Source: Plantactinospora mayteni (GTDB lineage Bacteria > Actinomycetota > Actinomycetes > Mycobacteriales > Micromonosporaceae). Taken from it: DNA of 64,000 bases. Shown here piece after piece: positions 1-64,000 of the stretch. Both the position numbers and the translations under genes were made by a program. The stretch is taken from NCBI RefSeq assembly GCF_016862935.1, contig NZ_BONX01000002.1:186001-250000 (forward strand), written 5' to 3'. Numbering within the stretch: the first letter of the stretch is position 1; every line of letters starts with the position of its first letter. Below the pieces are notes generated by a model that ran no database searches, was not told the origin of the DNA, and saw only the letters and a list, made by a program, of their open reading frames with translations.

Positions 1-1
1 G

Positions 2-352
2 CAACGGCTGCTGGCCGGCACCTACCAGGGCACCGATTCCGCCCGTCTCGTCACGGCCGTGGTCGACGGCCAGGGCATCGTGGTCACCGTGACGTTCGCG
101 AAGACGATCGCCCGACACGAACCGGCGGTGGTCGAGGAGGCGGTCCTGGCCGCGGTCGCCGCCGCGCAACAGGTCCTCGGCGACGCCCTCGGCGCACTCG
201 CCGTCGAGGTGGCGGCGCCCGCGCCGCAGCACGCCGGGCCGGGTCGGGAGCGGGCCGGCGCGGACGACTGGCGAACCGCCGACCTGGCACCGGATGCCGG
301 GGCGGAACTGCCGGGTCTGCCCGGCGGAGTGGTGGGGAGGGCCGACGGGTGA
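2..352 (+). CDS. YbaB/EbfC-like protein, 5' end missing
   Basis: The frame is open from the first bases of the window, so the gene starts outside it; 116 residues are visible. The stretch from TDSARLVTAVVDGQG to a predicted alpha helix (VVEEAVLAAVAAAQQVL) has the beta-strand plus C-terminal helix pattern of YbaB/EbfC nucleoid-associated proteins, followed by a Pro/Gly-rich tail. Its TGA overlaps the GTG of the next gene by 4 bp, so the two are translationally coupled. YbaB-like proteins are common beside actinobacterial type VII secretion loci; their role there is unknown to me. Assignment is by pattern only. Confidence 0.6.
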   Translation, partial: QRLLAGTYQGTDSARLVTAVVDGQGIVVTVTFAKTIARHEPAVVEEAVLAAVAAAQQVLGDALGALAVEVAAPAPQHAGPGRERAGADDWRTADLAPDAGAELPGLPGGVVGRADG

Positions 353-741
353 GCGGGCACGACGACGCGGACGACCTCGAACCGCTGGTGTACTCACCGC
401 ACGACGAGACACGATACGAGGAGATGGCCCGACGGGCGATTGCCGCGCTCGACGGGATGGACGGCGCACTGCGCCGCCTCGCCGCGACCGAGGTGGAGGG
501 GCACAGCCGGGACCGCCGGGTGAGTGTCCGAGTGACCGGGTCGGGTTCGGTCACCGAGGTCCGGCTGCGCGGCGGCGCGCTGCGTCAGTACAACCACGTC
601 CGGCTCGGCGAGGTGGTCACCCGGGTGCTCCGCGCCACCCAGCTACAGGCCCGCGAGGCGTACGGGCAGGCGGCCGGCGACCTGACCCCGCCCGAGGTGG
701 CCGAGTGCGAGCGGCTGATCCGCCGGGCACGGCGCTCGTGA
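349..741 (+). CDS. YbaB/EbfC family DNA-binding-like protein
   Basis: 130 aa. The N-terminal half carries a helix (YEEMARRAIAALDGMDGALR), then a beta segment with alternating polar/hydrophobic residues (RRVSVRVTGSGSVTEVRL) and a C-terminal helix (VVTRVLRATQLQAREAYGQA), the order expected of YbaB/EbfC proteins, which form dimers and bind DNA nonspecifically. The GTG start overlaps the upstream stop (GTGA), which supports the start and an operon with the preceding YbaB-like gene. It probably belongs to the ESX locus transcription unit; a secretion role is inference. Confidence 0.65.
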   Translation: MSGHDDADDLEPLVYSPHDETRYEEMARRAIAALDGMDGALRRLAATEVEGHSRDRRVSVRVTGSGSVTEVRLRGGALRQYNHVRLGEVVTRVLRATQLQAREAYGQAAGDLTPPEVAECERLIRRARRS

Positions 742-903
742 CCCTGGGATCCGCATGGCTATGCCACCGCGAGTCTCATCCGCGAGGTCGATGCTGCCGG
801 CTTGCTGGCTCCGCACCGTACGCTACCGACTCTTGACCAAAGGCCCGCCGTCTAACGCGGCCCCCGGTGTTAGGTTGCCATTCACCCGACGAGGAGATCG
901 CCG

Positions 904-1632
904 ATGGCTGACAACTTCCCGCCCGAGCTTCGAGAGATAGCGCAGGACCTGGCATGGGTGGAAATGACCGCCGCCGCCATCCGGGCCACGGCACCCGGGC
1001 GGGTCGAGACCACCGATCGCAGCGGAACTGTACGGCTCGTACTCGGCCCGGACGGCCTGCCCGAGTCGATCGACGTCGGCCAGGACTGGCAGCGAACACT
1101 CGGGTCGGAGTCGATCGGTGCGGCTGTCACCGAGGCGGGTCGGGCTGCGGTCGAAAAGCGGGCGGAACACTGGTCCGAGGCGCTCGATGAACGTACGAAA
1201 TCGGAGACCGGCGAGTCGACTGGGACACCCGATGAGCTGGAGCCCTACGCCGACGCGCTGCGGCAGAGCGTCAACTCGATGATGGAAAGCGCCGCACGGA
1301 TCACGCCGCGCCCGCTCGACGCGGTGCTGCGGGAGTTCAACGATGTGCTGAGTGAGCCGTTCGACCCCGCCGACATGGAACCACCCCAGGGCACCGGCGT
1401 CACCGGGTTCGGCAAGTTGACGCTGACCCTGCGCTCCGACGGCACCCTGTCGTGCGCCGTGGACCCGCACTGGGCGGCCGAGCTGTCGGCCGAGGAGCTG
1501 ACCGAGGAGCTCAACCGGGCCCTGGCATCCGCCCGAGCCGAGCTGCCCGACGGCATCGCCGCGCCGACGGCGGCGACCGTGCGGCTCCAGGCGCTGACTG
1601 CGGAGTTGCTGGCCATGATCCGGCCGACCTGA
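904..1632 (+). CDS. Tandem YbaB-like domain protein of the ESX locus
   Basis: 242 aa. It seems to contain two YbaB-like units: residues about 30-95 (RVETTDRSGTVRLVLGPDG then a helix AAVTEAGRAAVEKRAEHW) and about 150-220 (GKLTLTLRSDGTLSCAVDP then LTEELNRALASARAEL). The segments between are helical and acidic. A good ribosome site (GAGGAG, about 9 bp before the ATG) fixes the start. It lies 162 bp after the preceding YbaB gene, with a likely promoter in that gap, and 49 bp before the small helical protein. Function unknown; a DNA-binding or chaperone-like role is possible. I did not recognise a named family for the whole protein. Confidence 0.6.
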   Translation: MADNFPPELREIAQDLAWVEMTAAAIRATAPGRVETTDRSGTVRLVLGPDGLPESIDVGQDWQRTLGSESIGAAVTEAGRAAVEKRAEHWSEALDERTKSETGESTGTPDELEPYADALRQSVNSMMESAARITPRPLDAVLREFNDVLSEPFDPADMEPPQGTGVTGFGKLTLTLRSDGTLSCAVDPHWAAELSAEELTEELNRALASARAELPDGIAAPTAATVRLQALTAELLAMIRPT

Positions 1633-1681
1633 CCGCCTCCATCCAGCCTCCCACCCGCCAGGACCGAAGGGATCCTCACCC

Positions 1682-2050
1682 ATGGCCGATCGCGACACCT
1701 TCGCGTTTAACGCAGAGCGAGCACAGAGGCATAGCAAGAAGTGGCAGGAAGAGTCGAAGAATCTGGCCGACGCCGGCTCCTTGCTGAGCCGGTCCCGGTT
1801 CCGCAGTCTGAGCGAACCCGGCATCTTCGCTGAGTTGATGCCCCAGCACGAGGCGCTCGTCGCGAAGATGACCGCACGCTACTCGGAGGGCGCGGCGGTC
1901 TGGTCGACGATCGGCGAGTTCCTCCTGATCGCCAACGACAAGTTCCAGGCCGAGGAGCAGCAGGCCGTGCAACGCCTCCGCAAGCTACAGGACGCGATCA
2001 CCGCCAACCCTCAGCATCCAGCCGGCAACTCACCGGGGATGAAGCGATGA
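1682..2050 (+). CDS. Small helical ESX-associated protein (WXG100-like)
   Basis: 122 aa, almost entirely helical: one amphipathic helix around residues 8-35 and a longer one around 50-110, joined by a Ser/Arg-rich turn. Size, two-helix layout and position beside EccB resemble the ESAT-6/WXG100 secreted proteins, but the classic W-x-G is not in the turn (the nearest is W-S-T-I-G at about residue 80). The ATG of the next gene overlaps its TGA (ATGA), so both are co-translated and may form a pair. It could be a secreted substrate partner or a cytosolic chaperone. Confidence 0.6.
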   Translation: MADRDTFAFNAERAQRHSKKWQEESKNLADAGSLLSRSRFRSLSEPGIFAELMPQHEALVAKMTARYSEGAAVWSTIGEFLLIANDKFQAEEQQAVQRLRKLQDAITANPQHPAGNSPGMKR

Positions 2051-2988
2051 TCATCCCAGGCGTCCCAGTCCTGCTGCCCAGAATCGAGCGTCTGCTGCGG
2101 GAGTCCTGGGCGAACAACAAGGGGCTGATACCGGACATCGGGAGCCTCGGTGTGCCCGAAACGCGCGAGCAACTGCAACAGCTGCTGCGGAAGTTGTCCG
2201 AAATCCTGGGGGAACTCCAGAAGGAGGCCAACAGGATCAATACAAGCAGCTGGAAGATCATCATCCCCGCGCACGTCCGCGGGCTGCTGGAGCTCGCGGA
2301 ACGGGTGTTGGCCGAGTCCACGCGGTTCATGAGGGAGGCGTCGACGGTGCCGTTCGCCGTACTCGACGACATCCAGATGTGGCAGAAGATCCAGATGGCG
2401 AGCGACAAGGTGCGGGACAACATGGGCCCGCGCGGCTTCGACCGCGACCTGGACTACGCGGGCAGGGCGGCGGACAAGAGCTGGGAGGGGAAGTTCTACG
2501 ACGCGTACACCTCCCAGATCGCGAACCAGTCCAATGCGGTGGCGGTCACGGCGACGATGGCGAACCGGGCACACACCTACCTGTCCACCGCGTTCGTTTC
2601 GGCGTGTTTCAGCTACGCGGCCTGGGTGAACCTGGCGTACAGCCTAACGATGTTCCTATCCCGGATCGGACTCGGCAACCCGACTCTCCTCATCGACGGC
2701 GGCCAGTACTCGCAATTCATGAACCTGTATCTGAACGCGAAGTTCACCGAGGGGCTCTCCAAAACGAACATCGGGTTCCAGGCGCTTCTGATGAAGGCGC
2801 TGATCGACTCGCGAGAGGGACTGACCCAGGCGGGGCAGCCCGAACCGGGGCAGTACGGCGTCGACCGCGAATGGCCGAACCCGTTCAACGACCGGCTCTA
2901 CATGCGGGTCCGGGAGGAGAACAATCGGGTCGTTCTCGACGGTGGGGCCGGGACTGGCAAGAACGAGTACCGTCCCTCCCCCAGGTAG
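2047..2988 (+). CDS. Putative type VII secretion substrate or membrane partner with W-E-G motif
   Basis: 313 aa, unnamed. Residues 1-125 are helical. A W-E-G tripeptide lies at residues 146-148 and is followed by a long helix, the hallmark order of WXG100/LXG-type domains. A hydrophobic stretch at about 180-206 could be a membrane segment. The C-terminal 100 residues are polar and end in a Gly/Asn-rich tail. It is coupled to the preceding small protein by an ATGA overlap and ends 97 bp before the convergent eccB stop. This fits a large substrate paired with a small helical partner. No known toxin domain is recognisable. Confidence 0.5.
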   Translation: MIIPGVPVLLPRIERLLRESWANNKGLIPDIGSLGVPETREQLQQLLRKLSEILGELQKEANRINTSSWKIIIPAHVRGLLELAERVLAESTRFMREASTVPFAVLDDIQMWQKIQMASDKVRDNMGPRGFDRDLDYAGRAADKSWEGKFYDAYTSQIANQSNAVAVTATMANRAHTYLSTAFVSACFSYAAWVNLAYSLTMFLSRIGLGNPTLLIDGGQYSQFMNLYLNAKFTEGLSKTNIGFQALLMKALIDSREGLTQAGQPEPGQYGVDREWPNPFNDRLYMRVREENNRVVLDGGAGTGKNEYRPSPR

Positions 2989-3085
2989 TGCCGCACCGGC
3001 CGGCGCCGGTCCCACACACCCAGACACGGCGGCGGGGACCGGGGCCGAGTTCACGCATGGCGCGGCCCCTGGTCCTCGGCGCGCG

Positions 3086-4558
3086 TCAGCTCGGCCCTGG
3101 CGTTGGGTCCGGCGCCGGGGCAGCGGACCCGGCTGTAGGGCCTGCCGGGCCGACCGTCGGCAGTGGTGAGAGTCGCAGTGCGGCCTCCGGGTCGAGCGCG
3201 ACCCCGGTCGGCAGCAGTGCCAGGATGCTCGCCGGCACCTGCACCGGCCGGGCACCCGCATAGCCGAGCGAGGTCTGCACCTTCTCCAACTCCGGGCGGG
3301 ACAGCGGAAACTTCAACCCCTGGTCGGTGACGAGATAGACATTGCCGGCGGCGTTGGCGCCGATCGGGTTGGCGGCCCGCACCAGGGCCGCGTGCCCGCC
3401 CGGCAGTGCGACCCGGTCCGCCGGCCGGACCCCGTCCGCCCCGGCCCGCACCTCCGTCGCCGGCTCGTCGATCGGCGGGACCTCCTCGGGGACCCTGCCG
3501 AAGGCTTCGACGGTGACGGGATGCTCCGCCGCACCGCCGTCGTCCCGGTAGCTCGCGCACACCATCGGGGTCGAGATCTGGGCGCCCCGTACCTCGGGGA
3601 CCTCGTCTGGCAGCCCGGGCGGTTCGGCCGGGGTGTCCACGATCACCCGGCCGGCCTCCTGCGCCGGGATCTCCCTGGCCGTATGCCCGACGGCTTCGAG
3701 GAGCCGGGCGGTGACCGCGCCGACCGGGGCGAGCCCGTCGGCGAGCATCACATAGGACTTGCCGGCCGCCCGGAACAACTGGCCGACCCGGGTCGCCTCG
3801 CCCGCGACCGACTGCCGGGCCGGTGTGCCGGCGCCCGGCGGCGCAAGCGCCGTTAGGTCCGGCCCCGGCGGTACGGAGTTGAGGAATGCCTCGCCCACCG
3901 CCACCGGGGCGATCCCGGCCCAGCCCAGCGCGGCGAGTACGCCGTTGCCGCGTACCCGCAGCCGGTGCCCGTCCCAGAGCAGGTAGCGCTCGCCGCCGTC
4001 GACGCTGACCAGCAGGCCCTGCCGGCCGACCGGCGTGCCACCGCTGGGCGCCCAGCCGACCAGCACATGCGTGGCGCGGGCGACCGAGGTCAGCGAGCGG
4101 GGCGCGCTGCACACACTGACCGGCAGGCCCAGCAGGGCCGACTTCGCCGGCAGCGAGTCGGGTGCGCCGGGTATCCCGATCGGCAGCCCACGCGGCACCA
4201 TCCGAAGTGAGCTCTCCGCCATCGTCCGCACGGCCGGCTCCGGCTGACCCAGGATGAGAAGTGCGGACGTCCAGTTGAGCACCGGGTGCAGCCGACCCTG
4301 GGTGTAGATGAACTTCGCTCCGGTGTTCCGCTCCACGATGATCGCGTTCTCCACCGGCTGACGACCGCCCGGCCTGAGCAGCCCGTAGACGCCGAACCCG
4401 GCGAAGAGCAGCACCGCGACCAGCAGGCTGCCGAGCATCGCTAGGGCGAACCGCCGCATCGGCAGCTCGTTCGTCTCCGGTTCGCCGGAGAGTAGTGCGG
4501 AGACGATCCGCCGGATGAGAAACCGGTATGCCTGGACCTGTTCCCGACGACTGCGCAT
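3086..4558 (-). CDS. eccB: Type VII secretion protein EccB
   Basis: 490 aa. The start MRSRREQVQAYRFLIRRIV is the characteristic EccB amino end, followed by one transmembrane helix at about residues 35-62 (RFALAMLGSLLVAVLLFAG) and a large extracytoplasmic region with the repeated R3/core pattern (YLLWDGHRLRVRG, NVYLVTDQGLKFPL). EccB is a core subunit of the ESX membrane pore. The ATG at 4558 is chosen because it gives the family N-terminus; an in-frame ATG 33 bp upstream is possible. The gene is divergent from eccE with only 58 bp between, so both promoters lie in or near that gap. The C-terminus is Pro/Ala-rich. Confidence 0.93.
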   Translation of the reverse strand: MRSRREQVQAYRFLIRRIVSALLSGEPETNELPMRRFALAMLGSLLVAVLLFAGFGVYGLLRPGGRQPVENAIIVERNTGAKFIYTQGRLHPVLNWTSALLILGQPEPAVRTMAESSLRMVPRGLPIGIPGAPDSLPAKSALLGLPVSVCSAPRSLTSVARATHVLVGWAPSGGTPVGRQGLLVSVDGGERYLLWDGHRLRVRGNGVLAALGWAGIAPVAVGEAFLNSVPPGPDLTALAPPGAGTPARQSVAGEATRVGQLFRAAGKSYVMLADGLAPVGAVTARLLEAVGHTAREIPAQEAGRVIVDTPAEPPGLPDEVPEVRGAQISTPMVCASYRDDGGAAEHPVTVEAFGRVPEEVPPIDEPATEVRAGADGVRPADRVALPGGHAALVRAANPIGANAAGNVYLVTDQGLKFPLSRPELEKVQTSLGYAGARPVQVPASILALLPTGVALDPEAALRLSPLPTVGPAGPTAGSAAPAPDPTPGPS

Positions 4559-4616
4559 CGCCACCCTGCCTTCGACCCGATGCGGCATCATACCGCTGGG
4601 CCGTACAGTGTGGACC

Positions 4617-5870
4617 ATGCCGGAGTTGATGGCTGTCGGTCGACCCACGGGCCGGTTCGGCACGGTACAGCTCGTCGCGGTCGAGCTGACGCTCTTCGCG
4701 GTCGGCACGGCCGTCTACGCACTCTCGCCGGGGCAGGGTGCGCTGACCGGGGCCGTCGCCGCCGTCCTGCTCGTCGGCACGTTCGGTCGGTCCGGCGGAC
4801 GCTGGTGGTACGAGGTCGCGGGTGCTCGGCTCCGGCTGGCCCGCCGACGCCGCGCCAGACTGCGCTCGCCGCACCGCGCCTGGGCGTACGATCCACTGCT
4901 GGCCATACTTCCGCCGGGGCCGAGCACCACCACCGTCACCGACCGGTCCGGCACGATCGGGGTGGGCCAGGACGCGCTGGGCTGGTTCGCGGCGATCGCG
5001 GTGCGCCACCCCGACGCGCTCTCCGGCGACCACCGCGCGACGCTGCGGCTCGACTGGCTCGCCGGCCTGGCGGCCGATCCGGCACTGCCGGCCAGTACCC
5101 TACAGGTCGTCGTGCGGCACTCGGCCCTGCCGGTCGCCGACGTCGACCCGCGCACCGCTGCCACGCAGTCCTATCTGGAGCTGTGCCGGATGCTCTCGGT
5201 CCCGGCGCACCACGATGTGTGGATCGCGACCCGGCTCGCCGCCCCCGACGCGGTGCCGATGGCGGCGGATCGCGGGGGCGGGCCGGCAGGCGTACACCGC
5301 GCGCTCGCCGCCGCGCTCGCGCGGGTGGGCACCGGGTTGACCAACCTCGGCATCGAACACACCGTGTTGGACGGGGACGGCCTGCGCCAGGCGCTGGCGT
5401 ACTCGTGCGGCCTGGACGGCGTGGCAGCGCCCGTACCGGCCCAGGAACGGTGGTCACGCTGGCAGGGACAGCACCGGGTGCAGGTCTGCTTCGCGGTACG
5501 CTCCTGGCCGGCGAAACCACCAGGAAACCCGCCAGCGAAACCCTCGGCGAACATTTCGGTGGGCAAGGCGGCGAACACGTCGGTGGACCTGCTGCGGGCG
5601 CTGACGCAGGTTCCGTCCGCTGTCGACGTGAGCGTCGCGGTGGTGTTCGGTCGCCGCCATGACTCGGGCACCCCGCACCGCGGAGCGGCAACGGCCCGGA
5701 CCCTGGTACGCGTCACCGCGGCACCGGAGTCGGTCGATGCCTGTGTCCGGCAGTTGCTGGCCAACGCCGCCAGCGCGGGCGTCCGACTCGTCCGACTCAA
5801 CGGTGAGCACGCCACCGGGGTGTACGCGACCGCACCGACCGGCGCCACGCTGGGACTGGTTTCCCGGTGA
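4617..5870 (+). CDS. eccE: Type VII secretion protein EccE
   Basis: 417 aa. Two hydrophobic segments close to the N-terminus (about 13-33 and 38-56), then a basic stretch RRRRARLRSPHRAW and a soluble domain, as in EccE, a peripheral-membrane ESX core subunit. Position next to eccB and upstream of eccD and mycP supports this. Residues about 300-325 hold a Lys/Pro/Asn/Ser-rich, low-complexity insert (KPPGNPPAKPSANISVGK) not typical of the fold, probably a flexible loop. Start at the ATG after GTGTGGACC; an in-frame ATG four codons later is also possible. Confidence 0.85.
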   Translation: MPELMAVGRPTGRFGTVQLVAVELTLFAVGTAVYALSPGQGALTGAVAAVLLVGTFGRSGGRWWYEVAGARLRLARRRRARLRSPHRAWAYDPLLAILPPGPSTTTVTDRSGTIGVGQDALGWFAAIAVRHPDALSGDHRATLRLDWLAGLAADPALPASTLQVVVRHSALPVADVDPRTAATQSYLELCRMLSVPAHHDVWIATRLAAPDAVPMAADRGGGPAGVHRALAAALARVGTGLTNLGIEHTVLDGDGLRQALAYSCGLDGVAAPVPAQERWSRWQGQHRVQVCFAVRSWPAKPPGNPPAKPSANISVGKAANTSVDLLRALTQVPSAVDVSVAVVFGRRHDSGTPHRGAATARTLVRVTAAPESVDACVRQLLANAASAGVRLVRLNGEHATGVYATAPTGATLGLVSR

Positions 5871-5954
5871 TCTCGACCCGTCGACCGGCGCGGCCGGACC
5901 CGGCCTTGTCCGGGACCGCGACCGGAACAGCACCGGATGCCTCGGGGAGGTGCG

Positions 5955-6662
5955 ATGCCGACCGGTGATCCGAAGACCGTAGCCCCGGAGCGCCGGCTCG
6001 TCGGCGACCTGCTCGGCCGGCTCGCCGTCGACGTCGACGCCATCGGCGTGATGTTGGGCCGGGACGGCGCGAACCAGCCGGTGCCGCTGCGCCTGTTCCG
6101 CCCCGAGCCGCTCACCGTGGCGTTCGTCGGCGACTGGTGGACCGCCCAGGTGCTGCTGTTCCGCTGTCTCGGCCATGGCGCGCGCGTCGCGGTCGAAGCC
6201 GTGGACGCGGTCAATCCGGCGGCGGTCGGCACGATTGCCACGATGGCGCACTGGCTCGCCCTGGACAGGGCCGCCGGTGGCGCCGGTGACCGGGTGTGGC
6301 GCTCGGCCTATCCCGGTGGCGACGAGCCGGCCGCCCTGGCCCGACCGCTGCTCCGGCTCCGCGACGTCGGCGTGCACGGCCCGGAACGGCGGCCACCGAC
6401 CCGGGCTTGGGAGACCCAACTCACCGTGCTGCCCCGGCTGACTCCGGCCGGCGTACCGGTGCTGGCCGGCGCCGACGTGGTGCTGGTGCAGCGGCTGACC
6501 CAGCCGGAGGCGGCGCTGGTCGGTTCGGCGCTCGACCTGCCCAGGGAAGGGTGGTCGACGCTGTGCACCATGCGGAACGAGATGGTCGCCGCGTTCGGCG
6601 GCGGATCCACCCGGTATGTCTGGCTCACCCCGACCCGATTCGAACGCCAACTCTTCGGCTGA
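5955..6662 (+). CDS. Hypothetical ESX-locus protein
   Basis: 235 aa with no signal peptide or membrane helix. It follows eccE by 84 bp in the same direction and has a strong ribosome site (GGGAGG before the ATG). It contains a beta/alpha pattern, for example PLTVAFVGDWWTAQVLLFRCLGHGARV and the terminal FGGGSTRYVWLTPTRFERQLFG, seen in a family of uncharacterised proteins that accompanies actinobacterial EccE/EccD genes. A cytoplasmic accessory role in secretion is inference from position. It converges with eccD. Confidence 0.6.
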   Translation: MPTGDPKTVAPERRLVGDLLGRLAVDVDAIGVMLGRDGANQPVPLRLFRPEPLTVAFVGDWWTAQVLLFRCLGHGARVAVEAVDAVNPAAVGTIATMAHWLALDRAAGGAGDRVWRSAYPGGDEPAALARPLLRLRDVGVHGPERRPPTRAWETQLTVLPRLTPAGVPVLAGADVVLVQRLTQPEAALVGSALDLPREGWSTLCTMRNEMVAAFGGGSTRYVWLTPTRFERQLFG

Positions 6663-6717
6663 CTGCCCCCGCCGCCATGGCGCCGAGCACAGCCGAGCGG
6701 CGGCCGACGTCGGGCGG

Positions 6718-8097
6718 TCAGCCGCGGATGGCGCGGATCCAGCCGAGCAGGCCGCCGACCCAGACCGCCAGCGGGAAGATGGCAAGGATCAGTACCACCT
6801 CAAGGATGTCCAGGGTGCGCCCCCAGACCGGTGAACTCGGCCGGCGTCCTCCGGCGAGCGCGAAGCCGATGCTGATCGCGGCGATCACCAGCAGCACCCC
6901 GAGGAGGAGCGTGAGGCGCCACGCGAGGCCGAGGTCGTCGTAGGCGGCGACCACGGCAGCGGCCAGTGCCACGGCGCCGCCGCCCAGCAGCGGCAGCCGC
7001 TGCGCCCGGCTCAGGAACCAGCGGGCCCGGGCCATCATCGTCAACCCCAGTACGACGCAGAGGGCCAGCCCTCGGATGCCGTCGGAGGAGACGGCGACGG
7101 CGGCCACGGCACCGATGATCGCCAGCGCGCTCAGCATGCCGGCCAGGAACGCGGCGGCCCGGTCGGAGCGGGTGAGCGTCTGGCGGCCGTCGACGGAGTG
7201 CTCGTCCTGGCGGAGATGCTCGGGATCGCTCGGCACCGACGGATCCGGCAGCCGGCCGAGCCGGTAGGCGAACATCGGCAGCAGCGGAAGCGTCGCGAAG
7301 ACCAGCGTCACGGTGACCGCCGCCGCGGCCGGGGTGCCCACGTCGAAGAGCACCCGGATGGCGGCGGCGACGAGCAGCGCCGCCGCGCAGGCAGCGCCGC
7401 ACAGGAAGACCGGTTCGGCGTCGCCGACACCGATCGCGGCGGCCGCCACCGCCAGCACCACCGCGGTCGCGGCGACGAGCACGTGCGGCGGGGCGAGTTG
7501 GCCGACGGTCCGGTCCTCGGCCACCACCAACAGGCCCCCGACGGCCGCGTAAACGAGCGCCACCAGCGCGAAGACCGTGGCGCTCCGCGCGTCGCCGACC
7601 GCCCGGGCCAGCACCACCGCGCCGAGCAGCAGCGCGGCGGAGAGGCCGAGCCCGACCAGGCCGCCCGGAAGCTGCGGCGGGCCGGCGAGCAGCACTGCGA
7701 CCGCGCCGCCGACCAGTGCCAGCACCCCGAGGGTGAGGCCGAGCGCCCGGGTCGCGGCCGGACTCCACCGGCCGGTGCGTTCCCGGGCGGCCGTGGCGAC
7801 GGCGTCGACCACGTCGTCGAAGACCGGTAGCGGCGCCTCCTCACCCCGGGGCCGCAGGTAGAGCAGCTCGCCGTCGCGTACCTCGAGCTGGGCGGGACTG
7901 CGCGAACTGTCCAGCGCCGCACCGCCCATCCGGGACAGCGTCCAGCCGTTGCGCGCCGCCGGGTCGTCGGCCAACTCGTCGCCGGCGTAGCCGAGCACCG
8001 TCGGCAGCAGATCGGCCAGTGGTACGTCCGCAGGCAGCGCGAGATCGACGCGACTGCGTGGCGCTACTACCGTGACCCGGCTGAACCCACTGGCCAC
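6718..8097 (-). CDS. eccD: Type VII secretion integral membrane protein EccD
   Basis: 459 aa. The first 80 residues form the ubiquitin-like cytosolic domain typical of EccD (SRVTVVAPRSRVDLALPADVPLADLLP). After a linker, about eleven hydrophobic helices fill residues 115-455, with a charged cytosolic loop near the middle (LGRLPDPSVPSDPEHLRQDE). EccD forms the membrane vestibule of the ESX pore. The GTG start at 8097 is preceded by GGAGG at a suitable distance. It lies 193 bp downstream of mycP in the same direction; those 193 bp show no other gene. Confidence 0.93.
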   Translation of the reverse strand: MASGFSRVTVVAPRSRVDLALPADVPLADLLPTVLGYAGDELADDPAARNGWTLSRMGGAALDSSRSPAQLEVRDGELLYLRPRGEEAPLPVFDDVVDAVATAARERTGRWSPAATRALGLTLGVLALVGGAVAVLLAGPPQLPGGLVGLGLSAALLLGAVVLARAVGDARSATVFALVALVYAAVGGLLVVAEDRTVGQLAPPHVLVAATAVVLAVAAAAIGVGDAEPVFLCGAACAAALLVAAAIRVLFDVGTPAAAAVTVTLVFATLPLLPMFAYRLGRLPDPSVPSDPEHLRQDEHSVDGRQTLTRSDRAAAFLAGMLSALAIIGAVAAVAVSSDGIRGLALCVVLGLTMMARARWFLSRAQRLPLLGGGAVALAAAVVAAYDDLGLAWRLTLLLGVLLVIAAISIGFALAGGRRPSSPVWGRTLDILEVVLILAIFPLAVWVGGLLGWIRAIRG

Positions 8098-8290
8098 GCC
8101 TCAACCTCCAGGTCGACGATGCCGGGACATTATCATCCGCGACGCCCGGTCGTGGCGGCGACCGGACGCTGCCGAAAGCCCTGCTCGGCACCGGTGGCGG
8201 CGCCCGCTCGTTCGAGAATGGACAGTGTGCCGGCCGGCAACCGCCGCCGTGCACCATCTGGGCGAGACGTCGACGTTCGTGCTGCCGCGG

Positions 8291-9607
8291 TCACTGCCGG
8301 CCCGTCCGGGACGGTTCGGCCGCGGCCTTTCGCGCCGTCCGCCAGCCACGGCGCCGTCCCCGTCGGATGACCGGTACGGACGCCAGGAGCAGTAGCGCCA
8401 GCGCGACGCCGACCACGGCGATCACCCCGGATGCGACGCTCACCGCGCGCAGTGGGGACGGGCGGGCGACCGGGCGCGACACACTGCCGGCGGCTCCCGG
8501 GTCCGGTGCGTCGGCCGGGCGCAGGGCGCCGACCGCGCGTACCGGATTGATCAGCCCGTGCCCGACCTGGGAGTTCCACAGCCCGTCGGGGTGGTCGGCA
8601 GTCTGGGTGATCCGGTCCGCCACCTGGCCGGGTGACAGCGTCGGGTCGTACGCCCGGATCAGCGCGGCCAGCCCGGAGACGTACCCGGTGGCGAAGCTCG
8701 TGCCCCCCTCGGCGGTGAACAGGTAGCCCCCGCCGGCCGCCGCCGGGCCGGCGATCCGCTCGCCGGGTGCCGCCACGTCCACGAAGTCGCCGCTGGTCGA
8801 CGACTGCACGTGCGCGTCGGCGGCGTTCACCCCGGCGACCGCGATCACCCCGGGATAGGCCGCCGGAAAGGTGGGCTGGCCTGCCTCCACACCCGACTCG
8901 CCGGTGTTGCCGGCGGCGGCGACCACCACGACCCGCCGGGCGATGGCGTGCGCGATGGCCGCCTGCAACTGCTGGGTCGGCGGGGTGGTCAGCGACAGGT
9001 TGACCACGTCGGCGTCGGCGTCGGCGACCGCCCACCGGATCGCCTCGGCGATCCGCCCGGAGAGGTCGGCCTCCTCCGACCTGCGCTGGTCGCGGAGCAC
9101 GCGTACCGGCACGATCTCGGCTCCGGGTGCCACGCCGTAGAAGCGGAAGCCGGCGCTGACCGCCTCCCGGCCGGCGATGATTCCGGCGATCAGGGTGCCG
9201 TGCCCGTTCTCGTCGCACTGGCCGTCGCCGCCGGAGCCGGAGAGCAGGTCCCGGCCGGGCAGCACCTTGCCGGCCAGGGTGGGGTGGTCGGCGGAGACGC
9301 CGGAGTCGACGACCGCGACCCTGACTCCCACTCCGGTGCTCAACGGCCAGGCCAGATCGGGGCGGAGCCGGGTCAGTGGCCACGGGGCGGCGGAGAGCGC
9401 GTCGGTGACGCTCGGGCCGCAGCGCGCGGCAGCGTACCGGCTCGACGGGGTGGCCGCTGCCGGGGCGCCGGCCGGGGCGACCAGGCCGACTGCCAGCAGC
9501 GCGGCCACTGCACGCACCGTACGCCGCGCCGGGAACCGCCTCGGTCGGCGCGGCGCCGCGACCGCCACCGGAGACCGGTTCCGGCGCGCGTCCAGGTCAG
9601 CTCGCAC
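8291..9607 (-). CDS. mycP: Mycosin MycP, membrane-anchored subtilisin-like protease
   Basis: 438 aa from the GTG at 9607. A signal peptide (ARRTVRAVAALLAVGLVAPAGAPAAA) is followed by the S8 peptidase domain with catalytic Asp101 (VAVVDSGV), His136 (ENGHGTLIAGI) and Ser304 (GGTSFATGYVSGLAA), oxyanion Asn in AAAGNTGES, and a C-terminal transmembrane helix (about 395-415) with a basic cytosolic tail. This is the mycosin layout; mycosins cap and stabilise the ESX pore. The start is uncertain: an in-frame GTG about 39 bp downstream and earlier codons also give a signal peptide. Confidence 0.9.
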   Translation of the reverse strand: MRADLDARRNRSPVAVAAPRRPRRFPARRTVRAVAALLAVGLVAPAGAPAAATPSSRYAAARCGPSVTDALSAAPWPLTRLRPDLAWPLSTGVGVRVAVVDSGVSADHPTLAGKVLPGRDLLSGSGGDGQCDENGHGTLIAGIIAGREAVSAGFRFYGVAPGAEIVPVRVLRDQRRSEEADLSGRIAEAIRWAVADADADVVNLSLTTPPTQQLQAAIAHAIARRVVVVAAAGNTGESGVEAGQPTFPAAYPGVIAVAGVNAADAHVQSSTSGDFVDVAAPGERIAGPAAAGGGYLFTAEGGTSFATGYVSGLAALIRAYDPTLSPGQVADRITQTADHPDGLWNSQVGHGLINPVRAVGALRPADAPDPGAAGSVSRPVARPSPLRAVSVASGVIAVVGVALALLLLASVPVIRRGRRRGWRTARKAAAEPSRTGRQ

Positions 9608-9661
9608 CCCCGCATTATGCCGCCACGCGCGGCCGGAGCGACTCCACTCGTCCCGGGGATC

Positions 9662-9691
9662 TGGACGCATATCCTACTTCCCACATAGGAT
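9662..9691 (+). promoter_or_regulatory. Promoter with inverted repeat ahead of the hydroquinone reductase gene
   Basis: ATCCTA (9671-9676) and TAGGAT (9686-9691) form a perfect 6-bp inverted repeat around a 9-bp spacer. TAGGAT is also a good actinomycete -10 box, with TGGACG 18 bp upstream as a weak -35, and lies 40 bp before the start codon. The palindrome therefore overlaps the promoter and could be an operator. Not tested. Confidence 0.45.
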
Positions 9692-9730
9692 TAGGTCGGC
9701 TAGCCCGCGCCGAGCCACCGGAGGTCTCCG

Positions 9731-10720
9731 ATGCCGAGACTGTCGCGCTTCAGTCGGCTGGCCAGCCCGGTCGACACCGCCACCTACGGCGAATACCGGA
9801 TCGCCACGCGGGCCGACGACCCGCGCCCGCGCTACCGGTTCACCGGACGGATCACCGAGGAGAGCCCGGCCGGTTTCACTCCCCGGGTCGGCCGCTACCA
9901 CCTCTACGCCGGCTGGTTCTGCCCGTGGTCGCAGCGGGTCACCATCACCCGGGCCCTCGCCGGGCTCACCGACGTGCTCAGCGTCTCCTATGTGGACAAC
10001 CATCGGGACGGGCGCGGCTGGGCGTTCCGGGAGCAGCACGGGCCGGACCCGGTGAACGGGTTCGCCCTGCTCCGCCAGGCGTACGAGGCGACCGAGGAGG
10101 GCTTCGACGGCCACGTCTCGGTACCGATGCTGTGGGACCGGGCCACCGCCGGGGTGGTCAGCAACGACTTCCGGACGATCGGCATCGACCTCGCCACCGC
10201 GTTCCGCCGGCACGCCACCCCGATCGTCGAGACGTACCCGGAGGAGTACCGCGACGAGATCGAGGAGTACGACGCCTGGCTCGGCCCGGCGGTCAACCAC
10301 GGAGCGCAGGCCGTCGCCCGGCCGGGTACGGAGGGTGCCGCCGCCCGAGCGACGCTGCTCGACGCGTTCGCCACCCTCGACGCCCGGCTGGCGACCCGGC
10401 GCTACCTGGTCGGTCCGCACCTGACCGAGGCGGACATCCGGCTCTGGGTGACCCTGGTCCGGTTCGACGTCGGACCGAACTCCCGCCGGACGATCTGCCC
10501 CGGCCTGGCGGCCTACCCGCACCTGTGGGCGTACGCGCGGGATCTCTACACCCTGCCGGCCTTCCGGCGGACCACCGACTTCAGCTCGTTCACCGTCGCC
10601 GATGCGGTGCTGCCGGACTGGCACGCCCCGGCGGACCGGCCAGGCCAGGCCGCGCCGGCCGGACCGCCCCGGGGTCGCGACCGACGCCGCTCCGGCCCGG
10701 CGTCCGGCATCCCCGTCTGA
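9731..10720 (+). CDS. Glutathionyl-hydroquinone reductase-like (Xi-class glutathione transferase)
   Basis: 329 aa. The motif AGWFCPWSQR with Cys64 is the C-P-W active-site signature of Xi-class GSTs (YqjG/ECM4 family), which remove thiols from glutathionyl- or mycothiol-hydroquinones. The N-terminal thioredoxin fold contains VSVPMLWDR and a helical C-terminal domain starts near residue 180 (YLVGPHLTEADIRLWVTLVRFD). Actinobacteria use mycothiol, so the physiological thiol is probably not glutathione (inference). The last 30 residues are Pro/Arg-rich and not conserved. Single gene, convergent with the aldo/keto reductase gene. Confidence 0.9.
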   Translation: MPRLSRFSRLASPVDTATYGEYRIATRADDPRPRYRFTGRITEESPAGFTPRVGRYHLYAGWFCPWSQRVTITRALAGLTDVLSVSYVDNHRDGRGWAFREQHGPDPVNGFALLRQAYEATEEGFDGHVSVPMLWDRATAGVVSNDFRTIGIDLATAFRRHATPIVETYPEEYRDEIEEYDAWLGPAVNHGAQAVARPGTEGAAARATLLDAFATLDARLATRRYLVGPHLTEADIRLWVTLVRFDVGPNSRRTICPGLAAYPHLWAYARDLYTLPAFRRTTDFSSFTVADAVLPDWHAPADRPGQAAPAGPPRGRDRRRSGPASGIPV

Positions 10721-10773
10721 CGGCAGGCCGAGCGGGCCGCCGACAACCTTCCCGGATGGTCGGTGCGGCCGGG

Positions 10774-11811
10774 TCAGCCGGCCGACCGGCGACGCGCCGC
10801 CGGATCGGCCAGCGCCGGCGGCTGGTAGCCGGTGTCGGCCGGGTTCAGCGTGGTGCCGGGCGGCACGATCTCGTCGATCCGGTCGAGCACGTCCCGGGAG
10901 AGCGTCACCTTGGCGGCACCGAGTTGGGACTCCAGGTGCTCCAGCGTCCGGGGACCGATGATCGCGGAGCTGACCGCCGGATGCTCCAGCACGAAGGCGA
11001 TGGCCAGGTGGATCAGCGAGAGTCCCGCCTCGGCGGCGAGGGTGCCGAGCGCCTCCACCGCCGCCAGCTTGCGCACGTTCGCCGGCAACCGGGGGTCGAA
11101 CCGGCCCGGGAAGCGGTCCGCCCGCCGGGAGATCGGCTCGGTCAGCCCCCGGTGGTAGCGGCCGGCGAGCCAGCCGCCGGCCAGCGGGCTCCACGGGATG
11201 ACCGCCAGGCCGTACCGCTGGGCCACCGGCAGCACCTCGCGCTCGACCGCCCGGGCCAGGATCGAGTACGGCGGCTGCTCGCTGACCACCCGCTCCCGCC
11301 CCCGGCGCTGCGCGATCCACTGCCCCTCGACGATCGCCGACGGCTCGAAGGTGGACGTGCCGATGTACCGCACCTTGCCCTGGTGCACGAGATCGCTGAG
11401 CGCGCCGAGGGTCTCGTCGAAGTCGGTCTCCGGCTCCGGCCGGTGCACCTGGTAGAGGTCGATCCAGTCGGTACCCAGCCGGCGCAGGCTCTGCTCCACC
11501 TCCCGGACGATCCACCGCCGCGAGTTGCCCCGGTGGTGCGGGCTGTCGCCGATCTGGCCGTGGAACTTGGTGGCCAGGAAGACCTCGTCCCGGCGACCGT
11601 CGGCGAGCGCCCTGCCGACGATCTCCTCCGACTCGCCCTGCGAGTAGACGTCGGCGGTGTCGATCACGTTGATGCCCTCGTCCAGGGCCCGGTGGATGAT
11701 CCGGATGCTGTCGTCGTGGTCCGGGTTGCCCCGGCTGCCGAAGTTCATCGCGCCCAGGGTCAGCGGGCTGACCAGGACTCCGGTACGGCCAAAGGGCCGG
11801 TAGTCGACCAT
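10774..11811 (-). CDS. Aldo/keto reductase
   Basis: 345 aa. The (beta/alpha)8 AKR family is clear: GRTGVLVSPLTLGAMNFG at the N-terminus, catalytic Asp and Tyr in NVIDTADVYSQGESE, Lys in VFLATKFHG, His in DLYQVHRPEPETD, and the NADPH-binding SSAIIGPRTLEHLE near the end. AAGGAG lies 6 bp before the ATG. It is the last gene of the leftward sulfonate-type operon, 8 bp after the monooxygenase stop, and may reduce an aldehyde released by that enzyme (inference). Confidence 0.9.
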   Translation of the reverse strand: MVDYRPFGRTGVLVSPLTLGAMNFGSRGNPDHDDSIRIIHRALDEGINVIDTADVYSQGESEEIVGRALADGRRDEVFLATKFHGQIGDSPHHRGNSRRWIVREVEQSLRRLGTDWIDLYQVHRPEPETDFDETLGALSDLVHQGKVRYIGTSTFEPSAIVEGQWIAQRRGRERVVSEQPPYSILARAVEREVLPVAQRYGLAVIPWSPLAGGWLAGRYHRGLTEPISRRADRFPGRFDPRLPANVRKLAAVEALGTLAAEAGLSLIHLAIAFVLEHPAVSSAIIGPRTLEHLESQLGAAKVTLSRDVLDRIDEIVPPGTTLNPADTGYQPPALADPAARRRSAG

Positions 11812-11819
11812 GTCACTCC

Positions 11820-13172
11820 TTAGGAGACGGACGTCGCGAGGGCGTCGGCGCGAAACTGGTTGGCCGGGCGGGGCAGGCCGTAGTTGTCCCGGAGGGTACG
11901 ACCGGCGTATTCGGTGCGGAACAGCCCGCGCCGTTGCAGGATCGGCACCACCTGCTCGACGAAGGCGGCCAGCCCGGAGGGGAGCACCGGCGGCATCACG
12001 TTGAAGCCGTCGGCGGCCCCGTTCTGCCACCAGTCCTCGACAGCGTCGGCGACCTGCTCCGGCGTACCGGCGAAGGTGCGGTGCCCGCGACCACCGCCGA
12101 GCCGGCCGATGAGCTGGCGTACGGTCAGCCGCTCCCGGCGGGCCAGCGCGACGACCAGGGTACGCCGGCTCTTCGCCCCCTCGATCTGCTCCTCGGCGGG
12201 CAGCTCGGCCGGCAGTTCCCGGTCCAGGTGCAGGTCGTCCGGGGAGATGCCGAGCGTGATGGCGAGCTGCCGCTTGGCGTACTCCGGCACGATCAGCCGG
12301 TCCAGCTCGTCGGCCAGAGCGTGCGCCTCCGCCTCGGTTCCGCCCAGCACCGGCACGATGCCGGGCAGGATCCTGATCCCGTCCGGGTCCCGGCCGAGCG
12401 CTCGGGTGCGGGCCTTCAGGTCGGTGTAGAACGCCTGCGCCTCGGCCAGGGTCTGCTGGGCGGTGAAGACCGCCTCGGCGTACCGGGCGGCCAGCTCCTT
12501 GCCGTCCTCCGAGGAGCCGGCCTGGACCAGCAGCGGATAGCCCTGCGGCGGGCGCGGCACGTTGAGCGCCCCGGCCACCTTGAAGTACCGCCCGACGTGC
12601 CGGGGTGGGTAGATCCGCTCCTGGTCGCCCCAGACCCCGGCCGCCTTGTCCCCGAGCGCCGCGTCGTCGGCCCAACTGTCCCAGAGTTTGCGCGACACCT
12701 CGATGAACTCGGCGGCCCGCTGGTAGCGGTCCCGGTGCGCGGGCAGCTCGTCGAGGTTGAAGTTGCGGGCCGCGTCCGCGCCGGCCGTGGTCACGATGTT
12801 CCAGCCGGCCCGGCCGCCGCTGACATGGTCCACCGAGGCGAACCGCCGGGCCAGGTTGAACGGCTCGTTGTACGTCGTGGACGCGGTCGCGATCAGTCCG
12901 ATGTGCTCGGTCACCCCGGCCAGCGCGGTGAGCAGTACGGTCGGCTCCAGCGCCCCGGACGGCCGACGGCCGACGTTGTTCCACAGCACCGGGCTGTCGG
13001 CCAGGAACAGCGAGTCGAGCTTGCCACGCTCGGCGATCCGGGCCAGTTCCTGGAAGTGCCCGACGTCGGTGTGCGCGAACGGGTCGCTCTCGGGCAGCCG
13101 CCAGGCCGCCTCGTGGTGCCCGACTCCCATCAGGAACGCGTTCAGGTGCAGCGTGCCCGGTCGCCGGCTCAT
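11820..13172 (-). CDS. FMN-dependent monooxygenase, NtaA/SnaA/DmoA family
   Basis: 450 aa. It begins LHLNAFLMGVGHHEAAWRLP and contains DSLFLADSPVLW, HVSGGRAGWNIVTTA and YPLLVQAGSSEDGKELAARYAEAVFTA, signatures of class C flavin monooxygenases of the NtaA/DszA/DmoA branch in the bacterial luciferase-like superfamily. These use reduced FMN from a separate reductase and O2 to open or desulfurise small organic substrates. An FMN reductase gene (16043-16564) and a sulfonate-type importer share the operon, so an organosulfur substrate is likely; the exact substrate cannot be read. The ATG overlaps the SsuB stop (ATGA). Confidence 0.88.
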   Translation of the reverse strand: MSRRPGTLHLNAFLMGVGHHEAAWRLPESDPFAHTDVGHFQELARIAERGKLDSLFLADSPVLWNNVGRRPSGALEPTVLLTALAGVTEHIGLIATASTTYNEPFNLARRFASVDHVSGGRAGWNIVTTAGADAARNFNLDELPAHRDRYQRAAEFIEVSRKLWDSWADDAALGDKAAGVWGDQERIYPPRHVGRYFKVAGALNVPRPPQGYPLLVQAGSSEDGKELAARYAEAVFTAQQTLAEAQAFYTDLKARTRALGRDPDGIRILPGIVPVLGGTEAEAHALADELDRLIVPEYAKRQLAITLGISPDDLHLDRELPAELPAEEQIEGAKSRRTLVVALARRERLTVRQLIGRLGGGRGHRTFAGTPEQVADAVEDWWQNGAADGFNVMPPVLPSGLAAFVEQVVPILQRRGLFRTEYAGRTLRDNYGLPRPANQFRADALATSVS

Positions 13173-14005
13173 CGGGAAGTCTCCTCGGTCGCGGGGCGCC
13201 CGCCGGGCGAAGCCGGTTCCTGGGTGACGCCCAGGGCGGCGAGCAGCCGCTCGCGGTGTTCCAGGAAGCGCGGATGCCGGTGCTGGCGCGGCGCCGGCAG
13301 CTCGATCGGGGTGTCCACGGTGATCCGGCCCTCCTCCAGCACCAGTACCCGGTCGGCGAGCGCGACCGCCTCGTCCACGTCGTGGGTGACCAGCAGCACC
13401 GCCGGCCGGTGCCGCTCGCACAGCTCGCGGAGCAGGCCGTGCATCCGGATCCGGGTCAGCGCGTCCAGCGCGCCGAACGGCTCGTCGGCGAGCAGCAGTC
13501 TCGGCTCGCCGACCAGCGCACGGGCCAGCGCGACCCGCTGCTGTTCGCCGCCGGAGAGCTGGTTGGGCCAGGCCCGCTCCCGCCCGGCCAGCCCGACCTC
13601 GGCAAGCCGCTCCTGGCCGCGCCGGACCGCCGCCGCGCCGCTGGCACCGAGGACCACGTTGGCCAGTACCCGCTGCCAGGGCAGCAGCCGGGCGTCCTGG
13701 AAGATCACCGAGGAGTTCGCCGGTACGTCGACCTCCCCGTCGCCGGCCACGTCCGGGTCGAGCCCGGCGAGCGCCCGCAGCAGGGTGCTCTTGCCCGAGC
13801 CGCTGCGCCCCAGCAGCGCGACGAACTCGTTCTCGCCGATCTCCAGGTCGAGCCCGTCGAGCACGGTACGCCCACCGAAGCGCCGGGTCAGGCCACGCAC
13901 CCGGACCACCGACCCGGTGCCGGCGTGCCCTTCGATGTCGACGTGTACTTCGGTGTCGACGTGTACGTCCGTGTGGACGGTCAGTCCGCCAGGGTGCGGC
14001 GCCAT
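13169..14005 (-). CDS. ssuB: Sulfonate/nitrate-type ABC transporter ATPase (SsuB-like)
   Basis: 278 aa. Walker A LLGRSGSGKSTLLRALAGL, Q-loop FQDARLLPWQRVL (the LLPW is typical of SsuB/TauB), signature LSGGEQQRVALARAL and Walker B LLLADEPFGALDALTR are all present. The N-terminus is unusual: about residues 9-27 are a His/Asp/Val repeat (HTDVHVDTEVHVDIEGH) encoded by imperfect 18-bp repeats, ahead of the normal domain. The gene overlaps the permease end by 25 bp and the monooxygenase start by 4 bp, so the operon is tightly coupled. Symbol by family similarity. Confidence 0.88.
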   Translation of the reverse strand: MAPHPGGLTVHTDVHVDTEVHVDIEGHAGTGSVVRVRGLTRRFGGRTVLDGLDLEIGENEFVALLGRSGSGKSTLLRALAGLDPDVAGDGEVDVPANSSVIFQDARLLPWQRVLANVVLGASGAAAVRRGQERLAEVGLAGRERAWPNQLSGGEQQRVALARALVGEPRLLLADEPFGALDALTRIRMHGLLRELCERHRPAVLLVTHDVDEAVALADRVLVLEEGRITVDTPIELPAPRQHRHPRFLEHRERLLAALGVTQEPASPGGRPATEETSR

Positions 14006-14889
14006 GACAGGGCCCTCCTCTGCACGAGCCGGACGGCGCCGTCGGAGAGCAGTCCGAGGATGCCGTAAAGCACCAGGCCGACGATGATGATGTCGGTCTG
14101 GCCGTACTGTCGGGCCAGCTCCATCATGTAGCCGATCCCGCTGGTCGAGTTGATCTGCTCGACCACGACCAGGGCGAGCCAGGCGGAGACCACCGCGAAC
14201 CGGAGGCCGAGCAGGAAGCCGGGCAGCGCGCCCGGCAGCACCACCCGGCGGACGAACTGGGTGGGGCGGAGCCGCAGCGACTCGGCCAACTCCACGTAAC
14301 GCTGGTCGATGCTGCGCAGCCCGTTGTGGGTGTGGATGTAGACCGGTACGAAGACGCCGAGCACGATGGTGACGACCTTCATCCGCTCGTCGATGCCGAG
14401 CCAGAGGATCAGCAGCGGCAGCAGCGCCAGCGCCGGGATCGCCCGCTTGATCTGCACCGGCCCGTCGATCACCGCCTCGCCCCACCGGCTCAGCCCGGCG
14501 ACCAGGGCCAGCACGGTGCCGATCAGCACCCCGAAGGCCAGGCCGAGCCCGGCCCGCTGGGTGGAGATCAGCAGGCTCTCCTGGAGCCGCCCGCTGGCGA
14601 TCAGGTCACCGGTGGTGGCCAGCACCGTCCACGGCGCCGACAGGGTCCGCTCGTCGAGCAGGCCGGTCAGCGAGCCGAGCGACCAGACCGCGAGCAGCAG
14701 CAGCGGCCCGACCGCCGCGCCGAACGGGATCGGCCGGCCCGGTCCGAGCCGCCGTCGACGGCGGGCATCCGGTCGCCGCGCCGCCGGGCTCGCCGACTTC
14801 CGCTCCGGAGCCGGAGACGGGGTCGGGGGCGGGGACGGGGACGGGGACGGGGACGGCCGGGTGGTCACCGGATCAGCCTGGGTGGTCAC
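13981..14889 (-). CDS. ssuC: Sulfonate/nitrate-type ABC transporter permease (SsuC-like)
   Basis: 302 aa. A Thr/Ser/Pro-rich N-terminal tail (PSPSPSPSPPPTPSP, from a GGGGAC tandem repeat at about 14825-14856) precedes six membrane helices. The EAA-type loop YVELAESLRLRPTQFVRRVVLPGALPG is conserved for this permease class, and the final helices contain STSGIGYMMELARQYGQTD as in SsuC/TauC. The GTG start overlaps the SsuA stop (GTGA). Function: membrane channel for an imported sulfonate-like compound. Confidence 0.9.
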   Translation of the reverse strand: MTTQADPVTTRPSPSPSPSPPPTPSPAPERKSASPAARRPDARRRRRLGPGRPIPFGAAVGPLLLLAVWSLGSLTGLLDERTLSAPWTVLATTGDLIASGRLQESLLISTQRAGLGLAFGVLIGTVLALVAGLSRWGEAVIDGPVQIKRAIPALALLPLLILWLGIDERMKVVTIVLGVFVPVYIHTHNGLRSIDQRYVELAESLRLRPTQFVRRVVLPGALPGFLLGLRFAVVSAWLALVVVEQINSTSGIGYMMELARQYGQTDIIIVGLVLYGILGLLSDGAVRLVQRRALSWRRTLAD

Positions 14890-15977
14890 TTCAGCCCCTC
14901 CCCGAACGCGGCGGCGCCGAGCGGCTCGTAGCGCCGGTCGTACAGGTCGACCGCGTTCAGCGGCTTGTTTCCGGTCTCCCTGGCGAGCAGGTCGATGGTC
15001 TGCTGGTGCCGGGCGATCACCTCGGACCAGTCGGCCGGGATCTCCGGCACCCCGGCGTTGTCGACCAGCCACTGACCGTCCTCTCGGGACAGTCCCTGGT
15101 CCTGGACGTAGTACCGGTCGATCCACTCGTCCGGGTTCTGCTCGATCCACACCCAGGCCCGCGCCCAGCGCTGGACGTACTCGCGGATCGCCGCCGCCTT
15201 CGCGGAGTCCTGGAGGATGCGCTCCGGGGCGTAGAGGTGGCCGGGGTCGTCCCGCAGTCCGTGCGAGATGGTGGTGCCGCCGTCCCGGCCGTACTTGGCC
15301 AGGTAGCGCTTGATGTTGATGCCGCCGATCGGTGCCGCGTCGACCTGGCGGCTGGCCAGCGCGGTCGGGTACACGTCGCCGGTGCTGGCCAGCTCGACCA
15401 GCTTGACATCCTCCTTGGCCAGTCCGGCCTGGTGCAGTACCCGGAGCACCAGCGCGCCCTGCGCCTGCCCGGGGCTGTAGGCGATCCGCTTGCCGCGCAG
15501 GTCGGCCAGGCTGCCGACGCCGGCACCGGGAGCGATGCCGAGCTGGTAGATCGGGTGGTTGACCGGGTCCTGCCGGAACTTGGCCGCGACGATCCGGGTG
15601 GGCAGCCCGGTCCAGGCGGCGTGGATCGGCGGGATGTCGGCGACCGAGCCGATGTCCAGCGCGTCGGCCCGGAACGCCTCCAGAGTCTGTGGACCGCCGC
15701 TGATGTTCGCCCAGGAGACCTCGAAGCTGAACTTCCCCGCCTCGCCGGAGAACTCGATCGCCTTCTGGAGTTCCTTGTCGCCGACCCGCAGCACCGTGCC
15801 GTCCGGTACCTCCGCCGGCAGTGGCGCGTCGAAGGCCAGCCGGACCGTGGGGGCCGCGTCGTCGGCACAGCCGGCGAGTCCGGCCACGGCGACCCCGAGG
15901 GCGGCGCCGAGGAAGGTACGCCGACGGAGCACCGGCGGCCCCGAACGGGGCAGGGCGGAAAGGGGCGGAGATGACAT
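14886..15977 (-). CDS. ssuA: Sulfonate-type substrate-binding lipoprotein (SsuA-like)
   Basis: 363 aa. A Tat-like RRRTFLGAALGVAVAGLAGC start ends in a lipobox Cys, so it is exported and lipidated. The mature protein has the periplasmic-binding fold of the SsuA/NrtA group (LRVGDKELQKAIEFSGEAGK, IGSVADIPPIHAAWTGL, ASTGDVYPTALASRQVDAAP). The ATG at 15977 is chosen because AGGAG lies 6 bp upstream. It precedes the permease with a GTGA overlap. The ligand is probably an organosulfonate or related compound, given the monooxygenase and reductase neighbours. Confidence 0.9.
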   Translation of the reverse strand: MSSPPLSALPRSGPPVLRRRTFLGAALGVAVAGLAGCADDAAPTVRLAFDAPLPAEVPDGTVLRVGDKELQKAIEFSGEAGKFSFEVSWANISGGPQTLEAFRADALDIGSVADIPPIHAAWTGLPTRIVAAKFRQDPVNHPIYQLGIAPGAGVGSLADLRGKRIAYSPGQAQGALVLRVLHQAGLAKEDVKLVELASTGDVYPTALASRQVDAAPIGGINIKRYLAKYGRDGGTTISHGLRDDPGHLYAPERILQDSAKAAAIREYVQRWARAWVWIEQNPDEWIDRYYVQDQGLSREDGQWLVDNAGVPEIPADWSEVIARHQQTIDLLARETGNKPLNAVDLYDRRYEPLGAAAFGEGLK

Positions 15978-16042
15978 GGCGGACTCCTGCACGAATGGCC
16001 CGACGGGCCGGCGGACTGGATCGAAGGGAGGGACGTGGGGGA

Positions 16043-16564
16043 TCAGGCGGCGAGCGAGGCGTACCGGCCCATGTGGTAGAGCAGCGGCGCCCCGCCGTCC
16101 TCGGTCTGCTCGCCAGCCAGCGGCTCGGCCAGCACGATCGCGTGGTCACCGGCGATCACGCGTTCGACGACCCGGCACACCAGCCAGGCCACCGGCCCGT
16201 CCAGCAGCGGCACCCCGTACGGGCCGGGCTGCCATCCGGGGTGCCGGGCGAACCGGTCGATGCCGCTGGTCGCGAACGTACGGGCCACCTCGTGCTGCCC
16301 CTGCGCCAGCAGGTGTACGGCGACGTGCCCGGTACGGGCCACGGTCGGCCAGCTCGACGACGTCCGGGACAGGCAGAACGAGACCAGCGGCGGATGCAGC
16401 GAGACCGAGGTGAACGAGGTCGCGGTGAAGCCGACCGGCGGTTCCCCGGCGGCGGTCACCACCGTCACCGAGGCGGCCTGCCGGCGCAGCAGTGCCCGGA
16501 ACCGCCCCGTATCGATCGGGGCGTCGGCCGGGGTGTCGATCGGGGTGACATCGGTGATGGTCAT
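16043..16564 (-). CDS. FMN reductase, flavin reductase-like domain
   Basis: 173 aa. The flavin-reductase-like split-barrel motif is visible: RFRALLRRQAASVTVVTAAG, VGFTATSFTSVSLHPPLVSFCL (FMN contact), and the C-terminal GDHAIVLAEPLAGE. It would provide reduced FMN to the monooxygenase encoded four genes downstream. A TAGGAGA site precedes the ATG. It is the first gene of the leftward operon; 65 bp separate it from the binding-protein gene. Confidence 0.88.
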   Translation of the reverse strand: MTITDVTPIDTPADAPIDTGRFRALLRRQAASVTVVTAAGEPPVGFTATSFTSVSLHPPLVSFCLSRTSSSWPTVARTGHVAVHLLAQGQHEVARTFATSGIDRFARHPGWQPGPYGVPLLDGPVAWLVCRVVERVIAGDHAIVLAEPLAGEQTEDGGAPLLYHMGRYASLAA

Positions 16565-17094
16565 GGCGTCTCTCCTAACCATCGGAGAACTGCCGCCGGC
16601 GGCGGCGCGGCTGGGCGTCGACGATCTCCGCTGCGGGTCCACCGTGGAGGGTGGAGCGCCCGCATCGGCGGAGCGGTGCGTGAGGTCGCCAACACGACGG
16701 TGTGCGGCGGGATACGGCGGGGTGCCTTGTGGCGGGATCAGCGGGCGGTGGCCCGGCGACGCGACCGGCAAACGGCCGGGACGGTCGAGGTCAGCGGGAA
16801 CAGCCCGCGTTGGCGTGCCGCGCCAGGTCGACGCGTAGGCGGCGGCACCGGTTGGCGCGGCGGATGGCCCGAGGTGGATCCCACGGTCGGCAGGTGCCGG
16901 TTACGGCGTGCCGACGGGAGGGGTGGCAGCCGGTCAGCTCAGACAGGAACTCGACCACACCCGACCGAAGTCGATGTGGCCGCGGATCGTCAGCCGCAGC
17001 TCGCTGGACATGAGTCGAGTTCACCCGGCGGCCGTCGTGGTGTCAACGTCTGATGCCTTCGATGTCGTTCTTCGCACGTCGGGGCGCGATTCCG
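16565..17094. other. Intergenic region upstream of the sulfonate operon and tetR
   Basis: About 530 bp with no convincing long gene. On the minus strand, a frame ending at 16791 closes with RRLRVDLARHANAGCSR and a stop, which resembles the C-terminus of the short actinobacterial leader peptides found upstream of sulfur genes, but I see no good start codon close to it. No clear -35/-10 pair for the leftward operon stands out. Confidence 0.4.
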
Positions 17095-17124
17095 TTGACC
17101 TAATACCTACTTTGACGGTAGGAT
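17095..17124 (+). promoter_or_regulatory. tetR promoter with palindromic operator
   Basis: TTGACC (17095-17100) and TAGGAT (17119-17124) are separated by 18 bp and sit about 100 bp before the regulator start. Within the spacer, CCTAC (17106-17110) and GTAGG (17118-17122) form a palindrome over the -10 end, a typical place for autorepression by a TetR protein. A matching site controlling the leftward operon was not found. Confidence 0.5.
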
Positions 17125-17222
17125 TTCTAGGTTAATCCGGCCCACGGTCGGCTCCGACCCGATCGCCCTCGGGCGGCGGGGCGACCTTGGCGACATGCGA
17201 ACGGTCGTGCTATCAATACCGG

Positions 17223-17813
17223 GTGAGCAAGGGCGCGGCCACCCGACAGGCGGTGCTGGCGGAGGCGACCGAGGTCGCGAGTCGGCTCGGTCTCGGCGGC
17301 CTCACGATCGGTTCGCTCGCCGCCCGGCTCGACATGTCCAAGAGCGGCCTCTTCGCGCACTTCCGCTCCAAGGAGGCGCTGCACCTCCAGGTGCTCGGCT
17401 ACGCCCGGGACGCCTTCACCGCCGAGGTGATCCGGCCGGCTCTGCGCGCACCCCGGGGCGAGGCCCGGATGCGGGCGCTCTTCGACAACTGGTACCGCAG
17501 TGTCAGCCTCCCCTCGGCCTGCCTCTTCGTCTCGGCGTCCACCGAGTTCGACGACCAGCCCGGCCCGGTCCGGGACCAACTGGTGGTCGACCACAAGGAC
17601 CTCTTGGACGTGATCGCGCAGATCTTCCGTACCGGCGTCGCGGAGGGGCAGTTCAGCGAGGCCGCCGACCCCGAGCAGTTCGCCCACGACCTTCAGAGCG
17701 TCATGCTCGGCGCCTTCCACGCGAAACGCCTGCTGGACGACCCACGCGCCGAGACCTGGACCCGACGGGCCTTCGAGGCCCTGCTGGACGCCGCCCGAGC
17801 CACGTCCGACTGA
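17223..17813 (+). CDS. TetR family transcriptional regulator
   Basis: 196 aa from GTG 17223. The N-terminal HTH reads GLGGLTIGSLAARLDMSKSGLFAHFRSKEALHLQVL, the TetR DNA-binding signature; the C-terminal ligand domain includes SLPSACLFVSASTEFDDQPGPVRDQ, as in the YxaF/TetR_C_6-like group. Start is uncertain: an in-frame codon 36 bp earlier would add MATCERSCYQYR. It is divergent from the sulfonate operon and 24 bp before the alpha/beta hydrolase gene, so it may control either; the palindrome at 17106-17122 is its probable site. Confidence 0.85.
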   Translation: MSKGAATRQAVLAEATEVASRLGLGGLTIGSLAARLDMSKSGLFAHFRSKEALHLQVLGYARDAFTAEVIRPALRAPRGEARMRALFDNWYRSVSLPSACLFVSASTEFDDQPGPVRDQLVVDHKDLLDVIAQIFRTGVAEGQFSEAADPEQFAHDLQSVMLGAFHAKRLLDDPRAETWTRRAFEALLDAARATSD

Positions 17814-17837
17814 ACGTACCCAACCCGAGGAGTCGCC

Positions 17838-18881
17838 ATGACCAGCCCACACGCCCGACGCAAAAAAAGCACGATCGTTCGTTCCTTTCGCCGCGCCGCC
17901 GCCAGTGGTGGACTACGGGTCGTCTTCCGTGCCCTCGAACACCTGGCGCCGGAGGCCGGTGGCCGGCTCGCGCTGCGGCTCTGGTGCACCCCGCCCCGCC
18001 GCCGCGGCACCGCCCCCACGGTGCCGGCCGGACCCGCCGCCACCTTCACCGGACCGTACGACGGCGCCCCGTTCACCGTCGACGTCAACGGCGGTACGGT
18101 CACCGGCCGGGCCTGGGGCAGCGGCCCCTTCGTCTACCTGGCGCACGGCTGGGGCGGCTCCGCCACCCAGCTGCACGGATTCGTCCCCACCCTGGTGGCG
18201 GCCGGCTACCGGGTGGTCGCCTGGGACGCGCTCAGCCACGGCCGGTCCGGACCGGGCGCGCTCGGCCCGCACCGCGCCACACTCAGCGAGTTCGCCGACG
18301 CGCTGACCGCGGTCGTCCGGGCACACGGCCCGGCGCACGCCGTGATCGCCCACTCGCTCGGCGCCAGCGCGACCGGGCTCGCCGTCCTCGACGGGCTGCC
18401 GGTACGCCGGCTGGTGATGATCGCCCCACTGGCCGACCCGCTCCCCTACATCGGGGCGTTCCGCCGCACCCTGGGCATCGGCCCGGTGGTCGGTGACCGG
18501 CTCGTCGCGATGATGGAGTCGCTGGTCGGCCGTTCGATCACCGACTTCGACCTGGGCACCCGGGCCCGACAGGCCGGCGAACTGCCGCCGCTGCTGGTCG
18601 TGCAGGACCGCAACGACCGCGAGGTGGACCCCGCCGACGGCGCCACCATCGCCACCGCCTGGCCGGGCCGGCTGCACCGCACCACCGGGCTCGGGCACGG
18701 CCGCATCCTGGCCGACCCCGAGGTCGTACTCCGGGCGGTCGACTTCGTCCGCGAGACCGGAACCCGGCCCGAGGTGCGCCCGGTAACGCCGGCGGATGCG
18801 CTTCCGGCACCGCAGAAGCAGGAAGACACCCTCCCGGTAGCACCGGCGGATGTGCTGCCGGCACCGCAGGAGGTGGCCTGA
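17838..18881 (+). CDS. Alpha/beta hydrolase
   Basis: 347 aa. The fold is shown by YLAHGWGGSATQLHGFVPTLVAAGY (oxyanion loop), the nucleophile elbow AHSLGAS (Ser), the acid in VVQDRNDREVD and the His in TTGLGHGRIL. The substrate is unknown. The last 35 residues contain two copies of a decapeptide-like unit (PADALPAPQ and PADVLPAPQ), a low-complexity tail that is probably not needed for activity. It follows the TetR gene by 24 bp with ribosome site GAGGAG, so the two are likely co-transcribed. Confidence 0.85.
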   Translation: MTSPHARRKKSTIVRSFRRAAASGGLRVVFRALEHLAPEAGGRLALRLWCTPPRRRGTAPTVPAGPAATFTGPYDGAPFTVDVNGGTVTGRAWGSGPFVYLAHGWGGSATQLHGFVPTLVAAGYRVVAWDALSHGRSGPGALGPHRATLSEFADALTAVVRAHGPAHAVIAHSLGASATGLAVLDGLPVRRLVMIAPLADPLPYIGAFRRTLGIGPVVGDRLVAMMESLVGRSITDFDLGTRARQAGELPPLLVVQDRNDREVDPADGATIATAWPGRLHRTTGLGHGRILADPEVVLRAVDFVRETGTRPEVRPVTPADALPAPQKQEDTLPVAPADVLPAPQEVA

Positions 18882-19005
18882 CCCCGGGCGGCAGCGGCGG
18901 CACGACGGACCGGACCACGCTCGGCACCACCGCCGACGTCCCGCGATGGGCTGACCCTCGCCGGGTACCGGCCCGGAACGTGAAACCCCGTGCCACACTT
19001 GCCGG

Positions 19006-20130
19006 ATGCGGCGCCTGGTGACCCTCGTGGCGGCGGCGGTGCTGGTCCTCCCGGTCGGCGGCGCCGCAGGCCGGCCGGCCGCCGCCGGGCAGCCCCCCGG
19101 GCAGGTGGCGGTCGGCGTCCGCGCCGCCGCCGGTACCCCGGTCTGCACCGTCGACGACGAACGGCTGCCCGAGGTCTCCGGGCTGGCCGCCACCGAGGAC
19201 GGCTACGTGGTGGTCAACGACAGCTCCGATGTGGACAACCGGCGGCGGATCTTCTTCCTCGACCGGAACTGCGCGGTGACCCGCGCCGTGCGCTACCCGT
19301 CCCGGCCCCGGGACACCGAGGACCTGACCCGGGCGCCGGACGGCACGATCTGGGTCGGCGACATCGGCGACAACGACCGGGTACGCGAGACCGTGGCGCT
19401 CTGGAAACTGGCCCCGGGCGCCGAGTCGCCGGTGCTGCACCGGATCAGCTATCCGGACGGCGCGCACGACGCGGAGGCGCTGCTGCTCTCCGGCGACGGC
19501 ACCCCGATCATCGTCACCAAGGACCCGGGTACACCCGGTCTCTACGCGCCGGCCCGGGCGCTCCGGGCCGGGCAGACCACCCCGCTGCGCAAGGTCGGCC
19601 AGTTCACCCTGCCCAGGAGCACCACCAGCAATCCGTTCTCGATCTTCGGACGGCAACTCGTCACCGGCGGCGCCGTCGCCCCGGACGGCAGCCGGGTGAT
19701 ACTCCGCACCTACGCCGACGCCCTGGAGTTCGACGTCACCGGCGGCGACGTGGTCCGCGCCGTCACCGAGGGGACGCCCCGGGTCATCCCGCTGCCCGAC
19801 GAACCGCAGGGCGAGGCGATCACGTACGGCCCGGACGGGACGGCGCTGTTCACGCTCTCGGAGAAGGCGCAGGGCGAGTCTGCGGCCGACCCGGTGCTGC
19901 TGCGCTATCCGATAGCGGACCGGGAGCCGAAGTCCTCCCCGTCGCCCAGCGCCAGTCCCCGCGCCACTCCCGCCAGCACGGAATCCGACCTGGACCGGGT
20001 AGCGGAGTCGAGCCGGGACGTCACCGGCCGGTTCGTCGGCGCGGTGGCGCTGACCCTGCTGGTCCTGGTACTGGCCGGCGGATTCGCCATCTGGCGAGCC
20101 CGCCGCCGGCCGTCCGGCCGAGGTCGCTAG
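19006..20130 (+). CDS. Secreted, membrane-anchored propeller-like protein of unknown function
   Basis: 374 aa. A signal peptide (LVTLVAAAVLVLPVGGAAG) is followed by repeated beta-rich units (LPEVSGLAATEDGYVVVND, TEDLTRAPDGTIWVGDIGDN, DAEALLLSGDGTPIIVTKD) resembling a beta-propeller, a Ser/Pro/Ala-rich linker, and a C-terminal membrane helix at about 343-363 with a basic tail. It should be anchored facing outside. The family is common in actinobacteria but has no known function that I can state. Confidence 0.7.
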   Translation: MRRLVTLVAAAVLVLPVGGAAGRPAAAGQPPGQVAVGVRAAAGTPVCTVDDERLPEVSGLAATEDGYVVVNDSSDVDNRRRIFFLDRNCAVTRAVRYPSRPRDTEDLTRAPDGTIWVGDIGDNDRVRETVALWKLAPGAESPVLHRISYPDGAHDAEALLLSGDGTPIIVTKDPGTPGLYAPARALRAGQTTPLRKVGQFTLPRSTTSNPFSIFGRQLVTGGAVAPDGSRVILRTYADALEFDVTGGDVVRAVTEGTPRVIPLPDEPQGEAITYGPDGTALFTLSEKAQGESAADPVLLRYPIADREPKSSPSPSASPRATPASTESDLDRVAESSRDVTGRFVGAVALTLLVLVLAGGFAIWRARRRPSGRGR

Positions 20131-20257
20131 TGCCGTCGCCGAAGAGGTACTCGCCGGTTCACGAGGAAGGCATCCGCTGAGGCGGCCATCCCCTCAAGAG
20201 CGCAGGGTGACGAGACCTCCTGTCCGGAAAAGAGCCTCTCGTGAGAGGTTGGACAGC

Positions 20258-20830
20258 ATGGGCGGATCGTCTGAGCACCCCGAACTCTGGGCGTACCTGG
20301 AATCACTGCACCGCGGCGAGCTTCTTTCCGGCACCGTCACCGCGATCGAACGGTTCGGCGTATTCGTGGCACTGGACGACGGCCCCGACCATCCGGTCTT
20401 CCCCGGCGTCGGGTTCATCACGCTGCCCGAACTGTCCTGGCGACGCTTCGAGGCACCCTCCGACGTCGTGCGGGTCGGACAGCGCGTCTCAGCCGAGTTC
20501 CTCCAGTTCGACGACTGGAACCTGGAGGCCAGACTGTCGCTGCGAGCGACACAACCAGACCCGTTCCGGGCATTCGCCGACGGCACTGCGGTGGGGCAGA
20601 AACTGCGTGGACGGGTCACCAAGCTGGTGCCGATCGGCGTCTCCGTCCAGGTCGCCGAGGGAATCGAGGGACTGGTCCACCTATCGGAACTCAGCTGGAC
20701 GCCCGTTGAAGCTCCGTCGGATGTCCTCCAGGTCGGCGACGAGGTCACGGTCGTCGTCACCGAAATCGACCGAGAACGACGCAGGGTCGCGCTCTCCCGC
20801 CGGCAGGCTCATCCGACCGCCGGCAGCTAA
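20258..20830 (+). CDS. Two-domain S1 RNA-binding protein
   Basis: 190 aa. Two S1-type OB folds: about residues 18-95 (GELLSGTVTAIERFGVFVALDD ... RVGQRVSAEFLQFD) and 110-185 (GQKLRGRVTKLVPIGVSVQV ... GLVHLSELSW ... VGDEVTVVVTEIDRERRRVALS). This resembles the repeats of ribosomal protein S1, so it probably binds RNA; the cellular role is unknown. The ATG at 20258 follows GAGAGG by about 10 bp; an upstream GTG at 20207 would add 17 residues. Confidence 0.85.
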   Translation: MGGSSEHPELWAYLESLHRGELLSGTVTAIERFGVFVALDDGPDHPVFPGVGFITLPELSWRRFEAPSDVVRVGQRVSAEFLQFDDWNLEARLSLRATQPDPFRAFADGTAVGQKLRGRVTKLVPIGVSVQVAEGIEGLVHLSELSWTPVEAPSDVLQVGDEVTVVVTEIDRERRRVALSRRQAHPTAGS

Positions 20831-20858
20831 CCGAGCCCCACCGACTGCCTGGCCCGGC

Positions 20859-21317
20859 TCAGCTTCCGGTGGCGCCGTCGAAGAGTCGGCGGTAGTCGCC
20901 GTAGCCCTCGCGTTCCAGGTCGGTCAGCGGGACGAAGCGCAGCGCGGCGGAGTTCATGCAGTACCGCATCCCGCCCCGGTCCCGTGGGCCGTCGTCGAAG
21001 AGATGGCCGAGATGGCTGTCCCCGTGCGCCGACCGCACCTCGGTACGGACCATCCCGAGACTCGTGTCGTCGATCTGGACGACGTTCGCCGGTTCGATCG
21101 GGGCGGTGAAGCTCGGCCAGCCGGTACCGCTGTCGAACTTGTCGACGGAGGCGAACAGCGGCTCGCCGGAGACGACGTCTACGTAGATGCCCGGCTCCTT
21201 GCTGTCCCAGTAAGCGTTCCGGAACGGCGGTTCCGTCCCGCTCTCCTGGGTGACGTGGTACTGCTGCTGGGACAGCCGGGAAACCGCCTCCGGGTCCTTG
21301 CGGTACTCCTTCGACAC
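20859..21317 (-). CDS. msrB: Peptide methionine-R-sulfoxide reductase MsrB
   Basis: 152 aa. MsrB signatures are complete: [31 protein letters not shown] and [11 protein letters not shown], where Cys120 is the catalytic nucleophile. The two CxxC zinc pairs of some MsrB proteins are absent. It reduces Met-R-sulfoxide in oxidised proteins. The GTG at 21317 has GGAGG 7 bp upstream; the adjacent GTG at 21320 is too close to it. Single gene, divergent from phoD. Confidence 0.95.
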
Positions 21318-21636
21318 CACCGGTCCTCCTTGCCCGGATCCTGCCCGCCACTGGTGCGCCGGGCACTGGCTGCCACCGGAAGGCACTGGTCACGCGGGCG
21401 GCAGAGCCGGACTTCCCTACCCGGCCGGGGCGACCGGAAACCCCGCGAGGCGGACCGTGGTGGGTCTGGTCGGGCGGCCCCGGGCTTGCCTCCTCGCGGG
21501 CGATCTGCATCGGCGATGCCCCGGGACAGCCGTTCGTGTGCGGTTGGGCCGATGGTCACCGGAGCCGGGTGGTCAGGCAACGTCCGGTCGGTAGACCTCG
21601 GACCGACCGGAGTTGACGTGAAGATTCGGAGGACCG
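21318..21636 (+). promoter_or_regulatory. msrB-phoD divergent intergenic region with a strong inverted repeat
   Basis: About 320 bp without a gene. TCCGGTCGGT (21583-21592) and ACCGACCGGA (21602-21611) form a perfect 10-bp inverted repeat with a 9-bp centre, ending 25 bp before the phosphatase ATG. It can be an operator or an RNA hairpin in the leader. I saw no actinomycete PHO box pair (GTTCACC repeats). Confidence 0.5.
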
Positions 21637-23220
21637 ATGAGCGCACTTGATCGGCGTACCCTGCTCCGCGCCGGCCTGACCACCGGGGCCGGACTCGCCA
21701 GCGGCGTGCTGCTCGGCGGCGCCGCCGCGTCCGCCGCCCCCGACCGGCCCGCGCCTTCCGGCGCGCCCGGCTGGCGGCCCGGCGGACGCCCGGTGCTGAC
21801 CCACGGGGTGCAGAGCGGCGACGCGACCGCGCACTCCGCCGTGGTGTGGACCCGGGCGGACCGGGCCGGACGGCTGCACCTGGAGGTCGGCCGCCGTCCC
21901 GACCTGCGCGGGGCCCGCCGGGTCCGCGGCCCGGTGCTGGACCCGCGCGGCGACTTCACCGGCAAGGTACGCCTGACCGGCCTGCCCGCCGCAGAACGGC
22001 TCTACTACCGGGCCCGGGTGGAGAGCCTGGACCGACCCGGCCTGTTCAGCGAGCCGCTGGACGGCATCCTGCGCACCGCTCCCGGCCCCGGCGACCGGGG
22101 CCACGACATCCGATTCGTCTGGACCGGTGACATCGCCGGCCAGGGCTGGGGCATCGCACCCGACCTCGGCGGGATGGGCATCTTCCGCGCGATCCGGAAC
22201 GTACGCCCCGACTTCTACCTGTGCAGCGGCGACACCGTCTACGCCGACGGCCCGCTCGCGGAGACCGTGACACTGCCCGACGGGCGGGTCTGGCGCAACA
22301 TCGTCACCCCGGAGAAGAGCAAGGTCGCCGAGACGCTGGCCGAATACCGGGGACAGTTCGCCTACAACCTGCTCGACGAGCACTTCCGGGCGTTCGTCGC
22401 CGAGGTGCCGCAGGTCAACCAGTGGGACGACCACGAGGTGACGAACAACTGGTACCCGGGCGAGATCCTGGACGACGCGCGTTACACCGAGCGCCGGGTC
22501 GACGTACTCGCCGCCCGGGCCCGCCAGGCGTTCCACGAGTGGGTGCCGACCCCGTCCGACGGGCGGCTCTACCGGCGGCTGCCGTACGGGCCGCTGCTGG
22601 ACCTCTTCGTGCTGGACATGCGGACCCACAAGGATCCCAACGACGGCAACACGTACGCCGACCCGAAGCGCGGGCTGCTCGGCCGGGAGCAGCGGGAGTG
22701 GCTGGTCCGGGAACTGAAGCGGTCGAAGGCGACCTGGAAGGTGATCGCCGCCGACCTGCCGATCGGCCTGGTGGTGCCGGACGGCGCGACCGCACAGGAG
22801 GGCATCGCCCAGGGCGACGGCGGGGCACCGGCCGGCCGCGAGTTGGAGTTCGCCGAGATCCTCCGCGCCACGCACCGCGCCGGGGTACGCGGCATCGTCT
22901 TCCTCACCGCCGACGTGCACTACACGGCGGCGCACCACTACGACCCGGCCCGGGCGGCGGTCGCCGACTTCACCCCGTTCTGGGAGTTCGTCTCCGGCCC
23001 GGCGCACGCGGGCGCGTTCGGACCGAACGCCCTGGACGGCACGTTCGGACCCCGGGCGGTCTTCGTGCACGCCCCGCCCGCGGCGAACACCTCGCCGGCC
23101 GACGGGTTCCAGCACTTCGGCGAGGTGTCCATCGACGGCCCCTCCGGCGCGCTGACCGTGCACCTGCGGGACCAGGACGGCCGTTCACTCTGGACGACCA
23201 CCCTGCCGGCGCCACACTGA
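21637..23220 (+). CDS. PhoD-like alkaline phosphatase/phosphodiesterase, Tat-exported
   Basis: 527 aa. A Tat signal (RRTLLRAGLTTGAGLASG) ends in AAASAA. The PhoD/metallophosphatase motifs follow: FVWTGDIAGQ, DFYLCSGDTVYADG, QWDDHEVTNNW, FVLDMRTH and FLTADVHYTAAHHY. These bind the metals of PhoD-type phosphomonoesterases and phosphodiesterases, usually for phosphate scavenging outside the cell. CGGAGG precedes the ATG by 5 bp. It converges with the SARP gene over a strong terminator. Confidence 0.9.
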   Translation: MSALDRRTLLRAGLTTGAGLASGVLLGGAAASAAPDRPAPSGAPGWRPGGRPVLTHGVQSGDATAHSAVVWTRADRAGRLHLEVGRRPDLRGARRVRGPVLDPRGDFTGKVRLTGLPAAERLYYRARVESLDRPGLFSEPLDGILRTAPGPGDRGHDIRFVWTGDIAGQGWGIAPDLGGMGIFRAIRNVRPDFYLCSGDTVYADGPLAETVTLPDGRVWRNIVTPEKSKVAETLAEYRGQFAYNLLDEHFRAFVAEVPQVNQWDDHEVTNNWYPGEILDDARYTERRVDVLAARARQAFHEWVPTPSDGRLYRRLPYGPLLDLFVLDMRTHKDPNDGNTYADPKRGLLGREQREWLVRELKRSKATWKVIAADLPIGLVVPDGATAQEGIAQGDGGAPAGRELEFAEILRATHRAGVRGIVFLTADVHYTAAHHYDPARAAVADFTPFWEFVSGPAHAGAFGPNALDGTFGPRAVFVHAPPAANTSPADGFQHFGEVSIDGPSGALTVHLRDQDGRSLWTTTLPAPH

Positions 23221-23245
23221 CCGGAGAAGTAACGGGACCGGTCGA

Positions 23246-23280
23246 GGGCCGGGCCGGGCAGTTGCCGCCCCGGCCCGGCC
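23246..23280. terminator. Bidirectional terminator between phoD and the SARP regulator
   Basis: GGGCCGGGCCGGGC (23246-23259) pairs with the segment 23267-23280 apart from one bulged C, giving a very stable GC hairpin immediately between the two convergent stop codons. There is no T-run, as is usual in actinomycetes. Confidence 0.7.
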
Positions 23281-26199
23281 TCACCACCGAGCTGACCCGG
23301 GGCCTTCGGCGCCGACCCCGGTTCCGACCACCCGGCCCGGATGGTCGAGCGCGGCGAGCTTGGTACGCACCTTCCCCGCCTCGACGTGGTCGACCTCGCC
23401 GAGCACCTCCAACGCCGCCCGCCAGACGTCCCCGGCGGCGCGCGGGTCCCCGAAGGTGTGGTGGGTGTCGCCGACGTGCGACAGCGTGATGCCCTCCAGG
23501 TGGCGGTCGCCGATCGCCCGGTAGAGCCGCAGCGCGTGGTCGTAGCAGCGCAGCGACCGGGACCGGTGCCCGAGATGGTGGTGTGCCCGTCCCAGACTCT
23601 CCCAGGTGTTGGCCTGGCCGTTGCGGTCGTCGAGTTCCTGGAGCCGCACGAGCGCCTGCTCGCAGTAGGCCAGCGCCGAGGCGTGGTCCTCCAGCAGGGT
23701 GTGGTACCAGCCGACCGCGTTCAGTGCCCGCGCCTCCCCGTGCCGGTTGCCGGCGGCCTGGAGCAGCCCGAGCGCCCGCCGGGCGTGGTCGAGCGCCTCG
23801 CCGAGCCGACCCCGCCGCTCCCACATCAGCGACATGTTCAGGTGCGTGTGCCCCTGCCCGGCCTGGTCACCGGAGTGGCCGTACAGCTCGAGGGCGTTGC
23901 GGAGCTGGGCGTCCGCGTCGTCGAGACGGGCCAGCCGGGTGTAGGCCCGGGCGAGGAACCGGTGCGCGACGGCCTGGGCCGTCGGGTCGGCCAGCCGGCG
24001 GGCGGCGGCCATCGCGGCGCGCTGGGTGCCGATCAGGTCGTACCAGTGGCTGCTGCGGTCCAGATAGGTGCCCAGGGCCCAGCCGAGCTGCCAGGTCTGG
24101 ACGTCGCGTCCGGTACTGGCGGCATGGTCGAGGACGGAGAGCAGCACGACGCGTTCGGCGGCGAACCAGTCCAGCGCCCGCTGGTGGTCGGCGGGACGCT
24201 CGGCGGTGACCCCGGGACGGATCCGGCCGAGCGGACGGGGACTCCGCTCGGTCCGCAGCAGCCCGTCGGCGGCGTCCGCGCTGTGCAGGTAGTGGTCGAG
24301 CAGCCGGTCGGTGGCGGCCCGACGCCGCCGCTCGGAGTCGACCCGCTCGGCCACCTCGGCCGCGTACGCCCGCAGCAGGTCGTGCGGGGCGTACCGGCCG
24401 GCGGAGCGCTGCCCGACCAGGTTCGACCGGGTCAGCTCGGCCAGTGTCTCCCGGGTCTCGGCCAGCGGCCGGCCGGCGAGACTGGCCGCGGCGACGGCCG
24501 AGAGGTCCGGCCCGGGATGCAGGCCGAGCAGCCGGAACAGCCGTGCGGCAGCCGGGCTGAGCGAGCGGTACGACCAGGAGAAGACCGCGCGCAGGTCGGT
24601 GGTCGGGTCGCCGGTGCTCAACGCGTCGAGCCGGTCGGCGCCCCGACGTAGCTGGCCGGCCAGGTCGGTCAGCGAGAGGTCGGGGCTGGTGGCGACCCGG
24701 GCGGCCACGATCGCCAGCGCCAGCGGCAGTCCGGCGCACCGGGCCAGGATCTCGGCCAGCGCCTGCGGCTCGTCGCCGGCCCGGTGCCCGCCGATCCGCC
24801 GCAGCAGCAGTTCGCGGGCCTGCCGGGCCGCCAGTGGGTCGAGCGGTACCGGCCGGGCGCCCTCGACGGCGACCAGGTCCGCCAACCGGGCCCGGCTGGT
24901 GACCACGACCAGGCAGCCGGGACCGCCGGGCAGCAGCGGCCGGAGCTGGGCGGCGTCCCGGGCGTTGTCCAGCAGTACCAGCATCCGCCGGTGGAACATC
25001 TGGCTGCGGTAGAGCGCGGCCTGCGCGTCGAGGTCGGTCGGGATCCGTTCGGCCGGCACTCCGAGCGCGTCGAGGAACCGCCGCACCGCCTCGGCCGGGT
25101 CCACGGCCGGGCCGGCGGGGTCGAAGCCGCGCAGGTTGACGTAGAGCTGGCCGTCGGGAAAGCGGTGCGCCACCTGGTGCGCCCAGTGCACCGCCAGGGT
25201 GGTCTTGCCGACGCCGGCCGTGCCGGAGACCACCGCGATCACCGTCGCGGCCGGTCCGGGCGGCCGGGTCGCCCGGTGGTCGCCGGACCCCGCCCCGCCG
25301 CGCTCCAGCAGCCCGTCGAGCCGGGCCAGTTGGGCCGTCCGGCCGGTGAACTCCGCCAGGTCCGCCGGGAGCTGCGCCGGCTTCGGCGCGCTCCGGGCCA
25401 CCCCGACGGTCACGGTTTCCGGTCGGGTCGGGCCGGCGGCGGTCGGCTCCTCGTCGTGCAGCAGCGCGCCGTGCGCGGCGGCCAGCGCCGGCCCGGGGGC
25501 CACCCCCAGGTCGTCGGCGAGCCGCCGGCGCACCTCGTGGTACGCGGCGAACGCCTGCCCCCGCCGCCCCGCCGCGTGGTACGCCCGGATCAGCCGGGCG
25601 TGTGCCGCCTCGTCCAGCGGCGCGGCGACCGCCGCCTCGGCCAGGATCGGCAACCCTTCGGCGGCCCGACCGGCGGCGATCATCACCTCTCCGTACCGGC
25701 CGAGGGCCGCCTGCCGCTCGCCGGTCAGCGCGACCACCTTGGGATGGGTCGCCAGGGTGAGGACGTCGGCCAGCGGTGGACCGTGCCAGAGCGCCAGTGC
25801 CTCGCCGAGCAGTTCCGCCGCCCCGTCGAGTTGCCCCCGCCGCTGCGCGGTCACGGCCGCGTCGATCCGCCGCCGGAACTGGGTGACGTCCAGCCCGGTG
25901 TCCGGCAGGTGCAGCGCATAGCCGTCGCCGACCAGCCGCAGCACGGTGCCCTGGTCCCGGGGTCGCCGCTCCGGCTCCAGCAGCCGGCGCAGGTGTTTGA
26001 CGTGGGTCTGGATGACGTTCGCCGCGCTGGCCGGCGGCTCGCGGTCGTACCAGAGCCCGCTCATGAGTTCGCCGCGCAGCAGCGGCTTGCCGCCGGCCAG
26101 CGCCAGCAGGCCCAGCACCACCCGTCGGGCCGCCGGCCCCAGGTCGAGCGGTTCACCGTCGCGCCAGGCCCGCACCGGACCGAGTAGCTGAATCCGCAC
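23281..26199 (-). CDS. AfsR/SARP-type regulator with NB-ARC and TPR domains
   Basis: 972 aa. Residues 1-90 are the OmpR-like winged helix (RIQLLGPVRAWRDGEPLDLGP), about 95-240 the bacterial transcriptional activation domain (RFRRRIDAAVTAQRRGQLDGA), about 290-560 an NB-ARC ATPase (P-loop VSGTAGVGKTTLAVHW, GHRA sensor region), and about 700-950 tetratricopeptide repeats (NAVGWYHTLLEDHASALAYCEQ). This is the AfsR layout, usually a pathway or global activator of secondary metabolism; no biosynthetic cluster is in the window. The GTG at 26199 gives the family N-terminus; no strong ribosome site is visible. Confidence 0.88.
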   Translation of the reverse strand: MRIQLLGPVRAWRDGEPLDLGPAARRVVLGLLALAGGKPLLRGELMSGLWYDREPPASAANVIQTHVKHLRRLLEPERRPRDQGTVLRLVGDGYALHLPDTGLDVTQFRRRIDAAVTAQRRGQLDGAAELLGEALALWHGPPLADVLTLATHPKVVALTGERQAALGRYGEVMIAAGRAAEGLPILAEAAVAAPLDEAAHARLIRAYHAAGRRGQAFAAYHEVRRRLADDLGVAPGPALAAAHGALLHDEEPTAAGPTRPETVTVGVARSAPKPAQLPADLAEFTGRTAQLARLDGLLERGGAGSGDHRATRPPGPAATVIAVVSGTAGVGKTTLAVHWAHQVAHRFPDGQLYVNLRGFDPAGPAVDPAEAVRRFLDALGVPAERIPTDLDAQAALYRSQMFHRRMLVLLDNARDAAQLRPLLPGGPGCLVVVTSRARLADLVAVEGARPVPLDPLAARQARELLLRRIGGHRAGDEPQALAEILARCAGLPLALAIVAARVATSPDLSLTDLAGQLRRGADRLDALSTGDPTTDLRAVFSWSYRSLSPAAARLFRLLGLHPGPDLSAVAAASLAGRPLAETRETLAELTRSNLVGQRSAGRYAPHDLLRAYAAEVAERVDSERRRRAATDRLLDHYLHSADAADGLLRTERSPRPLGRIRPGVTAERPADHQRALDWFAAERVVLLSVLDHAASTGRDVQTWQLGWALGTYLDRSSHWYDLIGTQRAAMAAARRLADPTAQAVAHRFLARAYTRLARLDDADAQLRNALELYGHSGDQAGQGHTHLNMSLMWERRGRLGEALDHARRALGLLQAAGNRHGEARALNAVGWYHTLLEDHASALAYCEQALVRLQELDDRNGQANTWESLGRAHHHLGHRSRSLRCYDHALRLYRAIGDRHLEGITLSHVGDTHHTFGDPRAAGDVWRAALEVLGEVDHVEAGKVRTKLAALDHPGRVVGTGVGAEGPGSARW

Positions 26200-26263
26200 G
26201 AGCGCCCCCCGCTGTCCGCCCACCACTACCACCGCCGCCGCCGCGAGCAGGGTGATCCGGGTA

Positions 26264-26282
26264 CGACGGCCAACTGCCGTCG
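26264..26282. promoter_or_regulatory. Palindrome upstream of the SARP regulator
   Basis: CGACGGC (26264-26270) and GCCGTCG (26276-26282) form a perfect 7-bp inverted repeat with a 5-bp centre, 65 bp upstream of the SARP start. Possible operator; no other support. Confidence 0.3.
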
Positions 26283-26406
26283 AACTTAGATCAGCGTCGG
26301 TTGATGTGCCTATCGGACCAACGGCGGTTTCCGAACGTACGCCCGACAACCGGTCCGGTGTGCCGCGCACCCGCCCAGCTCGGCGCACGGCACCGCGTCG
26401 ACGTTC

Positions 26407-26466
26407 TTGACAACCGTCAGTGCTGTAGCCCTATAGTGCTAGGAGACTAGATAAATAGAGGTAGCA
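26407..26466 (+). promoter_or_regulatory. Promoter and CTAG repeats of the GntR-ABC operon
   Basis: TTGACA (26407-26412) is a consensus -35 and CTATAG/TATAGT (26431-26437) a -10 at 18-19 bp. Just downstream, CTAG-GAGA-CTAG (26439-26450) repeats within an AT-rich patch unlike the surroundings, a plausible operator for the YtrA-type GntR protein encoded next. Position relative to the start codon is short, so transcripts have a 25-30 nt leader. Confidence 0.6.
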
Positions 26467-26856
26467 GTGATCGACTTCCACCTGGACGCCCGCTCGGGCC
26501 TCTCTCCGTACCTCCAGTTGGTCCAGCAGGTCCAGCAGGCGCTGCGGCTCGGCCTGCTCTCCGCCGGTGACCAGCTCCCGACGGTCAAGGAGGTCGTGGC
26601 GCGGTTGGCGATCAACCCGAACACGGTCCTCAAGGCCTACCGGGAGCTGGAGCACCAGGGGCTGGTCTCACCCCGGCCGGGGGTGGGGACGTTCGTGACC
26701 CGGACGTTGACCGACGACTCCCTCGCCGCGCACGAGTCGCTCCGCGCGGAGCTGGTCGCGTGGCTGTCCAGGGCGCAGCGCGCGGGCCTGGACGCGGACA
26801 GCATCGAGGCCCTCTTCATGACCACATTCCGAAAGGCCACAGAGGTGACACCATGA
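26467..26856 (+). CDS. GntR regulator, YtrA subfamily
   Basis: 129 aa. The winged HTH (GDQLPTVKEVVARLAINPNTVLKAYRELEHQGLVSPRPGVGTFV) is followed by a short helical tail of about 50 residues, the size of YtrA regulators, which typically repress adjacent ABC exporters. Its TGA overlaps the ATPase ATG (ATGA). Autoregulation is likely from the repeats next to its promoter. Confidence 0.92.
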   Translation: MIDFHLDARSGLSPYLQLVQQVQQALRLGLLSAGDQLPTVKEVVARLAINPNTVLKAYRELEHQGLVSPRPGVGTFVTRTLTDDSLAAHESLRAELVAWLSRAQRAGLDADSIEALFMTTFRKATEVTP

Positions 26857-27758
26857 CCCCGGTCCTGCGGACCGACGCACTCGGCAAGCGCTACGGCCGG
26901 CGCCAGGCGCTCACGGACGTGACCCTGAGCGTCCCTGCCGGCCGGGTGGTCGGCCTGGTCGGCCCCAACGGCGCCGGCAAGTCCACCCTGCTCAACCTCG
27001 CCTCGGGCATGATCGCGCCGACGACCGGCACCATCGAGGTCCTCGGATCCCGGCCCGCCGCGAACCCGGCGCAACTGGCCAGGGTCGGTTTCGTCGCCCA
27101 GGACACCCCGGTCTACCCGGGCCTGTCCGTCGGCGACCACCTGCGGCTCGGCGCCCGGCTCAACCCCGGCTGGGACGACGGGCTGGCCCAGCAGCGGGTC
27201 AGCCAGGTCGGCCTCGACCCGACACAGAAGGCCGGGCGACTCTCCGGCGGCCAGCGCGCCCAACTCGCCCTGACCCTCGCCGCCGCCAAACGGCCCCAGC
27301 TAATGATCTTCGACGAGCCGGTGGCCGCGCTCGACCCGCTCGCCCGGCGGGCGTTCCTCCAGAGCCTGATGGAGTTCGTCGCCGAGCTGGAGGTCAGCGT
27401 CCTGCTCTCCTCCCACCTGCTCGGTGACCTGGAACGGGTCTGCGACCACCTGATCGTGCTGGCCGCCTCCCGGACCCAGCTCGCCGGGGACGTGGAGGAC
27501 CTGCTCGCCGCGCACTACCGGCTGGTCGCCGCGCGCGGCGACCTCGATCCGCCGCCCCCGGGGATCGAGGTCATCCAGGCGACACACACCGCCCGGCAGA
27601 CCACGCTGATCGTCCGGGACACCACCGGTACGCTGCCCGACCGCCTGCCCGCCGCCGAACACCTCGACCTGGAGGAGATGGTCCTCGCCTACCTGGGCCG
27701 GGCCGCCGAACCCGCCGGCACCGCCAACGCCGTACAGCCCCTGGAGGTCTCCCGATGA
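26853..27758 (+). CDS. ABC transporter ATP-binding protein
   Basis: 301 aa. Walker A GPNGAGKSTLLNLASGM, Q-loop VAQDTPVYPGLSVGDH, signature LSGGQRAQLALTLAAAKRP (the final positions depart from the usual ARAL) and Walker B LMIFDEPVAALDPLARR. The C-terminal 90 residues are a subfamily-specific domain. Co-transcribed with the YtrA regulator and the permease (GATG overlap), so this is a regulated exporter, probably for an antibiotic or lipid-like compound; the substrate is unknown. Confidence 0.9.
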   Translation: MTPVLRTDALGKRYGRRQALTDVTLSVPAGRVVGLVGPNGAGKSTLLNLASGMIAPTTGTIEVLGSRPAANPAQLARVGFVAQDTPVYPGLSVGDHLRLGARLNPGWDDGLAQQRVSQVGLDPTQKAGRLSGGQRAQLALTLAAAKRPQLMIFDEPVAALDPLARRAFLQSLMEFVAELEVSVLLSSHLLGDLERVCDHLIVLAASRTQLAGDVEDLLAAHYRLVAARGDLDPPPPGIEVIQATHTARQTTLIVRDTTGTLPDRLPAAEHLDLEEMVLAYLGRAAEPAGTANAVQPLEVSR

Positions 27759-28738
27759 TCTGGCTGACCTGGCGTCAGTTCCGTGGCCAGGCCCTGGTCG
27801 CCGTCGCCGTACTGGCCGCCCTCGCCACCTACCTGGTCGTGCTCGGCCTGCGGATCCGCACCGCGTACGAGGTGAACGTCGACTGCGCCGGGTGCTCCGT
27901 CGAGGCCGCCAAGGACGTCTTCGAGAGCGCCTACTTCACCCCACTGCTGCTGACCGGCTTCCTGGTCGTACTGGTGCCCGGCATCGTCGGGGCGTTCTGG
28001 GGCGCGCCACTGCTCGCCCGCGAGTTCGAGACCGGCACCCACCGTCTGGTCTGGAACCAGAGCGTCAGCCGTACCCGCTGGCTGGCCGTCAAACTGGGCC
28101 TCGTCACCCTGGCCGGCGTGATACTCACCGGCGCGCTGAGCCTGCTGCTGACCTGGGCCGCCAGCCCGTACGACAAGCTGTTCGACGGCCGGTTCGACCC
28201 GTTGCTCTTCCCCACCCGCAACATCGCCCCGCTCGGCTACGCCGTCTTCGCGGTCGTCGCCGGGGTCACCGTCGGGTTGCTGGTCCGCCGGACCGTCCCC
28301 GCGATGGCCATCCTGCTCGCCGGGTTCGTCCTGCTACAGATCCTGATGCCCACCCTGGTCCGCCCGCATCTGCAACCGGCCGTCACCGAGAGAGTCGCCT
28401 GGACCGCCGCCAACGCCAAGGGCCTATTGATCAACGGGGCAGGCGAGGTCTGGACCGAGGAGGTCGCCGTACCGGGCGCCTGGGTACTGACCAGCGGTCC
28501 GCAGATGCTCGACGCCGCCGGCAACCCGGCGAGCCAGGAGCAGATCGAGAGCTGCCCGCGCGCCGAACCCAGCGCGCACATGGCGTGCATCGAGACGAAG
28601 GGCTTCCAGATGACCCTGTCGTACCAGCCCGCCGACCGGTACTGGACCTTCCAGTGGCTGGAAGTGGGGATTTACCTGCTGCTCGCTGGGCTGTTGGCCG
28701 GATTCGTCTTCTGGCGGATCCCGCGCGGACTCAACTGA
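27755..28738 (+). CDS. ABC transporter permease
   Basis: 327 aa with about six hydrophobic helices (residues 13-33, 65-87, 112-134, 160-180, 185-205 and 300-320) and a large extracellular loop between the last two that holds two Cys residues in SCPRAEPSAHMACIE. The pattern WLTWRQFRGQALVAVAVLA is typical of ABC-2 permeases paired with YtrA-type regulators. ATG overlaps the ATPase stop. It completes the three-gene export operon. Confidence 0.85.
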   Translation: MIWLTWRQFRGQALVAVAVLAALATYLVVLGLRIRTAYEVNVDCAGCSVEAAKDVFESAYFTPLLLTGFLVVLVPGIVGAFWGAPLLAREFETGTHRLVWNQSVSRTRWLAVKLGLVTLAGVILTGALSLLLTWAASPYDKLFDGRFDPLLFPTRNIAPLGYAVFAVVAGVTVGLLVRRTVPAMAILLAGFVLLQILMPTLVRPHLQPAVTERVAWTAANAKGLLINGAGEVWTEEVAVPGAWVLTSGPQMLDAAGNPASQEQIESCPRAEPSAHMACIETKGFQMTLSYQPADRYWTFQWLEVGIYLLLAGLLAGFVFWRIPRGLN

Positions 28739-28753
28739 CGCGGCTCGCCGGGG

Positions 28754-28825
28754 CGGCGGCCGGTCCCGCCTGGACCGGCCGCCGGAGACGCGGGCGTGGC
28801 CCGCCGACACGTGCCGGCGGGCCAC
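28754..28825. terminator. Double terminator between convergent genes
   Basis: Two strong hairpins follow each other: CGGCGGCCGGTCC/GGACCGGCCGCCG (28754-28766 with 28772-28784, loop 5) and GTGGCCCGCCG/CGGCGGGCCAC (28796-28806 with 28815-28825). Arms are perfectly complementary. They end transcription of the exporter operon from the left and of the VOC gene from the right. Confidence 0.75.
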
Positions 28826-28842
28826 GGCCGGGTGGTTGCGGC

Positions 28843-29229
28843 CTACTGGCCGGAGCCGTTCCAGTCGACCAACTGGACGATGACGCCGTTGGGGTCGCGC
28901 ACCTGGAAGGCCCGCTCGCCCCACTCCTCGACGGTGAGCGGCATGGTGATGGTCACACCCTCGGCCTGGAGGCGGGCGAGTTCGCCCTCCAGGTCGTCGA
29001 CGACGAAGGCCAGGATCAGGCCACGGGCGTGGTCGTCGCGCTGGTCGGCCGGCAGCGTCGGCAGGCCCTGGCGGAGGAAGACGACGTTCATCCCGGCGTC
29101 GTCCCTGGTCAGCGATGCGAATCCGTCGGCGGCCATCGCCTGGTGGAACCCGAAGTGCGTGACGAGGAACGCGCTGGAGGCGTCGACGTCTGCCACGTTC
29201 AGCGAGACGGCGGACGAGGTGATCTTCAT
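28843..29229 (-). CDS. VOC family (glyoxalase/bleomycin-resistance-like) protein
   Basis: 128 aa, two beta-alpha-beta-beta-beta units as in vicinal-oxygen-chelate proteins: SAVSLNVADVDASSAFLVTHFGF and LILAFVVDDLEGELARLQAEGVTI ... AFQVRDPNGVIVQLVDW. Function could be a small-molecule binding or resistance protein; metal ligands are not fully evident. Upstream, ACATTGTACAACGT (29262-29275) is a near-perfect palindrome suited to a repressor. Confidence 0.85.
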   Translation of the reverse strand: MKITSSAVSLNVADVDASSAFLVTHFGFHQAMAADGFASLTRDDAGMNVVFLRQGLPTLPADQRDDHARGLILAFVVDDLEGELARLQAEGVTITMPLTVEEWGERAFQVRDPNGVIVQLVDWNGSGQ

Positions 29230-29261
29230 AAGCGGCTCCCTAACGTTCGAACTAACTCCTT

Positions 29262-29275
29262 ACATTGTACAACGT
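29262..29275. promoter_or_regulatory. Palindrome upstream of the VOC gene
   Basis: The 14-bp sequence ACATTGTACAACGT is symmetrical apart from one pair and begins 33 bp before the start codon. The adjacent winged-helix regulator (29515-29844) is a candidate ligand, which is inference. From here to 29514 I see no other gene or clear signal. Confidence 0.4.
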
Positions 29276-29514
29276 AGGGCGTACGGATATTCCCGAGACC
29301 CGGGTGCGCCGACCACGGCCGGCGCACCAGCTATCACCCGCTCGGCAATCCGGCCACGTCGACCGCTGCCCACGCTGAACCGCCGCAACCAGTCAGCAAC
29401 TACTGCCGTGGGGGCGGGTCGAGTTCGACCCGGTCGTGCCGCCCTCGGGGAACCCGCAAGTCGCCGGCAACAGTGTGGCGCCAGCACGCCGTACCAGCCA
29501 TGGGACCTCGGGGG

Positions 29515-29844
29515 TCAACCCGGCGCGTCCGCACGTGGCCAGCCCTCGACGATGGCGCGCAGAGCGGCGACATGGCCCCGGTAGGCGGCGCGGCCGGCGT
29601 CGGTGAGGTGCAGCCACACCCGTTGCCGGGTGTCGCGGACGGCTTTGCGTTGGGCCACGTAGCCAGCGTCGACAAGGACGGCCACCTGCTTGCTGAGCAC
29701 CGGAGCGGAGACGTCGAGGTGTTCGCGGACCACACTGAACTCCGCCTCGGCGGCGGCGTCGAGTAGCGCGCAGATCCGCAGCCGGTGCGGCGCGTGGATG
29801 GTGGCGTCGAAGCCGTCCACGGCCTCGTCGATGGGACGGGTCAC
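29515..29844 (-). CDS. Winged-helix transcriptional regulator
   Basis: 109 aa. RLRICALLDAAAEAEFSVVREHLDVSAPVLSKQVAVLVDAGYVAQRKA is the winged-helix DNA-binding fold of the PadR/MarR-like HTH_34 group, with HLTDAGRAAYRGHVAALRAIV as the C-terminal helix. Start GTG at 29844 overlaps the stop of the upstream membrane protein gene (GTGA), so they form one unit. Likely a small repressor for its own operon. Confidence 0.85.
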   Translation of the reverse strand: MTRPIDEAVDGFDATIHAPHRLRICALLDAAAEAEFSVVREHLDVSAPVLSKQVAVLVDAGYVAQRKAVRDTRQRVWLHLTDAGRAAYRGHVAALRAIVEGWPRADAPG

Positions 29845-30341
29845 GACTGCTTCCGGCGGTGTACGCGTCCATGCACAACACGCAGGCCGAGTACCAGCCC
29901 GACACCCGCGACGGACGGCGGCACCATGACGTAGACGCTGCCGGTGACCAGGAACGCGATTCCCGCGGCGACGAGCAGCCCCGCCATGCCGGCGGCCAGA
30001 AACACCACGCCACGCAGGGACACCTCATGCGGCCGTGGTGTCATCCCCGTCCGGTTGCGCCAGACGAGCGCAGCCAGGGGAAACACCACCGCGCACACAA
30101 AGAGCAGGCCGATCATGACCAGCGTCCAGCCATAGTTCGACAGCAGCCAGGCGGGTTCGGCCAACGCGCCGGCCATCGTGAACGGCAACACGGCGACGAC
30201 GAAGGTGACACAGGCGTAGTGCCACCACGGCCACGGGGCCGTCATCGCCGAGTTGGCGACGGTCTGGACCTGCGCGACGTCGGCGAGCGCGGCGCGCGCT
30301 TCGTCCGCGGTGGGGCGAGGGGTTCTCGCGTCCGTTTCCAT
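29841..30341 (-). CDS. Small membrane protein of unknown function
   Basis: 166 aa with about four membrane helices after a polar N-terminus (METDARTPRPTADEARAALADVAQVQ): near 45-66, 74-95, 117-135 and 138-158. No family recognised. It is coupled to the winged-helix regulator and probably under its control: regulator plus small membrane protein pairs are common in actinobacteria. The ATG is inside an inverted repeat (GTTTCC-atgac-GGAAAC, 30334-30350). Confidence 0.65.
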   Translation of the reverse strand: METDARTPRPTADEARAALADVAQVQTVANSAMTAPWPWWHYACVTFVVAVLPFTMAGALAEPAWLLSNYGWTLVMIGLLFVCAVVFPLAALVWRNRTGMTPRPHEVSLRGVVFLAAGMAGLLVAAGIAFLVTGSVYVMVPPSVAGVGLVLGLRVVHGRVHRRKQS

Positions 30342-30400
30342 GACGGAAACTCTAGCCTTCTGTTTCCGACATGGCAACTATAGACTTGCCGATACGGCAA
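30334..30400 (-). promoter_or_regulatory. Repeated half-sites upstream of the membrane protein gene
   Basis: Two overlapping patterns: GTTTCC/GGAAAC (30334-30350, with a further GTTTCC at 30362-30367), and GGCAA (30373-30377), TTGCCG (30386-30391) and CGGCAA (30395-30400), where the last two form a perfect 6-bp inverted repeat with a 3-bp centre. CTATAG/TATAGT sits between them on the minus strand as a possible -10. This is a dense control region for the leftward regulator operon. Confidence 0.4.
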
Positions 30401-30652
30401 CTGTCGGATAGCGCAAGCACGGAGACAACCCGGGTGGCCGGGCCAGCTCCGCGAGCCGGAGGCGTGGTCTGGCCCTGGCGGATAGGGATGCGCGGGTAAG
30501 GTTCCCCGGCCGCCATCGACACATTGACTCCGGACACGCCCCGCCCCCTCCCGGGCGGTTCGCACACCTGTCCGGTAATTTCTGTTGCTGGCCGTCGCCC
30601 GCCGAGGAGCTGGCGTCAGGCGGCTCCCGCTCGGACAGGAGATAGCGCAGGC

Positions 30653-31162
30653 ATGGGTAAGCGGACGGTTCACGTCTCCGATTTCAGTGGCAAGGTGGTC
30701 CAGTCCGCCGCCGAGGTGGTCCGGATCGTGGTGCTGGACCACCCCGACCTGGTCGCCGGGCCGGTGCGGTTGGAGGCCGAGCCGAGCGAGGTCGAGAGCA
30801 TCGACGACGCGGCACTCGACGTAGCGGTCGTGGAGATCCACGACGGCCAGGCGGGCGAGGCGCCCCGCCGGGTGGTGCTCACCGCCAGCGAGTTCGACGC
30901 GCTCGCCACCGACGTGCCGATGGCGCAGTTGCTGCGCACCGCCGAACGGGTACGCCCGGCCAAGGCCAGCCGGGAACGCGTCGACTACGCCACTCTGGAG
31001 CACGCCGGCAAGCCGCACCGGGGCCGGGTCACCGAGGAGGAGGCGCAGGTGGTGCGTGACCACCTCGACGAGGTCAACAAGCGGCTCGCCGACGACGGGC
31101 TCCGGCAGATCGACCCGGCCGACCCCGAGCAGGCCACCCGGTACGGCTTCCCGACCGCCTGA
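30653..31162 (+). CDS. Hypothetical protein
   Basis: 169 aa, soluble and acidic. The first half has beta/alpha alternation (RTVHVSDFSGKVVQSAAEVVRIVVLDHPDL), the second half is helical and charged (VDYATLEHAGKPHRGRVTEEEAQVVRDHLDEVNKRLADDG). The family is known to me only as an uncharacterised actinobacterial one. A ribosome site AGGAGA lies upstream of the ATG. Single gene; the 270 bp before it contain its promoter and nothing else evident. Confidence 0.65.
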   Translation: MGKRTVHVSDFSGKVVQSAAEVVRIVVLDHPDLVAGPVRLEAEPSEVESIDDAALDVAVVEIHDGQAGEAPRRVVLTASEFDALATDVPMAQLLRTAERVRPAKASRERVDYATLEHAGKPHRGRVTEEEAQVVRDHLDEVNKRLADDGLRQIDPADPEQATRYGFPTA

Positions 31163-31194
31163 CGCGCGCCGGGCGGCCCGACCGCCCCGACCCG

Positions 31195-31230
31195 CCCCGA
31201 CCCGATCCGGCCACGGGGACCGGGTCGGGG
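31195..31230. terminator. Bidirectional terminator
   Basis: CCCCGACCCG (31195-31204) and CGGGTCGGGG (31221-31230) are perfectly complementary and lie between two convergent stop codons. Confidence 0.65.
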
Positions 31231-31235
31231 TCCGG

Positions 31236-33530
<2,295 letters not shown>

Positions 33531-33544
33531 TTTCCCCACTCCCC

Positions 33545-34468
33545 CTAACGGCGCCGGAGGCGGACCTCGAAGGCGTCCCTCAGCCCGTCGCCCATGAAGT
33601 TGAAGGCGAGCACGATGAGGATGATGGCGATTCCGGGCGGGTACAGCAGCCACCAGTGGCCGCTGTAGGTGTCCGCGAGCCCGTCGGAGAGCATCCCGCC
33701 CCAGTTCGCGGCCGGTGGCGGGACACCGAGGCCGAGGAAGGAGAGGTAGGCGACGTAGAGGATCGCGTCGGCGATCTGGAAGGTGGCGTTCACGATCACC
33801 GTGCCGATGGCGTTCGGCACGATGTGCTTGCGTACCGCCCGGCCGCCGGTGCCGCCCATCGCGCGCATCGCCTGGACGTACTCCCGGGAGCGCAGGCTCA
33901 GCGCCTCGCCCCGGACCAGCCGGGCCGGGCCGAGCCAGGCGAAGGCGCCGATGATGAGGATCAGCATCGGTACGCTCGGCGTGACGATCGCGGCCAGCAG
34001 CATGAAGAGGAAGAGCGACGGGATCGACATCATCGCGTCGACCACCCGCATCATCGCGGCGTCCACCCAGCCACCGGCGAAGCCGGCGACCGCGCCCCAG
34101 AGTGTGCCGAGGAAGGTGGCGAGGATCCCCGCCGCCAGCCCGACCACGATCGAGGTCTGCCCGCCGAGCATCAGCCGGCCGAGCTGGTCGTAGCCGACCC
34201 CGTCGGTGCCGAGCGGATGCCCGGCGCCGGGTGCCAGGTGCACCTGGGTGAGGTCGGTGTGCACCTGGTCGGTGTGGTAGAAGAGCGGGCCGAGGAAGCA
34301 GACCCCGGCGAGCAGGACGAACAGGCCGAGGCCGACCAGGGCCAGCCGGTTCTCGCAGAAGACGGCCACGCCCTGCCGCCACAGGCCGCGTACCGGGGGC
34401 TCGTCGGGGGCGGCCGGCTGCGGTACGCGTACCGGTGGGGTGGCGGGCAGCTCGGAGAGGGTGCTCAC
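33545..34468 (-). CDS. Peptide ABC transporter permease (DppC-like)
   Basis: 307 aa. After a polar N-terminus (about 35 residues) come six membrane helices; the EAA loop (LVRGEALSLRSREYVQAMRAMGG) and the C-terminal PEWGxL-like NWGGMLSDGLADTYSGHWWLLYPPGIAI are the DppC/OppC signatures. The GTG start overlaps the DppB stop (GTGA). Confidence 0.93.
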   Translation of the reverse strand: MSTLSELPATPPVRVPQPAAPDEPPVRGLWRQGVAVFCENRLALVGLGLFVLLAGVCFLGPLFYHTDQVHTDLTQVHLAPGAGHPLGTDGVGYDQLGRLMLGGQTSIVVGLAAGILATFLGTLWGAVAGFAGGWVDAAMMRVVDAMMSIPSLFLFMLLAAIVTPSVPMLILIIGAFAWLGPARLVRGEALSLRSREYVQAMRAMGGTGGRAVRKHIVPNAIGTVIVNATFQIADAILYVAYLSFLGLGVPPPAANWGGMLSDGLADTYSGHWWLLYPPGIAIILIVLAFNFMGDGLRDAFEVRLRRR

Positions 34469-35424
34469 GAGGTGCTCCCCCGGAGGCGTACCCGCGGGTC
34501 GACCGCAGCGTAGAGCAGGTCGGCGAGGAGTGCGCCGAGTACGGTCGCCACCGAGATGATCAGGGTGACGCCGAGCAGGATCGGGAAGTCACGCTTGAGC
34601 GCCGCCTGCCAGAAGAGCTGCCCCATGCCGGGGAAGTTGAACAGCGACTCCACCACCAGGGCACCGCTGAACAGCGCCGGCAGGTACATCCCGAGCAGGG
34701 TGATCACCGGGAAGAGCCCGTTGCGCAGGGCGTGCCGGACCACCACCCGCCGCTCGGAGAGGCCCTTGCCGCGGGCCGTCCGGACGTAGTTCTCGTTGAG
34801 GTTGTCGACCATCGAGGAGCGGACGTAGCGGGAGTAGACCGCGATGGTGACGATCGCCAGCGTGACGGTGGGCAGCACCAGCCCGGCCGGGTCGGCCAGC
34901 ACCTCGCCGACGGTGAAGCCCTGCGGCGCCTCCGGCGGCAGGATCGGCCAGACCTGTGAGAAGAGGATGATCAGCATCAACCCCAGGAAGAAGATCGGGG
35001 TGGCGTACGCCAGCAGCGACAGAGAGGTGATGGTGTAGTCCGGCCAGCGGTTGCGGCGTACCGCCTGGATCACTCCGAGCGGGATCGCCAGCACGATCGC
35101 CAGCAGGGTCGAGAGCAGCGACAACACCATGGTCTTGGGCAGCCGTTGGCTGATCGCCTCGGTGACCGACTGGTTGAGCTGGAACGAGTAGCCGAGGTCG
35201 CCGTGCAGCAGGCGTTGCACGTACATGCCGTACTGCTGGATCCAGGGCCGGTCGTAACCCATCTCGTGGTTGAACGCCGCCAACTGTTCCAGCGTCGCCT
35301 CCTTGCCCAGGGTGGCCCGGGCGGCACCGCCGGGCAGCAGGTGCAGGAGCAGGAACGCGATCACGGTGACGAGTACGACGACGATGAGAGCCTGGCCCAG
35401 GCGGGTGACGAGGTACCGGACCAC
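34465..35424 (-). CDS. Peptide ABC transporter permease (DppB-like)
   Basis: 319 aa, six helices. N-terminus MVRYLVTRLGQALIVVVLVTVIAFLLLHLLPG with the conserved PGG turn, EAA loop YVRTARGKGLSERRVVVRHALRNGLFPV and GALVVESLFNFPGMGQLFWQAALKRD are standard DppB features. Separated from the binding-protein gene by a 79-bp gap with a strong hairpin. Confidence 0.94.
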   Translation of the reverse strand: MVRYLVTRLGQALIVVVLVTVIAFLLLHLLPGGAARATLGKEATLEQLAAFNHEMGYDRPWIQQYGMYVQRLLHGDLGYSFQLNQSVTEAISQRLPKTMVLSLLSTLLAIVLAIPLGVIQAVRRNRWPDYTITSLSLLAYATPIFFLGLMLIILFSQVWPILPPEAPQGFTVGEVLADPAGLVLPTVTLAIVTIAVYSRYVRSSMVDNLNENYVRTARGKGLSERRVVVRHALRNGLFPVITLLGMYLPALFSGALVVESLFNFPGMGQLFWQAALKRDFPILLGVTLIISVATVLGALLADLLYAAVDPRVRLRGSTS

Positions 35425-35446
35425 GGGCGGATCCTCCCCGGTCGGG

Positions 35447-35482
35447 GGCTCCGGCGGCGCTCGGGAGGGCGCCGCCGGAGCC
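35447..35482 (-). terminator. Intercistronic hairpin between binding protein and permease genes
   Basis: GGCTCCGGCGGCGC (35447-35460) and GCGCCGCCGGAGCC (35469-35482) are perfect complements with an 8-nt loop. Such hairpins stop most transcription or protect the upstream mRNA, so the binding protein is made in excess over the membrane parts. Confidence 0.75.
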
Positions 35483-35503
35483 GGGACGGTCAGTTGCGGC
35501 CGA

Positions 35504-37309
35504 CTACTTCCAGGACCAGTCCTGGAAGTACATGTTGTTCATCGGGTCCTGCGGCTCGACCCCCTGCAACCCCGACTTGTACGCCGAGATCTGGAACACC
35601 GGGTTCGGCATCCACAGCACCGGCAGGTCCTTCGCGAGGAACTCGTTGTACGCCTTCAGCGCCGTGTCGTCCCCGGAGAACTGGGTCGCCTCGATGAGCT
35701 GGTCGGCCTGGACGTCGCTGTAGCTGCCGAGGTTGACCGGCGCGTCGGTGGCGAAGAGCCGCTCGCCGCTGGCGAAGGCGGGGTAATACCAGCTCCCCTG
35801 GGAGCCGAAGAAGGACATGTCCCACGAGCAGGTCGCCTCGGTCGGCTTGCAGGCCGGGGTGACCGCGACCGAGTCCGGCACCTCCTTGATGGTCAGCTCG
35901 ATGCCGAGCTTGGCCATCTGCGACTTGATCTCGGCGAACATCTTGGTGGTGGCGGCGAACCCGCTCTGGCTGGTGACCGTGAAGGTCAGCGGGGTGCCGG
36001 CGGCGATGCCCGCGCCGCACTGGTTCGCCCCGGTGCCCGCGCTCTGGCAGGTGGTCTGCCCGTCCGGGGTCACCTTCCAACCGTGGGTCTCCAATAGTTC
36101 TTTCGCTTTGGCCGGGTCGAAGGAGTAGACGCAGCCGTTCTCGGCGGTGCCGCCGGTGCCGGGCTTGGGCGGTACCGGGCCGCAGGTCGGCTCCGCCATG
36201 CCGGACCAGATGACCTTGTTGATGGTCGGCTGGTCGATCAGCATCTGCATCGCCTGGCGCAGGTAGTCCTGGGTGAACAGCACGCCCGTCTTCGGGTTGT
36301 TGAAGTTGAGCTGGAGGTAGGTGATGGACCAGCCGTACCAGGGTGCGATCTTGTAGTCCTTGGACTCCAGGTAGGACTTCTGGGAGAGGTTCGCCGCCGG
36401 TACGTAGCCATAGTCGATCTCACCTGCCCGGAGCACGTTGAACTCGGCGTCGTCGCTGGTGAACGGCCGCAGCACGATCTTGGACAGCTTCGGCTTGTCG
36501 GTGCCGGAGTAGCTCGGCTGGGCGGCGAGCACGACCTCGCCGTTCGGGACGTACTTCTCCAGCTTCCACGGACCGCTGTTGACCTTCCACAGGTCGTTCG
36601 TCGCGTACGTCTTGGGGTCCTTCGACGCCGCCATCAGGAAGTCGAAGACCTTCTTCGCGCCTTCCGGGGTCTTGTCCAGGTCACTGACGCTCGCGGTCGC
36701 GGAATCCCGGTCCCAGACGTGCTGCGGCATCGGGGTGATCCGGTTGAGCTGGTTCCCGACGAACCAGGCGGTGTTGTAGACCTGGGTGGTCGTCACCGAG
36801 AAGGTCTTCTCGTCCTTGATCGTCCAGGCGGCGATGTTGTCCGGGAAGCCGCCCTTGCGGTACGACGCCCACTTGTCCTTGTTCGCCGTGACGACGTTCC
36901 ACCAGAAGTCGATGTCCCGGGTGGTGATCGGCTTCCCGTCCGACCAGGTGTTGTCCTTCAGCGTGATCGTCAGGGTCTTGCCGCCGTCGCTCACCTCCGG
37001 CGGGTTGGCCAGCGAGCGCTCGGCGTCGATGTTGTACTTCGCCGACCCGTCCAGCCGGTACTGGTACAGCGGCCGGTACTGCGCCAGGCCGAAGATCTGG
37101 TTCTCGCCCTGGGTGAAGCCGGGGGCCGAGATCGGCAGGATCCAGTTCGGGGTCCGGAAGGCGACGGTCGCGGTGTCCTTGCCCTGACTTCCGCCCTTCC
37201 CCGCCGAACCGCTGTCGCCGCTACAGGCGGCGAGGCCCAACCCGAGGGCGAGCGCACTGGCCACGGCCACGGTGCCGCGGAGTGCGCGCCGGTGGAATCT
37301 GCTCCTCAT
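35504..37309 (-). CDS. Peptide/oligopeptide substrate-binding lipoprotein
   Basis: 601 aa. Signal ALALGLGLAAC with lipobox Cys, then the family 5 extracellular solute-binding fold (LFGLAQYRPLYQYRLDG, LKDNTWSDGKPITTRDIDFWW, YLRQAMQMLIDQPTINKVIW). First gene of the leftward transporter operon. The N-terminal third starts with a GSGGSQG-rich spacer. CGAGGAG precedes the ATG. Ligand is unknown; the adjacent peptidase and sugar kinase suggest a peptide- or amino-sugar-containing compound. Confidence 0.92.
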   Translation of the reverse strand: MRSRFHRRALRGTVAVASALALGLGLAACSGDSGSAGKGGSQGKDTATVAFRTPNWILPISAPGFTQGENQIFGLAQYRPLYQYRLDGSAKYNIDAERSLANPPEVSDGGKTLTITLKDNTWSDGKPITTRDIDFWWNVVTANKDKWASYRKGGFPDNIAAWTIKDEKTFSVTTTQVYNTAWFVGNQLNRITPMPQHVWDRDSATASVSDLDKTPEGAKKVFDFLMAASKDPKTYATNDLWKVNSGPWKLEKYVPNGEVVLAAQPSYSGTDKPKLSKIVLRPFTSDDAEFNVLRAGEIDYGYVPAANLSQKSYLESKDYKIAPWYGWSITYLQLNFNNPKTGVLFTQDYLRQAMQMLIDQPTINKVIWSGMAEPTCGPVPPKPGTGGTAENGCVYSFDPAKAKELLETHGWKVTPDGQTTCQSAGTGANQCGAGIAAGTPLTFTVTSQSGFAATTKMFAEIKSQMAKLGIELTIKEVPDSVAVTPACKPTEATCSWDMSFFGSQGSWYYPAFASGERLFATDAPVNLGSYSDVQADQLIEATQFSGDDTALKAYNEFLAKDLPVLWMPNPVFQISAYKSGLQGVEPQDPMNNMYFQDWSWK

Positions 37310-37404
37310 GAGTCTCCTCGATCGATATGCACGTGCCCCGCGTCGCCGGGCGCGAGCGGCGCCACGTCCAGCCAGCCGGCGCTTCCCGAGCGATCAATGC
37401 GGAG

Positions 37405-37442
37405 AATGTATAGCCGATTAAGTTTCGCGTCAACGAAATTAA
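37405..37442 (-). promoter_or_regulatory. dpp-like operon promoter with ROK-type operator
   Basis: On the minus strand TTGACG (37433-37428) and TACATT (37410-37405) are separated by exactly 17 bp. TTAAGTTTCG (37418-37427) and CGAAATTAA (37434-37442) form an inverted repeat centred on the -35. This matches the style of NagC/Mlc operators (TTTCG...CGAAA), and the divergent gene at 37584 encodes a ROK-family repressor. The AT-rich patch contrasts with its GC-rich surroundings. Confidence 0.65.
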
Positions 37443-37583
37443 CCTACTTCCTTCGAGGACTTCCGTCAGGTTAGGATCAAAGCCGCCGAAGCATCGTCCG
37501 CTACCCTTCGCGGTGATCCCCCGTCCCGTACCTCCGGTAGCCGCACCGGGAATCCGGACGACCCGGCTGGAAGAAGGAGAGGT

Positions 37584-38732
37584 ATGTCGGACCCGTCGAT
37601 CTCCGCCACCCTGCGCGACCAGACGCTCAACCTGCTCGCCAACGGCGAGGCCACCTCCCGGGCCGACCTCGTCGAGGCGTTGCGGGTGGCCCCGTCCACC
37701 GTCACCGGGGTGGTGCGCCGACTGCTGGAGGAGGGCGCCATCCTGGAGGAGGGCGTCGGCCGCTCCACCGGCGGGCGGCGGCCCCGGATCCTGCGGCTGC
37801 GGGAGCCCGAGGGCGTCCTCGCCGTGGCCGAACTCGGCGCCCGGCACGCCCGGGTCGGCCTCTGCACCCCGGACGGCCGGCTGCTCGCGGCCGAGGAGGT
37901 CGCCATCGACATCGCCGCCGGCCCGGGCGAGGTCTTCGAGGTGGTCGGGGCCGCGTTCACCCGGCTCCGCGCCGCGACCGCCCCCGGACAGGCCCTGCTC
38001 GGGATCGGCGCCGCCATGCCCGGTCCGGTCGAGTTCCCCCGGGGCCGGCTGGTCGGCCCGGCCCGGATGCCGGGCTGGAGCGGCGTCGACGCCCAGGCCG
38101 AACTCGGGACGCGCTTCGACGTACCGGTGGTGGTCGACAACGACGCCAAGGCGGCGGCGATCGGCGAGTACGTCACCCGGGGCCGGGACACTGGCGACAT
38201 GATCTACGTCAAGGCCGGTACCGGCATCGGCGGCTGCCTGGTCAGCGGCGGCCAGATCTACCGGGGCGGCCGTGGACTCAGCGGCGACGTCACCCACGTA
38301 CGGGTGGCGGACAGCGGCGAACGGCAGTGCTCCTGCGGCAGCCGAGGTTGCCTGGAGACCGTCGCCAGCGGCGCGGCTCTCGCCGCCCAGTTGGCCGAGC
38401 AGGGCCAGCCGATCAGCACCACCCGGGACGTCATCGCCGCGGTCGTCGACGCCGAACCGGCCGCGGTGACGCTGGTCCGGCGGGCCGGCGGGCTGCTCGG
38501 GGTGGCCCTCTCCGGCCTGGTCAACTTCCTCAACCCCGACGCCGTGGTGATCGGCGGAGCCCTCTCCAGCCTCGACGTCTACGTCGCGGCGGCCCGGGGC
38601 ATGCTCTACGAGCGGTGCCTGCCGTCGATGACCCAGTCCCTTTCCATCGAGGCCAGCGTCGCCGGCCCGGATGCCGGCCTGGTCGGCCTCGGGCATCTGG
38701 TCCGCGCGGTGGCCGACGCCCGACCCGCCTGA
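37584..38732 (+). CDS. ROK family transcriptional repressor
   Basis: 382 aa. Residues about 1-70 are a winged HTH (LLANGEATSRADLVEALRVAPSTVTGVVRRLLEEGAILEEG); residues 80-380 are a ROK domain with VDNDAKAAAIGEY, GTGIGGCLVSGGQIYRG and the zinc cluster CSCGSRGCLE. It resembles NagC/XylR repressors that respond to a sugar or amino sugar. Start preceded by AAGGAGA. It is divergent from the peptide transporter and 12 bp before the M81 peptidase gene, so it probably represses both directions. Confidence 0.9.
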   Translation: MSDPSISATLRDQTLNLLANGEATSRADLVEALRVAPSTVTGVVRRLLEEGAILEEGVGRSTGGRRPRILRLREPEGVLAVAELGARHARVGLCTPDGRLLAAEEVAIDIAAGPGEVFEVVGAAFTRLRAATAPGQALLGIGAAMPGPVEFPRGRLVGPARMPGWSGVDAQAELGTRFDVPVVVDNDAKAAAIGEYVTRGRDTGDMIYVKAGTGIGGCLVSGGQIYRGGRGLSGDVTHVRVADSGERQCSCGSRGCLETVASGAALAAQLAEQGQPISTTRDVIAAVVDAEPAAVTLVRRAGGLLGVALSGLVNFLNPDAVVIGGALSSLDVYVAAARGMLYERCLPSMTQSLSIEASVAGPDAGLVGLGHLVRAVADARPA

Positions 38733-38744
38733 GGAGCTCCACCC

Positions 38745-40214
38745 GTGCACCGTCCCCTGCGGATCGCCATCGGCGGCATCCACATCGAGTCCAGCACCTT
38801 CTCGCCGCACCTGAGCACCGCCGACGACTTCGAGGTCACCCGGGGCGACGCGCTGCTGGCCCGCTACGCCTGGCTCTCCCCCACCGAGCCGTGGGCCGCC
38901 GACGTCGAGTGGCTGCCCCTGGTACACGCCCGGGCGCTGCCCGGCGGTGCGGTCGACGCCGCCAGCTACGACACCTGGACGGCCGAGATCGTCGACGGGC
39001 TCGCCGGCCTCGGCCCGGTCGACGGCGTACTGCTGGACATCCACGGCGCGATGAGCGTGGTCGGCCGGGAGGACGCCGAGGGTGACCTGATCACCGCGAT
39101 CCGGTCGGTGATCGGGCCGCAGCCGTACGTCTCGGCCGCGATGGACCTGCACGGCAACGTCTCGCCGGTGCTCTTCGCCGGCTGCGACCTGCTCACCTGC
39201 TACCGCACCGCGCCACACGTCGACGTCTGGGAGACCCGCGAGCGGGCCGCCCGCAACCTGGTCGACGCGCTCCGCCGGGGGCAGCGCCCACACAAGGCCC
39301 TGGTGCACGTGCCGATCCTGCTGCCCGGCGAGATGACCAGCACCCGGGTCGAACCGGCTCGCGGACTCTACGCCCGGATCGCCGAGATCGAGGCCCGGGA
39401 CGGCATCGTCGATGCGGCGATCTGGATCGGCTTCGCCTGGGCCGACCAGCCCCGCTGCCGGGGCGCGGTGGTGGTCACCGGCACCGACACCGACGCCACC
39501 ACCGGGGCCGCCCGGGAACTCGGCGAGCACTTCTGGGCGGCCCGCGACGAGTTCGGCTTCGTCGCACCGACCGGCAGCATGGACGAGTGCCTCGACACGG
39601 CACTGGTCGCCGTCGAGGAGCCGGCCCGGCGCCCCTTCTTCGTCAGCGACTCCGGCGACAACCCGGGGGCCGGCGGCGCCGACGACGTCACCTACGCGCT
39701 GGCCAGGATGTTGGCCCGCCCGCAGATCCGGGACGGGTCGGTCCGCGCGGTGTACGCCTCGCTGGTCGACCCGGACGCCGTGGCGCAGGTCGCCGACCAG
39801 CCGCTCGGGGCGCCGGTCAGCGTCTCGGCCGGTGGCCGGATCGACTCCCGGGACCCCGGTCCGGTACGCCTGGACGGCGTACTGGAGGCGGTCGCCGACG
39901 ATCCGGACGGCGGGCGGTGCGTGAGCGTACGGGTCGGCGGGCTGAGCGTCTTCGTCACGTCACGGCGGATGCAGTACCGCCAACTGGCCTCGTACGCCCG
40001 GTTGGGCATCACGGTCGACGCCGTCGACCTGGTGGTGGTGAAGATCGGCTACCTCGAACCCGAACTCTTCGAGGCGGCCGGCGACTGGCTGCTCGCGCTC
40101 ACCCCGGGCGGGGTCGACCAGGACATCGAGCGGCTGCCCTACCAGCGCCTGCTGCGGCCGATCTTCCCGCTGGACCGCGACTTCGTCGCGGACCTGACCG
40201 TGGTGACCCGGTGA
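38745..40214 (+). CDS. M81 family metallopeptidase (MlrC-like)
   Basis: 489 aa. RIAIGGIHIESSTFSPHLS and VDGVLLDIHGAMSV, AAMDLHGNVSP, and SDSGDNPGAGGADDVTY contain the His/Asp residues that bind zinc in MlrC, the microcystinase that cleaves linear tetrapeptides. The C-terminal half belongs to the MlrC_C domain (KIGYLEPELFEAAGDWLLALTPGGVDQD). It starts with GTG after GAGGAG and overlaps the ROK kinase gene (GTGA). Here it likely cleaves a small modified peptide imported by the adjacent ABC transporter; the substrate is not known. Confidence 0.88.
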   Translation: MHRPLRIAIGGIHIESSTFSPHLSTADDFEVTRGDALLARYAWLSPTEPWAADVEWLPLVHARALPGGAVDAASYDTWTAEIVDGLAGLGPVDGVLLDIHGAMSVVGREDAEGDLITAIRSVIGPQPYVSAAMDLHGNVSPVLFAGCDLLTCYRTAPHVDVWETRERAARNLVDALRRGQRPHKALVHVPILLPGEMTSTRVEPARGLYARIAEIEARDGIVDAAIWIGFAWADQPRCRGAVVVTGTDTDATTGAARELGEHFWAARDEFGFVAPTGSMDECLDTALVAVEEPARRPFFVSDSGDNPGAGGADDVTYALARMLARPQIRDGSVRAVYASLVDPDAVAQVADQPLGAPVSVSAGGRIDSRDPGPVRLDGVLEAVADDPDGGRCVSVRVGGLSVFVTSRRMQYRQLASYARLGITVDAVDLVVVKIGYLEPELFEAAGDWLLALTPGGVDQDIERLPYQRLLRPIFPLDRDFVADLTVVTR

Positions 40215-41221
40215 TCCCGCCCGTCATCAGCGCCCGGTCCGACACCTCGCCACCCGGGGAACCGCCCACCGGTCGCTCCGTCCTCGCGGTCGACGTCGGC
40301 GCGACGACCATGAAGGGGGCGGTCTTCGGCGAGGACGGTCAGGTCCGCCACTCGATCGTGGTGCCGTCCCGGGCCGACGGCGACCCGGTCGGCGCACTCC
40401 GGGAACTCTGCCGGCGGTTGCGCGCCGAGGCCCTCGCCAGTGACGTCGCACCGGCCGGGATCGGGGTGGTCACCCCGGGCATCGTCGACGAGGCCGCCGG
40501 CCTGGTGCGGTACGCCTCGAACATCCGGTTCCGCGACGTACCGCTGCGCGCGCTCGTGCACGACGACCTGGCGCTGCCGGTGGCGATCGGGCACGACGCC
40601 CGGGCGGCGGGGGTCGCCGAGGCGGTGGCCGGGGCCGGCCGGGGACTGGCCAACTTCGTGCTGCTGCCGCTCGGCACCGGCATCGCCGCCACGGTGGTGC
40701 TGGACGGCGATCCGGTACCGGGTACCGCCTGGTCGGCCGGCGAGGTCGGGCACATGCCGGTGTACCCCGGCGGCGAGCCGTGCAGCTGCGGACAGCGCGG
40801 CTGCCTGGAGGTGTACGCCTCGGCCGGCGGCCTGGCCCGGCGCTACGCCCGACTCGGCGGTACCCCGGGGCTGGACAGCCGGGCCATCGCGGCGGCGACT
40901 GCGACCGATCCTCTGGCCGGCTCGGTGTGGGACACCGCGACCCAGGCACTGGGCATCGCCCTGGCCACCCTCACCCTGACCCTGGACCCGGCCCGGATCG
41001 TGCTCGGTGGTGGCCTCGCCGAGGCCGGTACGCACCTCTTCGACCCGGTACGCGACGCGCTGCGCGCGGCACTGGCCTGGCGGACCGCGCCCGAGGTGGT
41101 GCCGTCCGCCTTCGGTGTCCAGGCCGCCCAGGTGGGCGCCGCGATCCTGGCCCGCCGCGCCGCCGGACTGCCCGTGCCGGACGGCTGGGCGGCACCGGTC
41201 TCCGCACCCGTCGGCTCCTGA
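40211..41221 (+). CDS. ROK family sugar kinase
   Basis: 336 aa. Phosphate-binding motif AVDVGATTMKGAVF, catalytic Asp in GHDARAAGVAE, GTGIAATVVLDG, and zinc site GEVGHMPVYPGGEPCSCGQRGCLE are those of ROK kinases (glucokinase, N-acetylglucosamine or N-acetylmannosamine kinase). Unlike the neighbour at 37584 it has no HTH. Start GTG overlaps the M81 stop. Its place in a peptidase-transporter unit hints at a glycopeptide or muropeptide-like nutrient (inference). Confidence 0.88.
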   Translation: MIPPVISARSDTSPPGEPPTGRSVLAVDVGATTMKGAVFGEDGQVRHSIVVPSRADGDPVGALRELCRRLRAEALASDVAPAGIGVVTPGIVDEAAGLVRYASNIRFRDVPLRALVHDDLALPVAIGHDARAAGVAEAVAGAGRGLANFVLLPLGTGIAATVVLDGDPVPGTAWSAGEVGHMPVYPGGEPCSCGQRGCLEVYASAGGLARRYARLGGTPGLDSRAIAAATATDPLAGSVWDTATQALGIALATLTLTLDPARIVLGGGLAEAGTHLFDPVRDALRAALAWRTAPEVVPSAFGVQAAQVGAAILARRAAGLPVPDGWAAPVSAPVGS

Positions 41222-41259
41222 ACCCCGGCCGGTCGTCCCGAGGCACCGACGGCTTCGTC

Positions 41260-41991
41260 TCAGGCGAGACCAGTGAGGAACAGCAGGCCGGCAGCGACGA
41301 GCCCGGCTTCGACGAGGACGACGAAGGCGCGGTCGCTGATCCTGGCCACGATCTTCTTGCCTGCCCAGGCGCCGGCCAGCGTGGCCGGGGTCAGCGCGGC
41401 GCCGAGCAGCAGCACCCGGCCGGTCAGCAGGTTCGCCGTCCCGTAGGCGCCGATCTTCGCGGCGTGCATGAGCAGCGCACAAGCGGCCTCGGTGCCGATG
41501 AACACCGCGCGGGTGAACCCTTTGGCGAGGAAGAACGGCGCGGTCAGCGGGCCGACCGAACCCAGCAGGGCCGAGCCGAGCCCGGAGGCGGCCCCGACGC
41601 CGATGAACGCGTTGTCCGAGGGCGCCGTCGGATGCGGTCGCAGGTGCCGCCACACCACCACCGCGATCAGGAACACCCCGAGTAGCCGTTTGAGCGGCGA
41701 GAGCGGGGCTTGGGCCAGCAGCAGCCCACCGGCGACGGCCAACGGGACGGCACCGAGGCTGAACCGGGCGATGATCCGCCATTGCAGGTGCCGGCGGTTG
41801 AACCAGACTCGGCCGCCGTTGCTGGCGATCTGCGTCAGCGTGAGCACCGGCACCGCGACCCGCAGCCCGAACAGGCCGGTGAACACCGGCAGCAGCAACG
41901 TCCCACCGCCGAATCCGGCGACCGCCGACAGCAACGCCAGCGCGAACGCGGCCACCGCCGAGATGGCCAGCGCCGCCCACGCGTTCGACAT
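41260..41991 (-). CDS. TSUP family (TauE/SafE) membrane permease
   Basis: 243 aa, about eight helices. ALLSAVAGFGGGTLLLPVF and the second-half repeat GVGAASGLGSALLGSVGPLTAPFFLAKG form the two inverted repeats of the TauE/SafE family, which exports sulfite, sulfoacetate or related anions. ATG at 41991 overlaps the stop of the DUF1232 gene (ATGA); a TTG one codon earlier is less likely. Confidence 0.88.
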   Translation of the reverse strand: MSNAWAALAISAVAAFALALLSAVAGFGGGTLLLPVFTGLFGLRVAVPVLTLTQIASNGGRVWFNRRHLQWRIIARFSLGAVPLAVAGGLLLAQAPLSPLKRLLGVFLIAVVVWRHLRPHPTAPSDNAFIGVGAASGLGSALLGSVGPLTAPFFLAKGFTRAVFIGTEAACALLMHAAKIGAYGTANLLTGRVLLLGAALTPATLAGAWAGKKIVARISDRAFVVLVEAGLVAAGLLFLTGLA

Positions 41992-42419
41992 CAACGCTCC
42001 ACGGGGCTGTCACTGCCGGTCGGGCGGATGCCGGTCAGCCGGCACAGGGCGGCGAAGCCATCCTCGGTGCCCGGCCAGTGCCGGCGCACCGCGCCGATGC
42101 CCGCGCGGCGGACCACCGAGCGCAGCACCGCGGCGACGATGATCGCGTCGTCGGCGTAGCCGATGACCGGGATGAAGTCCGGGATCAGGTCGATCGGGAT
42201 CGCCAGGTAGGCCATCAGCAGGCCAAGGCGCACCCGCACCCCTCGCGGCAGGGTGGCATCACCGGCCAGACGGCGCAGCAGCCGCAGCAGATCCGGCAGA
42301 ATGCGCAACGCTTCTTTCAGCAGCGGCCCGCTGGGCCGCACGATCAACAGACCGATCAGCAACGCCATCCACGAGGCCACCACCGCGACGGCGACACCGA
42401 TCAGGATGTCCCAGAGCAT
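41991..42419 (-). CDS. DUF1232 (YkvA-like) membrane protein
   Basis: 142 aa. An N-terminal membrane helix (IGVAVAVVASWMALLIGLLIV) is followed by the DUF1232 core MAYLAIPIDLIPDFIPVIGYADDAIIVAAVLRSV. The function of this family is unknown. Operon with the TSUP gene downstream. Ends far from the next gene region; a remnant of a cation-efflux gene lies just upstream. Confidence 0.9.
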   Translation of the reverse strand: MLWDILIGVAVAVVASWMALLIGLLIVRPSGPLLKEALRILPDLLRLLRRLAGDATLPRGVRVRLGLLMAYLAIPIDLIPDFIPVIGYADDAIIVAAVLRSVVRRAGIGAVRRHWPGTEDGFAALCRLTGIRPTGSDSPVER

Positions 42420-42508
42420 CTACGCAGTCTCCTCCTCGCCGCACGGCACTCGTGCAGGCAGGGCCGCAGCCACGAGCCAGGTCGCCGGACGCAGGCAGGG
42501 GCGCGGTC

Positions 42509-42590
42509 GTCGCAGAGTTCACCGTGCCACGCCCGCACGCCCTCGCTGACCGCCACCGCCCCGACCACCAGCGCTGCGATGGTATTCCGC
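42509..42590 (-). pseudogene. Possible 3' remnant of a CDF cation-efflux gene
   Basis: On the minus strand IAALVVGAVAVSEGVRAWHGELCD resembles the C-terminal segment of actinobacterial cation-diffusion-facilitator transporters (pattern DPLAALVVAAVAVKEGVEAWRG). No transporter start or membrane body precedes it; the frame upstream has only a few codons. I place it as decayed DNA between the DUF1232 gene and the oxalate cluster. Low certainty. Confidence 0.35.
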
Positions 42591-42708
42591 TGTGGCGATG
42601 TCGGGAATCCCGGTCGCACGCCGGGCTAACGGGCGTCCTGGCACCTCCGCACCCGCTGGTGGACCCGTCGGCCGGGCGCGGTGAACCGACGCCGGTAACG
42701 GACCAGGC

Positions 42709-42740
42709 TTGTCAGCGTCAGGTGAAATTGCATACTGTAG
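42709..42740 (+). promoter_or_regulatory. panE-like promoter with ATAC-N-GTAt operator
   Basis: TTGTCA (42709-42714) and TACTGT (42733-42738) are 18 bp apart. The -10 sits inside CATACTGTAG (42731-42740), an imperfect copy of the ATAC-N-GTAT palindrome found upstream of gcl, oxc and frc. A further GCATACGG half-site is at 42751-42758. Confidence 0.55.
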
Positions 42741-42822
42741 TCAGCATAACGCATACGGAAAGGCACGCCGCTGCTGCGTCGCCTCGACGCCGCGCGGACG
42801 TCGTACGAGAAGGGAGCAGCCC

Positions 42823-43824
42823 GTGCGAGTTGCAGTGCTCGGAGCCGGCGCCATCGGCGCGTACGTCGGTGCGTCCCTGTGCCGGGCCGGGGTGGATGTC
42901 CAGTTGATCGCTCGCGGCGCACACCTGGCCGCACTACGGGCAGGCGGAGTACGCGTACTCAGTCCCCGGGGCGATTTCGCGGCGCATCCGCACGCCACCG
43001 ACGACCCGGGCGAGGTCGGGCCGGTGGACTACGTGTTCCTCGGCCTGAAGGCGCATTCCTATCCCTCGGCGGGGCCGCTGCTCGAACCCCTGCTCGGCCC
43101 GGAGACCGCCCTCATCGCCGGGCAGAACGGCATCCCGTGGTGGTATTTCCACAAGCTCCCGGGGCCGTACGAGGGTCAGCGGATCGAGGCCGTCGACCCC
43201 GGTGGGGCGACCTCGGCGGTGATGGCCCCGGAGCGGGCGATCGGCTGCGTGGTGTACCCCGCCACGGTGATCGAGTCGCCCGGGGTGATCCGGCACCTGG
43301 AGGGGACCCGGTTCTCCATCGGAGAGCCGGACGGCACTGTCTCGCAGCGGTGCCAGCGGTTCAGCGACGCGATGGTGGCCGGCGGGCTGAAGTGCCCGGT
43401 CGAGCCACGGCTGCGGGACGACATCTGGATCAAGTTGATGGGCAACGTGTCACTGAACCCGATCAGCGCCCTGACCAGGGCCACCATGGCGGAGATCTGC
43501 GAGAGCCCGGGCACCCGCCGGGTGGTCGAGCAGATGATGGCGGAGACGCTCGACATCGCCAGCCGGGTCGGCAGCACGCCGGAGATCTCGATCGGCAAGC
43601 GGGTCGAGGGCGCCCGGCGGGTCGGCCACCACAAGACCTCGATGTTGCAGGATCTCGAGGCGGGCAAGGAGATGGAACTCGACGCCGTCGTCGCCGCCGT
43701 GGTCGAGATCGCCGACATCACCGGTGCGCCGGCACCCACGCTGCGCACCATCTACGCCGCGACCGAGTTGCTGGCCAAGACCATGGCACGACCGGCGCCG
43801 ACCCCGAGCATGACGGCGGCCTGA
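42823..43824 (+). CDS. PanE/ApbA-like reductase (candidate oxalyl-CoA reductase)
   Basis: 333 aa. Rossmann motif VAVLGAGAIGAYVGASLCRAG and the C-terminal PanE domain (KLMGNVSLNPISALTRATMAEIC with conserved Lys, and helices to SMTAA) place it in the 2-dehydropantoate reductase family; QNGIPWWYF identifies a subgroup unlike the biosynthetic PanE. It sits before a glyoxylate carboligase gene and behind the same operator type as oxc and frc. In Methylobacterium, a PanE2 paralog was reported to reduce oxalyl-CoA to glyoxylate; that role fits here but is inference. AAGGGAG precedes the GTG. Confidence 0.85.
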   Translation: MRVAVLGAGAIGAYVGASLCRAGVDVQLIARGAHLAALRAGGVRVLSPRGDFAAHPHATDDPGEVGPVDYVFLGLKAHSYPSAGPLLEPLLGPETALIAGQNGIPWWYFHKLPGPYEGQRIEAVDPGGATSAVMAPERAIGCVVYPATVIESPGVIRHLEGTRFSIGEPDGTVSQRCQRFSDAMVAGGLKCPVEPRLRDDIWIKLMGNVSLNPISALTRATMAEICESPGTRRVVEQMMAETLDIASRVGSTPEISIGKRVEGARRVGHHKTSMLQDLEAGKEMELDAVVAAVVEIADITGAPAPTLRTIYAATELLAKTMARPAPTPSMTAA

Positions 43825-43830
43825 CCGGCT

Positions 43831-43872
43831 CGCCATCGCCATCGCCACCGCCACCGCCATCGCTACCGCCAT
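43831..43872 (+). repeat. Hexanucleotide repeat (CGCCAT/CGCCAC)
   Basis: Seven imperfect 6-bp units of the CGCCAY type, just after the PanE-like gene and before the gcl promoter. A comparable repeat with TTGCCG-type units lies in the frc leader (59331-59456). Noncoding; likely polymerase slippage DNA. Confidence 0.75.
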
Positions 43873-43902
43873 CGGCGTACCGGCGAGGCATCGGCGCAGG
43901 TA

Positions 43903-43935
43903 TTGCACTCGGTCTGCCGACAGAATACTGTATGC
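43903..43935 (+). promoter_or_regulatory. gcl promoter with palindromic operator ATACTGTAT
   Basis: TTGCAC (43903-43908) and TACTGT (43926-43931) are 17 bp apart. The -10 is embedded in ATACTGTAT (43925-43933), a perfect 4+4 palindrome. GTCTGC (43912-43917) and GCAGAC (43934-43939) form a second, wider inverted repeat around it. The GntR/FCD protein encoded at 46172 is the likely binder. Confidence 0.65.
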
Positions 43936-44070
43936 AGACTTCCTAACTGGTCCTTCCAGGCACCGGGATCCGGTGCCGGTCAGCCGTCGACGGGACGCAA
44001 GACCCACCGCCCCCGTCCCCGGCCCGGCGATTCGCCAATCCACAGGACACCCGACGCCCTGGAGGCTCCC

Positions 44071-44184
44071 GTGCCCCTGATCCGCAAACCAGGTACCGCC
44101 TGGGGCGACGTCTCCGCCCGCTGCCGTGAGACCCCACCCGAGGCCTTCGCCGACGACCGCGCCCGCAACTACCCGGAGGTCTGA
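44071..44184 (+). CDS. Short ORF upstream of gcl
   Basis: 37 aa (MPLIRKPGTAWGDVSARCRETPPEAFADDRARNYPEV). GGAGG lies 7 bp before the GTG, the frame ends 3 bp before the gcl ATG, and codon use is normal, so it is likely translated and coupled to gcl. No family is recognised. It could be a regulatory leader or a remnant of an N-terminal domain. Confidence 0.45.
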   Translation: MPLIRKPGTAWGDVSARCRETPPEAFADDRARNYPEV

Positions 44185-44187
44185 ACC

Positions 44188-45912
44188 ATGGCCAAGATCC
44201 CCTGCATGGACGCGGTCGTCTCGGTGCTCGCCTCCGAGGGCGTGGACATCGCGTTCGGCTGCCCCGGCGCCGCGATCCTGCCGCTCTACGCGGCCCTGCG
44301 GCGCAGCGACATCCGGCACCTCATCGTCCGACACGAGGAGGGCGCCACCCACATGGCCGACGGCTGGGCCCGGACCAACGGCCGGGTCGGCGTCGCGATC
44401 GGCACCTCCGGTCCGGCCGGTACCAACATGATCACCGGTCTCTACACCGCGCAGGCGGACTCCATCCCGATGGTCTGCGTCACCGGCCAGGCCCCAACGG
44501 GCAAGCTGCACCAGGAGGCGTTCCAGGCGGTCGACATCGTCGAGATCGCCAAGCCGGTGACGAAGTGGGCGGTGCAGGTCAAGGAGGCGGCCCAGGCGCC
44601 GTGGATCTTCCGGGAGGCGTTCCGGATCGCCCGCTCCGGCCGACCCGGGCCGGTACTGATCGACCTGCCGATCGACGTAGCGCGACAGGAGATCGAGTGG
44701 GACGCCTCGATCGACGCCCCGCTGCCGGTACCCCGGGTCGAGCCGCACCTGCCCCGGGTCGAACGGGCCCTGGACATGCTGCTCGCCGCCGAGCGGCCAC
44801 TGATCCTGGCCGGCGGCGGGGTGATCATCGGCGAGGCCACCGACCTGCTCCGGGAGGTCGCCGAGACACTGAACATCCCGGTCCAGGTCACCCTGATGGG
44901 CAAGGGTGCGATCCCGGAGGACCACGACCTGTTCGCCGGGATGACCGGCATCCAGACCACCCAGCGCTTCGGCAACGCGTCCTTCCTGGAGTCCGACCTG
45001 GTGCTCGCGCTTGGCGCCCGGTTCGGCGACCGACACACCGGCGACCTGGAGACCTACCGGGGCGACCGGAAGTTCATCCACGTCGACATCGAGCCCACCC
45101 AGCTCGGCAAGGTGTTCGGCCCGGACCTCGGGGTGGTCTCGGACACCGGGGCGTTCCTCGCGGCGCTGCTCGACGCGGTACGCCGCCGGGGAGTCGCGCG
45201 GGATCGCGGGGAATGGGTGTCGCTGGTCCGGAAGCTGCGCGAGACGCTGCGCCGCCGGGACGACTTCGACGCCGTACCGGTCAAGGCGCCCCGGGTCTTC
45301 AAGGAGATCAACGAGTACTTCGGCCCGGACACCTACTTCGTCACCGCGATCGGTCTCTACCAGATCTGGTCCGGCCAGTTCCAGAAGGTCTTCAAGCCCC
45401 GGCACTACCAGGTCTGCGGTCAGGCCGGTCCACTGGGTTGGGAGATCCCGGCGGCGATCGGGGTGAAATCCGCCAAGCCCGACGCCGAGGTGGTCGGGGT
45501 GGTCGGGGACTACTCGTTCCAGTTCCTGGTCGAGGAACTCGCGGTCGCCGCGCAGTACAACATCCCGTTCGTACTGGTGATGTTGAACAACGAGTACCTC
45601 GGGCTGATCCGGCAGGCGGAGATCGGCTACGAGATGAACTACGAGGTGGACATCCACTACGACGAGTACGGCACCGACAACGTCAAGGTGATGGAGGCGT
45701 ACGGCTGCTCCGGCCGCCGGGTGCTCCGACCCGACGAGATCGCCGACGCCCTCGCCTGGGCCAGCAAGGAGGCCCGCCGGACCAGCCGTCCGGTACTGGT
45801 CGAGGTGATGATCGAGCGGGAGGCGAACACCGCGCACGGGCTCTCCATCGCGCAGGTCAACGAGTTCGAGCCGGTGCCGGAAATCGAGTACCGGGACACG
45901 GTCTCGGGCTGA
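44188..45912 (+). CDS. gcl: Glyoxylate carboligase-like ThDP enzyme
   Basis: 574 aa. Alignment by eye to E. coli Gcl is continuous: GTSGPAGTNMITGLYTAQADSIPMVCVTGQAP, SGRPGPVLIDLPIDV, CGQAGPLGWEIPAAIGV and the ThDP motif GDYSFQFLVEELAVAAQYNIPFVLVMLNN. Gcl condenses two glyoxylates to tartronate semialdehyde with CO2 release. The anomaly is at residue 50: the sequence is RHEEGATHMA where E. coli Gcl has RHVEGASHMA, so the family's characteristic Val is replaced by the canonical ThDP-activating Glu. Substrate or rate may therefore differ. Confidence 0.85.
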   Translation: MAKIPCMDAVVSVLASEGVDIAFGCPGAAILPLYAALRRSDIRHLIVRHEEGATHMADGWARTNGRVGVAIGTSGPAGTNMITGLYTAQADSIPMVCVTGQAPTGKLHQEAFQAVDIVEIAKPVTKWAVQVKEAAQAPWIFREAFRIARSGRPGPVLIDLPIDVARQEIEWDASIDAPLPVPRVEPHLPRVERALDMLLAAERPLILAGGGVIIGEATDLLREVAETLNIPVQVTLMGKGAIPEDHDLFAGMTGIQTTQRFGNASFLESDLVLALGARFGDRHTGDLETYRGDRKFIHVDIEPTQLGKVFGPDLGVVSDTGAFLAALLDAVRRRGVARDRGEWVSLVRKLRETLRRRDDFDAVPVKAPRVFKEINEYFGPDTYFVTAIGLYQIWSGQFQKVFKPRHYQVCGQAGPLGWEIPAAIGVKSAKPDAEVVGVVGDYSFQFLVEELAVAAQYNIPFVLVMLNNEYLGLIRQAEIGYEMNYEVDIHYDEYGTDNVKVMEAYGCSGRRVLRPDEIADALAWASKEARRTSRPVLVEVMIEREANTAHGLSIAQVNEFEPVPEIEYRDTVSG

Positions 45913-45935
45913 GAGATCCGGTGTGCCGAACCAGC

Positions 45936-45970
45936 GGCGGGGTGGGTGGCCGGGTGCCGCCCGCCCCGCC
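45936..45970 (+). terminator. gcl terminator
   Basis: Fifteen-base arms (45936-45950 and 45956-45970) pair with only two G-U wobbles over a 5-nt loop, 23 bp after the gcl stop. Confidence 0.75.
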
Positions 45971-46096
45971 ACACCGCTTTGCCCAGGAGCTGGCGACTCC
46001 AGGTCTACAGGTCGTGACCGCGATCGATGCCACGTCGTCGGCCGCGACATCCGGTCGATCGGTGCACTTCCCCGTCGCCCGCAGGGCAGCGGACGA

Positions 46097-46124
46097 TTGC
46101 ATCTAGACGACTGTATGCTATAGC
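46097..46124 (+). promoter_or_regulatory. GntR gene promoter with operator half-sites
   Basis: TTGCAT (46097-46102) and TATAGC (46119-46124) are 16 bp apart. Between them is ACTGTATGC (46109-46117 region), one good arm of the ATAC-N-GTAT palindrome with a degenerate left arm, consistent with weak autoregulation. Confidence 0.5.
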
Positions 46125-46171
46125 CAACAATCGGAACGCCCGATCGGGTTCTTCGCAGCCGGAGGTAGTCC

Positions 46172-46933
46172 ATGACCGAATGGGGGGGCTCGGCCTCACC
46201 TGCCGGCGCCGATGGTGGTCGACGACGACTCACCGGGGCCCGCCGCGAGCCTCGGGCCGCGCGGCAGCCCCTGGAACGGCCCGCGCCGCTGCGGCAGGCG
46301 GTCTACGACGTCATCGCCGAGATGATCATCAACCGCGAGCTGCGCCCCGGCGAGCACCTGGTGGAGAACGAACTCGCGGCCCAGCTCGGCGTCAGCCGGC
46401 AGCCGGTGCGGGAGGCACTGCAACGGCTGCAGAGCGAGGGCTGGGTCGACCTGCGCCCGGCGCTCGGCGCGTTCGTGCACGTGCCGACCGAGGAGGAGGC
46501 GGACCAGCTCCTCGCCACCCGTACCCTGCTGGAGTCCGAGTCGGCCCGGCTGGCCGCCCGGCAGGCGACTCCGGAGCAGGTCGAGCGGCTGCGCGAGCTG
46601 CAACGCGCCGGCGAGAAGGCGCTGCACGACGACGACCAGGTGGAGCTGGTCGCCGCGAACGCGGCCCTGCACGCGTACGTCGTCGAGATGTCCGGCAACA
46701 AGGTCCTCGCCGAACTGATCGCGATGGTCGACCGGCGGGTGCGGTGGTATTACGCCCCGATCGCCCGGTCCCGGGGCCGGGAAGCCTGGGACGAGCACGC
46801 GGAGCTGATCGAGGTGATCGCCGGCCGCAACGGTCGGCGGGCCGGCGAGCTGATGCGCCGGCACACCGAGCGCACCCGGGAGAGCTACCACCAGCGCCGC
46901 AAGGAGGCCGCCGAGCGGGAACCCCTGGGCTGA
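46172..46933 (+). CDS. GntR family regulator, FCD domain (candidate oxalate/glyoxylate regulator)
   Basis: 253 aa. Winged HTH at about 40-110 (QAVYDVIAEMIINRELRPGEHL ... LGVSRQPVREALQRLQSEGWV), then an all-helical FCD domain to residue 245 with metal/ligand residues in YVVEMSGNKVLAELIAMVDRRVRWYY and EHAELIEVIAGRNGRRAGELMRRHTERT. The FCD class binds organic acids and its operators are short A/T palindromes. GGAGG precedes the ATG. It follows gcl behind a terminator and its own promoter carries an operator-like arm, so it is the best candidate to control the panE-, gcl-, oxc- and frc-type promoters. Confidence 0.9.
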   Translation: MTEWGGSASPAGADGGRRRLTGARREPRAARQPLERPAPLRQAVYDVIAEMIINRELRPGEHLVENELAAQLGVSRQPVREALQRLQSEGWVDLRPALGAFVHVPTEEEADQLLATRTLLESESARLAARQATPEQVERLRELQRAGEKALHDDDQVELVAANAALHAYVVEMSGNKVLAELIAMVDRRVRWYYAPIARSRGREAWDEHAELIEVIAGRNGRRAGELMRRHTERTRESYHQRRKEAAEREPLG

Positions 46934-47005
46934 CTCGGTGACAGCAGGACACACCTCAGCGGTTCGACCGCGGTAGCCGGTCGGGTCGCCGCCTCGGTCC
47001 CGACC

Positions 47006-47773
47006 TCACCCGGTGGCGTCGAGGCCGAGCCTGCCATCGGTCCAACGGTTCATCGCCCGGTCGAGGGTGGGCAGCGCCGGTCCCCGAACCTGGTGCAGAT
47101 AGAGGGCGATCGGGGTGCCGAACCACTGAAGACGGTACAGCTCCCTGATGGCGTACCCGTCAATCTCGCCACCGTGGACGATGCTGGCCGCCGTCGACCC
47201 CGCCTCGGGGAAGACGCACAGCGTTGGTCGACCGTTGCGGTCGGGATGCAGTTCCACGGCGCGGACCTCGGGCCAGTCCAGGTGTACGACGGGAGAGCGG
47301 CGGTGGGCCGCCTGGTAGTCGACCCCGGCGGCGCTGAACCTGATGGCCGGGCCTTCGCCCAAGCCGCGCCGACGCCAGACCATCAGGTCGGTGGTGCTGT
47401 CCATGGTCAGCCAGGTGCCGGCGGCGCAGGCTGCCAGGCACGCCAGGAGCGTGACCGCCAGTGCGCCGGGAACGGGGATGGCGAACTCGGCCGACACACC
47501 GGCGACGACGGCAACCAGCAGGAGCGTCCAGGCGTGCGGCCGGAGCCGGGGAAGCCTGGTTTCGAGCGTCTCGACGAACCCGCCACTCCACCCGACGGCC
47601 AAGGCCCAGACGAGGACAACCGGCACGAACCCGTCCGTCCGTTCCAGGACCAGGCTGGTCATCCGGACGCCCGCGACCACCAGGGCCAGCACCCCGACGC
47701 CCCACTTCGCCACGGTGCGGGTAACCGGGCGAGGGCGGTAGGTCAAGGCACGTTCGTCAGCCACGCCGGACAT
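47006..47773 (-). CDS. Membrane protein of unknown function
   Basis: 255 aa. Four hydrophobic stretches in the first 130 residues (VGVLALVVAGVRMTSLVL, LVWALAVGWSGGFV, LLLVAVVAGVSAEFA, LAVTLLACLAACAAGTWL) precede a soluble C-terminal domain with HRRSPVVHLDWPEVRAVELHP, as in PH-like small domains of actinobacterial membrane proteins. No function known. Start ATG 47773, though GTG 47764 also fits. Confidence 0.6.
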   Translation of the reverse strand: MSGVADERALTYRPRPVTRTVAKWGVGVLALVVAGVRMTSLVLERTDGFVPVVLVWALAVGWSGGFVETLETRLPRLRPHAWTLLLVAVVAGVSAEFAIPVPGALAVTLLACLAACAAGTWLTMDSTTDLMVWRRRGLGEGPAIRFSAAGVDYQAAHRRSPVVHLDWPEVRAVELHPDRNGRPTLCVFPEAGSTAASIVHGGEIDGYAIRELYRLQWFGTPIALYLHQVRGPALPTLDRAMNRWTDGRLGLDATG

Positions 47774-47849
47774 CCTCGCAACCTGTGGCTGGCCGGCGAA
47801 AGGCCGACGGATTCCATTGGCGCCGATTCTCTCGTTGCTGGCGTCCGAT

Positions 47850-47996
47850 ATGGACGTTGCGCTGTGGGTGTTGCAGTGGGTTCTCGCCGGCAGCCTCGTG
47901 CTGTCGTTTCTGGCTACGCCGTTCACCGTGCGCCGAGAAGACGTCGACCGCGAGAGAGGTGGGGTGCGATGGGTACGTTGCTGCCCTGGGCGATGA
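47850..47996 (+). CDS. Small membrane protein, possible
   Basis: 48 aa (MDVALWVLQWVLAGSLVLSFLATPF...). One hydrophobic helix, like the first helix of DoxX-like proteins, then a charged tail. It overlaps the next small frame by 28 bp. No clear ribosome site. Either a tiny membrane protein or the start of a broken gene. Confidence 0.3.
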   Translation: MDVALWVLQWVLAGSLVLSFLATPFTVRREDVDRERGGVRWVRCCPGR

Positions 47997-48130
47997 TCGG
48001 CGGCGGTCTGCTCCTCGTCCTGCTCGCCATGGTGGGCCATCGGCACCAGTCCACCGCCGTCAGGGCCCTCCAAGCCGTGACCGGTTTCGCCGGTATCCTG
48101 GCCGGCCTGTTCAGGCTGGTTACTCCCTGA
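47969..48130 (+). CDS. Small membrane protein, possible
   Basis: 53 aa with one strong helix (LPWAMIGGGLLLVLLAMVG) and a second hydrophobic stretch. GAGAGGTGGGG precedes the ATG. Together with the overlapping frame at 47850 it may be a two-component small membrane unit or a frameshifted single gene. Confidence 0.4.
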   Translation: MGTLLPWAMIGGGLLLVLLAMVGHRHQSTAVRALQAVTGFAGILAGLFRLVTP

Positions 48131-48163
48131 CCAAACGCTTGATCGACACTCGGTCGACACGCT

Positions 48164-49525
48164 TCACAGGCGGATGGACTTCTTGTTCATGAACTCCTCG
48201 ATGCCGGCCGGGCCGAGCTCCCTGCCCATCCCGGAGCGCTTGATCCCGCCGAACGGCAGGTCCGCCTGCGACCCACCGGCGCTGTTCAGATACACCATGC
48301 CGGACTCGATCTGCCCGGCAACCCGGCGCAACCGGTGGGGATCGGTGCCCCATACGCTGGCGCCGAGCCCGAACGGCGAGTCGTTCGCGATCGCGACCGC
48401 TTCCTCCTCGGTCTCCGCGCGGAAGACCAGCACGACAGGGCCGAAGATCTCCTCGTAGTAGGCGTCCATCTCGGGGGTCACGTCCGTGAGTACGGTGGCC
48501 TCGAGATAGGCGCCGGGCCGGTCGACACGATGCCCACCGGTACGTAGCGTCGCGCCCTGCCGGACCGCCTTCTCGACCTGACCGGCCACCTCGTCGGCCG
48601 CCGCGGCCGACGCCAGCGGCGGCAACTTCGTGGCGGGATCGCCGGGGTCGCCCGGCACGAAGGTCTCGGCCACATGCTTGGTCAGGCGGTCGACGAACTC
48701 CTCGTAGATGTCGGCGAGCACGATCATCCGCTTCGGCGAGTTGCACGACTGGCCGCAGTTGCGCATCCGGGCAGTCGCGGTGGCCTTCACCGTCTTGTCC
48801 ATGTCGTCGGTGTCGAGCAGGATCAGCGGGTCGGAACCGCCAAGCTCCAGGACGACCCTCTTCAGGTTCTTTCCGGCCTCGGCGGCGACCGAGATGCCCG
48901 CCCGCTCGCTGCCGGTCAGGGAGACTCCCTGGATGCGGGGGTCCGCGAGCATCCGGGGGACCTGCGCGCTGGAGGCGAAGATGTTCACGTACGCGTCCTC
49001 AGGCACCCCGGCGTCGTGCAGTATCCGCTCGATCGCGGCTGCCGACCGGGGGCAGATCGAAGCATGCTTCAGCAGGATCGTGTTGCCGAGGACCAGGTTC
49101 GGCGCCACGAACCTGGCGATCTGGTAGCAGGGGAAGTTCCACGGCATGACGCCGAGCAGCGCTCCGATGGGGTTCTTGGTGATGACGGCCCTACCGCCCC
49201 TGATCTCCAGCGGCTCGTCGGCCAGCAACGCAGGACCGTGGTCGGCGTAGTACCTGAAGATGTCGACGACGACGCCGACCTCACCGCGGCCCTCGTTGAT
49301 CCGCTTGCCCATCTCCAACGTCATCGTCGCCGCCAGCTCGTCGGCGCGCTCGGCGAACAGGTCCGCCGCACGTGACACGATCCTGGCCCGCTCGGCGATA
49401 GGCCGACGCCGCCACGACGAGTACCCGTGGTGGACGCGGTCGATCGCCGCCCGGACCTCTCCGTCGGTCGCGTTCTCGATCTCCTCGATCAGTTCACCCG
49501 TCGCTGGGTCGGTAACTGTGTACAT
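48164..49525 (-). CDS. Aldehyde dehydrogenase, succinate-semialdehyde type
   Basis: 453 aa. ALDH signatures: LELGGSDPLILL (catalytic Glu), MRNCGQSCNSPKRMIV (catalytic Cys of GQ-C), ALLGVMPWNFPCYQIARF and IFGPVVLVFRAETEEEAVAIAND. Length and composition suit the succinate-semialdehyde/aliphatic aldehyde branch (GabD2-like). In this context it could oxidise glyoxylate or tartronate semialdehyde, but that is only inferred from neighbours. Leftward, 319 bp from the oxc stop with a mobA remnant between. Confidence 0.9.
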   Translation of the reverse strand: MYTVTDPATGELIEEIENATDGEVRAAIDRVHHGYSSWRRRPIAERARIVSRAADLFAERADELAATMTLEMGKRINEGRGEVGVVVDIFRYYADHGPALLADEPLEIRGGRAVITKNPIGALLGVMPWNFPCYQIARFVAPNLVLGNTILLKHASICPRSAAAIERILHDAGVPEDAYVNIFASSAQVPRMLADPRIQGVSLTGSERAGISVAAEAGKNLKRVVLELGGSDPLILLDTDDMDKTVKATATARMRNCGQSCNSPKRMIVLADIYEEFVDRLTKHVAETFVPGDPGDPATKLPPLASAAAADEVAGQVEKAVRQGATLRTGGHRVDRPGAYLEATVLTDVTPEMDAYYEEIFGPVVLVFRAETEEEAVAIANDSPFGLGASVWGTDPHRLRRVAGQIESGMVYLNSAGGSQADLPFGGIKRSGMGRELGPAGIEEFMNKKSIRL

Positions 49526-49575
49526 CGGGATCCAAGCCTCCGTTCTCTACCAACGCCGCGCCGGGCGGCGACCCG

Positions 49576-49725
49576 TCAGCCGCCCGGCGGATTCGCACGG
49601 GGAGTCGGCACCCCGGGCGGCAGATCGCCGGGCGGCCCGACCACGATGCGGGGGGACGCGTCGCGTACCACGGCGAGCACGCGGTCGCGCATCGACGGGC
49701 CGCCCACCCACACCACGGGTGTCTC
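49576..49725 (-). pseudogene. Degraded MobA-like fragment
   Basis: On the minus strand the frame reads TPVVWVGGPSMRDRV, LAVVRDASPRIVVGPPGD and LPPGV..PRANPPGG before a stop, which matches the middle of molybdenum cofactor guanylyltransferases (VGGR.MLDRVLAAV..A.PRIVVGP..DLP.GV..REDPPGGGP). The N-terminal LAGG nucleotide-binding segment and the C-terminal half are missing. It lies between the ALDH and oxc genes. MobA matures the cofactor for formate dehydrogenase, so the remnant fits the lost locus to which fdhD also belongs. The rest of the 319-bp gap holds no gene. Confidence 0.6.
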
Positions 49726-49844
49726 GGAACGGCGGCTGGTGTCGCTCAGGATTCGTGAGCCGGCCGAGGCACCCGGGCGAGATGTTCGACGCCCTCCTCA
49801 AGGTTCGTTGACGCACACCGTGGGGTGCGGGGTGGCGCTCGTCC

Positions 49845-51578
49845 TCACCGCTGCACTGTGATGCCCTTGGGGTTGAGGTGGGAGATGTTGCCGCTCTCGG
49901 TTCCGTCGGCGGGGTCGATGACGCAGTCGATGAGCGCGGGCTTGCCCGCCGCGAGGGCCTCGCGCAGGGCGGCGGCGACCTCCACCGGCGTCGTCGCCCG
50001 ATAGCCCCTGCCGCCGAATGCGGCGATCATGAGGTCATGCCGGGCCCTGAGGGCGGTTGGTGCCGGGTCACCGGAGGTTGACGCATCGTCGCCCCGGTAG
50101 ACGCCGCTGTTGTTCAGCACGACCGTGACGACGGGCAGGCCGTAGCGGCAGATCGTCTCTATCTCCATGCCGCTGAACCCGAACGCACTGTCGCCCTCGA
50201 TGGCGACGACCGGGTCTCCGGTCTCAACCGCGGCGGCGATCGCGTACCCCATGCCGATGCCCATCACGCCCCAGGTACCACTGTCCAAGCGGTGTCGCGG
50301 CACCTGCATACCGATCGTGTTGCGCGCCAGGTCCAGCGCGTTCGCGCCCTCGTTGACGACATACGTCCGCGGGTTCTCCCGCAGGACATCGCGGATGGCC
50401 TGGAGAGCGCCCAGGAACTTCATCGGATGTGCCGTTTCGGCGGCCGTGAGGCGCTTGGCCATCTTGCCGACGTTCTCCGCGGAGCGGGCCGAAAGCTCGT
50501 CCCGCCACTGGGCGGGTACCGCGATCTGGCCAGGTCCGGTCCGGTCGATCAGGGCCTGCATCACCGAACCGACGTCACCGACGAGCGGCGCCGCAATGGG
50601 CTGGTTGCTGTCCAACTCGGTACTGGCGATGTCCACCTGGATGAACTTGGCGTCGGAGTTCCACTGCGGTGCGTCGCCATGTCCGAGCAGCCAGTTCAGG
50701 CGCGCACCGACGAGCATCACCACGTCGGCCCGGCGGAGGGCCAGTGATCTGGCACTGGCTACCGACTGCGCGTGGTCGTCGGGCAGCAGGCCCTTCGCCA
50801 TCGACATGGGCAGGTAGGGCACACCGGTAAGCTCGACGAACTGGCGGATCTGATCGTCCGCCTGCGCGTACGCAGCGCCCTTGCCGAGCACGACGAGCGG
50901 GCGCTGGGCGGTCGCGAGCAGTTCGATCGCGCGGTCCAGGGCGGCGGGTTCGGGCACCTGACGCGGTGCCGGGTCGACGACCCGCCACAGTGACGCCGCG
51001 CCCAGATCCGCGTCGATGACCTCGCCGAGGACCGCGGCCGGGATGTCGAGGTAGACCCCTCCCGGTCGTCCGGACACGGCGGTACGGATCGCGCGGGCCA
51101 CACCTCGGCCGATGTCTTCCGCCCGTTGTACGCGGTATGCCGCTTTGGCAAACTGTCGAGCCGCCGCGAGCTGGTCCATCTCCTCGTAGTCGCCCCGCTG
51201 CAAGTCGACGAGGTGCCGCTCGCTGGACCCGGAGATCTGCACCATCGGGAAGCAGTTCACGGTGGCGTTGGCCAGGGCCACCAGCCCGTTGAGGAATCCC
51301 GGAGCGGACACGGTCAGGCAGATTCCCGGCTTCTTCGTCAGGAACCCGGCCGCCGCCGCCGCGTGTCCGGCAGCGCTCTCGTGCCGGAAGCCGATGAAGC
51401 GGATGCCGGACGCCTGCGCCAGGCGGGCCAGGTCGGTGATCGGGATGCCGACGACGCCGTAGATGGCGTCGATCTCGTTGAGCTTGAGCGCGTCGACGAC
51501 CAGATGGATCCCGTCGGTGAGTTTCTGCGCACCTACGAGGCCGCCAGCTTCTGACTCCCGGAGGGAAGCGATGGTCAT
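49845..51578 (-). CDS. oxc: Oxalyl-CoA decarboxylase
   Basis: 577 aa. GIPITDLARLAQASGIRFIGFRHESAAGHAAAAAGFLT contains the ThDP-activating Glu67, and the ThDP motif GDSAFGFSGMEIETICRYGLPVVTVVLNNSGVYRG is complete. Oxc converts oxalyl-CoA to formyl-CoA and CO2 in the cytosol. The match to Oxalobacter/E. coli Oxc extends through HPMKFLGALQAIRDVLRENPRTYVVNEGANALDLARN. GGAGG precedes the ATG. Controlled by the conserved promoter block at 51670-51747. Confidence 0.93.
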   Translation of the reverse strand: MTIASLRESEAGGLVGAQKLTDGIHLVVDALKLNEIDAIYGVVGIPITDLARLAQASGIRFIGFRHESAAGHAAAAAGFLTKKPGICLTVSAPGFLNGLVALANATVNCFPMVQISGSSERHLVDLQRGDYEEMDQLAAARQFAKAAYRVQRAEDIGRGVARAIRTAVSGRPGGVYLDIPAAVLGEVIDADLGAASLWRVVDPAPRQVPEPAALDRAIELLATAQRPLVVLGKGAAYAQADDQIRQFVELTGVPYLPMSMAKGLLPDDHAQSVASARSLALRRADVVMLVGARLNWLLGHGDAPQWNSDAKFIQVDIASTELDSNQPIAAPLVGDVGSVMQALIDRTGPGQIAVPAQWRDELSARSAENVGKMAKRLTAAETAHPMKFLGALQAIRDVLRENPRTYVVNEGANALDLARNTIGMQVPRHRLDSGTWGVMGIGMGYAIAAAVETGDPVVAIEGDSAFGFSGMEIETICRYGLPVVTVVLNNSGVYRGDDASTSGDPAPTALRARHDLMIAAFGGRGYRATTPVEVAAALREALAAGKPALIDCVIDPADGTESGNISHLNPKGITVQR

Positions 51579-51669
51579 GATCAGAGTCCTCCATCATTCG
51601 GCGACGGCGGGGCACTGCGCGCAAGCGCGCACGGGAAGCGACTTCCTTCCCCCTCGCTGTCCCTAGAAG
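51579..51669 (-). promoter_or_regulatory. oxc 5' leader
   Basis: The presumed transcribed leader holds two short hairpins: TGCGCGC/GCGCGCA (51616-51631) and GGAAG-CGA-CTTCC (51634-51646), then the ribosome site. No riboswitch class is recognised. Confidence 0.35.
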
Positions 51670-51747
51670 TGCATACCGTATGGGGTAGGCAATAATCGTG
51701 GACCATGTAACAGCGGGGTGTCTAGGGGTTGGCAGGGACGTTTTCCG
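51670..51747 (-). promoter_or_regulatory. Conserved 78-bp promoter/operator block, oxc copy
   Basis: Starts with GCATACCGTATGG (51671-51683), the regulon palindrome. Compared with 59491-59567 upstream of frc there are about six mismatches and one 1-bp gap in 77 positions, far above the surrounding DNA. On the minus strand TACGGT inside the palindrome would be the -10 of oxc. The same conserved order and orientation before frc shows that this is one duplicated regulatory element. Confidence 0.75.
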
Positions 51748-52234
51748 GGCAGGCCGGCCCGTACCAGCGCCGAGCTGGTGGTCGTGGACCGGGTCAGCGA
51801 CGCGGTGGCCTTGGTCACTGGATCGTTTTTTGTATACCGAAGGCGGTATCCTGGAACCCGTCGAACAAGAACCTGTCGCCGGACAGGACGAGCACGAGGG
51901 TTTGTGGTGGCGCGGCACCGGGGTAGGTCCACACAGGAGACGCCGGCGTACCACCGTTCACACCATGGTCCGGGCCGCGAGATCTACGGCCCCGCACGGC
52001 CACCGCGGGCGACCCCCGCCGGTCAGCCGGCGACCGACATAGCTCCGGCCGCCACGCGACGAGGCGTGCCGGCGGAAGATCCGGCGACCCGGGGTGTGCC
52101 CGGCCCCACCAGGCACATCCCGGGTGTCCTGCCGGACCACCGTCCCGGACGGACCTCGTGTCGTCCGGTCCGGTGCGCACGGTCCCGGGAAGCGTCGTTT
52201 CCCGGGAAGCCCGACAAGCAGGAGTGATGCTGTC
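51748..52234 (+). promoter_or_regulatory. Leader region of the small protein gene at 52235
   Basis: TTGGTC (51811-51816) and TATACC (51833-51838) form a weak promoter; the -10 overlaps ATACC-N6-GGTAT (51834-51849), a variant of the regulon palindrome. CCCGGGAA/TTCCCGGG (52184-52191, 52199-52206) makes a hairpin shortly before the ribosome site. The region has no other convincing gene. Confidence 0.4.
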
Positions 52235-52444
52235 ATGACCACCTGGCGAACGTTCTCACGTTCCCTGACCCGACTCTCCGACCGGCTGGCGCTGCCGACC
52301 GGGTTCCCGGCCGACGGCCGCCCCCTCGGGCTCGGCCTGGCGGCCGCGCTGGAGAACCAGCGTCGGGCCGCCCGGCCGAGCGACGAGGAGATCGAGCGCT
52401 TCCTCCGTGGCTCCGCCCCGGACGAAGACCTGATCAAGGTCTGA
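52235..52444 (+). CDS. Small protein of unknown function
   Basis: 69 aa, mostly helical with a charged C-terminal half (ENQRRAARPSDEEIERFLRG). GGAG lies 10 bp before the ATG. No membrane segment or known domain. It is flanked by oxc-type control DNA and converges with terC: its stop and that of terC both lie inside the hairpin 52438-52458. Function unknown. Confidence 0.55.
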   Translation: MTTWRTFSRSLTRLSDRLALPTGFPADGRPLGLGLAAALENQRRAARPSDEEIERFLRGSAPDEDLIKV

Positions 52445-52458
52445 CCACCGGTCAGACC
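52438..52458. terminator. Hairpin containing both convergent stop codons
   Basis: GGTCTGACC (52438-52446) and GGTCAGACC (52450-52458) are perfect complements with a 3-nt loop. The stop codon of the small gene (52442-52444) is in one arm and that of terC (52452-52454) in the other. Confidence 0.65.
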
Positions 52459-53477
52459 GCGTCCCGGTCCGCCGTCACGGTGTCGTGGGTACCGGGGGTC
52501 TCGGCTCCCACTCCCTCCGTGGCGGCGGACGGCCGTTGCGACTCGTCCCGTCGGGACTTCGCCAGGCTCGCCACGGTGGTGACCAGCAGCGTACCGACGA
52601 TGACCCCGAGCGAGACGGTGATCGGCACCGACGGCGCCCAGGAGACCCCGTCGTGGTGCGCCGCCTCCAGCACGAGCTTGACGCCGATGAAGGCCAGGAT
52701 GAACGCCAGGCCCTTGCTGAGGTAGACCAGCCGGTCGAGCAGGCCACCGAGCAGGAAGTAGAGCTGCCGCAGGCCCATCAGCGCGAACGTGTTCGCGGTG
52801 AAGACCAGGTACGGCTCCTGCGTCAGTCCGAAGATCGCCGGGATCGAGTCGAGCGCGAACAGCAGGTCGGTGGTGCCGATGGCGATCATGACGATCAACA
52901 TCGGGGTCACCATCCTCCGCCCCTCCACCCGGACGAACACCGACGCACCCCGGTACGACTCCGTGGTCGGCAGGATCCGCTTCGCCGTACGGAGGGCGAA
53001 GTTCTCGGAGAACTCGTCCTCCTGCTGCGGACCGACCAACTTGATCGCGGTGTAGACCAGGAACGCGCCGAACAGGTAGAAGAGCCAGTCGAACCGGGCG
53101 ACCGCCTGGGCGCCCGCCGCGATGAACATGCCCCGCATCAACAGCGCCAGCACGATGCCGATCAGCAGCACCTTCTGCCGGTACCGGACCGGCACCGCGA
53201 ACCGGCTCATGATGATGATGAAGACGAACAGGTTGTCGACGCTGAGCGAGTACTCGGTGAGCCAGCCGGCGAAGAACTGGCCGCCGTAGCTGGCCCCGGC
53301 CGTCGCCATCAGGAGGAACCCGAAGGCGACCGCGGCCAGTACGTAGAAGCTCACCCAGGCCACGCACTCCCGGAAGGCCGGCTCGCGCGGATTGCGGGCG
53401 ACCAGGTAGAAGTCGAAGGCGATCATCACGATGAAGCCGACGATCGTCACGGCCCATACCCAGACCGGCAGGTTCAT
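52452..53477 (-). CDS. TerC family membrane protein
   Basis: 341 aa with about seven to nine helices. EYSLSVDNLFVFIIIMSRF and TTDLLFALDSIPAIFGL are the conserved Asp-bearing TerC motifs; family members have been linked to manganese export and metalation of exported proteins. The C-terminal 40 residues are a polar tail. ATG overlaps the stop of the membrane protein gene upstream (ATGA), so it is the last gene of the frc-acyl-CoA ligase-Nramp-like unit. Confidence 0.92.
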   Translation of the reverse strand: MNLPVWVWAVTIVGFIVMIAFDFYLVARNPREPAFRECVAWVSFYVLAAVAFGFLLMATAGASYGGQFFAGWLTEYSLSVDNLFVFIIIMSRFAVPVRYRQKVLLIGIVLALLMRGMFIAAGAQAVARFDWLFYLFGAFLVYTAIKLVGPQQEDEFSENFALRTAKRILPTTESYRGASVFVRVEGRRMVTPMLIVMIAIGTTDLLFALDSIPAIFGLTQEPYLVFTANTFALMGLRQLYFLLGGLLDRLVYLSKGLAFILAFIGVKLVLEAAHHDGVSWAPSVPITVSLGVIVGTLLVTTVASLAKSRRDESQRPSAATEGVGAETPGTHDTVTADRDAV

Positions 53478-54058
53478 GACTCTCCCTTGGATCGCAACAG
53501 GGTCGGTCGACCGCCACCGGTTCCCCGAGCGGCGGCCCGGGCCCGCCTACGGCTCTCCCTGGCCGTCCACTGCGCCTCGGCGTGTTGCAGGTAGAAGGCG
53601 TACAGCCGGTCGGCGGCCGGGTTGCGGTGCCGGATCCGGCGCAGCCAGCCCGGCGCGATCCGCTCGTGCAGCCAACTGAACCCGATCGCGAAGCCGAGGC
53701 TGACGATCGCCTGGTAGGCGAGGAAGCCGAGCAGGTCCGGCGGCAGCGCCGGCCGGCCGACGACCATCAGGCCGACCAGCATCTCGTGGACCACCCGGGC
53801 GACCGGGAACCCGAGGAACCAGTAGAGCGCCGCCGGGGCGAAGACGCCCGGCGACACGACGCCGGAGCCGAGCAGCAGCCCGAAGCCGCCGCCGAGCAGT
53901 ACCAGCGGCAGACCGAGCCCCAGGCCGGTGGCCAGGGCCCAGCCGATCGGTTGGCCGGCGAGCAGGGCGAGCCCGCCGGCCGCCACCCCGGCGGTCGCCC
54001 CGATGCCGGCTCCCGGCAGGGCGAGCTCACCGAGGTGGCGTACTTTGTTGCCGGTCAC
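53474..54058 (-). CDS. Membrane protein of unknown function
   Basis: 194 aa, four hydrophobic segments in residues 12-135 rich in Gly/Leu/Ala, then a basic soluble tail (RNPAADRLYAFYLQHAEAQWTARESRRRARAAARG). No family recognised. GTG start. Between the Nramp-like and TerC genes in one operon, so it may be an accessory of one of them. Confidence 0.6.
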   Translation of the reverse strand: MTGNKVRHLGELALPGAGIGATAGVAAGGLALLAGQPIGWALATGLGLGLPLVLLGGGFGLLLGSGVVSPGVFAPAALYWFLGFPVARVVHEMLVGLMVVGRPALPPDLLGFLAYQAIVSLGFAIGFSWLHERIAPGWLRRIRHRNPAADRLYAFYLQHAEAQWTARESRRRARAAARGTGGGRPTLLRSKGES

Positions 54059-54104
54059 GGCGTTTCCTCACTCCGCTTGGTCATGACAACTCCTCCCGGC
54101 CACC

Positions 54105-55613
54105 TCAGTCGATGACCACGCCGAACCGGATCAGGCTGTAGGCCAGCATGCCGAGGTAGAACACCGCGCCGAACCCGATCACCACGTTCTGCACGATGCC
54201 CGGCCGGATCGGCTTGGGCAGCATCCGGTTGTTCACCAACAGCAGCACGACGCAGTACGCGCCCATCGCGAAGGTGGAGAGGAAGGCCAGTACGTCGAGG
54301 ATCGCGCCGGGGCCGTCCGCCGGACCGAAGTTCAGGATCAGGATGCCGAAGGTGATGACACCCCAGAGGAACCCGGCGTACAGCTTCGACATGCTGAACC
54401 GCTTGGCCCCGGGTACGAAGTGGTAGGTCATGTCCGCCTGGCCCCGGGAGAACGAGTCGAAGAGGCCGAGCGTGGCGTTCAGACCGATCAGCGCGATGAA
54501 GCCGAGGAAGACCCCGTGCAGCACCGGCGCCCCGGCCGAGGCGAAGGCGTCGGCCATCGCGGTCAGCGCCACCTCCCGCTCACCGTCCCGGATCACGTCC
54601 CCGACGTTCGGGTTCTCCCGGACGGCGGTCTGGGCCAGCACCGTGAACGAGACGGTGACCAGCATCGTGACGCCCCAGAAGAGCAGCAGGGCGTCGAAGG
54701 TGACCCAGCGCCGCCAGCCCTTCCACTTCTTCATCTCCTCCGGGCTGTCGGTGTCGAACATGAAGCCGCGGGACGGCATCTCCTCCTGCTCACCCGCGTG
54801 CCGCAGGCCACGGATCTTCGGGATGTGCGCGCCCATACCGGCACCGGAGTCCCGCAGGTGCAGCGTGTACCACATCTGCTGCATGCCGGACGGGCCGGCG
54901 AAGGCGATCGCACCGACGATCACCGGGAACCAGGCCGCCGACATCGCCTCGCTGGGCAGGTAGCCGAAGTGGAACATCCCGGCGAGGGTCGAGGTGACGT
55001 CGCTCCACTGGCCGACGATCGAGGCGACCACCGAGGTACCGACCACCAGTACGCCGATCAGGAGACCGAGCAGGCTCTCCAGCAGCGGATAGATCACCTT
55101 GGCCAGGCTGAACACCACGCCGACGAGGATCAGCCCGACACAGGCGCTGACCGTCCAGGGTATCCCGGTCACCTCCTCGAAGGCGGCGGCGCCGGTGGAG
55201 AGGTGTCCGGGCCAGATATAGACCAGGATCGCCACGCTGAAGAAGAACCACATCAGTGGTTTGAAGACCCGGGCGGCGCCGAAGAAGATGCTCTCCCCGG
55301 TGGCCATCGCGTACCGGGCCATCTCCAGCATCACGAAGGCTTGCAGGGTGACACCGATCAGGAAGAGCCACCGGATCTCCGGCCCGAAGATCAGGACCAG
55401 TCGGGGCCACATGTACGACTCGCCCATGCCCACGCCGAGCGCGACGAGGAAGACGGTCGGGCCGAGCAGGTGGATCGAGGGCGGAGCCTTGGGTAGTTCC
55501 CGGATCGGCATCGGTTCGAGCCGTCCGGCCCGCCACACGCGCTCCTCGGTGGGCGGGGCCGGCGGGGCGGTACCTGTCGGCTGAGTGGGATGGGGGCTGT
55601 TCGAAGCGTCCAC
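54105..55613 (-). CDS. Nramp-fold transporter with non-canonical metal site
   Basis: 502 aa with about 11-12 helices. The start of the fold reads GPTVFLVALGVGMGESYMWPRLVL, the place where Nramp metal transporters have DPGN in helix 1, and FAGPSGMQQMWYTLHLRD where they have MPH in helix 6. Asp and Asn of the first motif are absent, so Mn/Fe transport is doubtful. GTG start preceded by AGGAGG. It lies 153 bp downstream of the acyl-CoA ligase in the frc operon; the substrate could be a metal-oxalate or an organic ion (inference). Confidence 0.75.
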   Translation of the reverse strand: MDASNSPHPTQPTGTAPPAPPTEERVWRAGRLEPMPIRELPKAPPSIHLLGPTVFLVALGVGMGESYMWPRLVLIFGPEIRWLFLIGVTLQAFVMLEMARYAMATGESIFFGAARVFKPLMWFFFSVAILVYIWPGHLSTGAAAFEEVTGIPWTVSACVGLILVGVVFSLAKVIYPLLESLLGLLIGVLVVGTSVVASIVGQWSDVTSTLAGMFHFGYLPSEAMSAAWFPVIVGAIAFAGPSGMQQMWYTLHLRDSGAGMGAHIPKIRGLRHAGEQEEMPSRGFMFDTDSPEEMKKWKGWRRWVTFDALLLFWGVTMLVTVSFTVLAQTAVRENPNVGDVIRDGEREVALTAMADAFASAGAPVLHGVFLGFIALIGLNATLGLFDSFSRGQADMTYHFVPGAKRFSMSKLYAGFLWGVITFGILILNFGPADGPGAILDVLAFLSTFAMGAYCVVLLLVNNRMLPKPIRPGIVQNVVIGFGAVFYLGMLAYSLIRFGVVID

Positions 55614-55766
55614 GCTGGACCTCCTGGGGGACTGTGACGTCGTACGGAGCCGGAGGACGGGCCGGTTCCGACGCTTGTGTCCGTTGACCCTTGGCCGCGG
55701 AGCGGGTCGCCGTGTCGCTTAGTGGCCCCTCCCACCGCCTGGTCGGGTGGAACTGTCGTGCATTGC

Positions 55767-57932
55767 TCAGCGGCCGTCCGGTTGGCCGCCGAGCAGACCG
55801 GCGGAACGTGCCCACCGGTACTTGGCGCCGAGCACCGCGACCGGCTTCTCCGTGGTGTACGGATAGGCGACGATCCCGTGCCGGTACAGGTGCTCGCTGG
55901 CCTCCTCGACCTCGACGTCCCCGGCGAGCGAGGCGACCACCGGCTTGTGGATGCCCTTGGCCCGGAACTCCTCGACCACGTCGACGACCAGCTCGGCGAA
56001 GACCATCGGCGGGGTGACGATGGTGTGCCAGTAGCCGAGGATCAGCGAGTGGATGCGGGGGTCGGACAGGCCCAGGGCAATGGTGTTGCGGTAGGTGGAC
56101 GGCGGCTCGCCGCCGGTGATGTCCACCGGGTTGCCGGCCGCGCCGAATGGCGGGATGAACTTGCGGAACGCCTCGTCCAGGTCCGGCGGGATCTCCATCA
56201 GGGTGAGCTTGTTGTCCACGCAGGCGTCGGAGAGCAGCACTCCGGAGCCGCCGGCGCCGGTGATGATGACGACGTTCTCGCCCTGCGGGGTGGGCAGCAG
56301 CGGAATGCCCCGGGCGTATTCCAGCAGGTCGTTGAGGCCGGGGGCCCGGATCACGCCGTTGGTGCGCAGGATGTCGTCGTAGACCTTGTCGTTGCCGGCC
56401 AGCGCCCCGGTGTGCGAGCTGGCCGCCTTGGCGCCCTGGTCGGTGCGGCCGGCCTTGAGCACCACCACCGGCTTGGTCTTCGAGACCCGGCGGGCGGTGT
56501 CGGCGAACGACCGGCCGTCCTTGAGGTCTTCCAGGTGCATCGCGATGAGCTGGGTGTTCGGGTCGCTCTCGAAGAAGGTCAGCAGGTCGTCCTCGTCGAT
56601 GTCGGCCTTGTTGCCGACGCCGACGATCGCGGAGACGCCCATCCGGGCGGCCCGGCTGAAGCCGAGGATCGCCATCCCGATGCCGCCGCTCTGCGAGGAG
56701 AGCGCCACCCCGCCCTTGACGTCGTACGGGGTGCAGAAGGTCGCCGACAGGTTCTCCGGGGTGTAGTAGTAGCCGTAGATGTTCGGCCCGAGGATGCGTA
56801 CGCCGTGCTCGCGGGCGACCTTGACGACCTCGGCCTGCAACTCGTGGTTGCCGGTCTCGCCGAAACCGGACGGGATCAGGATCGCCCCGGCGACTCCCTT
56901 GGCCCCGACCTCGGCCAGCGCCTGCGGGACGAACTTGGCCGGGATGGCGAAGACCGCCACGTCGACCGGGCCGGGCACGTCAGTGATGCTCCGGAACGCC
57001 TTGCGGTCCAGGATCTCGCTGGCCTTCGGGTTGATCGGGTAGATCTCGCCCTGGTAGCCGCCGTTGACCAGGTTCTTCATCACCGAGTTGCCGATCTTGC
57101 CGACCTCGGCCGAGGCACCGATCACGGCGACCGAGGCGGGCCGCATGATCCGGTTCATGCTGGCCAGGATCTCCTCGTCGGTGAACCGCTCCGGCTGCAC
57201 GGCGGCGGCCGGGTCGACCAGGATCCGCACGTCGACCGCGGTCGCGCCGGCGGCGGTGGCCAGCACCGGGTTGAGGTCCACCTCGGCCAGTTCCGGGAAG
57301 TCGGTGACCAGGTTCGACAGCCGGACGACCAGGTCGGCCAGCACCTCGCGGTTGGCCGGCTCGGCGCCGCGTACGCCGCGCAGGATCTCGGCCGCGGCGA
57401 TCCCGTCGATCATCGACAGCGCGGTCTCGGTGTCGGTCGGGGCGAGCCGGAACGTGACGTCCTTGAGCACCTCGACGAGTACGCCGCCGAGGCCGAACGC
57501 GACCACCTTGCCGAAGGTCGGGTCGGTGACCGTACCGACGATGACCTCGTGACCGGAGTCGAGCTGCTGCTGCACCTGCACCCCGACGATCGTGGCATCC
57601 GCCTTGTACGCCCGCGCGTTGGCGAGAATGGTGTCGTACCCGGAAGCCACCTCCTCGGCGCTGCGCAGCCCGACCAGTACGCCACCGGCCTCGGTCTTGT
57701 GCAGGATGTCCGGCGAGACGATCTTCAGTACCACCGGCAGGCCGATCCGCTCGGCCAGCGCCACCGCCTCGTCGGCGCTGCCGGCCAGGCCCTCACCCGG
57801 GGTGGCGATCCCGTACGCCTCGACCACCAGCCGCCCCTCCGGAGCGGTCAGCGAACTCCGGCCCTCCGCAGCGGCCCGGTCCAGCACCCGCCGCACGGCC
57901 TCGCGGTCGTAGCTGCTGTCGTTGGATGGCAT
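55767..57932 (-). CDS. ADP-forming acyl-CoA ligase, fused beta-alpha type
   Basis: 721 aa. Residues 1-220: ATP-grasp domain (VVLKIVSPDILHKTEAGGVLVGL). About 235-330: CoA-binding domain (SVAVIGASAEVGKIGNSVMKNLVNGGYQG). About 390-690: succinyl-CoA ligase-like domains with the phosphohistidine motif ASSHTGALAGNDKVYDD. In a typical acetate-CoA ligase of this class the order is reversed. It links acyl-CoA hydrolysis to ADP phosphorylation. The ATG at 57932 is chosen over upstream codons because it gives the family start. Its place beside frc suggests formyl-, oxalyl- or acetyl-CoA substrates; not provable here. Confidence 0.85.
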   Translation of the reverse strand: MPSNDSSYDREAVRRVLDRAAAEGRSSLTAPEGRLVVEAYGIATPGEGLAGSADEAVALAERIGLPVVLKIVSPDILHKTEAGGVLVGLRSAEEVASGYDTILANARAYKADATIVGVQVQQQLDSGHEVIVGTVTDPTFGKVVAFGLGGVLVEVLKDVTFRLAPTDTETALSMIDGIAAAEILRGVRGAEPANREVLADLVVRLSNLVTDFPELAEVDLNPVLATAAGATAVDVRILVDPAAAVQPERFTDEEILASMNRIMRPASVAVIGASAEVGKIGNSVMKNLVNGGYQGEIYPINPKASEILDRKAFRSITDVPGPVDVAVFAIPAKFVPQALAEVGAKGVAGAILIPSGFGETGNHELQAEVVKVAREHGVRILGPNIYGYYYTPENLSATFCTPYDVKGGVALSSQSGGIGMAILGFSRAARMGVSAIVGVGNKADIDEDDLLTFFESDPNTQLIAMHLEDLKDGRSFADTARRVSKTKPVVVLKAGRTDQGAKAASSHTGALAGNDKVYDDILRTNGVIRAPGLNDLLEYARGIPLLPTPQGENVVIITGAGGSGVLLSDACVDNKLTLMEIPPDLDEAFRKFIPPFGAAGNPVDITGGEPPSTYRNTIALGLSDPRIHSLILGYWHTIVTPPMVFAELVVDVVEEFRAKGIHKPVVASLAGDVEVEEASEHLYRHGIVAYPYTTEKPVAVLGAKYRWARSAGLLGGQPDGR

Positions 57933-58045
57933 TACGTCGTCTCCTTCAGGAACGCCGGTCCCGGTGGGGCCGGGCCGGGGAACGTGCTGGTTCTGATCGG
58001 ACGGGACCGGTGGTGGCGGTGCGGGTCGAGGCGGCGCTTGGCCGC

Positions 58046-59275
58046 TCAGACGGCGCCGGCGGCGCGCAGCTCGCCGACCTGCTCCTCGGAGTAGCCCAGC
58101 TCGCCGAGGACCTGGCCGGTGTGCTCGCCGAGCAGCGGCGAGCGCTCCACCTCGACGTGCGAGTCGGAGAGCTTGATCGGGTTGCCGACGGTCTTGTACG
58201 CGCCCCGGTCCGGGTGCTCGACCTCGACCACCGAGCCGAGCTGGGCGAGGGTCTCGTCCTCGATCAGCTCCCTGGTCGACATGATCGGCCCGCACGGGAT
58301 GTTGTACGCGTTGAGCTTCTCCATGACCTCCTGCTTGGAGTGCCGCTCGGTCCACTCCTCGATCAGCGCGAACGCCTTGTCGAGTTTGTTCAGGCGCACC
58401 TGCGGCGTGCTCCAGGCGGGGTCGTCGGCCAGTTCGGGCTTGCCGATCAGCTCGCAGATCGGCTTCCAGCCCACCGGCTGGATGATCACGTAGATGTAGT
58501 CGTTCGGCCCGCCCGGGGCGCACCGCACCGCCCAGCCGGGCTGGCCGCCGCCGGAGGCGTTGCCGGAGCGCGGCACCTCGTCGCCGAAGCTCTCGTTCGG
58601 GTACTCCCCCAGCGGTCCGTACGCCAGCCGCTGCTGGTCGCGCAGCTTGACCCGGCAGAGGTTGAGTACCGCGTCCTGCATGGCGACCTGCACCCGCTGG
58701 CCCCGCCCGGTGTGGGTCCGCTGGTACAGCGCGGCCAGGATGCCGGCGACCAGGTGGATGCCGGTACCGGAGTCGCCGATCTGCGCTCCGGTGGCGATCG
58801 GCGGCCCGTCCTCGAAGCCGGTGGTGCTCATCGCCCCGCCCATCGCCTGGGCGATCACCTCGTACGCCTTGAAGTTGGCGTAGCGGCCGGGGCCGAAGCC
58901 CTTGATGGAGGCGTAGACCAGGCCGGGGTTGATCTCCTGGAGCCGCTCCCAGGGGAAGCCGAACCGCTCCACCACGCCGGGGCCGAAGTTCTCCACCAGG
59001 ATGTCCACTCCGGACACCAGTCGGGTGAAGACCTCCTTGCCCTGCTCGTGCTTCATGTTCAGGGTGATGCTGCGCTTGTTGCCGTTCAGCATCGTGAAGT
59101 AGAGGCTGTCCACGTTCGGGATGTCGCGCAGTTGGGTGCGGGTGATGTCACCCTGGCCCGGTGCCTCCAACTTGATCACGTCCGCGCCCAGCCACGCCAG
59201 GATCTGCGTGGACGAGGGGCCGGACTGTACGTGCGTCATGTCGAGGACCCGTACGCCCTCCAGTGCCTTACCCAT
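58046..59275 (-). CDS. frc: Formyl-CoA:oxalate CoA-transferase
   Basis: 409 aa, a class III CoA-transferase. The catalytic Asp168 lies in [13 protein letters not shown], the glycine loop is [10 protein letters not shown] (residues 241-250), and the start [30 protein letters not shown] is that of Frc/YfdW. It moves CoA from formyl-CoA (or succinyl-CoA) to oxalate, providing oxalyl-CoA for Oxc. AGGAGG 6 bp before the ATG fixes the start. First gene of the leftward operon. Confidence 0.95.
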
Positions 59276-59330
59276 GCCAACCTCCTGTGCGCGCCCTGCC
59301 GTGCACTGCCGGCCATCGAGCTGATGCCTC

Positions 59331-59456
59331 GGTTGCCGTTGCCCTTGCCTTGCCATTGCCGTTGCTTCGTTGCCGTCGTCGTTGCTTCGTTGCCGTCACG
59401 GTCGTCGTTTCCGTCGTCGTTTCCGTCGCGGTTGCGATTGCCGTCGCGGTTGCCGT
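59331..59456 (-). repeat. Degenerate TTGCCG/GTCGTC tandem repeat in the frc leader
   Basis: About 125 bp of imperfect 6-bp and 12-bp repeats. It includes GTTGCTTCGTTGCCGTC twice (59361-59377, 59381-59397) and GTCGTCGTTTCC twice (59401-59412, 59413-59424). It lies between the frc start and the conserved promoter block, so it would be transcribed in the frc leader. Frames through it give Asn/Asp/Gly- or Val/Ala-rich peptides that I treat as noncoding. Confidence 0.7.
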
Positions 59457-59490
59457 GGACCGGTCGCCCGGTCCACCCCTTCCTCGGGAT

Positions 59491-59567
59491 TGCATACCGT
59501 ATGGGGTAGGCAATATCGTGGCGCATGTAACAGCGGAGTGTCTAGGGGGTAGCGGGGACGTTTTCCG
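59491..59567 (-). promoter_or_regulatory. Conserved 78-bp promoter/operator block, frc copy
   Basis: Begins with GCATACCGTATGG (59492-59504) and matches the oxc block at 51670-51747 with about six substitutions and one missing base. It is the only strong control sequence between the divergent frc and sucC-like genes, so it could act in both directions. Confidence 0.75.
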
Positions 59568-59768
59568 CCGAAGCCAGCGAGGCCCAGGCGGTACGACCCC
59601 CGCTCGTCGGCCCGGGCCAGAGTCCGGTTTCCGCTGCCCACACCCCTCCCGGTCCGATCTCCACGTCCGGTCCGATCCGCACTCCCCCGTCTCTCCGCCC
59701 GCCCGTCCGGGACAGCCCACGCATCGGGTGGAGGCAACCCACCGAAGGTCGAGAAGAAGGGAGGCCCG

Positions 59769-60947
59769 GTGGACCTGTTGGAGCACCAGGCACAGGAACT
59801 CTTCGCCAAGCACGGCGTACCGGTCAGCCGCAACCGCGTCGCCAGCACCCCCGACGAGGCGCACGCCGCCGCCGCCGAGATCGGTGGACGCGTCGTGGTC
59901 AAGGCCCAGGTCAAGACCGGCGGCCGGGGCAAGGCCGGCGGGGTCAAACTGGCCGACGGACCGGAGGCGGCCCGGGAGGTCGCCGCCCGGATCCTCGGCA
60001 TGGACATCAAGGGCCACACCGTGCACCGGGTACTGGTCACCGAGGCGAGCGACATCGCCGACGAGTACTACGTGTCGTTCCTGCTCGACCGGTCCAACCG
60101 GTCGTTCCTGGCCCTCGTCTCCGGGCAGGGCGGCGTCGAGATCGAGCAGGTGGCGGCCGAGAACCCGGAGGCGCTGGCCCGAACCTGGGTCGACCCGGCC
60201 GGCGGGTTCGACCTGGACGCCGCCCGCCGGCTGGCCGCCGCCGCCGGCCTGCCCGACGACGTACGCGAGGACGTGGCCCGGGTACTCGTCCGGCTCTGGA
60301 ACGTGTTCCGGTCCGAGGACGCCACCCTGGTCGAGATCAACCCGCTGGCCCGGCTGGCCGACGGCAGCGTACGCGCCCTGGACGGCAAGGTGACCCTGGA
60401 CGACAACGCCCGGTTCCGCCAGCCCGGGCACCCGCAGTACGCCGACGTCAGCGCCACCGACCCGCTGGAGGTCAGGGCCGCCGAGAAGAACCTCAACTAC
60501 GTCAAGCTGGACGGCTCGGTCGGAGTGATCGGAAACGGCGCCGGTCTGGTGATGAGCACCCTCGACGTGGTCGCCTACGCCGGCGAGCGGTACGGCGGCG
60601 TCAAGCCGGCCAACTTCCTCGACATCGGCGGCGGCGCCTCGGCCGAGGTGATGGCGAACGGCCTGGAGATCATCCTCGGCGACCCCGACGTACGCAGCGT
60701 CTTCGTCAACGTCTTCGGCGGGATCACCGCCTGCGACGCGGTCGCCGACGGCATCGTCGCGGCGGTCGCGCTGCTCACCGACCGGGGCGAGACGATCACC
60801 AAACCGCTGGTCGTCCGGCTGGACGGCAACAACGCCGCGCAGGGGCGGCAGATCCTCACCGAGGCGGCGCTGCCCGGCGTACGGCTGGTGGACACGATGG
60901 ACGGGGCGGCGCGGCTCGCCGCCGAACTCGCCGGCAAGGGGGCGTGA
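59769..60947 (+). CDS. sucC: Succinyl-CoA ligase beta subunit type protein
   Basis: 392 aa. ATP-grasp beta subunit: [46 protein letters not shown] and [21 protein letters not shown]. The usual enzyme makes succinyl-CoA, or related malyl-CoA. The GTG has GGGAGG 4 bp upstream. The divergence from frc over the conserved promoter block suggests co-regulation with oxalate use rather than a housekeeping role, but this cannot be settled by sequence. Confidence 0.9.
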
Positions 60948-60952
60948 CAGCC

Positions 60953-61828
60953 ATGGCAATCTTCCTCACCGAGAAGAGCAGGGTGCTGGTCCAGGGCATC
61001 ACCGGCACCGAGGGCACCCGGCACACCCGCCGGATGGTCGCCGCCGGCACCAACATCGTCGCCGGGGTCACCCCGGGCAAGGGCGGCCGGAACGTCGACG
61101 GCATCCCGGTCTTCGACACCTGCGCCGACGCGGTCAGGGCGACCGGGGCGGACGTGACGGTGGTCTTCGTACCGCCCCGGTTCGCCAAGGCGGCCGTACT
61201 GGAGGCGGTCGACGCCGGACTCGGCCTGGCCGTGGTACTCACCGAGGGCATCCCGGTGCACGACACCGCCGAGTTCTGGGCGTACGCCCGGGGCACCGGC
61301 AACCGGACCCGGATCATCGGGCCGAACTGCCCCGGACTGATCAGTCCCGGTCAGTCCAACGCCGGCATCATCCCGGCCGACATCACCAAGCGGGGCCGGA
61401 TCGGCCTGGTCAGCAAGTCCGGCACCCTGACCTACCAGATGATGTACGAGCTGCGCGACTTCGGCTTCTCCACCTGCGTCGGGATCGGCGGTGACCCGAT
61501 CGTCGGCACCACGCACATCGACTGCCTCCAGGCGTTCGAGAACGATCCCGAGACCGAGGCGATCGTGATGATCGGCGAGATCGGCGGGGACGCGGAGGAG
61601 CGGGCGGCGGCGTACATCGCCGAGCACGTCAGCAAGCCGGTGGTCGGCTACGTCGCCGGCTTCACCGCACCGGAGGGGAAGACGATGGGGCACGCCGGGG
61701 CGATCGTCTCCGGCTCGTCCGGTACCGCACTGGCCAAGCAGGAGGCCCTGGAGGCGGTCGGGGTCCGGGTCGGCCGGACGCCGTCCGAGACCGCCGCGCT
61801 GATGCGCGAGACGCTGCTGGCGCGCTGA
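60953..61828 (+). CDS. sucD: Succinyl-CoA ligase alpha subunit type protein
   Basis: 291 aa. Rossmann CoA-binding start [39 protein letters not shown], and the phosphohistidine His247 in [16 protein letters not shown]. It pairs with the beta subunit gene 5 bp upstream; the ATG at 60953 is used rather than the GTG at 60944 that overlaps the sucC stop. Two further degenerate copies of its 3' end follow (61835-61884). Confidence 0.93.
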
Positions 61829-61884
61829 TCCGGGGAGACGTTCCCGGCGCGCCGATCCGCGAGGCGTTACTGATGCGCTGATCG
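61808..61884 (+). repeat. Three tandem copies of the sucD 3' end
   Basis: GAGACGCTGCTGGCGCGCTG (61808-61827, last codons and stop of sucD) is followed by similar 24-bp units at 61835-61858 and 61861-61884 (GAGACGTTCCCGGCGCGCCG, GAGGCGTTACTGATGCGCTG). Period 26-27 bp. Products would be RETLLAR, GETFPAR, REALLMR. Confidence 0.6.
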
Positions 61885-61960
61885 TCGACGGACACGCCGG
61901 GTGCCGGGTCGGGCGGACGCGACCGGTGCCCGGCGGCCGTCGTACCCGAAGGTCGGCGCC

Positions 61961-61994
61961 GGTCCGGGCGGAGTCCGACACCTCCGCCCGGACC
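61961..61994. terminator. Bidirectional terminator between sucD and fdhD
   Basis: GGTCCGGGCGGAG (61961-61973) and CTCCGCCCGGACC (61982-61994) are perfectly complementary with an 8-nt loop, between convergent genes. The rest of the region 61885-62123 shows no gene. Confidence 0.75.
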
Positions 61995-62123
61995 TCTCGC
62001 GCCGCTGGGCCCGACCGGGGCCACCCCACGTCGACGCGCATCCCCAGCAGACCGCCCGGTGGTCCGGACGGCGGGCACGACGAACCCGCCGCGGCCGGAC
62101 GGCGGCGGCGAGTTGGTCGGGGG

Positions 62124-62972
62124 TCAGGCCGAGAGGCTGGTCGGGGTGCGCTGGGTCAGCCGGTGCGCTCCGGCGTAGACGTTCATCGAGCTGCCCCGGA
62201 GGAAGCCGACCAGGGTGAGCCCGGCGTCGTCGGCCAGGTCGGCGGCGAGCGAGGACGGCGCGGAGACCGCGGCCAGCACCGGGATGCCGGCCATCACCGC
62301 CTTCTGCACCAGTTCGAACGAGGCCCGCCCGCTGACCATCAGCACGGTGCCGCGCAGCGGTGCCCGCCCGTTGCGCAGCGCCCAGCCGACGACCTTGTCC
62401 ACCGCGTTGTGCCGGCCGACGTCCTCACGCAGGCAGTGCAGCCGCCCGTCGGCGGAGAAGAGCGCCGCCGCGTGCAGCCCGCCGGTGCGGTCGAAGACCC
62501 GCTGCGCGGCCCGCAGGCTGTCCGGCAGTGTGCTGAGCACGCCGGGGTCGAGCCGCACCGGATCGTCCCGCACCGACCAGGCCGCGACGGTACGCACCGC
62601 GTCCAGGCTGGCCTTGCCGCAGAGTCCGCAGGACGAGGTGGTGTAGAAGTTGCGCTCCAGTGACGGGTCCGGTGGCGCCACTCCGGCCGCCAGCACCACG
62701 TCGACCACGTTGTAGGTGTTGACCCCGTCGGCGGTGGCACCCGCGCAGTAGCGGATGCCGGCGATCTCACCGGCGGCGCGTACCACGCCCTCGCTGACCA
62801 GGAAGCCGGCCGCCAGGTCGAAGTCGTCGCCCGGGGTCCGCATGGTCACCACCAGGGACCGCCCGTTCACCCTGATCTCCAGCGGCTCCTCGGCCGCCAG
62901 CGTGTCCACCGGCTCGCTGACCACACCGTCAACGATCCGGACCAGCCGACGTCGACTCGTCACCCGTCCCAT
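62124..62972 (-). CDS. fdhD: Formate dehydrogenase accessory sulfurtransferase FdhD
   Basis: 282 aa. The conserved pair CxxC is in [14 protein letters not shown]; other FdhD motifs are [35 protein letters not shown] and [33 protein letters not shown]. FdhD passes sulfur to the molybdenum cofactor of formate dehydrogenase. No formate dehydrogenase gene is in the window, but its presence beside an OFA-type carrier and oxalate genes suggests that formate from formyl-CoA is oxidised. Start ATG 62972 after GGTGGTGGGTGG. Confidence 0.95.
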
Positions 62973-63096
62973 TCCACCCACCACCGATCCTCGCTCGGTC
63001 TCACCCCGTCCGGTCGGCCTCTCCTCCACGGTAGGCCGACCCGACCCCGTCCGCACCAGGTCGGCACGCCGGTTCCGCCCGGGTCGACACATACTT

Positions 63097-64000
63097 CTAG
63101 AGCCGGTCGACGCCGAGCGGCGACGGCAGCCGGACCACCGCCAGGCCGGGCTGGCGCATCCAGCGGGTCAGCGCCGCGCCGAACAGCCCCAGCGAACCGG
63201 CCACCAGGAACGGCACCACCGAGTCCGGAGTGGTCACCACCAGCCCGGCGAGCACGATGCCGAGCAGTCCGCCGACCGCCTTGCCGGTGTAGACGATGCC
63301 GTAGTTCGGCACCGTGGCGGCGTCACCGAACCAGTCCCGGACCAGGCTGACCAGCAGCGAGTAGCCGGCTCCGGTACCCGCGCCGGCCAGCGCGGCGAAT
63401 CCCACCACGGCGGCCGGGTGGTTGTCGTTGGCCGCCGCCGCGAGCAGGCCGAACTGGGCGATCCCGCCGACCAGCAGGGAGAGGCCGAGGGTGCCGCGCC
63501 GGCCGATCCGGTCGGAGAGCGAACTGGTCACCGCCCGGCCGATCCCGTTCGACGCGGCCAGCGCGCCGATCCCGGCCACCAGGGTCAGCGCCGGCAACCC
63601 CTGGGTGTACGCGGCACCGGCCAGGTACGCGATGTCGAACAGCGCCATCGTCGCGGTGAGTACCACCACCACGAACATCAACGGCAGCATGCCGCTGCGC
63701 AGTGCCGCGCGGGGCGGGTAGGGCCGGGCGGCGGGACGGTTGTGCGGGATGCTGCGGTTGAGCCGCCGGTCGACCGCCCAGCGCTGCGGGTCGATGTGCG
63801 CCGGCCACCAGTTGCGGGGCGGCTTTCGCATCAGCGTCCCGCAGGCGGCCACCACCGCGAAGACGACGACGGCGGTCCCGGTCAGCACGGCCGCCCGGTT
63901 GCCGGCGTCCAGGCCGTAGCCGGCGAGGACGACGAACGGGATCGACCCGTAGCCGAACGCGGCGCTGACCACCGCCACCCGACCGGCGATCCGCTCCGGG
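63097..64000 (-). CDS. MFS carrier, oxalate/formate antiporter (OFA) type, 5' end outside
   Basis: The frame is open to the right edge, leaving 301 residues, about 7-8 of 12 helices. PPRNWWP in the central loop matches the OFA pattern PPxGWxP, and the later [26 protein letters not shown] is the OFA-type helix 10/11 loop seen in YhjX and OxlT relatives. OFA carriers exchange oxalate with formate or other monocarboxylates. In this context it would bring in oxalate. Its leftward direction and short gap place it in an operon with fdhD downstream. Confidence 0.8.

Follow-up and report, generated by a model that had tools for sequence, protein, structure and literature searches.

A duplicated promoter block at oxc and frc and a predicted GntR-controlled oxalate regulon in Plantactinospora mayteni

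Genes of the locus and the two copies of the block

The window, a 64,000-nucleotide stretch of the Plantactinospora mayteni genome, contains oxc, coding for oxalyl-CoA decarboxylase (49845..51578, - strand; TIGR03254, 981.6 bits, cut-off 739.4), and frc, coding for formyl-CoA transferase (58046..59275, - strand, start read from the sequence; TIGR03253, 657.1 bits, cut-off 504.2). On the same strand, frc is followed by an ADP-forming acyl-CoA ligase-like gene (55767..57960, start approximate), which reaches the cut-off of none of the named models, and, downstream of it, by a gene for an Nramp-type transporter (54105..55613, NF037982 over cut-off). A TerC-family membrane protein (52452..53477, - strand, PF03741) and a conserved small ORF of 69 amino acids divergent from oxc (52235..52444, + strand) lie between the transporter gene and oxc. 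Methylobacterium extorquens uses oxalate via Frc and Oxc with a PanE2-type oxalyl-CoA/glyoxylate branch, and frc, oxc, a panE-like reductase gene and formate dehydrogenase genes are likewise found together here; unlike in that organism, they have an operator core and a GntR gene in common, and the panE-like gene has only a putative role.

A block of 78 bases is present upstream of both oxc and frc. Global alignment with 40-base flanks showed 91% identity over the 78 bases with one 1-base gap, and the flanks, compared by eye over 40 bases on each side, are without a comparable match. A BLAST search of the whole genome returned exactly two matches, the query itself (51670-51747) and 59491-59567 (91% identity, E 9.5e-24). 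Alignment and search together bear out the duplication, the single gap and the differing flanks described in the initial annotation. With profile R1, copy a was matched at 51667..51747 (87 bits) and copy b at 59487..59567 (91.1 bits), both on the - strand, so that each has the same orientation relative to its leftward gene, as had been noted: copy a points to oxc (ATG at 51578) and copy b to the frc operon (likely ATG near 59275).

Predicted promoter and operator layout

All 34 aligned block copies share the layout T[AG]GACA-N17/18-NA[AC][CG]AT, 5-7 bases, TACnnnATACGGTAT, the hexamers and the core pattern having been picked after inspection of the alignment. In copy a, the predicted -35 box is TAGACA (51719..51724, - strand) and the predicted -10 box is CACGAT (51695..51700, - strand); copy b has the same hexamers at 59539..59544 and 59515..59520 (- strand), and the spacer is 18 bases in both. 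Conservation over the 34 copies is 1.86 and 1.76 bits in the hexamers, compared to 0.99 in the spacer and 0.45 in the 30 upstream bases. The -35 and -10 boxes are 17 or 18 bases apart and the -10 box is 5, 6 or 7 bases from the operator; promoter and operator therefore behave as separate modules. The sigma-70-type (HrdB-like) promoter consensus of actinobacteria, with hexamers 16-18 bases apart, serves as the yardstick for these hexamers. The block resembles it in T[AG]GACA, in the 17-18 base spacer and in the A and T kept at positions 2 and 6 of the -10 box. However, in most copies the -10 box, like CACGAT here, begins with C where T is usual, so that judged by the consensus the promoter would be a weak one; a strict sigma-70 consensus scan gave no match in either block region. 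We read the block as a promoter of the sigma-70 type whose start site is overlain by an operator. A known RNA element was rejected: Rfam gave no hit at gathering in 46000-64000, nor any with E up to 1 in 51600-52500.

The suggestion that oxc and frc are each preceded by a composite regulatory element is supported. The three sub-motifs listed in the initial annotation are present, but they do not correspond to three protein sites: the palindrome forms the core of the operator, ATGTAACAGCGG falls between the -35 and -10 boxes, and GACGTTTTCC, an element further upstream, is conserved in some copies but not all. A separate activator site is not borne out, as the upstream GGAAAACGT part is missing or degraded in the four oxc copies of genus g30.

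The operator of copy a (51670..51692, - strand) reads TTGCCTAC-N8-GTATGCA, with the inner palindrome ATACGGTAT at 51673-51681; that of copy b (59489..59514, - strand) is ATTGCCTACCCCATACGGTATGCAAT, an imperfect dyad with ATACGGTAT at 59494-59502. The operator may be read as a composite in which an N1 and an N8 dyad overlap. PMC4494728 gives TKGT-N2/3-ACMA as the operator consensus of the FadR subfamily. Compared by eye, CGGT-AT-GCAA of copy b agrees with it at 6 of 8 letters and copy a at 5 of 8; the operator here is ATAC-N-GTAT with TTGC/GCAA arms rather than a clean TKGT-N2/3-ACMA. It does have an extra half-site beside the palindrome, like many GntR sites, in which such a half-site lies 7-12 bases from the site centre (PMC4494728).

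The core TACNGTATGCA has six exact matches in the 9.84-Mb genome, five of them inside 33 kb (P 2.6e-12; 3 of 4 without the two blocks, P 1.5e-7). These five adjoin oxc, frc, gcl, the panE-like gene and the genes of formate dehydrogenase, and the sixth (C3:154,936) is outside the locus, at no pathway gene. One core is upstream of the panE/apbA-like gene 42823-43824 (42729..42739, - strand) and another upstream of gcl 44188-45912 (43926..43936, + strand); at these two sites and at formate dehydrogenase the operator core is present and the promoter block absent.

Occurrence in other genomes and the linked regulator

The initial annotation had suggested a search for the block in related genomes. 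The block profile matched 18 of 300 genomes of the family, exactly the 18 that have frc, and in all 18 the block is 30-218 bases upstream of the frc match on the same strand; Fisher values for such associations are inflated because the genomes are related. The profile was built from 15 of the 16 initial matches, the remaining one (G056, 36 bases, E 9e-4) having been left out and its genes not inspected. The second copy precedes oxc in 10 of the 18 genomes and a different TPP enzyme in 6 others, counts that are lower bounds since the R1 search of the family genomes missed copy a of G124, which was recovered in its locus at E 0.0014. A search of 84,980 species genomes with the promoter-plus-operator pattern gave 17 matches in 16 stretches from 10 records: nine before frc, five before oxc, two before the substitute TPP enzyme and one in a stretch (L108) that ends before its frc, where a separate search places frc. 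Eight of the 10 records are already among the 18, and the only new ones are Streptomyces hainanensis and a Pseudonocardiales MAG.

A gene at 46172..46933 (+ strand) codes for a candidate operator binder with an N-terminal GntR winged helix (PF00392, 73 bits, cut-off 27) and a C-terminal FCD ligand domain (PF07729, 91.7 bits, cut-off 24.3). It belongs to no named NCBIfam equivalog, as none of the 23 models listed reached its cut-off (best phnR_burk, 108.4 bits, cut-off 271.5). A linked GntR/FCD gene is found in 18/18 block genomes and in 1/282 genomes without the block, and the two block genomes outside the family have GntR homologs at 59% and 73%; one genome (G027) has a 58% homolog with neither block nor frc. 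This co-occurrence favours the GntR/FCD gene, whose protein the initial annotation had named for footprinting, as the likely regulator; its product probably lands on the block and would switch the oxalate pathway as a whole.

The computations show that the block is duplicated and conserved, that its elements keep their order, and that it goes with particular genes and with the regulator. We consider it highly likely that GntR controls an oxalate regulon in which the promoter has been duplicated; start sites, binding, repression and ligand are inferred from the DNA sequence. Each block would be a whole regulated promoter, a -35 box, a 17-18 base spacer, a -10 box and an operator within 5-7 bases, the last covering the position, 6-9 bases after the -10 box, where transcription would be expected to start. 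The protein encoded by the linked GntR/FCD gene would most likely occupy the operator as a repressor and would leave it or change state on binding an acid or CoA ester derived from oxalate. Because the same core is found at the panE-like, gcl and formate dehydrogenase genes, a single regulator would link the activation and decarboxylation of oxalate with the oxidation of formate and the assimilation of glyoxylate. Duplication of the promoter inside the locus would give the frc operon and oxc, which are about 8 kb apart, the same response.

It is unlikely, although the best placed of the alternatives, that a different regulator reads the operator or that the operator is an activator site, GntR being linked via the glyoxylate branch alone. 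The gcl and panE-like genes travel with the same locus, so co-occurrence by itself does not single out GntR, which moreover was the sole regulator compared in this way, and the operator agrees only partly with the FadR-type consensus of PMC4494728. Nevertheless, GntR accompanies the block in every family genome that has it and in both genomes outside, and operator cores lie at several pathway genes. A site downstream of the -10 box, where the block operator lies, is the usual position for a repressor, which argues against an activator site.

Less probable still is a bidirectional promoter, as the initial annotation had considered, also driving the gene opposite (the small ORF or sucCD). Next to the frc copy, sucC begins about 200 bases off and runs the opposite way. 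It keeps this place in 10 of 12 loci (L057-L068) and in the Pseudonocardiales MAG, but in G030 and G153 the distance is about 15 kb and sucC has separate operator-like sites. At the oxc copies, the small ORF is faced by its own conserved element, which lies about 85 bases past the block, TTGGTCAC...TTTTTTGTATAC-N8-GTATCCTGG (51803..51860, + strand), recognisable in 14 aligned genomes. By eye, a conserved -35/-10 pair is seen in one direction only, with none on the opposite strand. The two-way promoter was rejected on the variable opposite gene and the small ORF's own element. This element contains an operator-like N8 dyad (51830-51849), one of only three matches of the N8 pattern in the genome, and CGGT-AT-ACAA at 51830-51839 (- strand) agrees by eye with TKGT-N2/3-ACMA at 7 of 8 letters. 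The leader of the small ORF can be folded into 51 pairs, 7 of them changed on both sides (covariation term +0.88), but its conservation is too high for this to demonstrate a structure.

Two near-identical copies in one genome might suggest a dispersed repeat, or a recent duplication that is neutral and regulates nothing. This is almost certainly wrong and is refuted by the distribution: from the own genome (two copies) through the 300 family genomes (one or two per genome in 18, across six genera, in front of frc and, as second copy, in front of oxc or the enzyme that replaces it) and a class-wide draw (1 of 394, the window's own) to the 84,980 species genomes, the block was not found at many unrelated genes.

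The oxc slot and the predicted regulon

The substitute TPP enzyme, present for example in Phytohabitans flavus, has acetolactate synthase as its best family model. In G016 it scores 223.3 bits with TIGR03254, under the 739.4 cut-off, and its nearest solved relative is a 2-hydroxyacyl-CoA lyase, chains named oxalyl-CoA decarboxylase coming next. We tentatively propose, at somewhat less than even confidence, that the promoter marks a pathway slot and not a gene, that the TPP enzyme which stands under this promoter in the oxc slot of six genomes is a second, non-orthologous oxalyl-CoA decarboxylase, that the slot promoter was overwritten by a frc-type copy in one genus, and that the N1 and N8 dyads allow one regulator two binding modes. 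Such overwriting would mean that regulatory DNA is copied within the locus and the two operons are kept in step; whether copies are paralogous or orthologous was judged on about 80 bases by mean identities alone, without a tree. The copies of genus g7 are also without the extra T, which makes the slot and overwriting reading slightly less likely.

The candidate regulator resembles those of the FadR-subfamily (FCD) regulons GlcC, LldR, PdhR and Paracoccus denitrificans GlcR in its GntR and FCD domains, its tie to small-acid metabolism and its palindromic operators; GlcR belongs to glycolate genes (PMC11323563). Unlike in these regulons, the predicted targets here are those of oxalate, formate and glyoxylate, and two whole promoters are paralogous. 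Among the literature matches listed, judged by title or abstract start, no study treats such an oxalate regulator. For oxalate use in Micromonosporaceae, the analysis defines an operator, names a candidate regulator and predicts a regulon. Soil actinobacteria that feed on oxalate connect the oxalate of plants and fungi with the carbonate of soils. As a functional tag, the conserved promoter predicts an alternative oxalyl-CoA decarboxylase and also draws in a transporter and the 69-amino-acid ORF.

Placement of the duplicated promoter block

The two copies of the block, at 51667..51747 and 59487..59567 (both on the minus strand), align over their full length with 91% identity and one gap, in agreement with the duplication proposed in the initial annotation; as also claimed there, both have the same orientation, each toward a leftward gene. 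These genes are oxc, coding for oxalyl-CoA decarboxylase (49845..51578, minus strand; TIGR03254, 981.6 bits), and frc, coding for formyl-CoA transferase (58046 to a likely start near 59275, minus strand; TIGR03253, 657.1 bits). BLAST against the own genome matched these two places only. Downstream of frc follow, in this order, an ADP-forming acyl-CoA ligase-like gene, an Nramp-type transporter, a 194-aa protein with no family match over cut-off and a TerC-family protein. Of the 12 loci L057-L068, 10 have the last three (52452-55613, minus strand, in the window) after the frc operon; these genes perhaps serve the uptake of a metal oxalate or metal supply.

The block was searched in related genomes, and copies stand at frc and at the oxc slot, with no more than two per genome. 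A DNA search matched 9 of 61 genomes (the own genome and 60 relatives), counting the own genome and one short match in G056. A sequence profile, R1, made from 15 block copies, matched 18 of the 300 family genomes, again with at most two copies each; the four family-wide searches (block, oxc, GntR and frc) share one set of genome handles and were treated as one draw of 300. A frc gene above cut-off was present in 18 of the 300 genomes, precisely the block carriers, and in each of them the block shares the strand of frc and precedes the frc match by 30-218 bases. This distance is 218 bases in the window versus 30-125 in the other 17 genomes; a low-complexity GTTGCCGTCGTC-type repeat at 59330-59455 lengthens the frc leader. 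An oxc gene above cut-off was detected in 10 of the 300 genomes, every one a block genome, and by coordinates a second copy precedes oxc, on its strand, in all ten. The frc copy alone was detected in G030 and G153.

In a class-wide draw, 1 of 394 genomes, the window's own, matched under strict filters by which weak matches may be lost. The exact promoter and operator pattern was found in 16 stretches (17 matches) among 84,980 species genomes, a set from which records close to the own genome may be absent. The ten named records are Plantactinospora endophytica, Micromonospora sp. HM5-17, three Actinoplanes, one Paractinoplanes, Catenuloplanes japonicus, Phytohabitans flavus, Streptomyces hainanensis and a Pseudonocardiales MAG. 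Of these ten, eight are taken to be genomes already among the 18 family carriers. Nine matches lie before frc, five before oxc and two before a substitute thiamine pyrophosphate (TPP) enzyme; for the remaining one, the fetched locus (L108) stops short of frc.

Anatomy of the putative promoter and divergence of the two slots

Read in the direction of the gene, all 34 copies found by the DNA, R1 and locus searches (none dropped; 15 of them built R1) consist of T[AG]GACA, 17 or 18 bases, NA[AC][CG]AT, 5-7 bases and TACnnnATACGGTAT. Weighted to 17.4 effective copies, the -35 and -10 hexamers, both chosen post hoc from the alignment, carry 1.86 and 1.76 bits of information, and the operator carries 1.78. 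The stretch from -10 to the operator has 1.40 bits and the spacer 0.99, against 0.45 for the 30 upstream bases and 0.38 for the downstream part. The -10-to-operator distance is 5 bases in the G030 copy. In copy a of G124 the R1 match began at model position 35, yet TGGACA is present at 17 bases. A strict sigma-70 scan reported no promoter in either block region. Transcription is expected to start on TAC, and the operator would therefore span roughly -5 to +19.

The mean identity across genera is 0.82 among frc copies, 0.69 among oxc-slot copies and 0.74 between the two kinds. The oxc-slot copy of genus g11 is nearest to frc copies (g1 0.90, own 0.88, g30 0.87), versus 0.80, 0.72 and 0.72 to the oxc-slot copies of g1, g30 and g54. 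An extra T, present in the oxc-slot copies of these three genera, is absent in g11. The g7 oxc-slot copies lack it too, and the oxc-slot copy of g1 likewise resembles the frc copy of its own genus (0.82) more than it does the g30 oxc-slot copy (0.73). The g11 pattern fits an overwriting of the oxc-slot promoter by a frc-type promoter, but it may also stem from slower change or shared selection.

Proposed operator sites and the candidate GntR/FCD regulator

The operator core TACNGTATGCA has six matches in the 9.84-Mb own genome (reversed control, 1), five of which fall within C2:228,729-261,970: one each upstream of a panE-like gene and of gcl, one in each block and one at a formate dehydrogenase operon. 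This operon adjoins the window, just outside it, with gamma and alpha subunits over cut-off and a NuoF-like subunit below. Sites with one mismatch occur at two genes that score under model cut-offs, one hydroxypyruvate isomerase-like and one MoeA-like. The sixth exact core (C3:154,936; L122:4937-4947) precedes the gene of an HTH protein and has an IS1182-like transposase fragment nearby; it is outside the locus and does not fit the oxalate pathway. Upstream of the panE-like gene of fetched relatives (L123-L136), the exact core was found in 10 of 14 loci and a one-mismatch form in four. In Streptomyces hainanensis the frc operator (L104:57-71) is a perfect palindrome, TGCATAC-G-GTATGCA, and a second operator site lies upstream of its panE-like gene; the frame after that gene resembles, by eye, formate dehydrogenase.

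A second geometry, TTGYMTAC-N8-GTAT, has three exact matches in the own genome (reversed control, 1): in both blocks and at 51830-51849, preceding a divergent small ORF. The block therefore combines two dyads with a common right arm, the inner one being the palindrome ATAC-N-GTAT and the outer one having the N8 spacing; additional half-sites flanking GntR-family sites are described in PMC4494728. Between the oxc block and the operator of the small ORF lies a terminator-like hairpin with a T-run (51803-51826, plus strand), the sequence of which is kept even in g30 genomes without the upstream part of the oxc block. The ORF itself (52235-52444, 69 aa) follows a long conserved leader (52066-52235, plus strand; nine genomes aligned) with two stable hairpins, little covariation and no Rfam match; G225 and G184 have a shorter spacer and no first hairpin.

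The gene at 46172-46933 (plus strand) carries GntR and FCD domains and reached no named equivalog cut-off; no paper on this regulator was found among the literature matches listed. Homologs at E up to 1e-50 are present in 19 of 300 family genomes, namely all 18 block genomes (74-100% identity) and G027 (L137; 58%), which has neither block nor frc; these counts are non-independent because of phylogeny, and GntR was the sole regulator put to this test. A looser search of six block-free genomes found relatives of at most 38% identity, or none, in five (G002, of the same genus as the window, G007, G013, G024 and G035). Beyond the family, homologs occur in S. hainanensis (59%) and the Pseudonocardiales MAG (73%).

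A substitute enzyme and the proposed oxalate regulon

In six genomes (G012, G016, G077, G096, G118 and G124) the oxc slot is occupied by a TPP enzyme that shares 28-30% identity with oxc and has the same promoter (L064:4190-5803, minus strand; L059:11058-12647, plus strand; and equivalents). The top models for the G016 enzyme, acetolactate synthase (PRK05858; 495.9 bits) and 2-hydroxyacyl-CoA lyase (352.7 bits), stay below their cut-offs of 587 and 600, respectively; the scores for G012 are similar. The closest solved relatives, searched for G016 only, are 2-hydroxyacyl-CoA lyases, then chains named oxalyl-CoA decarboxylase. Because frc and the promoter are retained, the enzyme is predicted to decarboxylate oxalyl-CoA, as a candidate non-orthologous oxalyl-CoA decarboxylase.

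The conservation of the block, the order of its elements, its association with these genes and its co-occurrence with the regulator are observed. We infer the transcription start, protein binding, the sign of control and the ligand. Most likely, these genes form an oxalate regulon in which the GntR protein acts as repressor and the duplicated promoter brings frc and oxc under common control.
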